Position numbers and translations under genes: made by a program. Shown here one piece after another: positions 1 through 37,957 of a DNA stretch of 37,957 nt. This DNA comes from a virus, in IMG/VR virus record IMGVR_UViG_3300035698_004946, positions 1 to 37,957 of that record. One strand, 5' to 3'. Position 1 is the stretch's first letter. Every line of letters starts with the position of its first letter. The notes below the pieces were generated by a model. That model did not search any database, was not told where the DNA came from, and saw nothing but the letters and a program-made list of their open reading frames with translations.

Positions 1-2
1 AT

Positions 3-407
3 TTGGCTTTTAAAAGATCAAAAAGGGTAAAGACGGATCCGTACCGTAGTAATTTTGAACGTACAATTGCAGAAAATTTAAAAGTTATTCGAATTCCAAT
101 TGAATACGAAACTATTAAGTTAGCGTACATAACTCCTGCAATACCACACACATATACACCAGATTTCATTCTTCCAAATGGTATTGTTATAGAAGCAAAG
201 GGTCGATTAAAGGCAGCAGATCGTAAAAAAATGATTTTAGTTAGGGAACAAAACCCAACTAAAGATATAAGATTCGTCTTCCAAAGAGCAAAAAACACAA
301 TAAGCAAGAGTAGCAAAACTACTTACGCAATGTGGGCTGAGAAGAACGGTTTTCAATGGGCTCAAGGAACAATTCCGATCGATTGGATAAATGAGAAACG
401 TAAGTGA
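3..407 (+). CDS. T7-type endonuclease I (Holliday-junction resolvase)
   Basis: The protein reads as a full-length homologue of phage T7 endonuclease I, which cuts branched DNA and Holliday junctions during recombination and packaging. The match is clear through the catalytic core: HTYTPDF at residues 49-55, then PNGIVIEAKG, then DRKK and REQ. The PD-(D/E)xK residues E19, D54, E64 and K66 each fall one position before the known T7 residues E20, D55, E65 and K67. The C-terminal IPIDWINE also matches the T7 ending. The first codon in frame is TTG at position 3, so the true start may be this TTG or lie outside the window. It overlaps the primase gene by 17 bases, which suggests co-translation. 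T4 itself uses an unrelated resolvase (endonuclease VII). Confidence 0.9.
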   Translation: MAFKRSKRVKTDPYRSNFERTIAENLKVIRIPIEYETIKLAYITPAIPHTYTPDFILPNGIVIEAKGRLKAADRKKMILVREQNPTKDIRFVFQRAKNTISKSSKTTYAMWAEKNGFQWAQGTIPIDWINEKRK

Positions 408-1326
408 GTTATTAAGAATTCTAAATTCTGTATTAGGTCCTAGCAGACACAGTAAAGCAGATAACGAAGAATCCTTTAAATGTCCGTTTTGTAACCATAG
501 AAAGTTGAAATTGCAGGTCTCTATTGATAGAGGAGTATGGCATTGTTGGGTATGTAATTCTAGAGGAAAGAGTTTATACTCATTGGTTAAGAAGGCAAAT
601 GCAGATTCTCATACGATAAAACTAGTATCCGATTTAACTAGAGATCCTGAATACATAACGTATAGAAAGAAGGATAAGAACGATAAGGAAATTCCAATCC
701 TTCGTCTTCCAAAGGAATTTAAATCTCTACTCAAATTTGAAGACTCAATAGAATTTAGAAATGCATTACATTATGCAAAGTTAAGAGGAATAACTAGAGA
801 AGATGTTATTAAACATAACATTGGTTATTGTGCAGAAGGAAGATATTCAAATAGATTGATAGTTCCGTCGTACGATGATTCTGCTAGTTTAAATTATTTT
901 GTAGCAAGGGCATATTACAAAGATGATCCTATTGCATACAAAAATCCACCAGCAGAACGAGATACAATTCTATTTGATCTCCATATAAATTGGAATGAGC
1001 CCATTACATTAGTAGAAGGCGTGTTTGATGCGTTGGCAATTAAGTCCAATGCAATTCCGCTATTGGGTAAATTTATATCTAACTCCCTTCATAGTAAAAT
1101 TATGGGTAATAGGGTTTCTAGAATAAACATAGCGCTAGATTTAGATGGAAGAGCAGATGCTCTAAAGATAGCAAAGAAATACATGAGTCAGGGCATAAGT
1201 GTAAGACTGTTAGATATTCAGGGAAAGGATCCAAGTGAATTGGGATTCAGCGGAATATTAGAGACTGACTCAATTGAAATGGGATTTGAAACATTATTGA
1301 AGCAACGTATAGCATATGAATTATGA
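391..1326 (+). CDS. DNA primase with zinc ribbon and Toprim domain (T4 gp61 / DnaG type)
   Basis: This protein probably makes RNA primers for lagging-strand synthesis. An N-terminal zinc ribbon is visible as C31-x2-C34 and C52-x2-C55, with H51 nearby. A Toprim fold follows: the LVEGVFDA motif has E209 and D213, and the second acidic pair D250-x-D252 lies in LDLDGRADA. About 310 residues is the usual size for a stand-alone phage primase such as T4 gp61. No helicase domain is fused to it. It overlaps both neighbours (17 bases with the endonuclease, 11 with the gp47-gp46 fusion), which suggests one replication/recombination operon. No good Shine-Dalgarno site precedes the ATG, so translational coupling is likely. 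Confidence 0.85.
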   Translation: MRNVSELLRILNSVLGPSRHSKADNEESFKCPFCNHRKLKLQVSIDRGVWHCWVCNSRGKSLYSLVKKANADSHTIKLVSDLTRDPEYITYRKKDKNDKEIPILRLPKEFKSLLKFEDSIEFRNALHYAKLRGITREDVIKHNIGYCAEGRYSNRLIVPSYDDSASLNYFVARAYYKDDPIAYKNPPAERDTILFDLHINWNEPITLVEGVFDALAIKSNAIPLLGKFISNSLHSKIMGNRVSRINIALDLDGRADALKIAKKYMSQGISVRLLDIQGKDPSELGFSGILETDSIEMGFETLLKQRIAYEL

Positions 1327-4300
1327 AACCATTGATGTAGGATTTAAGAAACTACACAGAATTTTTCACATAGCAGATTTACATATTCGAAATGTTAAGA
1401 GACATGAAGAATATAGGCAAGTATTTAAAAACTTTCTAGAAGAGATTGATCAGCCAGAACGGGCGTCTAAAAAGTCAATTATTTATATAGCTGGTGATAT
1501 TGCTCACGCAAAAACTGAGATGTCACCAGAATTGATCCAGATGATCTCTAATTTTTTATCTGAATGTTCAAGTAGATACCCAACTGTATTAATACCAGGC
1601 AACCATGATTGCAATCAAAATAACGCCAATCGACTAGATGCGCTATCTCCCATAATTGATAACATGAATAATCCAAATATTCATTATTTGAAGGATTCAG
1701 GAGTATATAGGTTAGCAGATATCAATTTGGTTCATTATGGCATTTTTGAAGATCCAAAGGATTGGCCAACGCCCCCAGACGACGGTAGATATAATATAGG
1801 ATTATTTCATGGTCCAGTAGATGCATCTGAAACGGATACCGGATTCGTATTATATGATACGGATACAACTCCGGAAACATTTGAAGGATGTCCACTAGTT
1901 TTATGTGGAGATATTCATAAGCGTCAAATTATTCCAGAATCAGATAACCCACTAATTGCATATGCAGGATCTCTAGTTCAGCAAAATCATGGTGAGGCAT
2001 TAGATGGCCATGGATTTATGCAATGGAACTTTACAGATGGCAAATTAGAAGATGCAGATTTTCAAGATATTGTAAACGACTATGGGTATTATACGTTAGA
2101 AATTAATAATGGTGTAATTCCAAATGTAGACGATATGCCTAAGAATCCTAGACTTAGGATTCAAGTTCAAAACACAACATCTGCAGATTTAAAATTAGCG
2201 TTAGTTGAATTTCGAAAGAAGCATAACATAAAGTCATATACGATAAATAGGCTAGACGTATTTTCTAGAGACGGTAAAACTGATAACACATTGACATTCG
2301 GAGATGTTACTAACGTGGAATATCAGCTAGAGTTACTAAAAGATTATTTGGATAGAAAATTTTCATTAGATATGGATACCGTTTCTGAGATTGCTAAAAT
2401 TAACGCAGATTTAAATAGTAGACTTTCAGAAGAAGAGATTATTCGAAATGTTGTATGGAAACCGATATCGTTAAAATTCGATAATATGTTTTCATATGGT
2501 CTTGGAAATTCATTAGAGTTTACGGATTTAGCTGGATTATATGGACTGTTTGCGCCAAATAGAAGTGGTAAATCATCTGTATTGGATGTGATGTTATTTT
2601 GTCTGTTTGATAAATCATCTAAGACATTTAAAGCAGATCATATTAAAAACAGAAAATCTGATGGATTTGAATGTGAATTTAAATTTCAAATTGCAGATAC
2701 TGAATATGTTATTGAAAGGGTAGCAACTCAAGGTGCAAAATCGTTACGGGTTCCTGTGAGTTTTTATAAGTTGGAAGATGGGGTTAGAATTCCTCTAAAT
2801 GGAGCTGATAGAAATGGTACCAATGCTAACATACGAAACCATATTGGAACGTATGATGATTTCATAGCAACAACAATATCACTTCAGGGTAATAATTCTA
2901 CATTTATTAAAAAGAAACAGTCTCAGCGTAAAGATCTCTTGTCTCAGTTTATGGGAATTGGCATTTATGATAGACTTAATAAATTAGCTTCTACAGATAC
3001 TAAAGAACGAGCTGCTCAAGTAAAATTGCTTAAGAAGGTAGATCATGATGAAATTTTAACTGAGTTGGATGAAGAGTTAGACGGTGTTCAATCAGAGTTT
3101 GATACCACTAAGGTAGAAGTTAAAGCAATTGAAAAGGATGTCATAAAACTTAGAGATAAAATTTCTACTAAGGAAGCATCAATGGTAAAGGTAGATGTAC
3201 ATGGAAATGATTTAGAAAAATTAGAAGATACGCTAGCTACATTTGAATATGAAATATCTAAACTTGAAATAGATTTAGAAGGATTAAATTCTAAACTATC
3301 TGAACATACAAAACAATTCAAAAGGAAATCTAAAAAATTAGATAAAGTTGATGTAGATGAAATTACGTTTAGACATGATAGAAATGAGGAATTATCAACT
3401 AAGGTTAGAACAATAAAGGGAAAGGCAGTTGAATTAAAAACTGCTATCATTTCTAAAAAGGCAAGATTGTCTTCAGTAAAGGATGAATACGACTATGATG
3501 AAGATTGTGGATTTTGCGTTTTCAACGCAAAAGGTCATATTAAATTAGTATCTCAATTAGAGGAAGAAATATCTAACGACAAATCAAATATGAAGTCGCT
3601 AATTGAATCTGCTAGAATTATCAATAAGGAAATGTCAGAATTGAATGTTGATAACACAATTTATGTAGAGTACACAAACGCAATTAGATTAGTTCGTGAA
3701 GTATCAAAACTAGAATTAGCGAAATCAGAATCAGAAAATAGGGTTGCTAGACTAAGTGGTGAAATTCAAAATAGACAAAATAGATTATTACCTATAGCTG
3801 AAAACATACAAAGATTCAAGGATAATAAAGATCAAATTGATAAAAATACAAAAATTGAACTTGAACTTTCGTTATTGAACAAAGAACTTTCAGCATTATC
3901 TGAAACATATGATTCTAAATATAGAGTTCACACTTCTGCAATTGGTAATCTGCGAGCATTAGAAACTAGAATTGAATCTACGTTAGAACAAATTGAGCAG
4001 CTTAGAGAATTAGAAAATGAATATGCAGTTTACGAATATTATTTAACTGCAACTAAGCGAGACGGAATTCCATCTGAGCTGATTGCTAAAACTCTTCCTG
4101 CAATTGAAAACGAAGTAAACAACATATTAGGACAAACCCAAGAATTTACAATATCATTAGAGGTTGACGGAAAGGATATTGTTGGTAAAATCAATGAAGA
4201 TGGATCAAGTTGGCTAGTGGAACTATCTAGTGGAATGGAACAGTTCATTATTGATTTGTGTATGAGAGTGGCTACAATGAATGTGTGTAGCTTACCTAGG

Positions 4301-4501
4301 TCAAACTTCCTAGTAGTTGATGAAGGATTTGGAAATTTAGATTCAGAAAATCTTACATCAATGTTTACGATGTTTGAATATCTAAGAAGTCAGTTCGAAT
4401 TTGTAATCGTAATATCCCACTTAGATGTTATGAGAGATGTGGTAGATAAATTAATTGAGATAAAAAAGGAAGATGGATTTAGTTACATCAATTACCCGTA
4501 G
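1316..4501 (+). CDS. gp47-gp46: Fused Mre11-like nuclease and Rad50-like ATPase (gp47-gp46, SbcD-SbcC)
   Basis: One 1061-residue protein contains both halves of the DNA-end-processing complex that T4 encodes as gp47 and gp46. Residues about 15-370 form a calcineurin-like phosphoesterase: ADLHIR, GDIAHA, PGNHD, FHG and GDIHKRQ in the family order. Residues about 380-1061 form an SMC-type ATPase: Walker A APNRSGKSS with K419, a long coiled coil, a zinc hook CGFC (C731, C734) near the coil tip, the signature ELSSGME and Walker B FLVVDEGFGNLD (D1002, E1003). All motifs look intact, so both activities are expected. T4 gp46 and gp47 are separate proteins of about 560 and 339 residues. The ATG overlaps the primase stop by 11 bases. 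Confidence 0.9.
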   Translation: MNYETIDVGFKKLHRIFHIADLHIRNVKRHEEYRQVFKNFLEEIDQPERASKKSIIYIAGDIAHAKTEMSPELIQMISNFLSECSSRYPTVLIPGNHDCNQNNANRLDALSPIIDNMNNPNIHYLKDSGVYRLADINLVHYGIFEDPKDWPTPPDDGRYNIGLFHGPVDASETDTGFVLYDTDTTPETFEGCPLVLCGDIHKRQIIPESDNPLIAYAGSLVQQNHGEALDGHGFMQWNFTDGKLEDADFQDIVNDYGYYTLEINNGVIPNVDDMPKNPRLRIQVQNTTSADLKLALVEFRKKHNIKSYTINRLDVFSRDGKTDNTLTFGDVTNVEYQLELLKDYLDRKFSLDMDTVSEIAKINADLNSRLSEEEIIRNVVWKPISLKFDNMFSYGLGNSLEFTDLAGLYGLFAPNRSGKSSVLDVMLFCLFDKSSKTFKADHIKNRKSDGFECEFKFQIADTEYVIERVATQGAKSLRVPVSFYKLEDGVRIPLNGADRNGTNANIRNHIGTYDDFIATTISLQGNNSTFIKKKQSQRKDLLSQFMGIGIYDRLNKLASTDTKERAAQVKLLKKVDHDEILTELDEELDGVQSEFDTTKVEVKAIEKDVIKLRDKISTKEASMVKVDVHGNDLEKLEDTLATFEYEISKLEIDLEGLNSKLSEHTKQFKRKSKKLDKVDVDEITFRHDRNEELSTKVRTIKGKAVELKTAIISKKARLSSVKDEYDYDEDCGFCVFNAKGHIKLVSQLEEEISNDKSNMKSLIESARIINKEMSELNVDNTIYVEYTNAIRLVREVSKLELAKSESENRVARLSGEIQNRQNRLLPIAENIQRFKDNKDQIDKNTKIELELSLLNKELSALSETYDSKYRVHTSAIGNLRALETRIESTLEQIEQLRELENEYAVYEYYLTATKRDGIPSELIAKTLPAIENEVNNILGQTQEFTISLEVDGKDIVGKINEDGSSWLVELSSGMEQFIIDLCMRVATMNVCSLPRSNFLVVDEGFGNLDSENLTSMFTMFEYLRSQFEFVIVISHLDVMRDVVDKLIEIKKEDGFSYINYP

Positions 4502-4661
4502 GTAACATCTTTCCATCTGGCTTTAATTTTCCCAATTCCCTAACAATTAGTTTACCAACAAACTTTCCCATTTTGTAGTCGTTTTCTGAACAATATCGTT
4601 TTAGAACTGAATGTGCTTCTAGTGGTATCTGAAGCATTTTGTAATCTGTATTTCTAGACAT
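4488..4661 (-). CDS. Small 57-residue protein, possible ribbon-helix-helix type
   Basis: A complete short reading frame lies on the minus strand: it begins MSRNTDYKMLQIPLEAHSVL and ends KMLPTGN, with TGA at 4488-4490. Its 3' end overlaps the 3' end of the gp47-gp46 gene by 14 bases, so the two genes converge. The order of a short strand-like segment (KMLQIPL), a helix (EAHSVLKRYC) and a second helix (MGKFVGKLIVRE) resembles small ribbon-helix-helix DNA-binding proteins. That is a pattern judgement, not a family match. It is lysine-rich and soluble, with no signal or membrane segment. The alternative is a non-coding stretch, but codon content and composition look like the neighbours. Confidence 0.55.
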   Translation of the reverse strand: MSRNTDYKMLQIPLEAHSVLKRYCSENDYKMGKFVGKLIVRELGKLKPDGKMLPTGN

Positions 4662-4679
4662 ATGTAATAACCTATTTCT

Positions 4680-4687
4680 TATAAGTA
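4680..4687 (+). promoter_or_regulatory. Possible T4-like late promoter box
   Basis: TATAAGTA on the plus strand differs by one base from the T4 late -10 box TATAAATA. It lies 87 bases upstream of the giant fibre gene, in the only intergenic space available to promote it. No -35 is needed for T4-type late promoters. In AT-rich DNA such a match can occur by chance. Confidence 0.25.
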
Positions 4688-4727
4688 TTGAAATAATGTA
4701 AAATTTATTAAAATACTCAAAAATAAT

Positions 4728-4773
4728 AACTCCGAGCTGTGCATATTTAACTGTAACAGTCCGGAGTTTTTAT
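4728..4773 (+). promoter_or_regulatory. Hairpin covering the Shine-Dalgarno site of the fibre gene, or a terminator
   Basis: AACTCCG (4728-4734) pairs perfectly with CGGAGTT (4762-4768). After one A-C mismatch the stem continues with GCTGT (4736-4740) against ACAGT (4756-4760), leaving a 15-base loop. The 3' arm contains GGAG, the only good Shine-Dalgarno site for the ATG at 4774, so the folded RNA would hide the ribosome binding site. The arm is followed by TTTTTAT, so the same structure could work as an intrinsic terminator for transcripts coming from the replication genes. Confidence 0.55.
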
Positions 4774-7700
4774 ATGCCAAGAATTAAGAGAATAGTAGAA
4801 AAGCAAAATTTAGATCAATACGTAGTCTTTAAAGAAGACAGGAGTGTTGGTTCTAGATATTTTGCAGTAACGGATCTACCTCAAACTCTGACTGGTGGAA
4901 AGAACGGATTTCTAATTACAGGAACACGTGAATTAGAATTAGGAACTACCGTTAAGGTTGAAATTACAGATGTTGATGGAAACCCAGTTTACTATGAAGT
5001 GGCCCAAGGACGGCCACAATATTACGAAGGAAGATCTAAGGTAGTTTCTGTGTGGGTATATGACGATACTCCAATTGGTCAAGGTAAAATTACAATTCTA
5101 GGTGAGCTTAGAAAGTATAGAAATGAATCTGGAGATTTGATAGATATTCCTGACGAATGGAAAGACAATTATAATGTTAGGTGGGAATATCCAATATTCA
5201 TTAACAAATCATTACCAAACGAAACTAGGGTAAGATTTACTTCTAGACCAATAATTTCAGTCACAGAAAACATTGTTAATCTCAAAAAGAGAGTTCCAAC
5301 AATAATTCAAAATTCTGGTAGTTTAAGTGGATCTGCAGGATTTCCAAAGGCAGGACATGATTGGAGTAGATTCAACGGTAATACTGAATATAAATTAACA
5401 ATATCTGGATCTACATTTAGCGAACTAATGGTTCCTAGCGAGGGCATAATAACGGTATCGTCACTAAATCAAACGTACACGACTAAGTTAAAAAAGATAC
5501 TAAGTGATACTGAGGCGTTAGCAACCACTCCGTATTTTATTACATCGTCCAATTCTATACACGCCAGCTCATACAAAGAAGTCATTGCAGATTTTAGCGA
5601 TGTCAGTTTCATTTCTGCGTATACATCAGAATCATTTGAAACAGATCCATCAAACGACGGTACTGCATCATTTGCAACGGTTACTATTACAAACTTAGAA
5701 ACATTTTCTGGTGATGTTCATAGGATTAAACTATATAGAAGACCAATAGGCAGTACAGTTGAAACTGATTACGAATTAGTCCAAGATCAAGTAATTGAAG
5801 CTAGGGAAGAATTAAAGGACGATTCTAAAACTGGCACAGAATACAGAACTGGGACATTTAGAACTCAGGCAACAATTGATAGCTATTGGAATACGTCTTC
5901 ATTTTTTATAACTGCATCAAATAATGATTCAACATTATTCCAGTCTGTACATCTAACATCATCTGCAACCGTTAAAGAATTTACTTCAGGATCAACAACA
6001 TTTCCTGCTACTTATACGTTCACAACATCATCGGCATCAGAATTTTTAACTCAAATTTTAACGTATGAATCTAGATCACACGCAGGAACTGGTACATTTA
6101 CTGGATCTGTTTATTACGAAAGCGAATCTATATCTTCTGGCGCTACACAAAGCTTTTATGTATCTGCATCTACTGAAATTTCAACCCCAAGCTTTATTGC
6201 CAATAATGGATCTGATAATACAATATTCATATTAGCAGAAGTATCTAGTTCCTTAGCAGGCACTAGTCAATATACTGGAAGTACATATGCATATAGTTCA
6301 TCTGTAAAAAACGAATATGGATTTAACAATTCAGTTGAAACACCATACGTAACAGGATCAGAATATAATGTATCGTTTTCCACAATAGGATTGGGTGAAG
6401 GATCATTGGAAGTATTTCTTAGCGGTTCATCATTTAACAATACTACAGGATCATTGGGAATAATAGATGACAATCATTCGTATGGTCAACTTATAGGATC
6501 CGTAAAGGTTGGTGGTGTTAGAACTACATTAGATTTTTCTGAAAACTTTGAACCAACATATAATGGAACTGGGGTACTTAATTTTGTAATAAGAGGTGCA
6601 GAATGGTACATAGGTGATGTTAGTCTAAAGGAATATCATGAAACCAATTTTAGTCCAAATCAATTTGTAACAACGATTCAAATACCGACTACGATAAATG
6701 ACCAAACGTATGAATTCAAATCAGAATTTTTTGATGTCAACTCTAACCTAATCGACATAACTGTAGTATCAGATAAGCAAAGTTTCTATGGTGGTAGTCT
6801 GTTTGGAAAATCGGTAAACTTTAGCGCAAACAGACCTAGCTTTACATTCAATACGCCAGATATTTCAGGTAGTTTCGTATTGACTGCAAATCCAATAGCC
6901 CAGGCTATAACATTTACTACGTCTACTAGAGGTTTAGTAACAGGATCAATAACTTATGCATCTCAGGCGTTCGATGATTCTGGTTCTTTAATCCCATCTG
7001 CATCATACGAAACATCGTCATATGTAACATTTCTTTCAAATGCTACCCATAGCGTGGCAACTGAAGCAAATGGCACAGGTGGTAACTATCTAGGAACTAC
7101 TGGAAGTTTCTTTGTCTTTAGCGCAAATGATAACGTATCATCTGGGACAACATTTACATTATCTGGTTCATCTGCCGGAGTAACAGCTAGTATAGATTCA
7201 ACTGGATTGTATACTGCATCTCTTCATGATGATACTGATAGTGGAACAGTAACTCTAAGCGCTAGCATAGCGGATATGCTGTATGAGCACACGTTCACAG
7301 TATCTAAGGACAAATCAGGTGGATCTGAAAAGCTAATAATGTTTGCGTCTCCTAGTCCAATTGAATATCAAGAATCTGGGTCTACAATTCCAACATCGGA
7401 CACTGTCACCTTTACTATACAGCAAGAAAGTTTATCTGGTACTATTATATCTGGAGACTTTACTGTCAAGAAAAACGATGGTACTAATATTACAACATCG
7501 TCGTTAGTGGGATCCGTAGTTGGTGGAACTGGTAACCAAACATTCACATCATCTTTTTATGGAAATAATACTAGTTCATTAACACTTCAGAGATCAGACT
7601 TTCCACTTACTGCGTCGGTTAATAGGGATTCTATTACAGATACATGCTATTTATTCTCTACATTTGGAGCAGATGTTTATCCAGGAACAATGACTGATTT

Positions 7701-10700
7701 AACTGATTCTGGTGGAACAATGACTGTTGCCAATTTCACAGGATCTGATAATGGATATACTGTTGGGAATGTTGAAATTACTGCATCTTCGGAAGGTAAA
7801 TATGATGCTGTGTCAATAAACACCTCAACCGACGGCTTATCTGGTAAGCAGGTGTTCATACGCCCAGTATTTGGAACTGTTTTAAAAAACAAAGATGGTG
7901 GAGATCCAGATAACACAGGAAATCTTGAAATAGAAATTGTAAAGTTTGTAGATGGTAGATTAGTAAGTTCATCTGTAGCCCTTGGAAATGTAAGATTATA
8001 TTCAGCAAGTGTTGAACTGAATACTAGCTTTAATGGAATAGGTGATGGCACCAGATTGGCAGATGTTAGATACAATGCACAAATAAGCGGATCTGCTATT
8101 ACTGGATCATTATTACTGACTGCAGAGGATACTGGATCTGGAATCTTATGGGATTCAATAACTCTAGCAGATTTACAAGATGGACTTCCTGCAGGATATG
8201 TCACTGCAAATACTAGAGTTTTTAAGAGAGATCCAAATACATCTACATATAATATTAATTCAATAGGATTAACTGGTAGTTTTTATATACCAAACAAATC
8301 CGATGGATCAGGTACTACATATAATAGGTATGTATCCATAGATCCAAATTGGAATGGATCTGCAGATCAAATGAGTTGGAGCTATGATACAGGAGGAACT
8401 TCTGATATTGAGGTTATAGGAAACGACTTAGACGGTGGATCTGTTTCAGAAGACGCATATGCAACTACTACTGATTTAAGTTTAACATTTACGTATACTG
8501 ATCCTACATATGCAAACACGATGACCACAGAAGAGACATTCTACATAACCGTAGAAGGTTTAGATGGTTCTGGAAGCATAGACACGTTAGCTCACACAAT
8601 TCTTCCAATAAGTGGCACATATTTCAGTACAAATCCAAATTCCGGATTACACCAGCCTGCATATTTAGAATTTAAAACCCAAACTACAACAAGTGGATCT
8701 GTTACAGATATTATATCTGGTTCTACATCATATCTGCGTAAACAGAGTGATAACTCAAATATTACTGCATCTCTTCCTGGAGGAACAGTATATCGAATTA
8801 CTAAAGATGATATTGATTCATTAGAAGTATTTGAATGGTATTCTGGATCAGCTCTAGCAGTAGTAGATACAATTTCAGTATCTGATATTACTGATGGTAC
8901 TAATTCTGTATCATATTTAATCAGACCATTCTTTGGGACTGTCTTAAAAAACAAAGACGGTGGTGATCCAAGTAACGCAGGAAATTTAGAAATTCAACTA
9001 GTAAAGGTATCAGGATCCCAGGAATATATTTTAAATTCAGGAGATATAAAACTCTATTCTGCATCTGTAGAATTAGTAGGATCGATGAATGGTATTTCAG
9101 CAGGTACAGCAACAGGCTCTCCGTATAACGGATCTGGAATTCTTCCATATCACGCACAAATTAGTGGTTCTGCAATAACTGGATCTTTAACTATTATTGC
9201 AAAATCTGGATCAGTAGTTGCTGATACAATTACCCTTGCAGATTTGCAAGACGGAAAACCTGCTGGATATATTTCCACAGATTCAGGTCGCACGTTAATT
9301 CGAAGCGGAAGCAATGAGTACACCCCATCTACATTGGGAATTACCGGTAGTTTTTATATACCGAACCAGAGCGACGGAACGGGTGTAGTGTATAGTAGAT
9401 ATGTAGGAATAGATCCAAATTGGACAGGTACAGTTGATCAGATGAGCTGGAGTTATGAACCTGGTGGATCTACTGATATTGCTGTCACTGTGAGTGATGT
9501 TGATGGCAATTCAGTATCAGAAGATTCATACGCAAATACAAAGGATTTAAGTGTAACGTTTACATATGTAGATCCTACATACGGAACTTCGCTCACAACA
9601 GAGGAAACGTTTCATGTTGTATCTGATGGAACAGATGGAATAGCAGCACCTAGCGGAATATTAAACCTTGATGATAATAACAGAGTTTGGCAATACAGCC
9701 CTAATACTGGAGTTTATACACCTACCGATGTTACAAATGGAATTACTGCATCGTTTTACATAGGTGATACTGTAACTGCGACTAGAGGTTGGCCCATAAC
9801 TATTAGCGGAACGAATCTTCAAACTGGATCAGAAAATACTGGTCTTAGAACCGATGATTGGGCAAACGTATCTATTGATGTAGATGGCGGCGGCACTAGC
9901 AATATGACTATCGCGTTCACTAGCGCATCTATTACAATAAAGGAACAATTTACAATAGTATCAGAACCTCGTAATGCGTTTGGTCTATCATTTTCTCCAG
10001 AAAGCTTTGTAGTCCCAGCAGGACCTACTGGAGATGTTATATCCGGTTTGCCAAATACTGTAGATGTATATCTCTATGTAGACGGAGAACTTGAGACCGA
10101 TTATACTACATGGACATGGGCCAGTAGTTCTGCAAATATGTCAGCTCTAGTCGCAACAGATAAAGAAACAATAGCAGTAGATTCATTTACACCTAGCACA
10201 CTAGAAACTGCATTAGTATCTGTAACTGCATCTAAGGCATATAGTGATTATACAACGACACTTCAGGGTTCATTTACAGTGACAAAGGCCTATCAGGGTC
10301 GTCAGGGTCCAGGAGTAGTTTATATAGGTGACTATGATGATTTACTTGCAAATTGGCCACTTCAAAACGACGATGTTAGAAGAGATATTGTTACCCACGG
10401 TAGTACGTATTATTATTATACTGGATCTGACGGAGATTTAAAATCTACAATTAGCTCAAATAACGGGCATCCAACAGGTTCTAATACTACTGATTATTGG
10501 GGAACTTTTACAAATTTCGCAGCAGTTGCTACTGATATTTTACTTGCACAGGACGCATATATTGGAAAGGTTTTAAACATTGGTACAAACGAAGTATCTG
10601 GTGAGGCTAACATTGCATTAAACGGTGGTATTGATAGTCCATATATTTCGTTAGGACAATCTGTCCAAAATTACGCACAGTCTGGATTTTATTTAGGATC

Positions 10701-13700
10701 CGGATCAGTTAGTGGTGAAACATTAAAAATGTCATTGTCAGGATCAAACGGTCATATGATTTGGAATGGTTCCAACTTATCGGTGAAGGGTGCGATTACT
10801 GTAACTGGCGGAAATGTCCCAACAACATCATCGATATCTGGGGCATTCGATACGGTTTCTCAATCATTCGCAACATCAATAACAGATCAAGGAATTTCAA
10901 TAACAAATTCGTATGCGTCGTCGTCAGCTTATTCTCAGTCATTTTCAACTGATATTACGGCACAAGGAATTTCAATTACTGATTCGTTTGCTTCTTCTTC
11001 TGGATACTCTCAATCATTTCAAGCAGATTTAACTGCTCAGGGATTGACATTAACTTCGGTATCACAGTCTAATGAAGGATATTCTCAATCGTTTCAGACA
11101 GATATAACCGCTCAAGGAATTTCAATAACGAATTCATACGCATCTTCATCTGCATATTCATCATCTGCTGCGACGTCGATCACAGCTCAAGGAATTACTA
11201 TTACAGCCAACGCTAATAATGTATCTGGTGCATTTGATGGAACTTCTTCGTCATTGGCCACATCGATTACAGCTCAAGGAATTTCAATAACGAATTCATA
11301 TGCATCTTCATCTGCGTATTCTCAATCGTTATCAACCGATATAACAGCTCAAGGAATTTCAATTACTGATTCGTTTGCTTCTTCTTCTGGATATTCGTCG
11401 TCATTTTCAACTGACATCACAGCTCAAGGAATTTCAATAACGAATTCATATGCATCTTCATCTGCGTATTCATCATCTGCTGCGACGTCGATCACAGCTC
11501 AAGGAATTTCAATTACAGATTCATTTGCATCTTCATCTGCATATTCATCATCTGCTGCAACAACTGTTACCGCTCAAGGAATTTCAATTACTCTGAATGA
11601 AACTGGTATTACTGATTCATATGCATCGTCTTCTTTATATTCGTCATCACTCGCAGATAATATCACTTCGGGTTCAAATAATGTTTCTGGGGCGTTTGAT
11701 GCCGTTTCTGGATCATTGGCGGGTGGTATTACTGATTCATATGCATCATCTTCTTTATATTCATCATCACTCGCAGATAATATCACTTCGGGTTCAAATA
11801 ATGTTTCTGGAGCATTTGATGAAGTTTCTGGATCTCTAGCAGATGATGTTACAAATTCATATGCATCGTCTTCTGCATATTCATCGTCGTTGGCTGGAGA
11901 TTTGACAAGTGCATCATTGTCAATATTCACAACGAATCAGGGGTTCGTATGGCGAGATGCAGCACCAACAGGTACTGGATTGTCTCTGACTGCAACCGAA
12001 CTTGGGTTCCATGTTGGAAGTACATGGACAACATACATGAACAACGATGGTAACTTTTATTTAAATGGAACTGGTGGATCTGGTAACGGCTTATCGTGGA
12101 ATTCGGGTACAAACGTATTGGCAGTATCTGGTACAATATACGCCATAGGTGGTACAATTGGTGGTGTAGCCGTATATAATGATTCGATACAGGCACCAAA
12201 CTTCAGTTTAGATTCATCTGGATCACTTGTTGCAAAAAACGCTAGTTTCACTGGATTTGTTAGTGCAAGTAGCGGTGAGGTTGGTGGATTTACACTTTCG
12301 GGTACTGCATTAACGTCTGTGGGTGGTAAAATTACGCTTGACGGTAGTAATGATTCTATAAGTGTTAGAGATTCAAATGGAGCGGCTAGATTCTTAGCAA
12401 ATACTGCATTGACACTACCAGATCCAACTGCGGGTGAAACTCTAACTGAAACTTCAACCACAACAACGCACGCAGTTTCTTGGGCTAATACTGGAATATC
12501 ATCATCAATTTATGTCCACCCAGTAACGTTCTCCCCAGCACCCACATTAACTGGTACGTACACAGTATCAGCTACACTTGGAGCACATGCAAGTAGGACT
12601 GTATATTGTGGTGATTCTGCATTTGACGGTAATGGTATAGCGTCGGCAACGGTTAAGTTACAAATTTTTAATGGTACCACGTTGATAGCTGAAAGTGGTA
12701 CTAGAACCATAACATCATATTCAGTAGATCAAGGTTGGAATACTACAGTAAGTTGGACTTCACATAAATTCACAGTAGATGCTGACTTAACATCGGGTAT
12801 TACAACATATACAGCGCAATGGCACATTGAAGAGAGTGGTGGGTGGTTTTCTGCAAAACCGCTGTCAACAGTCCCAGATTCATCGTTTAATTTGGCTGGA
12901 GAAACTATAAGTGCAACGTTGGAATTGGCAAAAACAACCATTAATGGTGGTGGATTTCAAGCAGTAGCCGCCGCAGACGCATACTTACGAGTTCAAGATT
13001 CAACACCAGCAGTATTGGTAGTTGGTCAACTTTCGGTAACTGGTAGTCAAGAAATATCAACAGATCTTACTGTTGGTGGGTTAACAACTACGGATCATCT
13101 GACGGTAGGTTCTGGTCATTCATTTGGAGCATCAACATCTAATAAGATAGTAGCAAGGGGATCTATAACATCTGAAGAATCAATTAACGCATTGGTTAAT
13201 GGATCAAATAACGTACTTGCTCAGTTTTTACTACGGGATTCTGAAGGAACTTCCAATAGTACTGGATTGGCAATTGCTGCAGTATCTGGTTCTGGATTGG
13301 CAGCAAACAAAGTATACATTGCCCCAGTTTATAGTGGATCTTTAAACTTCGGTAGTGAAATTTATTACGACTGGACTAATGTTCGGTGGGTGGTAGAACC
13401 GTCGCTCCACGTAGCAGGTACATTAAGTAAAACCGCTGGATCATTTATGATTGATCATCCAGATCCAGAAAAAACGGATACACATACTCTATGGCATTCG
13501 TTTGTTGAGTCTCCAACAGCTGGTGACAACATTTATAGATTCACAGTTGATGTGTATGATGGATCTGGCTGGACCCTCATACCAGATTATTTCCATTACT
13601 TAAACACTGATGTACAAATATGGGTAAATGCTGTTGATCATTTTGGTAGAGCATACGGTAAAATAACACCAGACAAAAACGCAGTGAGGGTATACGCAGA

Positions 13701-13800
13701 CACTGACGGTGAATATAATGTATTGGTAATAGCAACTAGAAAGGATGAAGCAGCTATCAAGTACTGGAATGGTGTAGAACGTGAGAAAATTATTGAATAA
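4774..13800 (+). CDS. Giant fibre-like structural protein (3008 residues)
   Basis: This is probably a tail fibre or other long surface appendage, judged by composition and repeats rather than one enzyme domain. It is rich in Ser, Thr, Gly and Asn, with many beta-strand/GS turns and no Cys clusters. Residues about 1-180 form a non-repetitive N-terminal region that may attach to the virion. Residues about 200-1750 look like serial Ig-like or beta-sandwich modules, two of them duplicated. At about 1840-1900 there is a GxxGxVYIGDY...YYYTG segment like those in other phage fibres. Residues about 2036-2360 are 25- and 40-residue tandem repeats. The C-terminus (about 2890-3000, FMIDHP...HSFVESP) resembles a C-terminal module that I recall in many phage and bacterial surface proteins. 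The start is set by GGAG at 4763-4766. Confidence 0.75.
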   Translation: MPRIKRIVEKQNLDQYVVFKEDRSVGSRYFAVTDLPQTLTGGKNGFLITGTRELELGTTVKVEITDVDGNPVYYEVAQGRPQYYEGRSKVVSVWVYDDTPIGQGKITILGELRKYRNESGDLIDIPDEWKDNYNVRWEYPIFINKSLPNETRVRFTSRPIISVTENIVNLKKRVPTIIQNSGSLSGSAGFPKAGHDWSRFNGNTEYKLTISGSTFSELMVPSEGIITVSSLNQTYTTKLKKILSDTEALATTPYFITSSNSIHASSYKEVIADFSDVSFISAYTSESFETDPSNDGTASFATVTITNLETFSGDVHRIKLYRRPIGSTVETDYELVQDQVIEAREELKDDSKTGTEYRTGTFRTQATIDSYWNTSSFFITASNNDSTLFQSVHLTSSATVKEFTSGSTTFPATYTFTTSSASEFLTQILTYESRSHAGTGTFTGSVYYESESISSGATQSFYVSASTEISTPSFIANNGSDNTIFILAEVSSSLAGTSQYTGSTYAYSSSVKNEYGFNNSVETPYVTGSEYNVSFSTIGLGEGSLEVFLSGSSFNNTTGSLGIIDDNHSYGQLIGSVKVGGVRTTLDFSENFEPTYNGTGVLNFVIRGAEWYIGDVSLKEYHETNFSPNQFVTTIQIPTTINDQTYEFKSEFFDVNSNLIDITVVSDKQSFYGGSLFGKSVNFSANRPSFTFNTPDISGSFVLTANPIAQAITFTTSTRGLVTGSITYASQAFDDSGSLIPSASYETSSYVTFLSNATHSVATEANGTGGNYLGTTGSFFVFSANDNVSSGTTFTLSGSSAGVTASIDSTGLYTASLHDDTDSGTVTLSASIADMLYEHTFTVSKDKSGGSEKLIMFASPSPIEYQESGSTIPTSDTVTFTIQQESLSGTIISGDFTVKKNDGTNITTSSLVGSVVGGTGNQTFTSSFYGNNTSSLTLQRSDFPLTASVNRDSITDTCYLFSTFGADVYPGTMTDLTDSGGTMTVANFTGSDNGYTVGNVEITASSEGKYDAVSINTSTDGLSGKQVFIRPVFGTVLKNKDGGDPDNTGNLEIEIVKFVDGRLVSSSVALGNVRLYSASVELNTSFNGIGDGTRLADVRYNAQISGSAITGSLLLTAEDTGSGILWDSITLADLQDGLPAGYVTANTRVFKRDPNTSTYNINSIGLTGSFYIPNKSDGSGTTYNRYVSIDPNWNGSADQMSWSYDTGGTSDIEVIGNDLDGGSVSEDAYATTTDLSLTFTYTDPTYANTMTTEETFYITVEGLDGSGSIDTLAHTILPISGTYFSTNPNSGLHQPAYLEFKTQTTTSGSVTDIISGSTSYLRKQSDNSNITASLPGGTVYRITKDDIDSLEVFEWYSGSALAVVDTISVSDITDGTNSVSYLIRPFFGTVLKNKDGGDPSNAGNLEIQLVKVSGSQEYILNSGDIKLYSASVELVGSMNGISAGTATGSPYNGSGILPYHAQISGSAITGSLTIIAKSGSVVADTITLADLQDGKPAGYISTDSGRTLIRSGSNEYTPSTLGITGSFYIPNQSDGTGVVYSRYVGIDPNWTGTVDQMSWSYEPGGSTDIAVTVSDVDGNSVSEDSYANTKDLSVTFTYVDPTYGTSLTTEETFHVVSDGTDGIAAPSGILNLDDNNRVWQYSPNTGVYTPTDVTNGITASFYIGDTVTATRGWPITISGTNLQTGSENTGLRTDDWANVSIDVDGGGTSNMTIAFTSASITIKEQFTIVSEPRNAFGLSFSPESFVVPAGPTGDVISGLPNTVDVYLYVDGELETDYTTWTWASSSANMSALVATDKETIAVDSFTPSTLETALVSVTASKAYSDYTTTLQGSFTVTKAYQGRQGPGVVYIGDYDDLLANWPLQNDDVRRDIVTHGSTYYYYTGSDGDLKSTISSNNGHPTGSNTTDYWGTFTNFAAVATDILLAQDAYIGKVLNIGTNEVSGEANIALNGGIDSPYISLGQSVQNYAQSGFYLGSGSVSGETLKMSLSGSNGHMIWNGSNLSVKGAITVTGGNVPTTSSISGAFDTVSQSFATSITDQGISITNSYASSSAYSQSFSTDITAQGISITDSFASSSGYSQSFQADLTAQGLTLTSVSQSNEGYSQSFQTDITAQGISITNSYASSSAYSSSAATSITAQGITITANANNVSGAFDGTSSSLATSITAQGISITNSYASSSAYSQSLSTDITAQGISITDSFASSSGYSSSFSTDITAQGISITNSYASSSAYSSSAATSITAQGISITDSFASSSAYSSSAATTVTAQGISITLNETGITDSYASSSLYSSSLADNITSGSNNVSGAFDAVSGSLAGGITDSYASSSLYSSSLADNITSGSNNVSGAFDEVSGSLADDVTNSYASSSAYSSSLAGDLTSASLSIFTTNQGFVWRDAAPTGTGLSLTATELGFHVGSTWTTYMNNDGNFYLNGTGGSGNGLSWNSGTNVLAVSGTIYAIGGTIGGVAVYNDSIQAPNFSLDSSGSLVAKNASFTGFVSASSGEVGGFTLSGTALTSVGGKITLDGSNDSISVRDSNGAARFLANTALTLPDPTAGETLTETSTTTTHAVSWANTGISSSIYVHPVTFSPAPTLTGTYTVSATLGAHASRTVYCGDSAFDGNGIASATVKLQIFNGTTLIAESGTRTITSYSVDQGWNTTVSWTSHKFTVDADLTSGITTYTAQWHIEESGGWFSAKPLSTVPDSSFNLAGETISATLELAKTTINGGGFQAVAAADAYLRVQDSTPAVLVVGQLSVTGSQEISTDLTVGGLTTTDHLTVGSGHSFGASTSNKIVARGSITSEESINALVNGSNNVLAQFLLRDSEGTSNSTGLAIAAVSGSGLAANKVYIAPVYSGSLNFGSEIYYDWTNVRWVVEPSLHVAGTLSKTAGSFMIDHPDPEKTDTHTLWHSFVESPTAGDNIYRFTVDVYDGSGWTLIPDYFHYLNTDVQIWVNAVDHFGRAYGKITPDKNAVRVYADTDGEYNVLVIATRKDEAAIKYWNGVEREKIIE
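7852..8575 (+). repeat. Internal duplicated fibre module, copy 1
   Basis: About 240 residues starting at V1027 of the fibre protein (FIRPVFGTVLKNKDGG) recur 354 residues later. Shared blocks include GTVLKNKDGGDP, LYSASVEL, HAQISGSAITGSL-like text, TLADLQDG, IDPNW, DQMSWSY and TTEETF. Divergence at both protein and DNA level shows that the duplication is old. Confidence 0.8.
8914..9642 (+). repeat. Internal duplicated fibre module, copy 2
   Basis: Second copy of the module, starting at about Y1381 (LIRPFFGTVLKNKDGG) and ending after the TTEETF block near 9642. Differences from copy 1 are spread along its length and there is a short extra segment after the SMNGIS block. A separate run of about 110 residues (8576-8913) divides the copies. 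Confidence 0.8.
10879..11604 (+). repeat. 75-base in-frame tandem repeats (25-residue units)
   Basis: Units of the form ITAQGISITNSYASSSAYS plus a 6-residue spacer repeat every 25 residues. The first two units begin at 10879 and 10954, exactly 75 bases apart. Some copies diverge (LTAQGLTLTSVSQSNEGYS), and one is interrupted by a NNVSGAFD segment. Several copies share long near-identical DNA (for example those starting near 11272 and 11422), which points to recent copying. The regular hydrophobic spacing suits a trimeric fibre shaft. Confidence 0.85.
11605..11844 (+). repeat. Two 120-base in-frame tandem repeats (40-residue units)
   Basis: GITDSYASSSLYSSSLADN followed by ITSGSNNVSGAFD occurs at 11605-11724 and again at 11725-11844, differing at only a few bases. 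A third, diverged partial copy follows (DDVTNSYASSSAYSSSLAG). The units fuse the 25-residue motif with the NVSGAFD segment seen once earlier. Confidence 0.85.
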
Positions 13801-13811
13801 TAGTTACACGT

Positions 13812-13820
13812 ATATTTATA
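13812..13820 (+). promoter_or_regulatory. ATATTTATA motif, candidate late promoter
   Basis: The 9-base motif lies 21 bases before the ATG at 13842 and continues as TGAGAA, exactly as in the copy at 33781. Four other exact copies precede structural genes. It fills the only gap between the fibre gene and the metallopeptidase gene. Confidence 0.45.
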
Positions 13821-13841
13821 TGAGAAACGAGAGTACATAAA

Positions 13842-16256
13842 ATGAACGAACTTTCTATACAATTAGCAGACTTATTTTTAGTAGACGACGTATTAGAACT
13901 CCTTCCAACTGAAGAAGAAATACTAGAGTATGTGCAAACTGATTCATTTAAAAATGTTTTAGACGAATTGACAAATACTAGCGTAGGCGGTGGATTGTTA
14001 GCAGTTGATGATGGTCCAAACTATCATTACAAAAATCATTCTATTTATAAGAGAGTTACAAAAGAAAGAGCAGAGCAGATTGGATGGTCTGTTATCAACT
14101 ATATTATAGATGGTGCATCTGATGATGATGACAACCCACCAATATATCCAAATGGGCCAGTAGATTCTGTATCATTTTTCCCTGCAGGTGATGCAGGAAA
14201 AAAAACGCCAACAAATCAGCAAGATTTAGTTGGTAGTGAAGCATGGAATAAGTGGTTTACTCATGTTACCAGGCGAGCTGCTATGGTTGGGTATGAATTG
14301 GTAAAAAGCAGAGAAACTAGAATAAATACTGCAGCAGAAAAACGTATAACAAGTAAGCAATCTAAAGCAGATGCAAAAGAAAAGCCACAAATTTCAGAAT
14401 CAGTTACATTATTTGAATATGAATCTGAAGATGGTGATAAGGCAATTACAGAAGATTTAATTCAGTTTGCCATTAAAGAACTTAGCATTAGAGAACGACC
14501 TCCGATAAAATTAACAGATAGCAGAGAAGATATTTCTACTACTGCTTATTATAATCCAATGTCATTTGACATTAAAATTTATACCAAAGGAAGAGCGCTA
14601 GCAGATTATCTAAGATCAGTAGTTCATGAGTTAGTTCATCATAAGCAGAATGAAGATGGTAGACTTGGGGCTATTGCAGAAGACGGAAGTAAATGGGCAA
14701 TAGATCAAACAGATCCATTAGAAACAGAAGCACATGCGCTAGCTGGGGATATCATAACCAAATTTAAGAAGGTTTCAGAAAAGAACATATATCTAAATGA
14801 AGCAATTAGTATAGACGTAAAAATTGGTGATACGATATTAACTGGCAAATTTAAAAATAAGAAAACTATAGTAAAGGCCATTGGAACAGATGAGCATGGA
14901 ATGCCAACAATAAACGGAAGAAAGGTTGTAACATTTAGAAAGGCTAAACTAAACGAAAATCCAGATTGGGTTGGTAGTTTAGTTCAATATGATGAGCGAG
15001 ATGCAAGAGCCTTTAGCTCATATAAGGGAAAAACGTATGTTGCAAGAAATCATGATACATATCATGATGAATTATCAATGCATTTATTGGATGAAGATTT
15101 TATAGATGAAGATGAGTTTGATTTACTACCAACCGATAGAGATGATTGGGAATATCCAGGTAGAATTTGGATAAGACGTAAGGTAATATCATTTTGGAAA
15201 TATCCACCAAATAAGTCAGTATTATTAAAAATACTAAAATCAATTGAACGTCAATTGAAAATTAAAATTATTGGCAATAAATACAAATTAGAAATATATC
15301 TTGGAAAGAAGACAGCAGGAAAGGATGAAAAGGGAACTAGAATTATAAAACCTTCTGAGTATACTGGAAGTAATACTGCTAAGGGAATAGATATTGATCA
15401 TGGAAAATCTCCTATGATTAAAAAGAAAAAGAAGATTCAAGGTAAATTGGGTTCTGAAAAACCAATTAGAGGTGCTAGACGTGGAGAAACACCGGCTCAG
15501 ACTCGTAACAGACTTGGTATAAATGAAGATATTCCTTCAGACGTATTGAACAGCTTCAAAACTCAGGATTCACTAAATCCTAAAATTTGGAATGATAGCA
15601 AACTAAAATCAGATGTTCGCACCAAACTGCTAATAATAGCAGAAGAATTTTTTGAAGGATTAGAATTTAATGAAGGTGTAAAAATACAAGACATTACACT
15701 TACTGGAAGTATTTCAAATTTCAATTGGTCTAAATTTTCTGACATAGATCTTCATATTAGAATTAAATTTTCTGATATAGACGAAAACGAAGATTTAGTT
15801 CGCAATTTAGTATTGGCTAAGAAGACTGTATGGAATACAAAGCACGATATTAAGATTCATGGGTTTCCTGTAGAAGTATTTGTAGAAAACATTGGAGAAA
15901 CTCATATAGCGTCTGGTCTATATTCCATAGTAAAGGATAATTGGATCAGTGTTCCTAACAAAGACGTGTCTACTATTGATATAGATGATGTAGTCAGCAA
16001 GGCAGATAATTTTATGAGAATGATTCCAATTTTAGAAGGTTATATGAATGACGCTAAATATGATAAGGTAATTAGTGCAATTGAAGATATTCAAGATAAG
16101 TTAAAAAGAATGAGACAAAGCGGATTAGAATCTGGTGGGGAATTATCTGTAGAAAATCTTGCATTTAAAGCTTTACGAAGATCGCCATTCATTCAACAAA
16201 TTGTCGATATGAAAAAAGACGCATACGACAAAAAAATGACAATAGAGCAGCAATAA
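13842..16256 (+). CDS. Multidomain protein: zinc metallopeptidase motif plus nucleotidyltransferase motif
   Basis: This 804-residue protein has at least two enzyme-like domains. HELVHH at residues 262-267 is the HExxH zinc-peptidase motif, with E294 or E296 in LETEAHALAGD as a plausible third ligand. Near the C-terminus GSISNFNW (G622, S623) and DIDLH (D634, D636), with E678 in FPVEVF, form the GS...DxD...E pattern of polymerase-beta-type nucleotidyltransferases. The remainder is an acidic N-terminal helical region, an unassigned middle (about 375-490), a very basic linker (about 515-555) and a helical tail. Sites ISES (184), LNEA (318), LNEN (370) and INED (560) sit between domains and resemble prohead-protease sites. 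Its place among late genes and its upstream ATATTTATA motif suggest a virion-associated role. The substrates are unknown. Confidence 0.7.
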   Translation: MNELSIQLADLFLVDDVLELLPTEEEILEYVQTDSFKNVLDELTNTSVGGGLLAVDDGPNYHYKNHSIYKRVTKERAEQIGWSVINYIIDGASDDDDNPPIYPNGPVDSVSFFPAGDAGKKTPTNQQDLVGSEAWNKWFTHVTRRAAMVGYELVKSRETRINTAAEKRITSKQSKADAKEKPQISESVTLFEYESEDGDKAITEDLIQFAIKELSIRERPPIKLTDSREDISTTAYYNPMSFDIKIYTKGRALADYLRSVVHELVHHKQNEDGRLGAIAEDGSKWAIDQTDPLETEAHALAGDIITKFKKVSEKNIYLNEAISIDVKIGDTILTGKFKNKKTIVKAIGTDEHGMPTINGRKVVTFRKAKLNENPDWVGSLVQYDERDARAFSSYKGKTYVARNHDTYHDELSMHLLDEDFIDEDEFDLLPTDRDDWEYPGRIWIRRKVISFWKYPPNKSVLLKILKSIERQLKIKIIGNKYKLEIYLGKKTAGKDEKGTRIIKPSEYTGSNTAKGIDIDHGKSPMIKKKKKIQGKLGSEKPIRGARRGETPAQTRNRLGINEDIPSDVLNSFKTQDSLNPKIWNDSKLKSDVRTKLLIIAEEFFEGLEFNEGVKIQDITLTGSISNFNWSKFSDIDLHIRIKFSDIDENEDLVRNLVLAKKTVWNTKHDIKIHGFPVEVFVENIGETHIASGLYSIVKDNWISVPNKDVSTIDIDDVVSKADNFMRMIPILEGYMNDAKYDKVISAIEDIQDKLKRMRQSGLESGGELSVENLAFKALRRSPFIQQIVDMKKDAYDKKMTIEQQ

Positions 16257-16270
16257 AAAGGTTATAGGTT

Positions 16271-16918
16271 ATGTTAATAAAGGTAAAGGACGGTACGTAC
16301 AATAAGACAGATTCTAGAAATAAGATGCATAAGTCGCGTCGTAAAATTCTAGATGTAATGAATGGCGATTACAGAAAGGACACATTTGGATGGACCGAAT
16401 CTCAAGATGATCGCCAAGAGCGATTGAGCAGAGAAGAAGAAAATAGAAGAGCTAAATCTGAAATTTTTAAAGAGTTTAGAGTACCTTCTTTTTGTCCTAA
16501 ATGTAATCAGCATATGAAGAACAAATTTGATACCAAATTCTACTATAGAACTGGACATTGTTTCACATGTCAACAAGATTTTGAACACAAACTTAGGGTT
16601 ACTGGATTGTATCCACTATGGGAACGTATTAAAGTTTTTGAAAACGAAATTTCAATTTTAACTGAGTTAAAGGTACAATTTACAGAAGCACTATCTGAAG
16701 ACTCAGATTCTAAATCAGAATTAGTATCAGCTAACGGTATTATAACAGGATTTGAATTTGCAGGCAATTGGGAAGCCATAAGAGATGGAATTCAGACCGA
16801 ATTGGATGATATCGTATATATACTACCAGAAGCTAATAAAGAATTAAACCGCATGCGACAAGAATTGGTGATCAAAGATGATGAAAAAATTGTGGAACAA
16901 TATAGTACTAATCGGTAG
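16271..16918 (+). CDS. Zinc-ribbon protein of unknown function
   Basis: A 215-residue protein I do not recognise. A likely zinc ribbon is formed by C75-x2-C78 (CPKCNQ) and C97-x2-C100 (CFTCQQ). The region before it is strongly charged, and the region after it is predicted helical and rich in Glu. There is no signal or membrane segment. AAGG and AGG before the ATG give a weak ribosome binding site. It follows the metallopeptidase/nucleotidyltransferase gene by 14 bases and overlaps the next gene by 41 bases, so the run down to terL is probably one late transcript. Confidence 0.7.
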   Translation: MLIKVKDGTYNKTDSRNKMHKSRRKILDVMNGDYRKDTFGWTESQDDRQERLSREEENRRAKSEIFKEFRVPSFCPKCNQHMKNKFDTKFYYRTGHCFTCQQDFEHKLRVTGLYPLWERIKVFENEISILTELKVQFTEALSEDSDSKSELVSANGIITGFEFAGNWEAIRDGIQTELDDIVYILPEANKELNRMRQELVIKDDEKIVEQYSTNR

Positions 16919-17198
16919 TGGAATACTATTTCTAATAGTTGCGTTTTTGTATTTAACTAGAGGAGACGCAGATGCAGTTAAGGAAAAGTATCAAGAAATG
17001 GTAAATAAAAATAGAGGTCGACGCGACGCCCTATACGAACGAGAAGTAGAGACTGCAGCCAATAAGGCAAAGGCAAAGTCAGAGTTGAAGGATATTCAAA
17101 ACAAGGCTAAGATTATTGAAGATAGGATAAACTCTAGAACTCCAGATAAGACTGGAAACGCAATTGATGATTTTCAAAGAAAGTATGGTAATGAATAA
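16878..17198 (+). CDS. Small membrane-anchored coiled-coil protein, possible inner-membrane spanin
   Basis: About 106 residues with one N-terminal transmembrane helix (about 8-27, NIVLIGSGILFLIVAFLYL) after a short basic start. A long charged helix follows, rich in Lys, Glu and Ala, with no further hydrophobic segments. This N-in, coiled-coil-out design is that of phage inner-membrane spanins (Rz type), which span the periplasm in lysis. The next gene encodes an exported helical protein, which fits a pair, but no lysin or holin is adjacent. The function is therefore inferred from topology only. Two ATGs stand in tandem at 16878 and 16881. Confidence 0.65.
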   Translation: MMKKLWNNIVLIGSGILFLIVAFLYLTRGDADAVKEKYQEMVNKNRGRRDALYEREVETAANKAKAKSELKDIQNKAKIIEDRINSRTPDKTGNAIDDFQRKYGNE

Positions 17199-17613
17199 TA
17201 TGAAAAAGATTCTATTAGCATTGCTGTTTGTTTTAATGCTAGGAGTTCAAAATGTACAGGCCCAGGATAGCACAGATACGGTAACAATTCCTAAAACAGA
17301 ACTTCAAGCGTTTTTTACTCAAGTAGATTCGCTGCAAACTGATAATGCAGATTTACGAACTCTACTTGGTTTTAAGAAATTAGAAATTAGAAAATTAGAG
17401 TTTATTGTAGAACAGGATAGTCTACTACTAGGATTTAAGGATCAACGTATTCGGCTGCTAGAAGACGAAATACAATCACATACTGATTATATAACACATC
17501 TAGAGAAGAGAGGTTGGAGACAAAGCAAGGTATTGTGGTTTTTAAACGGTGCAGCTACCATACTGGTATCCTCTATAGTGTTACAGAACATTAATAGTTC
17601 AGGAGGAAACTAA
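17191..17613 (+). CDS. Exported coiled-coil protein with C-terminal membrane segment
   Basis: The protein starts with a clear Sec signal peptide (KKILLALLFVLMLG, then VQAQD as the likely cleavage region). A helical middle segment with heptad-like Leu spacing follows (LRTLLGFKKLEIRKLEF, IRLLEDEI). A hydrophobic segment near the end (VLWFLNGAATILVSSIVL) may be a transmembrane helix. There is no lipobox cysteine, so it is not a classical outer-membrane spanin. I chose ATG 17191, with AAAGAAAG upstream; ATG 17200 is also possible. Longer starts at 17164 or 17167 would place charged residues before the signal peptide. It overlaps the previous gene by 8 bases and its stop overlaps the terL ATG. Confidence 0.7.
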   Translation: MNNMKKILLALLFVLMLGVQNVQAQDSTDTVTIPKTELQAFFTQVDSLQTDNADLRTLLGFKKLEIRKLEFIVEQDSLLLGFKDQRIRLLEDEIQSHTDYITHLEKRGWRQSKVLWFLNGAATILVSSIVLQNINSSGGN

Positions 17614-19241
17614 TGGCAGAAAAACAACAATCATTACAGGATATAATAAAGCAGGAATATAAAAACTGCATGATAGATCCTGCCCATTTTGTAAGGAAGT
17701 ATTGCAAAATTCAACATCCTATTCGAGGTAGCATTTTATTTAAAATGTTTCCATTTCAGGAAGATGCACTAAAGGACTTCCAAAATCACAGGTTCAATGC
17801 AATTCTTAAGAGTCGACAAACTGGGATATCAACACTAACTGCAGCTTATGCGCTCTGGTTGATTCTGTTTCATGATGATAAGAATGTATTAGTGATTGCA
17901 ACAAAACAAGACACTGCGAAAAACCTAGTTACGAAGGTTAGACATATGCATTCAAATCTTCCAGTATGGCTAAAGGGAAAGGCACTAGAGGATAATAAAT
18001 TGTCATTGCGATTTGCAAATGGTTCTCAAATAAAGGCAATTTCATCATCAGGAGAAGCAGGACGTTCTGAAGCGCTATCTCTTCTTATATTCGATGAGGC
18101 AGCGTTTATTGATAAGATTGATGAAATTTGGAAAGCATCGTCTTCGACTTTAGCAACGGGTGGAACTGCAATCGCTGTATCTACTCCAAACGGAATGGGA
18201 AATTGGTTCCATCAAACATGGCAAAAGGCACTGGCTAAAGAAAAAATAGAAACTAAGAATAACGTTATTACATGGAACCCAATTAATATTCATTGGTCAC
18301 TCCATCCAGAACGTGATCAAGACTGGAGAGATCAGCAGACTGAATTGTTGGGAGAAAAGGGATCAGCTCAGGAATGTGACTGCGATTTCATTGCGTCTGG
18401 TCATACTGTAATTCCTGGTGAAGTAATTCAATTTTATAAAGACACATATGTAGAAGAGCCATTAGAGAGACGAGGAATGGGATCCAATTTATGGGTTTGG
18501 GAACCTGTAGATTATAACAGAAAAATGGGATATCTAGTTGTGGCTGACGTTGCAAGGGGTGATGGTGCAGATTATTCTGCATATCATGTTTTCGATCTAG
18601 AGACAATGACGCAGGTAGCAGAATTTAAAGGTAAGGTTACTACCAAAATCTTTGGAAATATGTTACTGTCAATAGCAACAGAATATAATGATGCCCTTCT
18701 TGTAGTAGAAAACGCAACAGTAGGTTGGCATGCGATTCAGGTTGTAATAGATAGAGGATACCCAAATCTATTTTATATGTCTAACGATTTAAAGTATGTA
18801 GACGTAGAACACCAAATGAATATTAATAAGTATGATCCTGATACCAAAATGGTAGCAGGATTTACTACATCTGCAAGAACTAGACCACTTATCATTTCTA
18901 AGTTAGATGAATACTTCAGAGATAAAGCAGTAACGATTAAATCAATACGAACTATAGAAGAATTATTTACCTTTAATTGGCTTAATGGAAAGGCACAAGC
19001 CCTTAGAGGATATAATGATGATTTGGTAATGCCATTGGGCATAGGATTATGGGTAAGAGATACTGCAATAAAACTTAAACAAGAAGGAATAGATTTGACG
19101 GCAGCAGCAATTAGTTCAATATCAGTTAAACGTCCATATGATGGAATGTATAACAGTTTAGACTCTACTGGTGGTAGTGATCCATACAAAATGGACGTAG
19201 GTAATGGTGACGAGGAAGATTTGCGCTGGCTATTAGGGTAG
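17613..19241 (+). CDS. terL: Terminase large subunit, DNA-packaging motor (gp17)
   Basis: This is the ATP-driven motor and nuclease that packages DNA into the prohead. The N-terminal ATPase shows SRQTGIST (residues 67-74) as a variant Walker A like that of T4 gp17, LLIFDEAAF (D161, E162) as Walker B, and STPNG as the coupling motif. The C-terminal RNase H-like nuclease has VVADVARGDGADYS with D312, a middle acid in VVENATVGW, and D469/D470 in YNDDLVMP. Its 542 residues are slightly fewer than in T4 gp17. AGGAGG upstream of the ATG is the strongest ribosome binding site in this block. Portal gp20 follows directly; the sheath and tube genes 18 and 19, which lie between them in T4, are absent here. 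Confidence 0.95.
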   Translation: MAEKQQSLQDIIKQEYKNCMIDPAHFVRKYCKIQHPIRGSILFKMFPFQEDALKDFQNHRFNAILKSRQTGISTLTAAYALWLILFHDDKNVLVIATKQDTAKNLVTKVRHMHSNLPVWLKGKALEDNKLSLRFANGSQIKAISSSGEAGRSEALSLLIFDEAAFIDKIDEIWKASSSTLATGGTAIAVSTPNGMGNWFHQTWQKALAKEKIETKNNVITWNPINIHWSLHPERDQDWRDQQTELLGEKGSAQECDCDFIASGHTVIPGEVIQFYKDTYVEEPLERRGMGSNLWVWEPVDYNRKMGYLVVADVARGDGADYSAYHVFDLETMTQVAEFKGKVTTKIFGNMLLSIATEYNDALLVVENATVGWHAIQVVIDRGYPNLFYMSNDLKYVDVEHQMNINKYDPDTKMVAGFTTSARTRPLIISKLDEYFRDKAVTIKSIRTIEELFTFNWLNGKAQALRGYNDDLVMPLGIGLWVRDTAIKLKQEGIDLTAAAISSISVKRPYDGMYNSLDSTGGSDPYKMDVGNGDEEDLRWLLG

Positions 19242-19267
19242 TATTTTAGGCTAATTAACTTGTGCAT

Positions 19268-19276
19268 ATATTTATA
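19268..19276 (+). promoter_or_regulatory. ATATTTATA motif, candidate late promoter
   Basis: Exact copy of the 9-base motif in the 60-base gap between terL and the portal gene, 25 bases upstream of the portal ATG. There is no recognisable Shine-Dalgarno site between motif and ATG. Confidence 0.45.
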
Positions 19277-19301
19277 AACTGACAAACAACCTAGTATTAC
19301 A

Positions 19302-21086
19302 ATGGCAAACAAAAGCTTTAATGCAAGATTAAAAAGATTATTCTCAAACGGATCTGTAGTTCGTGTAGTAAGCAAGGGCAGTGGAAAGGGAATAAAAGTA
19401 TTTGACGCAAATAGTAGTCAGCTAATGCCTAAGGGTAGTTGGAAGCAAAGACATGCATCCATATATAGAACTCCTGGCGCCCAAGGTAGGGATCAAACTG
19501 GAGTATTTCAAGCAACCAGATACCACCTATTCAGGGATTATGAAGGAATGGATGCTGATCCAATTATTGCATCAGCAATAGATATGTATGCAGAAGAATC
19601 TTCATTGGAAGATGAGTTTGGTCAAATCTTAAAAATTACCACATCTAATAACGATGTGAAGCAAATTCTTCATAATCTATTTTATGATATTCTAAACATC
19701 AATTTCAATTTATCTGCATGGATTAGAAATTTATGTAAGTATGGTGATCTGTTTTTAAAACTAGAAATAGAAGAAGGAATTGGAGTTATAGATGTAATTC
19801 CACTTTCAGTATACGAGATAATACGAGAAGAAGGATACGATATAGAAGATCCTAAGGCTGTTAGATTTATTCATGATATATCAGGAGCAACAACATATTC
19901 AAGTAATCAAGCAACTACATACGATGATTACGAAATGGCCCATTTTAGATTGGGTACAGATTCAAATTTCCTTCCATACGGAAAGGCTATTGTTGAAAAC
20001 ATACGTAGAATTTGGAAACAAATAAAACTTATGGAAGACGCAATGATGGTTCATAGAATCGTTAGAGCTCCTGAACGTAGAATGTATAAAGTAGATATTG
20101 GTAATATTCCTCCTAAGGATGTAGAAGGATATATGCAGCGTCTTATGCAAAAGACTAAAAAGGCATCGCTGATGGATCCCAATACAGGTGAATACAATTT
20201 AAAATTTAACATTCAAAACCTGTTAGAAGATTTCTACCTTCCAGTTCGTGGTACTAAGGATGGCACATCAATTGAAAATCTTCCTGGATTGGAATATCAA
20301 ACAGTAGAGGATATTGAATACCTACAAAAGAAATTATTTGCAGGTCTTAAAATTCCTAGAGCATATCTTGGCTATGAAGAAGATACAAGTGGAAAGGGTA
20401 CATTAGCTCAAGAGGATATGAGATTTGCTAGAAGTATTAGAAAGGTTCAGAGAATTGTTGTATCTGAACTTTCAAAAATAGCAATAGTTCATTTATATGC
20501 AAACGGATACACGGATAAGGAGTTAATAGACTTCTCATTGGAATTAGCGATGTCTTCTACCGTGTACGAACAGGAGCAAATTAGAATTTGGCAAGAAAAG
20601 GTTCGACTTGGTGATGATATTAAATCCGGACAGCTGTTGTCAGTAGATTGGATTTATGAAACTATTTTCAAACTATCTGAAGACGATATTGTTAGAGAAC
20701 GATTGAGATTAGTGAACGATGCAAAATTCAAATATAGATTGGATCAGATAGATTCTGATGGAAATGATCCTGCAAAATCTGGTCAACATGTAGTTGGTGG
20801 TCAGGCAATAGATCCATTTAACGGAGAAGATGAAGATAGCGATGATGTATCTGGATTCTCCGGAGAAGATGAAGATGCAGAAGATTTTGAAAACGATGAA
20901 AAATATAAACAGGGTGGAAGACCTAGAGGAAATCAAACTAAGTATGCTACAGATAAGCATGTACTAGGAAGAGACCCTATAGGTAGAAATTCAATTTCAA
21001 TGAATGAAATTAAAAGATTGATTGGTGGAATGAATAGCGCTAATCTTAATTCTAAAGGACTATTAGATGAGAGCAATATTATATAA
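19302..21086 (+). CDS. gp20: Portal vertex protein (gp20)
   Basis: The portal dodecamer is the DNA entry point of the head and the assembly initiator. This 594-residue protein matches the T4 gp20 family in length and recognisable segments: FRDYEGMDADPIIASAIDM, EESSLEDEFGQ, NLCKYGDLFLKL, LEDFYLPVRG, LPGLEYQTVEDIEY and LFAGLKIPRAYLGY. The last 100 residues are acidic and low in complexity (DEDSDDVSGFSGEDEDAEDF), as is common in marine relatives. It is preceded by an ATATTTATA motif and no clear ribosome binding site. Its neighbours terL and the prohead cluster fit the head-assembly role. Confidence 0.93.
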   Translation: MANKSFNARLKRLFSNGSVVRVVSKGSGKGIKVFDANSSQLMPKGSWKQRHASIYRTPGAQGRDQTGVFQATRYHLFRDYEGMDADPIIASAIDMYAEESSLEDEFGQILKITTSNNDVKQILHNLFYDILNINFNLSAWIRNLCKYGDLFLKLEIEEGIGVIDVIPLSVYEIIREEGYDIEDPKAVRFIHDISGATTYSSNQATTYDDYEMAHFRLGTDSNFLPYGKAIVENIRRIWKQIKLMEDAMMVHRIVRAPERRMYKVDIGNIPPKDVEGYMQRLMQKTKKASLMDPNTGEYNLKFNIQNLLEDFYLPVRGTKDGTSIENLPGLEYQTVEDIEYLQKKLFAGLKIPRAYLGYEEDTSGKGTLAQEDMRFARSIRKVQRIVVSELSKIAIVHLYANGYTDKELIDFSLELAMSSTVYEQEQIRIWQEKVRLGDDIKSGQLLSVDWIYETIFKLSEDDIVRERLRLVNDAKFKYRLDQIDSDGNDPAKSGQHVVGGQAIDPFNGEDEDSDDVSGFSGEDEDAEDFENDEKYKQGGRPRGNQTKYATDKHVLGRDPIGRNSISMNEIKRLIGGMNSANLNSKGLLDESNII

Positions 21087-21109
21087 TAATCGTAATCGAA
21101 ACAAAGGTG

Positions 21110-21118
21110 ATATTTATT
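21110..21118 (+). promoter_or_regulatory. ATATTTATT, near-match to the late motif
   Basis: GATATTTATTAAAG lies in the 65-base gap after the portal gene, 33 bases before the next ATG. It matches eight of nine motif bases and has the same flanking G as the copies at 33781 and 37581. Confidence 0.35.
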
Positions 21119-21151
21119 AAAGAATTAGCACGCATTAAGTAAGAAACAATT

Positions 21152-22021
21152 ATGAGAAAACTAAGACATTCAAAATATAAAAATACTGGTTTTTTGTATG
21201 AAATGATTGTGCGCCAAATTACTGCAGATATAATTGGTGGAAGAGAATCATTGGCAGAAGGTATTTTATCTAAGTATTTTGGTAAAGGCACTGAGCTTGG
21301 GAAAGAACTTCAAATGTATCACTTGATTCTTTCAAAGCGAGTTATATCTGAAATCAAGGCAGAACGAATTTTAGATGCAGTTCTAGGAGCTCGTAAAAGA
21401 CTTAGTGAACGTAGATTAGGATTAGAAAAATTTGAACTGATTAAGGAAATAAAGAATACGTATGATATTGATAAATTCTTTAGATCTCAGGTTACCTCAT
21501 ATAAAGTGCTAGCATCAATTTACAAGTTGTTTGAAAACGCAACTAGTACAAAATTATATAGACCTAAGGATGTATTTGTATCTAAGACAACTATTATAGA
21601 ATCTATTATAAGTGATTCGTCTGCTAAGGTGACAAAAATAGATCCACTTATGGAAGCGTTTTCAAAAGAAGATGCTGATACTAGAAAATTATCTCAGTAT
21701 GTATTTCTTAAAAAATTCAACGATAAATACAAATCATTTGACAGTCGTCAGAAGAAACTTCTTAGGGAATACATCAATAACGTATCAAATACTAATTCGT
21801 TAAGTGAGTACATAAAATCAGAAGTTCCAAAAATTCAATTAGTTTTAAAGGCTATATCAAAGAGGATTGATGATAGTGTAACTATAATAAAATTAGAAGA
21901 AACTATTAAGCAACTACAGACTGCATCTCACGGGAGAATTGTTAAAGATAATCATGTAACCGCAGTTATGATGGCTTATGAACTTATAAAGGAGTTAGAG
22001 CATGTCGCAAAAGGTAAATAA
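21152..22021 (+). CDS. Unassigned prohead-region protein
   Basis: A 289-residue, mostly helical, basic protein that I cannot assign to a named family. It begins MRKLRHSKYKNTGFLYEMIV and contains a long Lys/Arg-rich helical stretch, then repeated Ile/Leu-rich helices. No Cys pairs, P-loop, signal or membrane segment can be seen. It lies between portal gp20 and protease gp21, where T4 has the small core proteins gp67 and gp68, so a role in prohead core assembly or as an internal protein is a positional inference. It overlaps the next gene by 20 bases. Confidence 0.75.
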   Translation: MRKLRHSKYKNTGFLYEMIVRQITADIIGGRESLAEGILSKYFGKGTELGKELQMYHLILSKRVISEIKAERILDAVLGARKRLSERRLGLEKFELIKEIKNTYDIDKFFRSQVTSYKVLASIYKLFENATSTKLYRPKDVFVSKTTIIESIISDSSAKVTKIDPLMEAFSKEDADTRKLSQYVFLKKFNDKYKSFDSRQKKLLREYINNVSNTNSLSEYIKSEVPKIQLVLKAISKRIDDSVTIIKLEETIKQLQTASHGRIVKDNHVTAVMMAYELIKELEHVAKGK

Positions 22022-22796
22022 GGAAAATCTAGAAAAGATTTTTTCAATGGTAGATACCAAATTAAAAACTCCTACTGTAGAATCAGTAGAGAGTTTATTT
22101 GCATCTATTGGGTTAAACGAAAAATCTGCAAAGGATATTACTTCAAAGTATATGGTCAGAAGACAATTAGAAGATACTGATGAAGAAACTGTTGATGAAA
22201 TGACAGCTCAGGCTTCAGTAGCAGGATATAATGTTCCTGGTGCATTTTCTGGAAAGAAGAGTCGCAAAAAGAAAGATTCAGATGATGCTAGAATTGCTCA
22301 CGGAACGGTGTCTAAGCAGATTCATGGCAAGGCAGACAATATTAATGAAGCTAAAGGTAATATAGATTATATCAATAACTTCAGCAAGGTAACAAACGCA
22401 ATGTTTGCGCTTCAAACTAATATCATAGACCTTAAGTTATTGGACGTAATTGATAAATCATCATATCGCAGATTTAATGATATGGTAGATGAATACAGAG
22501 CCGTAAAAAAAATTATAGGAACTCAAACTAAGAAAAATAAATCTAAATTAAACGAGGTTTCGTATAGAGCCCTTAAGAATGATGAAACACGATCTCCTAG
22601 ACAAAAAATTGGAAAGACTATTAAGGAAATTAGTGGTAAGTTATATAGAATAGAACGCGCAGTAAAACAATTGAAAAAATTAAAAACAGAAACAGGAGTA
22701 ACTCCAGATACTTATTGGAAATCTACTCATGTTAAAATGAATAAGATTAGTGAGCGTATTCTTAAACTAGCTAGAAATCTAAGGGAGATGAAATAA
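22002..22796 (+). CDS. Unassigned prohead-region protein, possible core component
   Basis: A 264-residue protein with an acidic N-terminal third and a basic helical remainder. The segment MTAQASVAGYNVPGAFSGKK followed by a Lys/Arg run looks like a flexible linker, and INEAKGN (about residue 113) is a candidate prohead-protease site. The last 120 residues are highly charged helices (QKIGKTIKEISGKLYRIERAV). AAGGAG precedes the ATG with good spacing. It overlaps the preceding gene by 20 bases and its stop shares bases with the next ATG. The function is unknown; position between gp20 and gp21 suggests a head-core protein. Confidence 0.75.
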   Translation: MSQKVNKENLEKIFSMVDTKLKTPTVESVESLFASIGLNEKSAKDITSKYMVRRQLEDTDEETVDEMTAQASVAGYNVPGAFSGKKSRKKKDSDDARIAHGTVSKQIHGKADNINEAKGNIDYINNFSKVTNAMFALQTNIIDLKLLDVIDKSSYRRFNDMVDEYRAVKKIIGTQTKKNKSKLNEVSYRALKNDETRSPRQKIGKTIKEISGKLYRIERAVKQLKKLKTETGVTPDTYWKSTHVKMNKISERILKLARNLREMK

Positions 22797-23695
22797 TGAA
22801 TAAAGGCAAATTAAAGCAAATAGTTAAAGAAATTGCAAACGAACAATCTGATTATCATAATTTTATTATGCAAATTTTAGATAAGGTTGGATCTGATAAA
22901 TTTAATAATATGCCAGAAAGCTCACAACAGAAGCTATTTACAGATATAGACGAACGTTGGAATTCTAAAAAGGAATCTTCAAAACTAAGCGAATCATACA
23001 AGGTAGGTAAGGCTAGAAAGGTTGGAGATAAGGTTAAAGTTAGATCTATAAGATCTGGAAGAATTAAAACATATACGATAAGTAAAATAGTTAAACCTAG
23101 AGAAAAGTATGAAGCTAGTAATGGTAAGTTTATCTACCAACAGGATATAGACTGGGATGACAAATTAGATAAAAATTTAAATGAATCTTCAGAACTAAAC
23201 GAAGGTGCAACATATAAAGATCTTGGAAAACTTAGAAATGATCTTAGTATTGTAATTGATGACATATTAGCCGGAGTCAGGGGTCAAAACGGATCTGCAG
23301 ATACAAAACTTAAAGGAGTTGGTAAAATTGTAAAACCTTTAGTTGCAATTAGAAAGGAATTGCAAAATTTATCTAAGGTGATTAAAACGCTTGGAACTGA
23401 TGATGAAGATCGTAAAATTTATGTAAGATCTGGACATTCTATTAAATTGTCAGAAGTTGTAACTGAAGAAGAAATTCCTGGTGGAGTTTCAAGTGGAAAA
23501 AATCCACAAGAAATTGCAGATATGCATGGTGTTTCTTTAGATCAAATTCACAGCCAACTTAAAATTGGCACTAAAGTAGAATTAGAACATACTCCTAATT
23601 TAAATATAGCTGCAGAAATTGCGTTAGATCATTTAGTTGAAGATCCAGAATATTACGATAAATTAGCAACAATAGATCCACATGAAAATAACTAA
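22796..23695 (+). CDS. Prohead-region protein with C-terminal DUF5661-like domain
   Basis: A 299-residue protein. The last 70 residues (GTKVELEHTPN, IAAEIALDHLVEDPEYYDKL) read like the DUF5661 family, a short conserved domain of unknown function that I recognise from its ELEHT...ALDHL...YYDKL pattern. The N-terminal part includes a KOW/SH3-like stretch (GDKVKVRSIRSGRIKTYTISKI). Between them lie LSES (about 64), LNES (128) and LNEG (134), which resemble prohead-protease sites and would separate the domains. GGGAG precedes the ATG. It shares bases with both neighbours, so it belongs to the same translational run as the prohead genes. Confidence 0.75.
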   Translation: MNKGKLKQIVKEIANEQSDYHNFIMQILDKVGSDKFNNMPESSQQKLFTDIDERWNSKKESSKLSESYKVGKARKVGDKVKVRSIRSGRIKTYTISKIVKPREKYEASNGKFIYQQDIDWDDKLDKNLNESSELNEGATYKDLGKLRNDLSIVIDDILAGVRGQNGSADTKLKGVGKIVKPLVAIRKELQNLSKVIKTLGTDDEDRKIYVRSGHSIKLSEVVTEEEIPGGVSSGKNPQEIADMHGVSLDQIHSQLKIGTKVELEHTPNLNIAAEIALDHLVEDPEYYDKLATIDPHENN

Positions 23696-23855
23696 AACTC
23701 AAATAGAACAATTAGTTAGAGAAGAACTATCTAGTAACTCACTATTGAATGAGGAATTAGACTCAGCTGATTTTGAAGTACTTCGTAAGTTTATTAGGAA
23801 GGAGATAGCAGCAATATTTTTCGATTTGTTTAAGAAAAGGGGGACATGGGTTTAA
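23682..23855 (+). CDS. Small prohead-cluster protein (57 residues)
   Basis: A complete short frame starts at ATG 23682, overlapping the previous stop by 14 bases, and ends TAA at 23853-23855, five bases before the gp21 ATG. It reads MKITKTQIEQLVREEL, then a possible protease site LLNEE at residues 21-25, then a helix VLRKFIRKEIAAIFFDLFKK. Short proteins with a similar ending, FFDLF(K/R)KR followed by W, are familiar to me from T4-like marine phage head clusters, where they are unnamed. Position next to gp21 and the processing-like site suggest a prohead core peptide, comparable in place to T4 gp67/gp68. Confidence 0.7.
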   Translation: MKITKTQIEQLVREELSSNSLLNEELDSADFEVLRKFIRKEIAAIFFDLFKKRGTWV

Positions 23856-23859
23856 CACT

Positions 23860-24474
23860 ATGAAAAAACTACTATTAGAATATATGCCGTTTCAATTTGA
23901 AGTTCAGTCAATGAATGAAGCTATTACTGAAGATGGTAATGGAATGTTTATTGTAAACGGAGTTCTTCAAAGAGCAGACGCAAAAAATCAAAATGGAAGA
24001 ATATATCCAAAAGATATTCTCGTAAGAGAGGTACGTAAGTATCACCAAAATTTTGTATCTAACAGAAATGCGCTTGGTGAATTAGATCATCCGGAATCAT
24101 CTGTTGTAAACTTAAAAAACGTATCACATAACGTAAAGGAGATTCATTTTAAAGGTGATGATGTTATTGGTACCATTGAGGTTCTCCCAACCCCAAGCGG
24201 AAACATTCTTAAGAAATTGTTTGAAAGTAATATCACATTGGGTATTAGTAGCAGGGGAATGGGATCAGTACGCCCACTAGGTGAAGGAACACTAGAAGTT
24301 CAGGACGACTTTGAACTAATTGCATTTGATTTCGTATCAAATCCAAGCACGCATGGGGCGTTTCTAACCCCGGTAAATGAATCTGTTGGAATCACTGATG
24401 AAGAACGATATATGTGTAACGAATATTGCAGATCACAAGATATTATGAGAAATATCTTAATGGAACTACAATAA
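23860..24474 (+). CDS. gp21: Prohead core protease (gp21, peptidase family S80)
   Basis: This serine protease cuts scaffold and internal proteins during T4-type head maturation. Family blocks are clear: VLQRADAKNQNGRIYP, NALGELDHPES with catalytic H77, TLGISSRGMGS with candidate nucleophile S130 or S131, and ELIAFDFVSNPS. Length (204 residues) is close to T4 gp21. The N-terminus contains LLLEY and MNEAITED (residues 18-25), which could be self-processing sites. It is surrounded by its likely substrates: the small proteins on either side, the scaffold and the capsid protein. The ATG follows a purine-rich AGGGGG with long spacing. Confidence 0.93.
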   Translation: MKKLLLEYMPFQFEVQSMNEAITEDGNGMFIVNGVLQRADAKNQNGRIYPKDILVREVRKYHQNFVSNRNALGELDHPESSVVNLKNVSHNVKEIHFKGDDVIGTIEVLPTPSGNILKKLFESNITLGISSRGMGSVRPLGEGTLEVQDDFELIAFDFVSNPSTHGAFLTPVNESVGITDEERYMCNEYCRSQDIMRNILMELQ

Positions 24475-24491
24475 CAATTAGAGAAACTAAG

Positions 24492-25163
24492 ATGAACTTA
24501 AAAGATTTCTTTTTAACAGAAGCCCAACTAAAGGATATAGAAGGCCCAGTACTTAGCGAAGAAGCTAAAAACGGCTTTTTACGTCTAGTTGCAACATATG
24601 CAGAATATGGTAAAAGATTAGAACGCAGCCATTCATTATCTGAAATTGCAAAAGAACTTGGAACAGTTGCAAATGCGGCAGAAGCGTTTACAATGAACGA
24701 GGCCGATGATTGGTTTGATCAAGTTACAATAAAAAGAAATATGAAGGAACTTAAGAAGTTCAACGAGGAATTCATTAAAACATCTCAGGATGCAATCAAA
24801 TTGGAAAATAGAATGAACGCCCTGTTTGATGATATGGGACATGTTCTAGGAAGGTATTTTGAAATTAAGGATTTGTCTGAACATGCAGATGCGTTAGAAG
24901 AAGCAAGAATTATTCATGGTGGTCCTGAACGAATATCAGAAATAAATGTAGCATATGTGAAGAAATTAGCAAAAACTGCGTGGTTTAAAAATCTACTTGG
25001 AATGGCATCTAAATTTGGTGACGTGCTAGTATATTATACAGATGACGGTGGAGAAGACGAATGGGATGTAATATCACATTCAAAGATAAAACAATTCAAA
25101 TCACATTTCAGAAATTTCAATGTGATCTTTGATGGTAAAACAAAAGATTGGGTAATCAAGTAA
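24492..25163 (+). CDS. Conserved prohead protein with capsid-targeting-like N-terminus
   Basis: I chose ATG 24492, not the upstream in-frame ATT/ATG run inside gp21, because it follows the gp21 stop and opens with MNLKDFFLTEAQ. T4 internal proteins carry N-terminal capsid-targeting sequences of the type MKTYQEFIAE/A, cut by gp21 after LxE or IxE. FFLTE/A at residues 6-11 fits that rule. The body (SEEAKNGFLRLVATYAEYG, MNEADDWFD, RNMKELKKF, DDMGHVLGRYFEI) is helical and resembles unnamed proteins found after gp21 in other marine T4-like phages. The last 70 residues look like a separate small domain (WFKNLLGMASKFGDVLVYY). It is probably packaged or a core component. Confidence 0.75.
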   Translation: MNLKDFFLTEAQLKDIEGPVLSEEAKNGFLRLVATYAEYGKRLERSHSLSEIAKELGTVANAAEAFTMNEADDWFDQVTIKRNMKELKKFNEEFIKTSQDAIKLENRMNALFDDMGHVLGRYFEIKDLSEHADALEEARIIHGGPERISEINVAYVKKLAKTAWFKNLLGMASKFGDVLVYYTDDGGEDEWDVISHSKIKQFKSHFRNFNVIFDGKTKDWVIK

Positions 25164-25164
25164 T

Positions 25165-25479
25165 ATGAAAACTAAAACATCAATAGAACTTCTATCAGAG
25201 CAAATTTCAGGTGGTATGAGATTAACATCGTTTAACGAAGCTGCATACCCTAAAGGAGTACCTAGAGAAATTACTGTAGGTGACAAGGGTAAGACTTCAC
25301 TAGGTGGTACATTCAAAGTTACTAAAATACTAATTGTGTACCATTCTAATGGTAATACTTCTAGTACAGTTTGGTACCAGATAACTTTATCTAATGATCA
25401 CCCTACCAGACCAAATGCAAAATTTAACGAAAGTAATCTTTCTGAAGAATTCTTTCGATTGATAATGAACGAGTACTAA
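25165..25479 (+). CDS. Small protein with shared N-terminal tag, candidate internal head protein
   Basis: The first 27 residues (MKTKTSIELLSEQI ... FNEAA) are nearly the same as those of the gene at 25552, while the remaining 75 residues are unrelated. The tag has LSE at 10-12 and FNEA at 23-26, both fitting a gp21-like cut after xxE. The body is a short beta-rich domain (GGTFKVTKILIVYHSNG, WYQITLS) of no recognised family. Placed just after gp21 and before the scaffold, it most resembles a T4-type internal protein carrying a targeting peptide. The ATG follows the previous stop by one base. Confidence 0.7.
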   Translation: MKTKTSIELLSEQISGGMRLTSFNEAAYPKGVPREITVGDKGKTSLGGTFKVTKILIVYHSNGNTSSTVWYQITLSNDHPTRPNAKFNESNLSEEFFRLIMNEY

Positions 25480-25550
25480 TGCTAGATTACATAGATTTCC
25501 TAGATCTTACGGATGGTATCGTAAAAGTAATTAAATCGTATATTAAATAA
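25479..25550 (+). CDS. Possible 23-residue micropeptide
   Basis: The ATG at 25479 overlaps the preceding TAA (TAATG), and the frame runs MLDYIDFLDLTDGIVKVIKS to TAA at 25548-25550, one base before the next ATG. It neatly fills the whole gap between the two tag-sharing genes and forms an amphipathic helix. Translational coupling would be expected. Its small size makes chance a real alternative. Confidence 0.35.
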   Translation: MLDYIDFLDLTDGIVKVIKSYIK

Positions 25551-25551
25551 T

Positions 25552-25881
25552 ATGAAAACTAAAACAACAATAGAACTTCTATCAGAACAGATAGCATCTG
25601 GAATGAAATTAGGATCGCTAAATGAAGCAGTAGACTCAGTTACGAAATTCGCAGTAGTCTTATCAGGAGGTTCAATCGGTGAGAAGAATATACGTAACGT
25701 AAGAGATCTTACTGGAATAAAAGTTCCTGATGGAGAAAATATCTTTGAAGAGTATGCTGATGCCCAAGCTAAGATGAAACGCATGAACAAACTTCTAACT
25801 CCTGGTGAAAAGAAGTATTATAAGTTACGTTATATCGTAGCCGCATCTAAAGATAGTGTATTCACTGGAAAAAATAAATAA
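25552..25881 (+). CDS. Small protein with shared N-terminal tag, second copy
   Basis: The start MKTKTTIELLSEQI ... LNEAV repeats the tag of the gene at 25165 at both protein and DNA level. The remaining 80 residues differ: GGSIGEKNIRNVRDLTGIKV, then a charged helix with EEYADAQAKMKRMN, and a C-terminus KKYYKLRYIVAASKD. The body is not recognised. LSE (10-12) and LNEA (23-26) are at the same positions as in the first copy, which supports a functional processing or targeting signal. A domestic duplication of the 5' end, or replacement of the cargo domain behind a constant tag, would explain the pair. Confidence 0.7.
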   Translation: MKTKTTIELLSEQIASGMKLGSLNEAVDSVTKFAVVLSGGSIGEKNIRNVRDLTGIKVPDGENIFEEYADAQAKMKRMNKLLTPGEKKYYKLRYIVAASKDSVFTGKNK

Positions 25882-25904
25882 CAATTAGTTGGAAGGTTTT
25901 ATAA

Positions 25905-25925
25905 ATGGACGTAAAGGTTAAGTAA
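25905..25925 (+). CDS. Six-codon leader ORF before S21
   Basis: ATG GAC GTA AAG GTT AAG TAA lies one base before the S21 ATG and has its own good Shine-Dalgarno site, GGAAGG at 25891-25896, eight bases upstream. Its last codons include AAAGG, the likely Shine-Dalgarno site of S21. Ribosomes on the leader would therefore cover or open the S21 site. This is a candidate regulatory leader, not a proven one. Confidence 0.35.
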   Translation: MDVKVK

Positions 25926-25926
25926 T

Positions 25927-26148
25927 ATGGGAAAGCATTATAGTAAAGGAAACGGTGTTGGTGTGACCGTTAGAAATGGTAGATTAGACATAGCACTATC
26001 TATTTTTAAGAAGAAAGTAAAAAATTCCAAAATTCTCTTAGAATACAAACAGAGAATGGAATTTCAGAAACCGTCTGATAAGAAGCGCAAGGAGCGATCG
26101 ATCTCCAAGCTGCGTTCAAAAAAATATTCAAATAATCTAAAATATTAA
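25927..26148 (+). CDS. rpsU: Phage-encoded ribosomal protein bS21
   Basis: A 73-residue basic protein with the S21 family layout: a short strand (VTVRNGRLDIALSIFKKKV), then KNSKILLEYKQRMEFQKPS, then a Lys/Arg-rich C-terminal helix. The KPS motif followed by KKRKERSISKLR corresponds to the conserved KPS/KPT...RKR segment of bacterial S21. In bacteria bS21 sits on the 30S platform beside the anti-Shine-Dalgarno end of 16S rRNA and affects initiation. Phage copies, which I recall from SAR11 myoviruses and large phages, are thought to bias host ribosomes to phage mRNA. It lies between prohead proteins and scaffold, so it may be expressed late. A weak AT hairpin overlaps its end (26139-26158). Confidence 0.85.
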   Translation: MGKHYSKGNGVGVTVRNGRLDIALSIFKKKVKNSKILLEYKQRMEFQKPSDKKRKERSISKLRSKKYSNNLKY

Positions 26149-26179
26149 AAAGTATTTTAATTTTCTGTTAATATCGTGT

Positions 26180-26188
26180 ATACTTATA
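26180..26188 (+). promoter_or_regulatory. ATACTTATA, one-mismatch late motif before the scaffold gene
   Basis: The 125-base gap 26149-26273 is the largest in the head cluster and precedes the highly expressed scaffold and capsid genes. ATACTTATA differs at one base from ATATTTATA and lies 85 bases before the ATG. A downstream AACGAATACCT also occurs in the leader before the fibre gene at 37670. Confidence 0.35.
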
Positions 26189-26273
26189 ACTAACGAATAC
26201 CTATTACTATAGTGTAACACGACACAAATCTATATTGAAGTCACTTAATTGCTTCAGAGAAAAAGAGAAACAA

Positions 26274-27275
26274 ATGAGTGACTTGCTTAAGGAAGCTGTT
26301 GCAGAAGCGAAGTTAGTTCGCGAGACAGCCCTTGAAAATGCCAAACTGGTATTAGAAGAAGCTTTTACTCCAAAACTCCAATCAATGTTATCTAGAAAGC
26401 TACAGGCTGAAATGGATGATATGGATGATGATGATTACGAAAGTGATGATGAAGAGGATGGAGATGAAGTAGACGAAGCTAAATCAGAAAATGCAAACGA
26501 GACTAAAGCCGAAAATGGTGAAGTAGTTGATGATGAAGAATCAGACGACGAAGGCGAATCGATTGACGAAGATGAAGCAGTAGTAGAGAACGAAGACGAA
26601 GACGAAGCTGGGGATGATGACGAAGAAGATGATGACGATGGTCTTGATCTTGACGAAATCATAGCAGAATTGGAATCAGATGAATCTGTAAATGAAGATC
26701 ACAACGATGGCGATGAAGACGACGAAGTCGAATACGATGAGGAAGACGATACCGTTGACGAAAGTGATGATGCAGACGAAGATGATGAAGATGATGAAGA
26801 CCTTGACTTAGACGAAATCTTACGTGCTCTAGACGAAGCGGAAGAATTAGAAGAAAAAGAAGATTCAACACGAGAGCTTGAAACACTGCGTACCGAAAGG
26901 GTAGAACTTCAAGCTTCTTTAAAAGAACATCGTGACGTTGTAATATTCCTTAAGGATAAAATCAACGAAGTGAATCTTTTAAATTCGAAACTTTTATTCT
27001 CAAATAAATTGTTCCGTGCTTTCGATATGGACAATGCACAAAAATCACAAGTTATTGAAACTCTTGACAGAGCGAATTCAACACGTGAAGTTAAGCTTGT
27101 ATATGCAACCTTAGCAAAAGCATTTCCTAATTCGGTAGCCAAACGCGTTAAGATTTCTGAAGGATCAAGTTCTAAGACTATAGCATCGACTAAACCCAAA
27201 GCTGTAGACAAAGAAATTATCTCAGAAGTTAACATGCGTACGAGATTCCAAGAATTAGCTAACATTAAATCATAA
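26274..27275 (+). CDS. gp22: Prohead core scaffold protein (gp22)
   Basis: This is the internal scaffold around which the capsid assembles. I chose ATG 26274, preceded by AAAGAGAAA, over an upstream TTG at 26235 that adds a run without family character. The opening MSDLLKEAVAEAKLV and the segment AFTPKLQSMLSRKLQAEM are typical of marine T4-like scaffolds. Residues about 50-195 are extraordinarily acidic, long Asp/Glu runs with Ser and Ala. The C-terminal third is a helical region (LRTERVELQASLKEHRDVVI). Position immediately before gp23 matches T4. Many potential cut sites (LxE, AxE) are present, as expected for a protein removed by gp21. Confidence 0.88.
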   Translation: MSDLLKEAVAEAKLVRETALENAKLVLEEAFTPKLQSMLSRKLQAEMDDMDDDDYESDDEEDGDEVDEAKSENANETKAENGEVVDDEESDDEGESIDEDEAVVENEDEDEAGDDDEEDDDDGLDLDEIIAELESDESVNEDHNDGDEDDEVEYDEEDDTVDESDDADEDDEDDEDLDLDEILRALDEAEELEEKEDSTRELETLRTERVELQASLKEHRDVVIFLKDKINEVNLLNSKLLFSNKLFRAFDMDNAQKSQVIETLDRANSTREVKLVYATLAKAFPNSVAKRVKISEGSSSKTIASTKPKAVDKEIISEVNMRTRFQELANIKS

Positions 27276-27288
27276 AGAGGAAATAACA

Positions 27289-28899
27289 ATGAATACACAA
27301 GATATTCAAGGACTATTAGAAAGTTCAAATAACATTCAGCAACAAATTCTAGAGGCAACTCGCGGATTGAAGGCTAAATGGGAACCAACTGGACTTCTAG
27401 AAGGCTTTAAAACAGATTACGAAGCTCGTGGTATGGCCGTACTTCTGGAAAACCAAGCACGTCAATTGATTGACGAAACCACAAACGTTGGTAATTCCAA
27501 CGGCGCTGAACAATGGAATGGTGTAGCTCTTCCGCTTGTTCGTCGCGTCTTTGGTGAAATTGCTGCAAAAGAATTTGTATCAGTACAGCCAATGAATCTT
27601 CCATCCGGACTAATCTTTTATCTAGATTATAAGTATGCGACAAACCAAGCAGGTAAGCCTGCATATTCTGGCTCGTCACTATTCGGTGGAACAGGTCTTG
27701 CAGAAAATCGTACACAGACTGCTACTGGTGGTCTATATGATGCAGGTCGTTTCGGATATACATCGAACAACTCACAGGTAACAATGGTTGCATCTCCTAC
27801 AGACACTACGGCGTCTTGGAAAGATGTAAACTTTGATGCAGATCTTTCAGCTTCTGCTGCAGCAGGTAGACTTCATAAAGTTACCTCAGCTCTATCAGGA
27901 TATACACGTCCAGACTTAGAAGGCATTCGTGCTTTTGAAATCTCAGGATCAAATTTTGCTGCTGCTCAGAGTTACTATCCACGATATACTACTGTAGACG
28001 CTACAAACGTTTACTTTATTGTATCCGGATCAGCACCAATTACGCAAGTAGTTGTTGATTACCATGTGCAGCCTACGGATTCAACCCGTGGCGACTTTGA
28101 AGATCAATCAGACGGTACTGGAACTATTACTGACCTTGGAATTCCACAGGTTGATATGGAACTACGTAGCGAGCAGATTGTTGCGAAAACCAAAAGGTTG
28201 AAGGCAAGTTGGACACCAGAAATGGCACAAGACTTGAACGCGTATCACTCAATCGACGCAGAAGCAGAGCTTACTACATTGCTTAGTGATCATATCTCTA
28301 GAGAAATCGATCTAGAAATTCTTGATATGCTTATCAAGGGTGCACAGACTGTTGAATATTGGTCAGCTAAGGTTGGCTATGAAATCAATTCGGATCAAAC
28401 GGCATTCGTCGCGGATTCTAGTTCAGCATCAGCGTCAGCATACCAGAAAAATACTTGGTTTGCCACTCTAGGAATCAAATTGCACAAGGTATCTAATATC
28501 ATCCATCGTCTAACGATGAAGGGTGGGGCTAACTTCCTTGTAACATCTCCGGATGTAGCAACGATTCTAGAATCAGTTCCAGGATTCAATGTTAATACGG
28601 ATGGAAACTCAGCACAGTTTGCTGCTGGTGTTGAAGCTGTAGGAACAATTAGAAACCGTTATACGGTTTACAAGAATCCTTACATGGTTGAAAACGTAAT
28701 CCTTATGGGATATAAAGGCGCTTCATTCATGGAAACAGGTGCAGTGTACGCTCCATACGTACCACTTATCCAAACACCTGTTGTTCTGGATCCGACCAAC
28801 TTCACACCACGTAGGGGAGTTATGACCCGTTACGCTAAAAAAATGATTCGCCCAGAGTTTTACGGGAAAGTATACGTTGGTGATATGGACCAAGTTTAA
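27289..28899 (+). CDS. gp23: Major capsid protein (gp23)
   Basis: The HK97-fold capsid protein of T4-like phages, 536 residues. Recognisable blocks are GMAVLLENQARQLIDE, VALPLVRRVFGEIAAKEFVS, VQPMNLPSGLIFYLDY, LKASWTPEMAQDLNAYH with IDAEAEL, EIDLEILDMLI, and the ending RYAKKMIRPEFYGKVYVGD. The N-terminus (MNTQDIQGLLESSNN, then QILEATRG) is far shorter than the roughly 65-residue region removed from T4 gp23. LLE/S or ILE/A are possible cleavage sites. Residues about 115-290 hold a Ser/Ala-rich insertion that may be surface-exposed. AGAGGA gives a good ribosome binding site. A strong terminator follows 35 bases after the stop. Confidence 0.95.
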   Translation: MNTQDIQGLLESSNNIQQQILEATRGLKAKWEPTGLLEGFKTDYEARGMAVLLENQARQLIDETTNVGNSNGAEQWNGVALPLVRRVFGEIAAKEFVSVQPMNLPSGLIFYLDYKYATNQAGKPAYSGSSLFGGTGLAENRTQTATGGLYDAGRFGYTSNNSQVTMVASPTDTTASWKDVNFDADLSASAAAGRLHKVTSALSGYTRPDLEGIRAFEISGSNFAAAQSYYPRYTTVDATNVYFIVSGSAPITQVVVDYHVQPTDSTRGDFEDQSDGTGTITDLGIPQVDMELRSEQIVAKTKRLKASWTPEMAQDLNAYHSIDAEAELTTLLSDHISREIDLEILDMLIKGAQTVEYWSAKVGYEINSDQTAFVADSSSASASAYQKNTWFATLGIKLHKVSNIIHRLTMKGGANFLVTSPDVATILESVPGFNVNTDGNSAQFAAGVEAVGTIRNRYTVYKNPYMVENVILMGYKGASFMETGAVYAPYVPLIQTPVVLDPTNFTPRRGVMTRYAKKMIRPEFYGKVYVGDMDQV

Positions 28900-28934
28900 T
28901 CTTAATTGATTAGATAAATACTTAAAGATTAAGA

Positions 28935-28963
28935 GGGAGATCCTAACGGGTCTCCCTTTTTTT
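28935..28963 (+). terminator. Rho-independent terminator after the capsid gene
   Basis: GGGAGATCC (28935-28943) and GGGTCTCCC (28948-28956) form a nine-pair stem, with one G-T pair and a TAAC loop, followed by seven T. It ends the head-gene transcript. A 7-base inverted repeat (28900-28906 with 28928-28934) sits directly upstream and would extend the structure. Confidence 0.92.
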
Positions 28964-28976
28964 GTTTTGTTGAAAC

Positions 28977-29005
28977 TTACCCACATATCGTTAGTTACAT
29001 ATAAT
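28977..29005 (+). promoter_or_regulatory. Sigma70-like promoter for the small-gene run
   Basis: A perfect TATAAT is at 29000-29005. TTACCC at 28977-28982 gives 17-base spacing but only three of six -35 bases. It stands just after the terminator and before the GTG at 29023, so the accessory genes probably start a separate, host-RNA-polymerase transcript. Confidence 0.45.
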
Positions 29006-29022
29006 TCATAATAGGTAAATCA

Positions 29023-29235
29023 GTGAAAAGACGAGACATATTAAAAATGGGAGCTTTGCTTCCAATTGCACCATTGGCTAAGCTTGGTAATGATAGTGCT
29101 GTAAGCGACGTAAAAACAGTACCTACACCATACGAGCCTAGCGAATACGAACTTGATCTAGAACGGTTAGTTGAAATGATCAGAGCAGAAGGGGTTCCAT
29201 GTAAAATAGTAGATGCATCTGATGAGCCATTTTAG
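29023..29235 (+). CDS. Small protein with twin-arginine-like N-terminus
   Basis: A 70-residue protein starting at GTG 29023, with AGG eight bases upstream. The N-terminus KRRDILKMGALLPIAPLA has the layout of a Tat export signal: RRxxLK, an uncharged moderately hydrophobic stretch and a small-residue end. The remainder is acidic (YEPSEYELDLERLVEMIRAE, ending DASDEPF), with no cofactor motif. If exported, only about 45 residues would remain. The internal ATG at 29047 would remove the RR motif and is less likely given the ribosome binding site. The function is unknown. Confidence 0.6.
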   Translation: MKRRDILKMGALLPIAPLAKLGNDSAVSDVKTVPTPYEPSEYELDLERLVEMIRAEGVPCKIVDASDEPF

Positions 29236-29273
29236 ATTCAGCAGGCAAACCTAGAATTTTAAAGTGGAAAAAA

Positions 29274-29486
29274 ATGAAACCTCAAGTCATGTTAGATATT
29301 CATGGTAAAATTGATGAAGAGTATGAGCTATATGCTAAAACTGCCCAAGAACTTGCAATTGAATATAGAGATCATCGTGGAGAAATTATTTATATTTCTA
29401 GATATACAACATCACCTATTGTAATAAGTCCAATTACATTTACACCATCAAAGCGCATTATGATTCAATACGCATGGGGATATTAA
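29274..29486 (+). CDS. Small protein of unknown function (70 residues)
   Basis: It starts at an ATG after GGAAAAAA and reads MKPQVMLDIHGKIDEEYELY, with a helical first half and a beta-rich second half (IIYISRYTTSPIVISPITF). I recognise no family. It has no signal, membrane segment or Cys pairs. It is second in the small-gene run after the capsid terminator, five bases from the next gene, so it is probably early or accessory. Confidence 0.55.
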   Translation: MKPQVMLDIHGKIDEEYELYAKTAQELAIEYRDHRGEIIYISRYTTSPIVISPITFTPSKRIMIQYAWGY

Positions 29487-29490
29487 CAAT

Positions 29491-29727
29491 ATGAAAAACA
29501 CAACACAAATTTATGTATATACAGATACTGCTAAAGGTAAATCATCAATAGCATATTTGATACATAAGACTCTAGCAGAACATGGAATATCTTCAATGAT
29601 TACTGAAAATCCAGATGATGGAGATATGGGAGCAGTAATAGAAACTTTAGATAAAAGATTAAAATCTATTTCTCATTACCCCGTTCAAATAACAACTAGA
29701 CAATTAAATCACGGATCACACAGATGA
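29491..29727 (+). CDS. Small P-loop-like protein (78 residues)
   Basis: The start TQIYVYTDTAKGKSSIAYLI and the helix HKTLAEHGI look like the first strand, P-loop and first helix of a nucleotide-binding domain. The loop has GKS but Thr in place of the first Gly of GxxxxGKS, so binding may be weak or lost. At 78 residues it is too short for a full kinase. I recall similar short P-loop proteins in other phages without a known role. No Walker B motif is visible, apart from an acidic PDDGD run. It lies five bases after the previous gene. Confidence 0.55.
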   Translation: MKNTTQIYVYTDTAKGKSSIAYLIHKTLAEHGISSMITENPDDGDMGAVIETLDKRLKSISHYPVQITTRQLNHGSHR

Positions 29728-29752
29728 CAAAATCTTGTAACGGACGATATTA

Positions 29753-29950
29753 ATGTGTGTAGGCATGGTAGCTCCACCATTCTATGGTAAACAAATGATT
29801 AGACCTATGGTGTATTGTACCATAACAACTGGTGATTTGCCAAAGGATGCAATGAGAAAGTTAGAGGTTGCTAATCACCTATTAGATATGTCAATAGAAG
29901 ATACAATAGCAGAAGCAGAAACTAGAATTGAAGGGTTTATAAGAATATGA
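29753..29950 (+). CDS. Small protein of unknown function (65 residues)
   Basis: It opens MCVGMVAPPFYGKQMIRPMV and ends in an acidic helix (DMSIEDTIAEAETRIEGF). GGACGAT precedes the ATG. The stop overlaps the next ATG (ATGA). I recognise no family. The YGKQMIRPMVY stretch recalls the MIRPEFYGKVY end of the capsid protein only loosely, and I give that no weight. Confidence 0.5.
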   Translation: MCVGMVAPPFYGKQMIRPMVYCTITTGDLPKDAMRKLEVANHLLDMSIEDTIAEAETRIEGFIRI

Positions 29951-30168
29951 AACGAGAATTGAAAGCAACATGGACAATTGAGACTGCTAGTGAACTAAGA
30001 GTTAAAATGGGTATGATGCCTCTATGGTGGGAATGGTTTACAAAGCCGATCTGTGCATTTAAAATGTATAGACAATACAAGGGTCTAATAGATCATTTAA
30101 CACAATGTATGAAAAGCGAAATAGAACAACAAAAAAATGAACATTTTAGAAACACCAGAAAAGATTGA
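29947..30168 (+). CDS. Small protein of unknown function (73 residues)
   Basis: It starts ATGA across the previous stop. LKATWTIETASELRVKMG at residues 4-21 resembles the capsid protein segment LKASWTPEMAQDL, while the rest (PLWWEWFTKPICAFKMYRQY, then a charged helix) does not. It is aromatic-rich in the middle and may touch membrane or protein surfaces. There is no recognised domain. Its 3' end overlaps the next gene by 32 bases. Confidence 0.5.
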   Translation: MKRELKATWTIETASELRVKMGMMPLWWEWFTKPICAFKMYRQYKGLIDHLTQCMKSEIEQQKNEHFRNTRKD

Positions 30169-30442
30169 TATTAGTAGTTACATTTTAACACTAGAAGATG
30201 GTGATGAAATAATAGTATTTGGATACTATTCAATTAAGCCAAGTAGAGAGACTATGAAGAGTTTTGCGTATAAGGCAATGAGTGTTAGTTGTCCAAGACC
30301 CGAAGACTTATTAAATACAAATCTGAATATTCGTACGTATGATAAGGAAAATGAAACTGAATGGAATACTATTACTTCTAGGTTATTATCTATGGAAGTA
30401 AAAGCAACATTGGAACAAGATGGAAAACTTTATACAAAATAA
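30137..30442 (+). CDS. Small protein of unknown function (101 residues)
   Basis: It begins MNILETPEKIDISSYILTLE after an A-run without a clear Shine-Dalgarno site, inside the end of the previous gene. A mixed strand/helix pattern is visible (DGDEIIVFGYYSIKP, then a helix and MEVKATLEQDGKLYTK). It has no signal or metal-binding motif. Its TAA shares an A with the next ATG, so the two genes are coupled. Confidence 0.5.
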   Translation: MNILETPEKIDISSYILTLEDGDEIIVFGYYSIKPSRETMKSFAYKAMSVSCPRPEDLLNTNLNIRTYDKENETEWNTITSRLLSMEVKATLEQDGKLYTK

Positions 30443-30642
30443 TGGGATATAAAAAATTAATACGTAATTTGAGACTTAGAGACGAATCAGGTACTTCTAA
30501 TAATACGTTGGCTGATAGTATTACAGCTTCAATAAAATGTAGAGAATGTGGGGAGCACCTAACAGTTGAAATTGAGGATGGGATGACATGCCTATGTGGA
30601 ACCGCTAAATATACAAAGACAAATGGACGCACAAAAATTTAA
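30442..30642 (+). CDS. Small zinc-ribbon-like protein (66 residues)
   Basis: A C33-x2-C36 pair (CRECGE) and a C50-x-C52 pair (CLCG) with Gly spacing suggest a treble-clef or rubredoxin-like zinc site. The first 30 residues are basic and then Ser/Thr-rich. No known family is recognised. It is coupled to the previous gene by stop/start overlap and overlaps the next small frame by 20 bases. Confidence 0.55.
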   Translation: MGYKKLIRNLRLRDESGTSNNTLADSITASIKCRECGEHLTVEIEDGMTCLCGTAKYTKTNGRTKI

Positions 30643-30733
30643 AAGAGAATACCAGCATTTTTATAATGTAACAGAAGATCAATTGTTATGGAAAATGCTA
30701 GACGCGTTAAAGGAACACTGCGAGATATTTTAG
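30623..30733 (+). CDS. Possible 36-residue protein
   Basis: A short frame starts at ATG 30623 within the end of the zinc-ribbon gene and reads MDAQKFKREYQHFYN, then TEDQLLWKMLDALKEH, ending TAG at 30731-30733. It is a compact charged helix pair that fills the space before the ATP-grasp gene. The supporting evidence is packing and composition only. Confidence 0.4.
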   Translation: MDAQKFKREYQHFYNVTEDQLLWKMLDALKEHCEIF

Positions 30734-30748
30734 CTGTATATAAAAATT

Positions 30749-31573
30749 ATGAATAAAGTTAGATGGATAATGCAAGGTAATTTACTTTCAGATAATGATC
30801 TGGATAAATTACGAATTACATTTAAAAAATTGGGTATTGAATATGAAGAGGTACAGGTTATTCCATTTCTTCATACATCACCAAAACATACAGTAGATGA
30901 CAATGCGATAAACATTTACTATGGATCTACTACGTTAATGTCAAACATCCTGAATGAACAGGTGGACACTCCTGGTATATTTTTCGATCCAATCGAATTC
31001 AGTATGGAAAATTTTGCGAATAAATGGGGAAGAAAAAATATGCTTTCAGATAACCCACGTTTTATGACATTTAAAGAATTTTCAAATTCAAAAAGACCAA
31101 TTGACGAACAATGGTTTATTAGACCTGACGACGATTCAAAGGCATTTGCTGGAGATGTACTAAGATTTGGTGATATTCAAAGTTGGTACAATAATCTTCT
31201 TAAGGATGACATTATTGGATTGGGACCTGATACGAAAATTATGGTCAATGAAGCATACTCCATTAAAAAGGAATGGAGAAACCAAGTTGTAAACGGAAAG
31301 GTAGTTGCAAGTTCCAGATACAGAGAAAATCATGAACTATCTAAATCGGGAACAGATATCCCAGATAGCATGATTAAATTTATAGAAGATATGTGTAAGA
31401 TCTATACACCTCATGATGTATTTACAATGGACATTGCTCTTACAAATGAAGGTTACAGCATTATAGAATGTAACTGTTCCAACTCAAGTGGATTTTACGA
31501 AATGAATATTGAAGACTATGTAAGATCACTAACAGATTATGTTAGCAAACTATCTGTCCAACAATCCGCTTGA
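30749..31573 (+). CDS. ATP-grasp domain protein (R2K-clade type)
   Basis: The 274-residue protein has the layout of phage ATP-grasp ligases: an N-terminal strand/helix region, WFIRPDDDSKAFAG as the likely ATP-contacting strand, EWRNQVVNGKVVASSRYR, and a metal-binding C-terminus FTMDIALTNEGYSIIECNCSN. The D in TMDIA and E/N in IIECN match the usual acidic and Asn ligands. ATP-grasp enzymes join a carboxylate to an amine or thiol using ATP; R2K-clade members occur in many phages with unproven substrates. It ends 32 bases inside the convergent minus-strand gene. No obvious peptide substrate partner is adjacent, although several small proteins precede it. Confidence 0.75.
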   Translation: MNKVRWIMQGNLLSDNDLDKLRITFKKLGIEYEEVQVIPFLHTSPKHTVDDNAINIYYGSTTLMSNILNEQVDTPGIFFDPIEFSMENFANKWGRKNMLSDNPRFMTFKEFSNSKRPIDEQWFIRPDDDSKAFAGDVLRFGDIQSWYNNLLKDDIIGLGPDTKIMVNEAYSIKKEWRNQVVNGKVVASSRYRENHELSKSGTDIPDSMIKFIEDMCKIYTPHDVFTMDIALTNEGYSIIECNCSNSSGFYEMNIEDYVRSLTDYVSKLSVQQSA

Positions 31574-31859
31574 CAGCAGATCCAATTAGATCTGGAGTAA
31601 TGGGACCATGATCATGTATTGCCCCTCTTAAACCATTTAAAACCATTGGCCTATAGTGATCTTTAGTCAAAAAATCATTTTCTCTACCATGGGTTTTAAA
31701 TTGTTGCTCAACATATCGATCGATAATTTCTAGCAGAACATAAAGACTTTCATCTTCAGTTAATACGTTAGATGGATCGTTGTGCTTTCTAAGAGCAAAC
31801 CGCATAGATTTTTTAAGACTAGATCTTGTAATCTTTTTCCTTGGTTTATCGTCTACCAT
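31542..31859 (-). CDS. Unassigned 105-residue protein
   Basis: I chose the start MVDDKPRKKITRSS at 31859, with TAAAGAA upstream. The longer frame to 31961 runs through the neighbouring gene out of frame. The protein has a basic N-terminus, a helical middle (DESLYVLLEIIDRYVEQQF) and a conserved-looking end (NGLRGAIHDHGPITPDLIGS). I recall that ending from unnamed proteins of T4-like marine phages. It is the last gene of the minus-strand cassette and overlaps the end of the ATP-grasp gene by 32 bases. Confidence 0.65.
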   Translation of the reverse strand: MVDDKPRKKITRSSLKKSMRFALRKHNDPSNVLTEDESLYVLLEIIDRYVEQQFKTHGRENDFLTKDHYRPMVLNGLRGAIHDHGPITPDLIGSAVKRIVGQIVC

Positions 31860-32080
31860 TTCTTTAGTGTATTTGGGTCTATAGATGAATATGCATTCGG
31901 GTTTATATATTCCGGTTCTGCACCTATAGCTTCTAAGATTATATTTGCACGTTCTATGCATTCCCTACATATTGGCAGACGTTCACCACGTTCGGTTTGA
32001 ATAATTGGGACAGTAGTGGGATTAAACGAAAACCCTTCGTCGCATTTACCACACTCACCATAAGATAGGACGTATCCCAT
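31853..32080 (-). CDS. Small zinc-finger protein (75 residues)
   Basis: It begins MGYVLSYGECGKCDEGFSFN and has a second pair CRECIER, giving C10-x2-C13 and a later C-x2-C. This treble-clef-like layout suggests zinc binding. The C-terminus (GAEPEYINPNAYSS) is Pro/Asn-rich. Its stop overlaps the next minus-strand start by 7 bases. Early phage proteins of this type often bind nucleic acid or host proteins, but no target can be named. Confidence 0.6.
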   Translation of the reverse strand: MGYVLSYGECGKCDEGFSFNPTTVPIIQTERGERLPICRECIERANIILEAIGAEPEYINPNAYSSIDPNTLKKW

Positions 32081-32086
32081 TGAAAT

Positions 32087-32365
32087 TTACCAACTATTTG
32101 AAAATCGTATGTGAGTAATGTCTTTTGGAATTTTTGCAATTTCAACTTGATATCCTTGACTCATATCTGCACCCCATTCCGATACGCATTCGTCGATTGA
32201 AACGGATTGCCCAGGTTCTCCAACAGGATTTACACCTTCAAAGAAATCTTCAACTTCTTCAGGAAGATCAATACCGGCATCAGTGCAGGCAACCCAGACC
32301 TTTTCCATTTTTTCCCACTTTTTGTCTCTGGCTTTAAAGCCTTCCACACGCGTGCTCATTCCCAT
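32087..32365 (-). CDS. Unassigned acidic protein (92 residues)
   Basis: It starts MGMSTRVEGFKARDKKWEKM (a second ATG lies six bases in) and contains a helix with KVWVACTDAGIDLPEEV and a loop GVNPVGEPGQSV. The C-terminal VEIAKIPKDITHIRF suggests strands. No metal or membrane motif is visible. It sits between the zinc-finger and membrane genes in the same minus-strand cassette. Confidence 0.6.
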   Translation of the reverse strand: MGMSTRVEGFKARDKKWEKMEKVWVACTDAGIDLPEEVEDFFEGVNPVGEPGQSVSIDECVSEWGADMSQGYQVEIAKIPKDITHIRFSNSW

Positions 32366-32371
32366 TTTGTT

Positions 32372-32644
32372 TTACTTATGTGTTGTGTTCAGTGCAAGAT
32401 AGATTTTGTATCCTACATCTAAAAAAATTCCAAATCCTATTGATAGCGCATACATCAATTCATCTGCACCAGCTGCAAGACAAATTCCAGAATATAATCC
32501 GATTAGTAATATTTGAAGTGTTATTGTTCCTATCACAACTGGTAATCCCTTAGTTTTCAGTTTAACAGATAACATTATACCCATTTTACTTGTAGCTAAA
32601 AGAATTGCAGTTCCAAACAATCCTAACAGTAATGTGTTTACCAT
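32372..32644 (-). CDS. Small integral membrane protein (90 residues)
   Basis: At least three hydrophobic segments are evident: about 3-20 (NTLLLGLFGTAILLATS), about 33-57 (GLPVVIGTITLQILLIGLY and onward) and about 62-82 (ELMYALSIGFGIFLDVGY). The loops are short and basic. The size and topology would suit a holin or an early membrane protein, but no lysin is near. A minus-strand early gene would be unusual for a holin, so I leave it unassigned. Confidence 0.65.
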   Translation of the reverse strand: MVNTLLLGLFGTAILLATSKMGIMLSVKLKTKGLPVVIGTITLQILLIGLYSGICLAAGADELMYALSIGFGIFLDVGYKIYLALNTTHK

Positions 32645-32751
32645 TTTGGTTTATCACGTTTATCTTTATTTCCTGAATATGAATCATATGCAATAGCCCA
32701 TACTGCAGGAATTGCAAACATGAGAACGAGTCCTATTATTTTTAGTGCCAT
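32638..32751 (-). CDS. Very small membrane protein (37 residues)
   Basis: ATG is at 32749-32751 and TAA at 32638-32640, with a 7-base overlap with the next gene. The sequence begins MALKIIGLVLMFAIPAVWAI, a single transmembrane helix, followed by a charged tail (NKDKRDKPKW). It is arranged like a translationally coupled partner of the downstream membrane protein. Confidence 0.5.
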   Translation of the reverse strand: MALKIIGLVLMFAIPAVWAIAYDSYSGNKDKRDKPKW

Positions 32752-32759
32752 ATTATTAT

Positions 32760-33668
32760 TTATGCTGTTTTTGAAAGTGTTGCCTTTCTTGGTCGTTTAA
32801 AAAATCCAAATACTGGTCGATCTGAAGATTGAGTAACATTTGCTACAAAGGAAAGTTCCTTTCCAACTAGAGGTTCTATATCTTCATTATCATACGCATT
32901 GTATCCACAAACTTCTTTTACAATTGAAGTTGGGCATGATCCAAAGACCATAAAATTTCTAGAATCTAATACTGTCATTTTTACTGTAGGTAAACTATTG
33001 ACAGTATATCCTGGAACGAATTTTACCTTTTTGATTATTCCGTTTAGCGTAATCCCAGAACCTTCAATCACATCAGATAACTTAGAGTCATTTTCTGCAA
33101 TTCTACTTATATACTTTTCGTTTTCAAATTTGATTTTAAGAAGTGCTTCGACTTGTTTTTCTGAAAGATACTTTTTTGAAAGTAATTGCTCGTGAAGACT
33201 ATACAGAAAATTTGCACTTCCATTATGCTTCATCATTAAATTTGCAGCAACTTCTCCAATTATGAAATTGTACGCATCTTCGTTTCTAGAATCTGATTTT
33301 TTCCAAAGTTCTAGTTTCCCAATGAGTGCTGCTTCTTTACGACGATTGGATAAACTGTTTCGATATGCGTCATATTCTGCATCATCAAATCCAAATCGCT
33401 TTTCTGCACAAGTGTTACCAACTACCAAATATGTATCGGTTGGTATGTGCTTAAATAAAACGTGATGTCTAATGTATGATCCACAGTGGGCACATTGTCC
33501 AAGACCATGGATTGAAGATTTGTTGTTGATTACTAAGTCAACAAACCATCTACGTTCTTTCAATTCCCATTCAGTAAGCGGATATCCAGGATTTGCATCC
33601 CAATATCCTACATCTTCATAATCAGATGGAATTAAATTAGATTCGCTATGAATGTCTGTACGTTTCAT
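32760..33668 (-). CDS. Zinc-binding protein of unknown function (302 residues)
   Basis: First gene of the minus-strand cassette. CAHCGS at residues about 59-64, with HHVLFKH and VGNTCAEKRFGF downstream, looks like a metal-binding domain; I recall the VGxxCAEKRF pattern from unassigned phage proteins. A helical middle follows, and a C-terminal beta-rich part (NGIIKKVKFVPGYTV, KMTVLDSRNFMVFGS, VGKELSFVANVTQ) that could be an OB-like fold. This suggests nucleic-acid binding, but only by shape. The promoter-like site at 33702-33731 is about 34 bases upstream. Confidence 0.65.
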   Translation of the reverse strand: MKRTDIHSESNLIPSDYEDVGYWDANPGYPLTEWELKERRWFVDLVINNKSSIHGLGQCAHCGSYIRHHVLFKHIPTDTYLVVGNTCAEKRFGFDDAEYDAYRNSLSNRRKEAALIGKLELWKKSDSRNEDAYNFIIGEVAANLMMKHNGSANFLYSLHEQLLSKKYLSEKQVEALLKIKFENEKYISRIAENDSKLSDVIEGSGITLNGIIKKVKFVPGYTVNSLPTVKMTVLDSRNFMVFGSCPTSIVKEVCGYNAYDNEDIEPLVGKELSFVANVTQSSDRPVFGFFKRPRKATLSKTA

Positions 33669-33701
33669 GATATTAACATACTCGTGTTATTGGTTATGTC
33701 T

Positions 33702-33731
33702 ATAATAACAAATTCTTTCATAAAAGTACAA
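33702..33731 (-). promoter_or_regulatory. Sigma70-like promoter for the minus-strand cassette
   Basis: On the minus strand TTGTAC (33726-33731) and TATTAT (33702-33707) are separated by 18 bases, a plausible host-type early promoter facing the six minus-strand genes. The match to consensus is moderate. The divergent plus-strand side carries ATATTTATA instead, consistent with early/late opposition. Confidence 0.4.
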
Positions 33732-33780
33732 CATATATATTGAATAGATTTATCTTTCGACAGTTTAATCAAATGTCTTG

Positions 33781-33789
33781 ATATTTATA
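33781..33789 (+). promoter_or_regulatory. ATATTTATA motif, candidate late promoter
   Basis: Exact copy, followed by TGAGAA as in the copy at 13812, 35 bases before the gp13 ATG. It lies in the divergent 156-base gap between the minus-strand cassette and the neck genes. Confidence 0.5.
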
Positions 33790-33824
33790 TGAGAATACTA
33801 GTATGTAAAATGTGAGGAAATAAG

Positions 33825-34970
33825 ATGGCAATTAGATGGCCAGGAAGTGGTTCGGCAGTAAGTGGCTCAACACCGTTTGGATTATATGATGATGATTCAA
33901 CATTTCAAACCGATGCGCCAAATTTGGCAATATGGGTTGGTAGACGATTAGGCTACCCTATTACAGAAGTAGAGTTATTAGATACTCATATGTATACTTG
34001 CTTTGAGGAAGCAATATCTGAATATGCTGCTCAAGTAAATCAGTACAATATAAGAAATAATATTACAAACCTCTTAGGTGCATCTACTGGATCTAATATT
34101 ACAGGAACAGATATAGTTGGAAGTAATCTTCCATACACTCTTAGATTGAGCGAGGCGTATGGAACTGAAACTGGAGCTGGAGGAACTGTAGATTGGAAAA
34201 CTGGTTCTATTGATATTACATCAGGAAGCCAGCAATATGATTTAGATGTATTATTTGCTGCAGTATCAGAATCTGCAAGCTCTTCTATTGAAATTAAAAG
34301 AATCTTCTTTGAAAGAGATCCTGCAGTTTCTAGATTTTTTGATCCTACCGCATCTGGTGGTGGAGTTCAAAACCTATTGAACGATTTTGGATTTGGAAGT
34401 TATTCACCGGCAGTTCAATTCGTTCTTATGCCAATGTACGAAGATTTATTAAGAGCACAAGCAATAGAGTTTAATGATACGATTAGAAAATCTGCATTTA
34501 GTTTTGAACTCATAAATAATAAATTAAGAGTATTTCCAAAGCCAACTGCTACAGATATAATGCATTTTCATTATATCGTAAAAGAAGATCGTGACAACGC
34601 AATCCTGGACACCTCTAGAACCGGAGTGGTTAGTGACTATTCAAATGTTCCGTACCAGGTTATAACATATAATCTGATAAATGAGGTTGGGAAGCAGTGG
34701 ATACGAAAATACTCGTTAGCTCTGTGTAAAGAATTGCTTGGTGCTATTAGATCAAGATTTTCATCAATTCCAACTGCCACTGGAGAAATTACGCTAGATG
34801 GTGCAGAACTTAGAAGTGAAGCTCAACTGGAAAAGGATTCGCTGATAGAACAATTAAGAGAAACGTTAGAAGAGGTATCTGCTAAAGCTCAAATGGCGCA
34901 GCAAGCTGAAATTTCTGAACAACACCAGGAAATGCTAAACAAAATTCCACTTCCATTTTACATTATGTAA
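33825..34970 (+). CDS. gp13: Neck / head-completion protein (gp13)
   Basis: Homologue of T4 gp13, which joins the filled head to the tail. The N-terminal WVGRRLGYPITEVELLDTHM and YTCFEEAISEY match the T4 pattern of RRLG...VEL...IYDCIxRA. The C-terminal GKQWIRKYSLALCKELLG, ITLDGAELRSEAQLEKDSL matches the T4 segment with WVKDY, ALAKELNG, TIDGQRL and EARLEKEAL. The 381 residues exceed the 309 of T4, with Gly/Ser-rich insertions after residue 85 and around 175. GAGGAA supports the start. gp14 and gp15 follow in T4 order, but about 16 kb away from gp17 instead of beside it. Confidence 0.85.
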   Translation: MAIRWPGSGSAVSGSTPFGLYDDDSTFQTDAPNLAIWVGRRLGYPITEVELLDTHMYTCFEEAISEYAAQVNQYNIRNNITNLLGASTGSNITGTDIVGSNLPYTLRLSEAYGTETGAGGTVDWKTGSIDITSGSQQYDLDVLFAAVSESASSSIEIKRIFFERDPAVSRFFDPTASGGGVQNLLNDFGFGSYSPAVQFVLMPMYEDLLRAQAIEFNDTIRKSAFSFELINNKLRVFPKPTATDIMHFHYIVKEDRDNAILDTSRTGVVSDYSNVPYQVITYNLINEVGKQWIRKYSLALCKELLGAIRSRFSSIPTATGEITLDGAELRSEAQLEKDSLIEQLRETLEEVSAKAQMAQQAEISEQHQEMLNKIPLPFYIM

Positions 34971-34987
34971 AAACTGAGAAATATTAA

Positions 34988-35446
34988 ATGTCATTATTCA
35001 TAACACAAAAAGGATTTGATTTTGTAAATCACATTAATGATGAATTACTAGATTCAGTAATGCAACAGGCAATTGTGCTATATAAAATATCTCTTCAAAA
35101 TACTAGGACAAACATTTATGGTGAATCTATTATAAAGGATTATTCTGCAGGAACTGAAATTAATGTGTTCATAGATCCAGAAGATCAAGAAACTAACGAC
35201 TCTGAAATTGGTGGTCCTGATGTTGGTCAGTCATCGGTATTTGGTTTTCATAGAGATCACTTAAGCAACCTTTCAATATTTCCAGAAATTGGAGATATTA
35301 TAGAATGGAATGATACATATTTTGAAATAAATGCTGTAAGAGAAAATACACTGTTTGGAGGACTTACTGACTATAGTGTTGGAATTGTATGTGATACTCA
35401 TATGACAAGAAGAACTAGATTGCAGATCGAAGAGAGATTTAAATAA
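34988..35446 (+). CDS. gp14: Neck protein (gp14-like)
   Basis: A 152-residue protein between gp13 and gp15. FPEIGDIIEWNDTYFEINAV corresponds to the GDLIYF...LFEINWV block of T4 gp14, and YKISLQNTRTNIYGES to the YYVPRE...IFGED block. It is shorter than T4 gp14 (256 residues) and lacks its C-terminal extension, as is usual for marine relatives as I recall. Position strengthens a modest sequence match. The stop shares bases with the gp15 ATG, so the two are coupled. Confidence 0.7.
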   Translation: MSLFITQKGFDFVNHINDELLDSVMQQAIVLYKISLQNTRTNIYGESIIKDYSAGTEINVFIDPEDQETNDSEIGGPDVGQSSVFGFHRDHLSNLSIFPEIGDIIEWNDTYFEINAVRENTLFGGLTDYSVGIVCDTHMTRRTRLQIEERFK

Positions 35447-36621
35447 TGGCTAGAATACCACAACCACATCCAAACGAATTTAATAAGGCCAGAGAAGTCA
35501 GAAGAGATAATGACAATGTGGCCAATTTTGTTAGATCTCTAGAAAATATAGACGAATCTATTTCTGATTATATGAACAATGTTATTGCGCCTAAGATATC
35601 TGAAGGTGGAAAAACAATTACAGTACCTGTTTTATTTGGAAATCCTGAGCGTTGGAAATCTGCAAGAAAGGACGGATATTTAAGAGATCAAAATGGTCAA
35701 ATACTCCTTCCAGTAATCATCATAAAAAGAAGTGGATTTGGAAAGAGTGACAAAGCAAAATCTCTGAATAGATATCTTACAATTTCAAATGTTCAAAGAT
35801 ATAGTAAAAAGAATAAGTACGATAAGCTTTCCATAATGGATGGAGTTCAGCCTACACATGAAACATATAATATGGTTTACCCTGATCATATTGTACTATC
35901 TTACGAATGTATGGTATGGACATCATTCATAGAACATCAGAATTCAATAGTAGAAGCTCTTAACTTTGCAGATGATTCATACTGGGGTAAAAAGGATAAG
36001 TATAAATTCAAAGTACAACTCAGTGACTTTGATACCTCTACTGAATTAGTAGAAAATCAAGAGAGAATGGTAAAGGCTACCTTCACATTAGAAGTAGAAG
36101 CAAATATTATTCCTGAAGAATTTGCGAATAAGATGAATACTATTAAGTCATATACTCCTAAGAGAGTTTTGCTTATGCAAGAAATAGAACTTTCTGGTAG
36201 ACTTCCAAACTTAAGCAGATATAGAAACGATAAAAAGAGTCCCAAACTAGGAAGAACTAATTTGCCTCAAGTATCAATGATTTCAGAGTACCAAAGATTG
36301 TTTGATTATTTGACATTAAACAACCAATATACATCTACATTTAATAGCTCAGTTGCAAGTGGCGACGCAGTTTATTCAGTTTCAGATACTGAGCTGTCTG
36401 CTACACCTGAAGAATTATCATCTTCAATTACTGAAACTGACAAATATCAGATATTTATAAATGGCGTAATAACAACTCCATCTACATATTCACTAATTAA
36501 CTCAGCAAGACTTAGTGGTGGTACTAGAGACGTTACTATTACGTTAGACAATACTTTATTAGGATTTGATCTTTCATCAAATGACGAAGTTGTAATTAAA
36601 GGTAAAATAGTGAGTATTTAA
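35446..36621 (+). CDS. gp15: Tail completion / sheath stabiliser (gp15-like)
   Basis: T4 gp15 caps the tail and binds the neck. Similar blocks are ITVPVLFGNPERWKSA, ILLPVIIIKRSGFG, VLSYECMVWTSFIEHQNSIV with EALNFAD, and RMVKATFTLEVEANIIPEEF, in the T4 order. T4 gp15 is 272 residues; here 391, with an added C-terminal domain of about 120 residues (SSVASGDAVYSVSDTELS and a beta-rich end). GAGAG precedes the ATG. It directly follows gp14. Confidence 0.75.
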   Translation: MARIPQPHPNEFNKAREVRRDNDNVANFVRSLENIDESISDYMNNVIAPKISEGGKTITVPVLFGNPERWKSARKDGYLRDQNGQILLPVIIIKRSGFGKSDKAKSLNRYLTISNVQRYSKKNKYDKLSIMDGVQPTHETYNMVYPDHIVLSYECMVWTSFIEHQNSIVEALNFADDSYWGKKDKYKFKVQLSDFDTSTELVENQERMVKATFTLEVEANIIPEEFANKMNTIKSYTPKRVLLMQEIELSGRLPNLSRYRNDKKSPKLGRTNLPQVSMISEYQRLFDYLTLNNQYTSTFNSSVASGDAVYSVSDTELSATPEELSSSITETDKYQIFINGVITTPSTYSLINSARLSGGTRDVTITLDNTLLGFDLSSNDEVVIKGKIVSI

Positions 36622-36623
36622 AA

Positions 36624-37055
36624 ATGGCAATACCTGATGGATTAAAAAGAATTAGCTTAGGATCAACTCGTCCAAGACGATTACCTCCAACGCCACCTAA
36701 GTCGAAAAATAACGAAATTCGACATAGAGTATTTAACTCAATTACCCATATTGCCGGCATGAAAACCATTTCACCGACATCTAGATCTACTAACGGATCT
36801 GGATATCCACATTTTGTATTCACAGGATATACGTTTGATGATACTAGTGGAACCCCACACGCAGGATCTACATATATTGGATCTGACATAGAATTTACTA
36901 TTAATACTGTAAACTATGATTCATCATATTATACAATAGAAGTGAATCCAACAAACATTACTATTGATTTTACAAAAGAGGCATTTTTAATTAATAATAT
37001 AATTGAAACCTCAGATGTAGTAAGATTAAGAGCTAGATTAAAAACGAGTTCATAA
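36624..37055 (+). CDS. Unassigned structural-region protein (143 residues)
   Basis: It begins two bases after the gp15 stop: MAIPDGLKRISLGSTRPRRL with a Pro/Arg-rich stretch, then a beta-rich body (PHFVFTGYTFDDTSG, IEFTINTVNYDSSYYTIEV) ending in a basic tail. The composition (Ser, Thr, Tyr, few Cys) is that of a phage structural protein. No family is recognised. It is coupled to the fibre-like gene that follows. Confidence 0.65.
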   Translation: MAIPDGLKRISLGSTRPRRLPPTPPKSKNNEIRHRVFNSITHIAGMKTISPTSRSTNGSGYPHFVFTGYTFDDTSGTPHAGSTYIGSDIEFTINTVNYDSSYYTIEVNPTNITIDFTKEAFLINNIIETSDVVRLRARLKTSS

Positions 37056-37056
37056 T

Positions 37057-37488
37057 ATGGCATTAATACCTCTAAAACAAATTGACTTTACAGAAGGTGT
37101 TAACCTAGGAACTGGTAGCATGATTATCAGTGGTGGTCTTATAGTATCTGGTGGAGTTGCTGATTTTACCAATGCGTCTGCTGTTCTTGGAAATTTTGGC
37201 ATATTCGCACAGACTGGATCGTTCTATGCAACAACAAATAATCTTCAAATCACAGGATCATTGGTAATATCTGGAGGTGCAGTACACGTTCAATCTTTAA
37301 CATCATCAGGTGCAAGTTTATTTACAGGTGCAATTACTCATGATGCTGCAAATAGCGTACTTCAATTTATGTATTTAGACGCAAATAATATTGAGCAATT
37401 TATAACTCCAAATATGGATGGTCAAATACTTATGTATAGTCAATCTGCAATTACGGCAAGTAGATGGATTGACGGCGGCACGTATTAA
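37057..37488 (+). CDS. Short fibre-like protein (143 residues)
   Basis: Repeats of the form GSxxISGG occur three times (MIISGGLIVSGG, SLVISGGAV), followed by SSGASLFTGAITHDAANS, all features of fibre shafts. The same text type occurs in the giant fibre and in the gene at 37670. It probably forms or attaches to a fibre. It ends with a Gly-Gly-Thr-Tyr tail and a strong terminator 47 bases later. It is too short to be a complete receptor-binding fibre. Confidence 0.65.
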   Translation: MALIPLKQIDFTEGVNLGTGSMIISGGLIVSGGVADFTNASAVLGNFGIFAQTGSFYATTNNLQITGSLVISGGAVHVQSLTSSGASLFTGAITHDAANSVLQFMYLDANNIEQFITPNMDGQILMYSQSAITASRWIDGGTY

Positions 37489-37535
37489 AAGAAATTCGTA
37501 GGGCACATACCGATACCATCGGCCTATGAGACGAT

Positions 37536-37571
37536 AAACCCCCAACTGTGGACCATTGGGGGTTTTTCTTT
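37536..37571 (+). terminator. Rho-independent terminator after the neck/fibre run
   Basis: AAACCCCCAA (37536-37545) and TTGGGGGTTT (37556-37565) form a ten-pair stem with a ten-base loop, followed by a T-rich tail. A second small hairpin, CCGAT/ATCGG, lies upstream at about 37510-37522. The candidate promoter for the next gene follows directly. Confidence 0.9.
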
Positions 37572-37580
37572 GTCTAATAG

Positions 37581-37589
37581 ATATTTATA
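37581..37589 (+). promoter_or_regulatory. ATATTTATA motif, candidate late promoter
   Basis: Exact copy with the same preceding G as at 33781, right after a strong terminator and 80 bases before the ATG at 37670. The leader between them (37600-37669) contains ATAAAGGTA and TACCTTTAT, a 9-base inverted repeat. Confidence 0.5.
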
Positions 37590-37669
37590 AGTGAAACATT
37601 CATATAAAGGTAGATACCTGAATGTCATATACATAAGGAACGAATACCTTTATATAAAGGGAGAATTTA

Positions 37670-37957
37670 ATGTCGCAAACTATCGTACTTAAACGATCAG
37701 CTACGGCTGGCAAAGTACCAACTACATCTCAACTTGAGCTAGGTGAGCTTTCAACAAATACTGCAGATGGTAAGTGGCATTTCAAACGTGGTGATGATAC
37801 TGTTCAAGGTATTGTAACGACAAATTCTCTCACAACAGGCTCCATAAATATATCTGGTAGTCTAACAATAAGTGGAAGCCAATACATTTCAGATGGTAGC
37901 CTTGACGTCGGTGGTACTGCTACGTTTGATACGTATGTAGGTCAATCTTCAATTATA
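37670..37957 (+). CDS. Tail fibre protein, N-terminal part (runs off the window)
   Basis: The first 96 residues are present. SQTIVLKRSATAGKVPTTSQ and LELGELSTNTADGKWHFKRG form the N-terminal motif LKRS...VPTT.QLxLGELxxNTxDG common in phage fibre proteins. It leads into GSxxISGS-type repeats (SLTISGSQYISDGSLDVGG). GGGAG is six bases before the ATG. The 3' end lies outside the window, so length and receptor-binding tip are unknown. Confidence 0.85.
   Translation, partial: MSQTIVLKRSATAGKVPTTSQLELGELSTNTADGKWHFKRGDDTVQGIVTTNSLTTGSINISGSLTISGSQYISDGSLDVGGTATFDTYVGQSSII

Follow-up and report, generated by a model that had tools for sequence, protein, structure and literature searches.

Does a T4-like phage load several enzymes into its head as one chain and cut them apart there? 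The question is raised by an open reading frame (ORF) of 804 amino acids in a 37,957-nucleotide stretch of viral DNA (IMG/VR record IMGVR_UViG_3300035698_004946; hereafter the window), the source of which is a T4-like phage known from environmental DNA only. The ORF lies on the + strand at positions 13842-16256, starts with ATG and is open throughout; the one reverse-strand frame translated across this interval contains many stops. From domain motifs, the positions of candidate cleavage sites, their enrichment at module borders, a shared genomic slot, a prohead protease gene in the window and a module homologue in the virion of a related phage, we infer that the 804-aa protein would be a multi-enzyme polyprotein that is packaged into the head, where the prohead protease divides it; its parts would then probably be injected and function as predicted below. 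We assign this best explanation a probability of roughly 0.7.

Unrelated enzyme signatures in one chain

Two unrelated domains, a zincin-type metallopeptidase (D2) and a polymerase-beta-type nucleotidyltransferase (D5), are recognizable by their signatures (Table 1). HELVHH occupies residues 262-267, and H262, E263, H266 and the zincin's downstream glutamate, E294, are invariant in 9/9 aligned rows, the window counted. In D5, GSISNFNWSKFSDID (residues 622-636) covers the GS...DID stretch, and G622, S623, D634, D636 and the third acid E678 are invariant in 31/31 rows. The co-occurrence of both signatures in one polypeptide, as claimed in the initial annotation, was thus confirmed with complete sets of catalytic residues. 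Its description of a two-enzyme cargo can be extended: the protein is one of the shorter forms of a mosaic polyprotein that has some five parts in the window and more in relatives.

Table 1. Features of the polyprotein and of the neighbouring head genes (window coordinates).
Feature	Position	Strand	Remarks
N-terminal peptide MNELSIQLADLFLVDDV, proposed head-targeting leader	13842..13892	+	targeting putative
D1, aa 43-186, no assigned function	13968..14399	+	ends ISE186 (14391-14399)
D2, aa 187-320, zincin-type metallopeptidase	14400..14801	+	HELVHH 14625-14642; E294 14721-14723; ends LNE320 (14793-14801)
D3, aa 321-372, small domain	14802..14957	+	ends LNE372 (14949-14957)
D4, aa 373-562, module or linker	14958..15527	+	ends INE562 (15519-15527)
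D5, aa 563-804, polymerase-beta-type nucleotidyltransferase	15528..16253	+	GS...DID 15705-15749; E678 15873-15875
Zinc-ribbon-like gene, marks slot 3' of polyprotein	16271..16918	+	Pfam zinc-ribbon hits weak (lowest E 0.017)
Large terminase gp17	17613..19241	+	Terminase_6N E 8.1e-18
Portal protein gp20	19302..21086	+	phrog_213 E 3.3e-62
Head-region gene with LNE130, LNE136 and DUF5661 module	22796..23695	+	DUF5661 E 1.3e-14
Prohead protease, Peptidase_S77, gp21 type, proposed cutter	23860..24474	+	Pfam E 9.9e-28; phrog_207 E 2e-54
Two small internal-head-protein-like genes	25165..25881	+	common leader MKTKT.IELLSEQI..GM.L.S.NEA, from sequence
Acidic protein directly 5' of gp23, probable scaffold	26235..27275	+	from position and composition only
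Major capsid protein gp23	27289..28899	+	Gp23 E 5.4e-76

The individual parts differ in how widely they are found. D5 belongs to phrog_36119 (E 1.1e-40); its model gave a best Foldseek E of 3.1e-3 in the PDB and aligned with nucleotidyltransferases such as 2rff (Z 7.2, rmsd 3.9, 102 aligned) and AadA 4cs6 (Z 6.3, rmsd 5.4, 143 aligned), matches below the tool's safe level, and the top structure rows (Z 7.8, 7.5 and 7.3) are other proteins that match the C-terminal helices. For D2, the YgjP-like Pfam family was hit at E 0.079, below the family cut-off, and PDB sequences were matched only weakly. D3 has 191 relatives in viral contigs, the best 80 of which were kept; "barrel", as we called it, is an impression only. 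E320, directly before D3, is invariant in 16/16 rows. One alignment (A3) comprised 15 of 16 listed fragments, L091 being left out. D1 has relatives in 19 viral contigs, one being the window's identical twin, with no match in Pfam or in the phage collection. The search with D4 returned the twin only from viral contigs and nothing from the phage collection, and PADLOC and NCBIfam gave nothing for the 804-aa protein. A full-length alignment put D1 and D2 in the wrong place.

Sites between the parts

The four sites ISE186, LNE320, LNE372 and INE562, proposed earlier as prohead-protease-type sites between the parts, were confirmed in position on the translation, and a T4-type prohead protease is encoded in the same window. 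In all, [LI]xE occurs 17 times against 10.1 expected (17/1000 shuffles reach 17), and [LIMF]NE, the stronger signal, five times against 0.6 (2/1000 shuffles), the latter including the start MNE and FNE611 inside the transferase. Since 13/17 [LI]xE words lie away from the four borders, some of them inside domains, cutting at borders only requires these other words to be hidden. In the 804-aa protein, [LI]xE words alone are weak evidence, and their use as proof by themselves was dropped for the same reason.

The model of residues 1-420 is poor (mean pLDDT 40.9), and E186, E320 and E372 were therefore placed by comparison of relatives. Confidence is mostly under 50 for residues 373-543, in the D4 region, and the D5 model is confident from about residue 563. 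The expectation that sites lie outside folded cores is applicable to E562 only, which is located where the transferase begins and model confidence goes up.

The head-gene neighbourhood

The polyprotein gene is followed by head genes on the same strand (Table 1). Ten genes lie between 21152 and the end of the major capsid gene, the latter included, and in them [LIMF]NE was counted 14 times against 2.5 expected (0/1000 shuffles), and the reversed motif twice against 2.5. No such enrichment was seen in gp17, gp20 and three neighbours (1 vs 1.5 expected) or in 19 other genes of the window (5 vs 6.3); in the count with 11 head and 19 other genes the sets were named by us, and short ORFs, mostly in 25927-32080, were omitted. 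Both small internal-head-protein-like genes have an NE site at residue 25. The putative gp23 cut site, IDE63, is at 27469-27477, and E63 is invariant in 12/12 aligned N-termini (window counted). The DUF5661 module of the head-region gene is embedded in the polyprotein of some relatives (5 matches); a literature search found this family in no paper.

The 804-aa gene is classed as late solely by synteny. TATAAATA, the late-promoter word of T4, is absent from the + strand of the window and is not enriched in it, with 8 copies on the - strand and 6.7 expected in all.

Module borders in relatives

The initial annotation had called for a survey of relatives for split versions, and both split and rearranged forms were found. 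The relatives in viral contigs are mosaics, the longest having 2,106 aa, in which modules recur in different orders. A homologue of the zinc-ribbon gene and/or TerL lies 3' on the same strand in 26/41 non-redundant relatives, and Peptidase_S77 is present in 15/24 contigs with relatives (contigs chosen by us). Variants of MN[EK]LSxFLVE form 12/14 listed N-termini (22 matches in all); in these relatives the leader precedes a cytidylyltransferase/NMNAT-like module that the window protein lacks.

Borders were analysed for 12 named modules in 44 non-redundant proteins, among them the window protein, a protein of phage immuto and one of a megaphage. The 44 were reduced from 105 by shared words, and 13 of them end at contig ends; 5/6 over-long proteins were scanned (L036 was left out), and from another relative search the best 80 of at least 572 relatives were kept. 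In the 15 residues that precede a module [LI]xE was found in 105/137 cases, and in the 15 that follow it in 82/135, compared with 5% of interior windows. The values for the reversed motif were 68/137, 57/135 and 19%, for [LI]xD 14/137, 18/135 and 18%, and for [LI]xK 32/137, 33/135 and 36%. All these numbers are descriptive only, because both the set of modules and the width of 15 residues were picked after reading the sequences and the borders come from related proteins. In a looser first test with alignment ends as borders, the forward motif was raised 2.4x, the reversed motif 2.0x and [VY][NSAT]E 2.65x; it was dropped, as 550 ends in 44 proteins are too many and the two comparison motifs were also up.

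The border glutamate is at position -8 before D3 in 27/27 cases and before the zinc ribbon in 11/11, and at position -1 before a ligase-like module in 23/25; the same module keeps the same border beside different neighbours. Other modules are less regular. [LI]xE precedes the HD module in 2/9 cases and D5 in 5/10, rising to 8/9 and 7/10 when V, M and F are also accepted. It was not found in the 15 residues that follow the matched part of D1 (0/18) or of a Lys/Arg-rich module (0/11).

These borders bear on the view that the chain stays uncut, as a multidomain protein of the virion or the infected cell, with [LI]xE marking acidic linkers or relics of N-terminal leaders. The linkers are indeed Glu-rich, the reversed motif too is commoner at borders, and the word occurs inside domains. 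However, upstream of modules the forward motif is up about 15-fold, compared with about 2.6-fold for its reverse, and [LI]xD shows no rise; the border glutamate is position-exact for three modules; and the other head genes, unlike gp17, gp20 and neighbours, have an excess of NE sites. We therefore regard an uncut protein as unlikely.

Homologues outside the polyprotein and in virions

Homologues of D5 are mostly stand-alone (63/80 kept ORFs have <=343 aa), and in named phages several are near replication genes. Their N-termini carry [LI]xE in 19/56 cases compared with 147/348 control ORFs, which is no excess and indicates that D5 does not serve as a head protein in every phage. All three observations would suit an enzyme of the infected cell that is encoded beside the terminase by chance and never enters the virion. 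Against this, CsCl-purified virions of cyanophage S-CREM2 contained two relevant proteins by mass spectrometry: gp156 (6 unique peptides, 15.2%) and its neighbour gp154, a cytidylyltransferase (3 unique peptides, 11.2%) (PMC10665884 Table 3), counts that are low beside the 165 peptides of the capsid protein (PMC10665884). We found gp156 to belong to phrog_36119 (E 3.1e-90), which makes it a homologue of the D5 module, and gp154 to phrog_395 (E 2.4e-59). Homologues of two modules are thus virion-borne in S-CREM2, although encoded there as separate genes between uvsW and primase/nrdA and not, as in the window, in a polyprotein beside the terminase. A cytidylyltransferase (T4-GC190) is also reported from cyanophage virions (PMC3037559). 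Together with the shared slot and the border sites, these data leave a non-virion enzyme with little probability.

What would cut the chain, and what the modules may be

The embedded zincin itself could cut the chain, since its HExxH...E signature is complete and autoproteolysis by such domains has been proposed for polyvalent proteins (PMC5512222). However, 34/44 proteins show no HExxH, although 13/44 run into contig ends and some may have lost the motif there. Chains without HExxH have [LI]xE at 80/108 borders, not much less often than chains with it (25/29). This speaks against self-cutting by the zincin, which we consider very improbable.

Among the other modules of the relatives, CCA-adding motifs are present in 8/8 matches and (H/T)xGH in 15/22 cytidylyltransferase-like matches. 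Pfam RNA_ligase was hit by 5/12 members of a C-terminal module (best E 0.011), in which we take KxDG and EG to be ligase motifs; no significant relative was found among PDB sequences, and the ligase reading is weak. The window's 94,980-base twin matched neither the ligase-like alignment nor, in a search without positive control, the cytidylyltransferase family. That the protein is a core or scaffold component like gp22 or gp67, broken down and lost from the head, with enzyme folds as relics, is hardly credible: gp21 does cut each T4 core protein into several pieces, most of which are lost from the head (PMC9026906), but even distant relatives keep the zincin and transferase catalytic residues unchanged, and the CCA-adding motifs are present, the other modules being less regular.

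Proposed pathway

In the head-packaged polyprotein that we favour, the short putative leader would bring the chain into the prohead core, where the phage's gp21-type protease would cut after [LI]xE at E186, E320, E372 and E562 and should likewise cut the capsid and other head proteins. The products would be D1, the zincin peptidase, the small domain D3, D4 and the nucleotidyltransferase. The freed modules would stay packaged alongside the DNA and, on infection, probably pass into the host, acting ahead of any phage gene expression, and the locus would evolve by swapping whole modules plus their border sites.

A broader proposal, which we put forward tentatively and think doubtful as a whole, is that in some T4-like phages the terminase-side slot is an enzyme-kit locus: modules would be swapped along with their sites and packed as one chain, which the capsid protease would split for injection at time zero. 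The kit might include NAD-nucleotide adenylyltransferase-like, CCA-adding, HD hydrolase, possible RNA ligase, zincin and polymerase-beta transferase modules, which may repair tRNA or NAD destroyed by host defences and also modify proteins of the host. In that case the capsid protease would resemble the polyprotein protease of an RNA virus, acting on cargo.

Comparison with known systems

The form combines features of the internal head proteins of T4 with those of polyvalent proteins, both of them known kinds. T4 IPI, IPII, IPIII and Alt, an ADP-ribosyltransferase, are described as head cargo with an N-terminal leader that is cut by gp21 under the L/I-x-E rule and injected with the DNA (PMC9026906). 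Common to both are T4-type head genes, a gp21-family protease, the L/I-x-E sites, enzyme cargo and, putatively here, a short N-terminal leader; the T4 cargo, as described, comes from separate genes and is end-trimmed, whereas here unrelated domains share one chain and are separated by sites. The polyvalent proteins of phages and conjugative elements (Iyer et al. 2017) likewise combine unrelated domains, zincin peptidases and polymerase-beta transferases among them, in one chain near packaging genes, and their proteolytic release has been proposed (PMC5512222). The window matches in its zincin and transferase and in the zinc ribbon, gp17 and gp20 that follow 3'. In that proposal the peptidase is inside the chain (a zincin, or assemblin-like at the C terminus), whereas here the sites at the borders suit a prohead protease encoded by another gene, and 34/44 chains show no HExxH. 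In phiKZ/SPN3US-type phages a gp21 homologue cuts inner-head proteins after short xxE motifs; the cuts described in that account remove propeptides, thought to be head-targeting, and release of several enzymes from one chain is not among them (PMC5694885). Within limited searches, we found no description of the joined form in the literature.

If our reading is correct, injected proteins of environmental T4-like phages are undercounted, because one annotated ORF yields several free enzymes, and border sites would let sequence alone tell which domains are packaged. The locus would also offer a ready-made design in which a single leader brings several enzymes into a T4-type head, and it would supply candidates for counter-defence enzymes that act at time zero.

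The idea is directly testable since two isolated phages carry versions, with module sets that differ from that of the window protein. In Microcystis phage Mel-JY01, WWT39297 (639 aa) consists of two modules joined by IAE and lies upstream of a zinc-ribbon relative (E 2e-6), the terminase and the prohead protease. In Flavobacterium phage immuto, gp088 (907 aa) has two zincin motifs, and its gene lies two genes 5' of a zinc-ribbon relative (E 2e-11). Peptidase_S77 is present in both genomes.

Domains and Genomic Neighborhood of the Proposed Polyprotein

The initial annotation described HELVHH and GS...DID...E motifs in one late protein, separated by T4-type xxE sites, and proposed that this protein could be a head cargo. 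Both enzyme motifs and the sites ISE186, LNE320, LNE372 and INE562 were confirmed in the polyprotein sequence. HELVHH lies within residues 187–320 (D2, the putative zincin), where H262, E263, H266 and E294 are invariant in 9/9 rows; among these rows are the 907-aa immuto protein and proteins that stand alone in the cyanophages S-SRM01 and B23. In the polymerase-beta-type transferase (D5, residues 563–804; phrog_36119, E 1.1e-40), G622, S623, D634, D636 and E678 are invariant in all 31 rows. A structure model of residues 373–804 was confident from about residue 563 and poor over most of 373–543. Its structural matches include nucleotidyltransferases (2rff, Z 7.2, rmsd 3.9, 102 aligned; AadA 4cs6, Z 6.3, rmsd 5.4, 143 aligned), both below the tool's safe level, and the three best rows are other proteins aligned to the C-terminal helices only.

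The window is a virus record of 37,957 bases, and 22,412 bases of a 94,980-base contig are identical (100%) to it within the stretch fetched. Downstream of the zinc-ribbon-like gene follow two small genes, gp17 (large terminase), gp20 (portal), head genes including the prohead protease, and gp23 (major capsid protein). The T4 late-promoter word was absent from the plus strand of the window, which counts against the head-cargo reading. The 3,008-aa protein contains internal repeats and is probably a tail fibre, and the two small overlapping genes are possibly lysis genes.

Features of the window in and around the polyprotein gene
Feature	Position	Location	Match or remark
3,008-aa protein gene	4774-13800	directly 5' of polyprotein gene	no Pfam or PHROG match
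Polyprotein gene	13842-16256 (+)		804 aa
Zinc-ribbon-like gene		directly 3' of polyprotein gene	weak match, E 0.017
Two small overlapping genes	16878-17613	between zinc ribbon and gp17	first: weak Rz-like spanin match, E 0.0058
ORF	24426-25163		called from upstream TTG
Small protein	25165-25479	adjoins next row	leader of ~25 residues ending NEA
Small protein	25552-25881	adjoins previous row	same leader, divergent afterwards
Prohead protease		among head genes between gp20 and gp23	Peptidase_S77, E 9.9e-28
gp23		after head genes	E 5.4e-76

Candidate Cleavage Sites in the Window

The prohead protease of T4, gp21, cleaves after L/I-x-E according to PMC9026906. The related motif [LIMF]NE occurs five times in the polyprotein compared with 0.6 expected, a count reached in 2/1000 shuffles. 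Ten genes, 21152 through gp23, contain this motif 14 times versus 2.5 expected (0/1000 shuffles) and the reversed motif twice (2.5 expected); in gp17, gp20 and three neighbours the forward motif is found once (1.5 expected). The N-terminus of gp23 contains IDE63, whose Glu is kept in 12/12 aligned N-termini, gp23 having been found in 11 of the 15 contigs searched. We take IDE63 to correspond to the cut in T4, which reportedly takes off 65 residues (PMC9026906).

The two small proteins at 25165-25881 share their leader as internal head proteins having a common targeting leader would. An internal ATG in the preceding ORF would give a better leader-like start, reading MNLKDFFLTEA...

Mosaic Relatives in a Common Slot

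D1 (residues 43–186) has relatives on 19 viral contigs and D3 (residues 321–372) has 191 in viral contigs. Loci from the D1 relatives and the best 80 of the 191 D3 relatives, some contigs being counted twice, yielded 107 matching ORFs: D1 then D3 (61), D1-D3-D2 (6), D3 alone (27), D1 alone (8), D3 then D1 (2), D2-D3 (1) and the window's twin (2). The D1-D3 proteins are about 700 to 2,106 aa long, and modules in the relatives match CTP_transf_like, PolyA_pol/CCA-adding, HD, Hint, zinc ribbon, DUF5661, D2 and D5, together with a C-terminal module giving a weak RNA-ligase signal. Module order varies: one relative (L025) has D1 and D3 adjacent and D2 hundreds of residues downstream, and another (L126) has D5 before D2. 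The gene product is almost certainly modular. An N-terminal leader recurs in 12 of the 14 relatives' N-termini examined, out of 22 matches; the polyprotein itself begins MNELSIQLADL, though it lacks the module that comes next in relatives.

In 26 of the 41 non-redundant relatives, a zinc-ribbon and/or terminase homologue lies 3' on the same strand; among the remaining 15, 7 reach the contig end within 1.5 kb. This slot is common to the window and its relatives. Peptidase_S77 was present in 15 of 24 hand-picked contigs with relatives, the nine others being 7.9-77.6 kb records that may be fragments.

Individual relatives showed further features. L126:2778-6110 encodes 1,110 aa with the zincin motifs HELEH and HELVH, D5 and a DUF5661-like stretch in one chain. 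The database name of immuto gp088 (L008:6261-8984), NMN adenylyltransferase, fits one part only, since the protein also carries two zincin motifs (HEMIH, HEIEH) and, N-terminally, a transferase-like motif. Hint/intein-type matches occur in L046:3163-7266 and L092:1903-7065, and the ligase-like module of L046 is interrupted directly after EK of its EKxDG motif. Inteins are often inserted at active-site positions of this kind.

Sites at Module Borders

The border test covered 12 modules in a non-redundant set of 44 proteins (13 cut by contig ends). [LI]xE was found within 15 residues upstream in 105/137 cases and downstream in 82/135, compared with 5% of windows inside modules. The corresponding values were 68/137, 57/135 and 19% for the reversed motif and 14/137, 18/135 and 18% for [LI]xD. 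The Glu is fixed at -8 before D3 (27/27) and before the zinc ribbon (11/11) and stands at -1 before the ligase-like module in 23/25; all 16 rows of a D1-D3 junction alignment share the window's E320. In the same test, [LI]xE was absent after the matched part of D1 (0/18) and after a Lys/Arg-rich module (0/11). It precedes HD in 2/9 and D5 in 5/10 cases, rising to 8/9 and 7/10 with V, M and F allowed. Cutting at the module borders is probable.

Only 10 of the 44 proteins contain HExxH, a count to be read with the 13 contig-end truncations in mind. Border sites are only slightly less frequent in proteins lacking it (80/108) than in those having it (25/29), so they seem not to require a zincin on the same polypeptide.

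Probable Packaging in the Head

In the proposed mechanism, the polyprotein would be packaged in the head, where the prohead protease would cleave it in trans; we assign cutting and packaging together a probability of about 0.7. In cyanophage S-CREM2 the homologue of D5 is gp156 (126012-126725; 31.5% identity; phrog_36119, E 3.1e-90). It was detected in the virion proteome with 6 unique peptides (15.2%), along with the cytidylyltransferase gp154 (3 peptides, 11.2%) and gp155 (5 peptides, 14.5%), and the authors of that study suggested that the cytidylyltransferase may sit inside the capsid (PMC10665884). PMC3037559 likewise places cytidylyltransferase cluster T4-GC190 among virion proteins. The family phrog_395 is matched by gp154 and also by the N-terminal module in each of five scanned polyproteins. 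The low S-CREM2 peptide counts could reflect carry-over. Packaging of the polyprotein appears likely. Injection of the cleavage products is somewhat less assured but still favored, and there is about an even chance that they act on the host or its defence.

The nearest known kinds are T4 internal proteins (PMC9026906, PMC12373910) and polyvalent proteins (PMC5512222). Among the papers listed in searches of open-access journal literature, none described a multi-enzyme polyprotein cut by a prohead protease.

Among the best 80 of at least 572 D5 relatives, the stand-alone form is commoner (63/80 ORFs of at most 343 aa). [LI]xE is not enriched at its N-terminus (19/56 versus 147/348 control ORFs), and in the named phages looked at D5 is often near replication genes. 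D5 is therefore not head-bound in general, and its packaging may be a peculiarity of certain T4-like phages.
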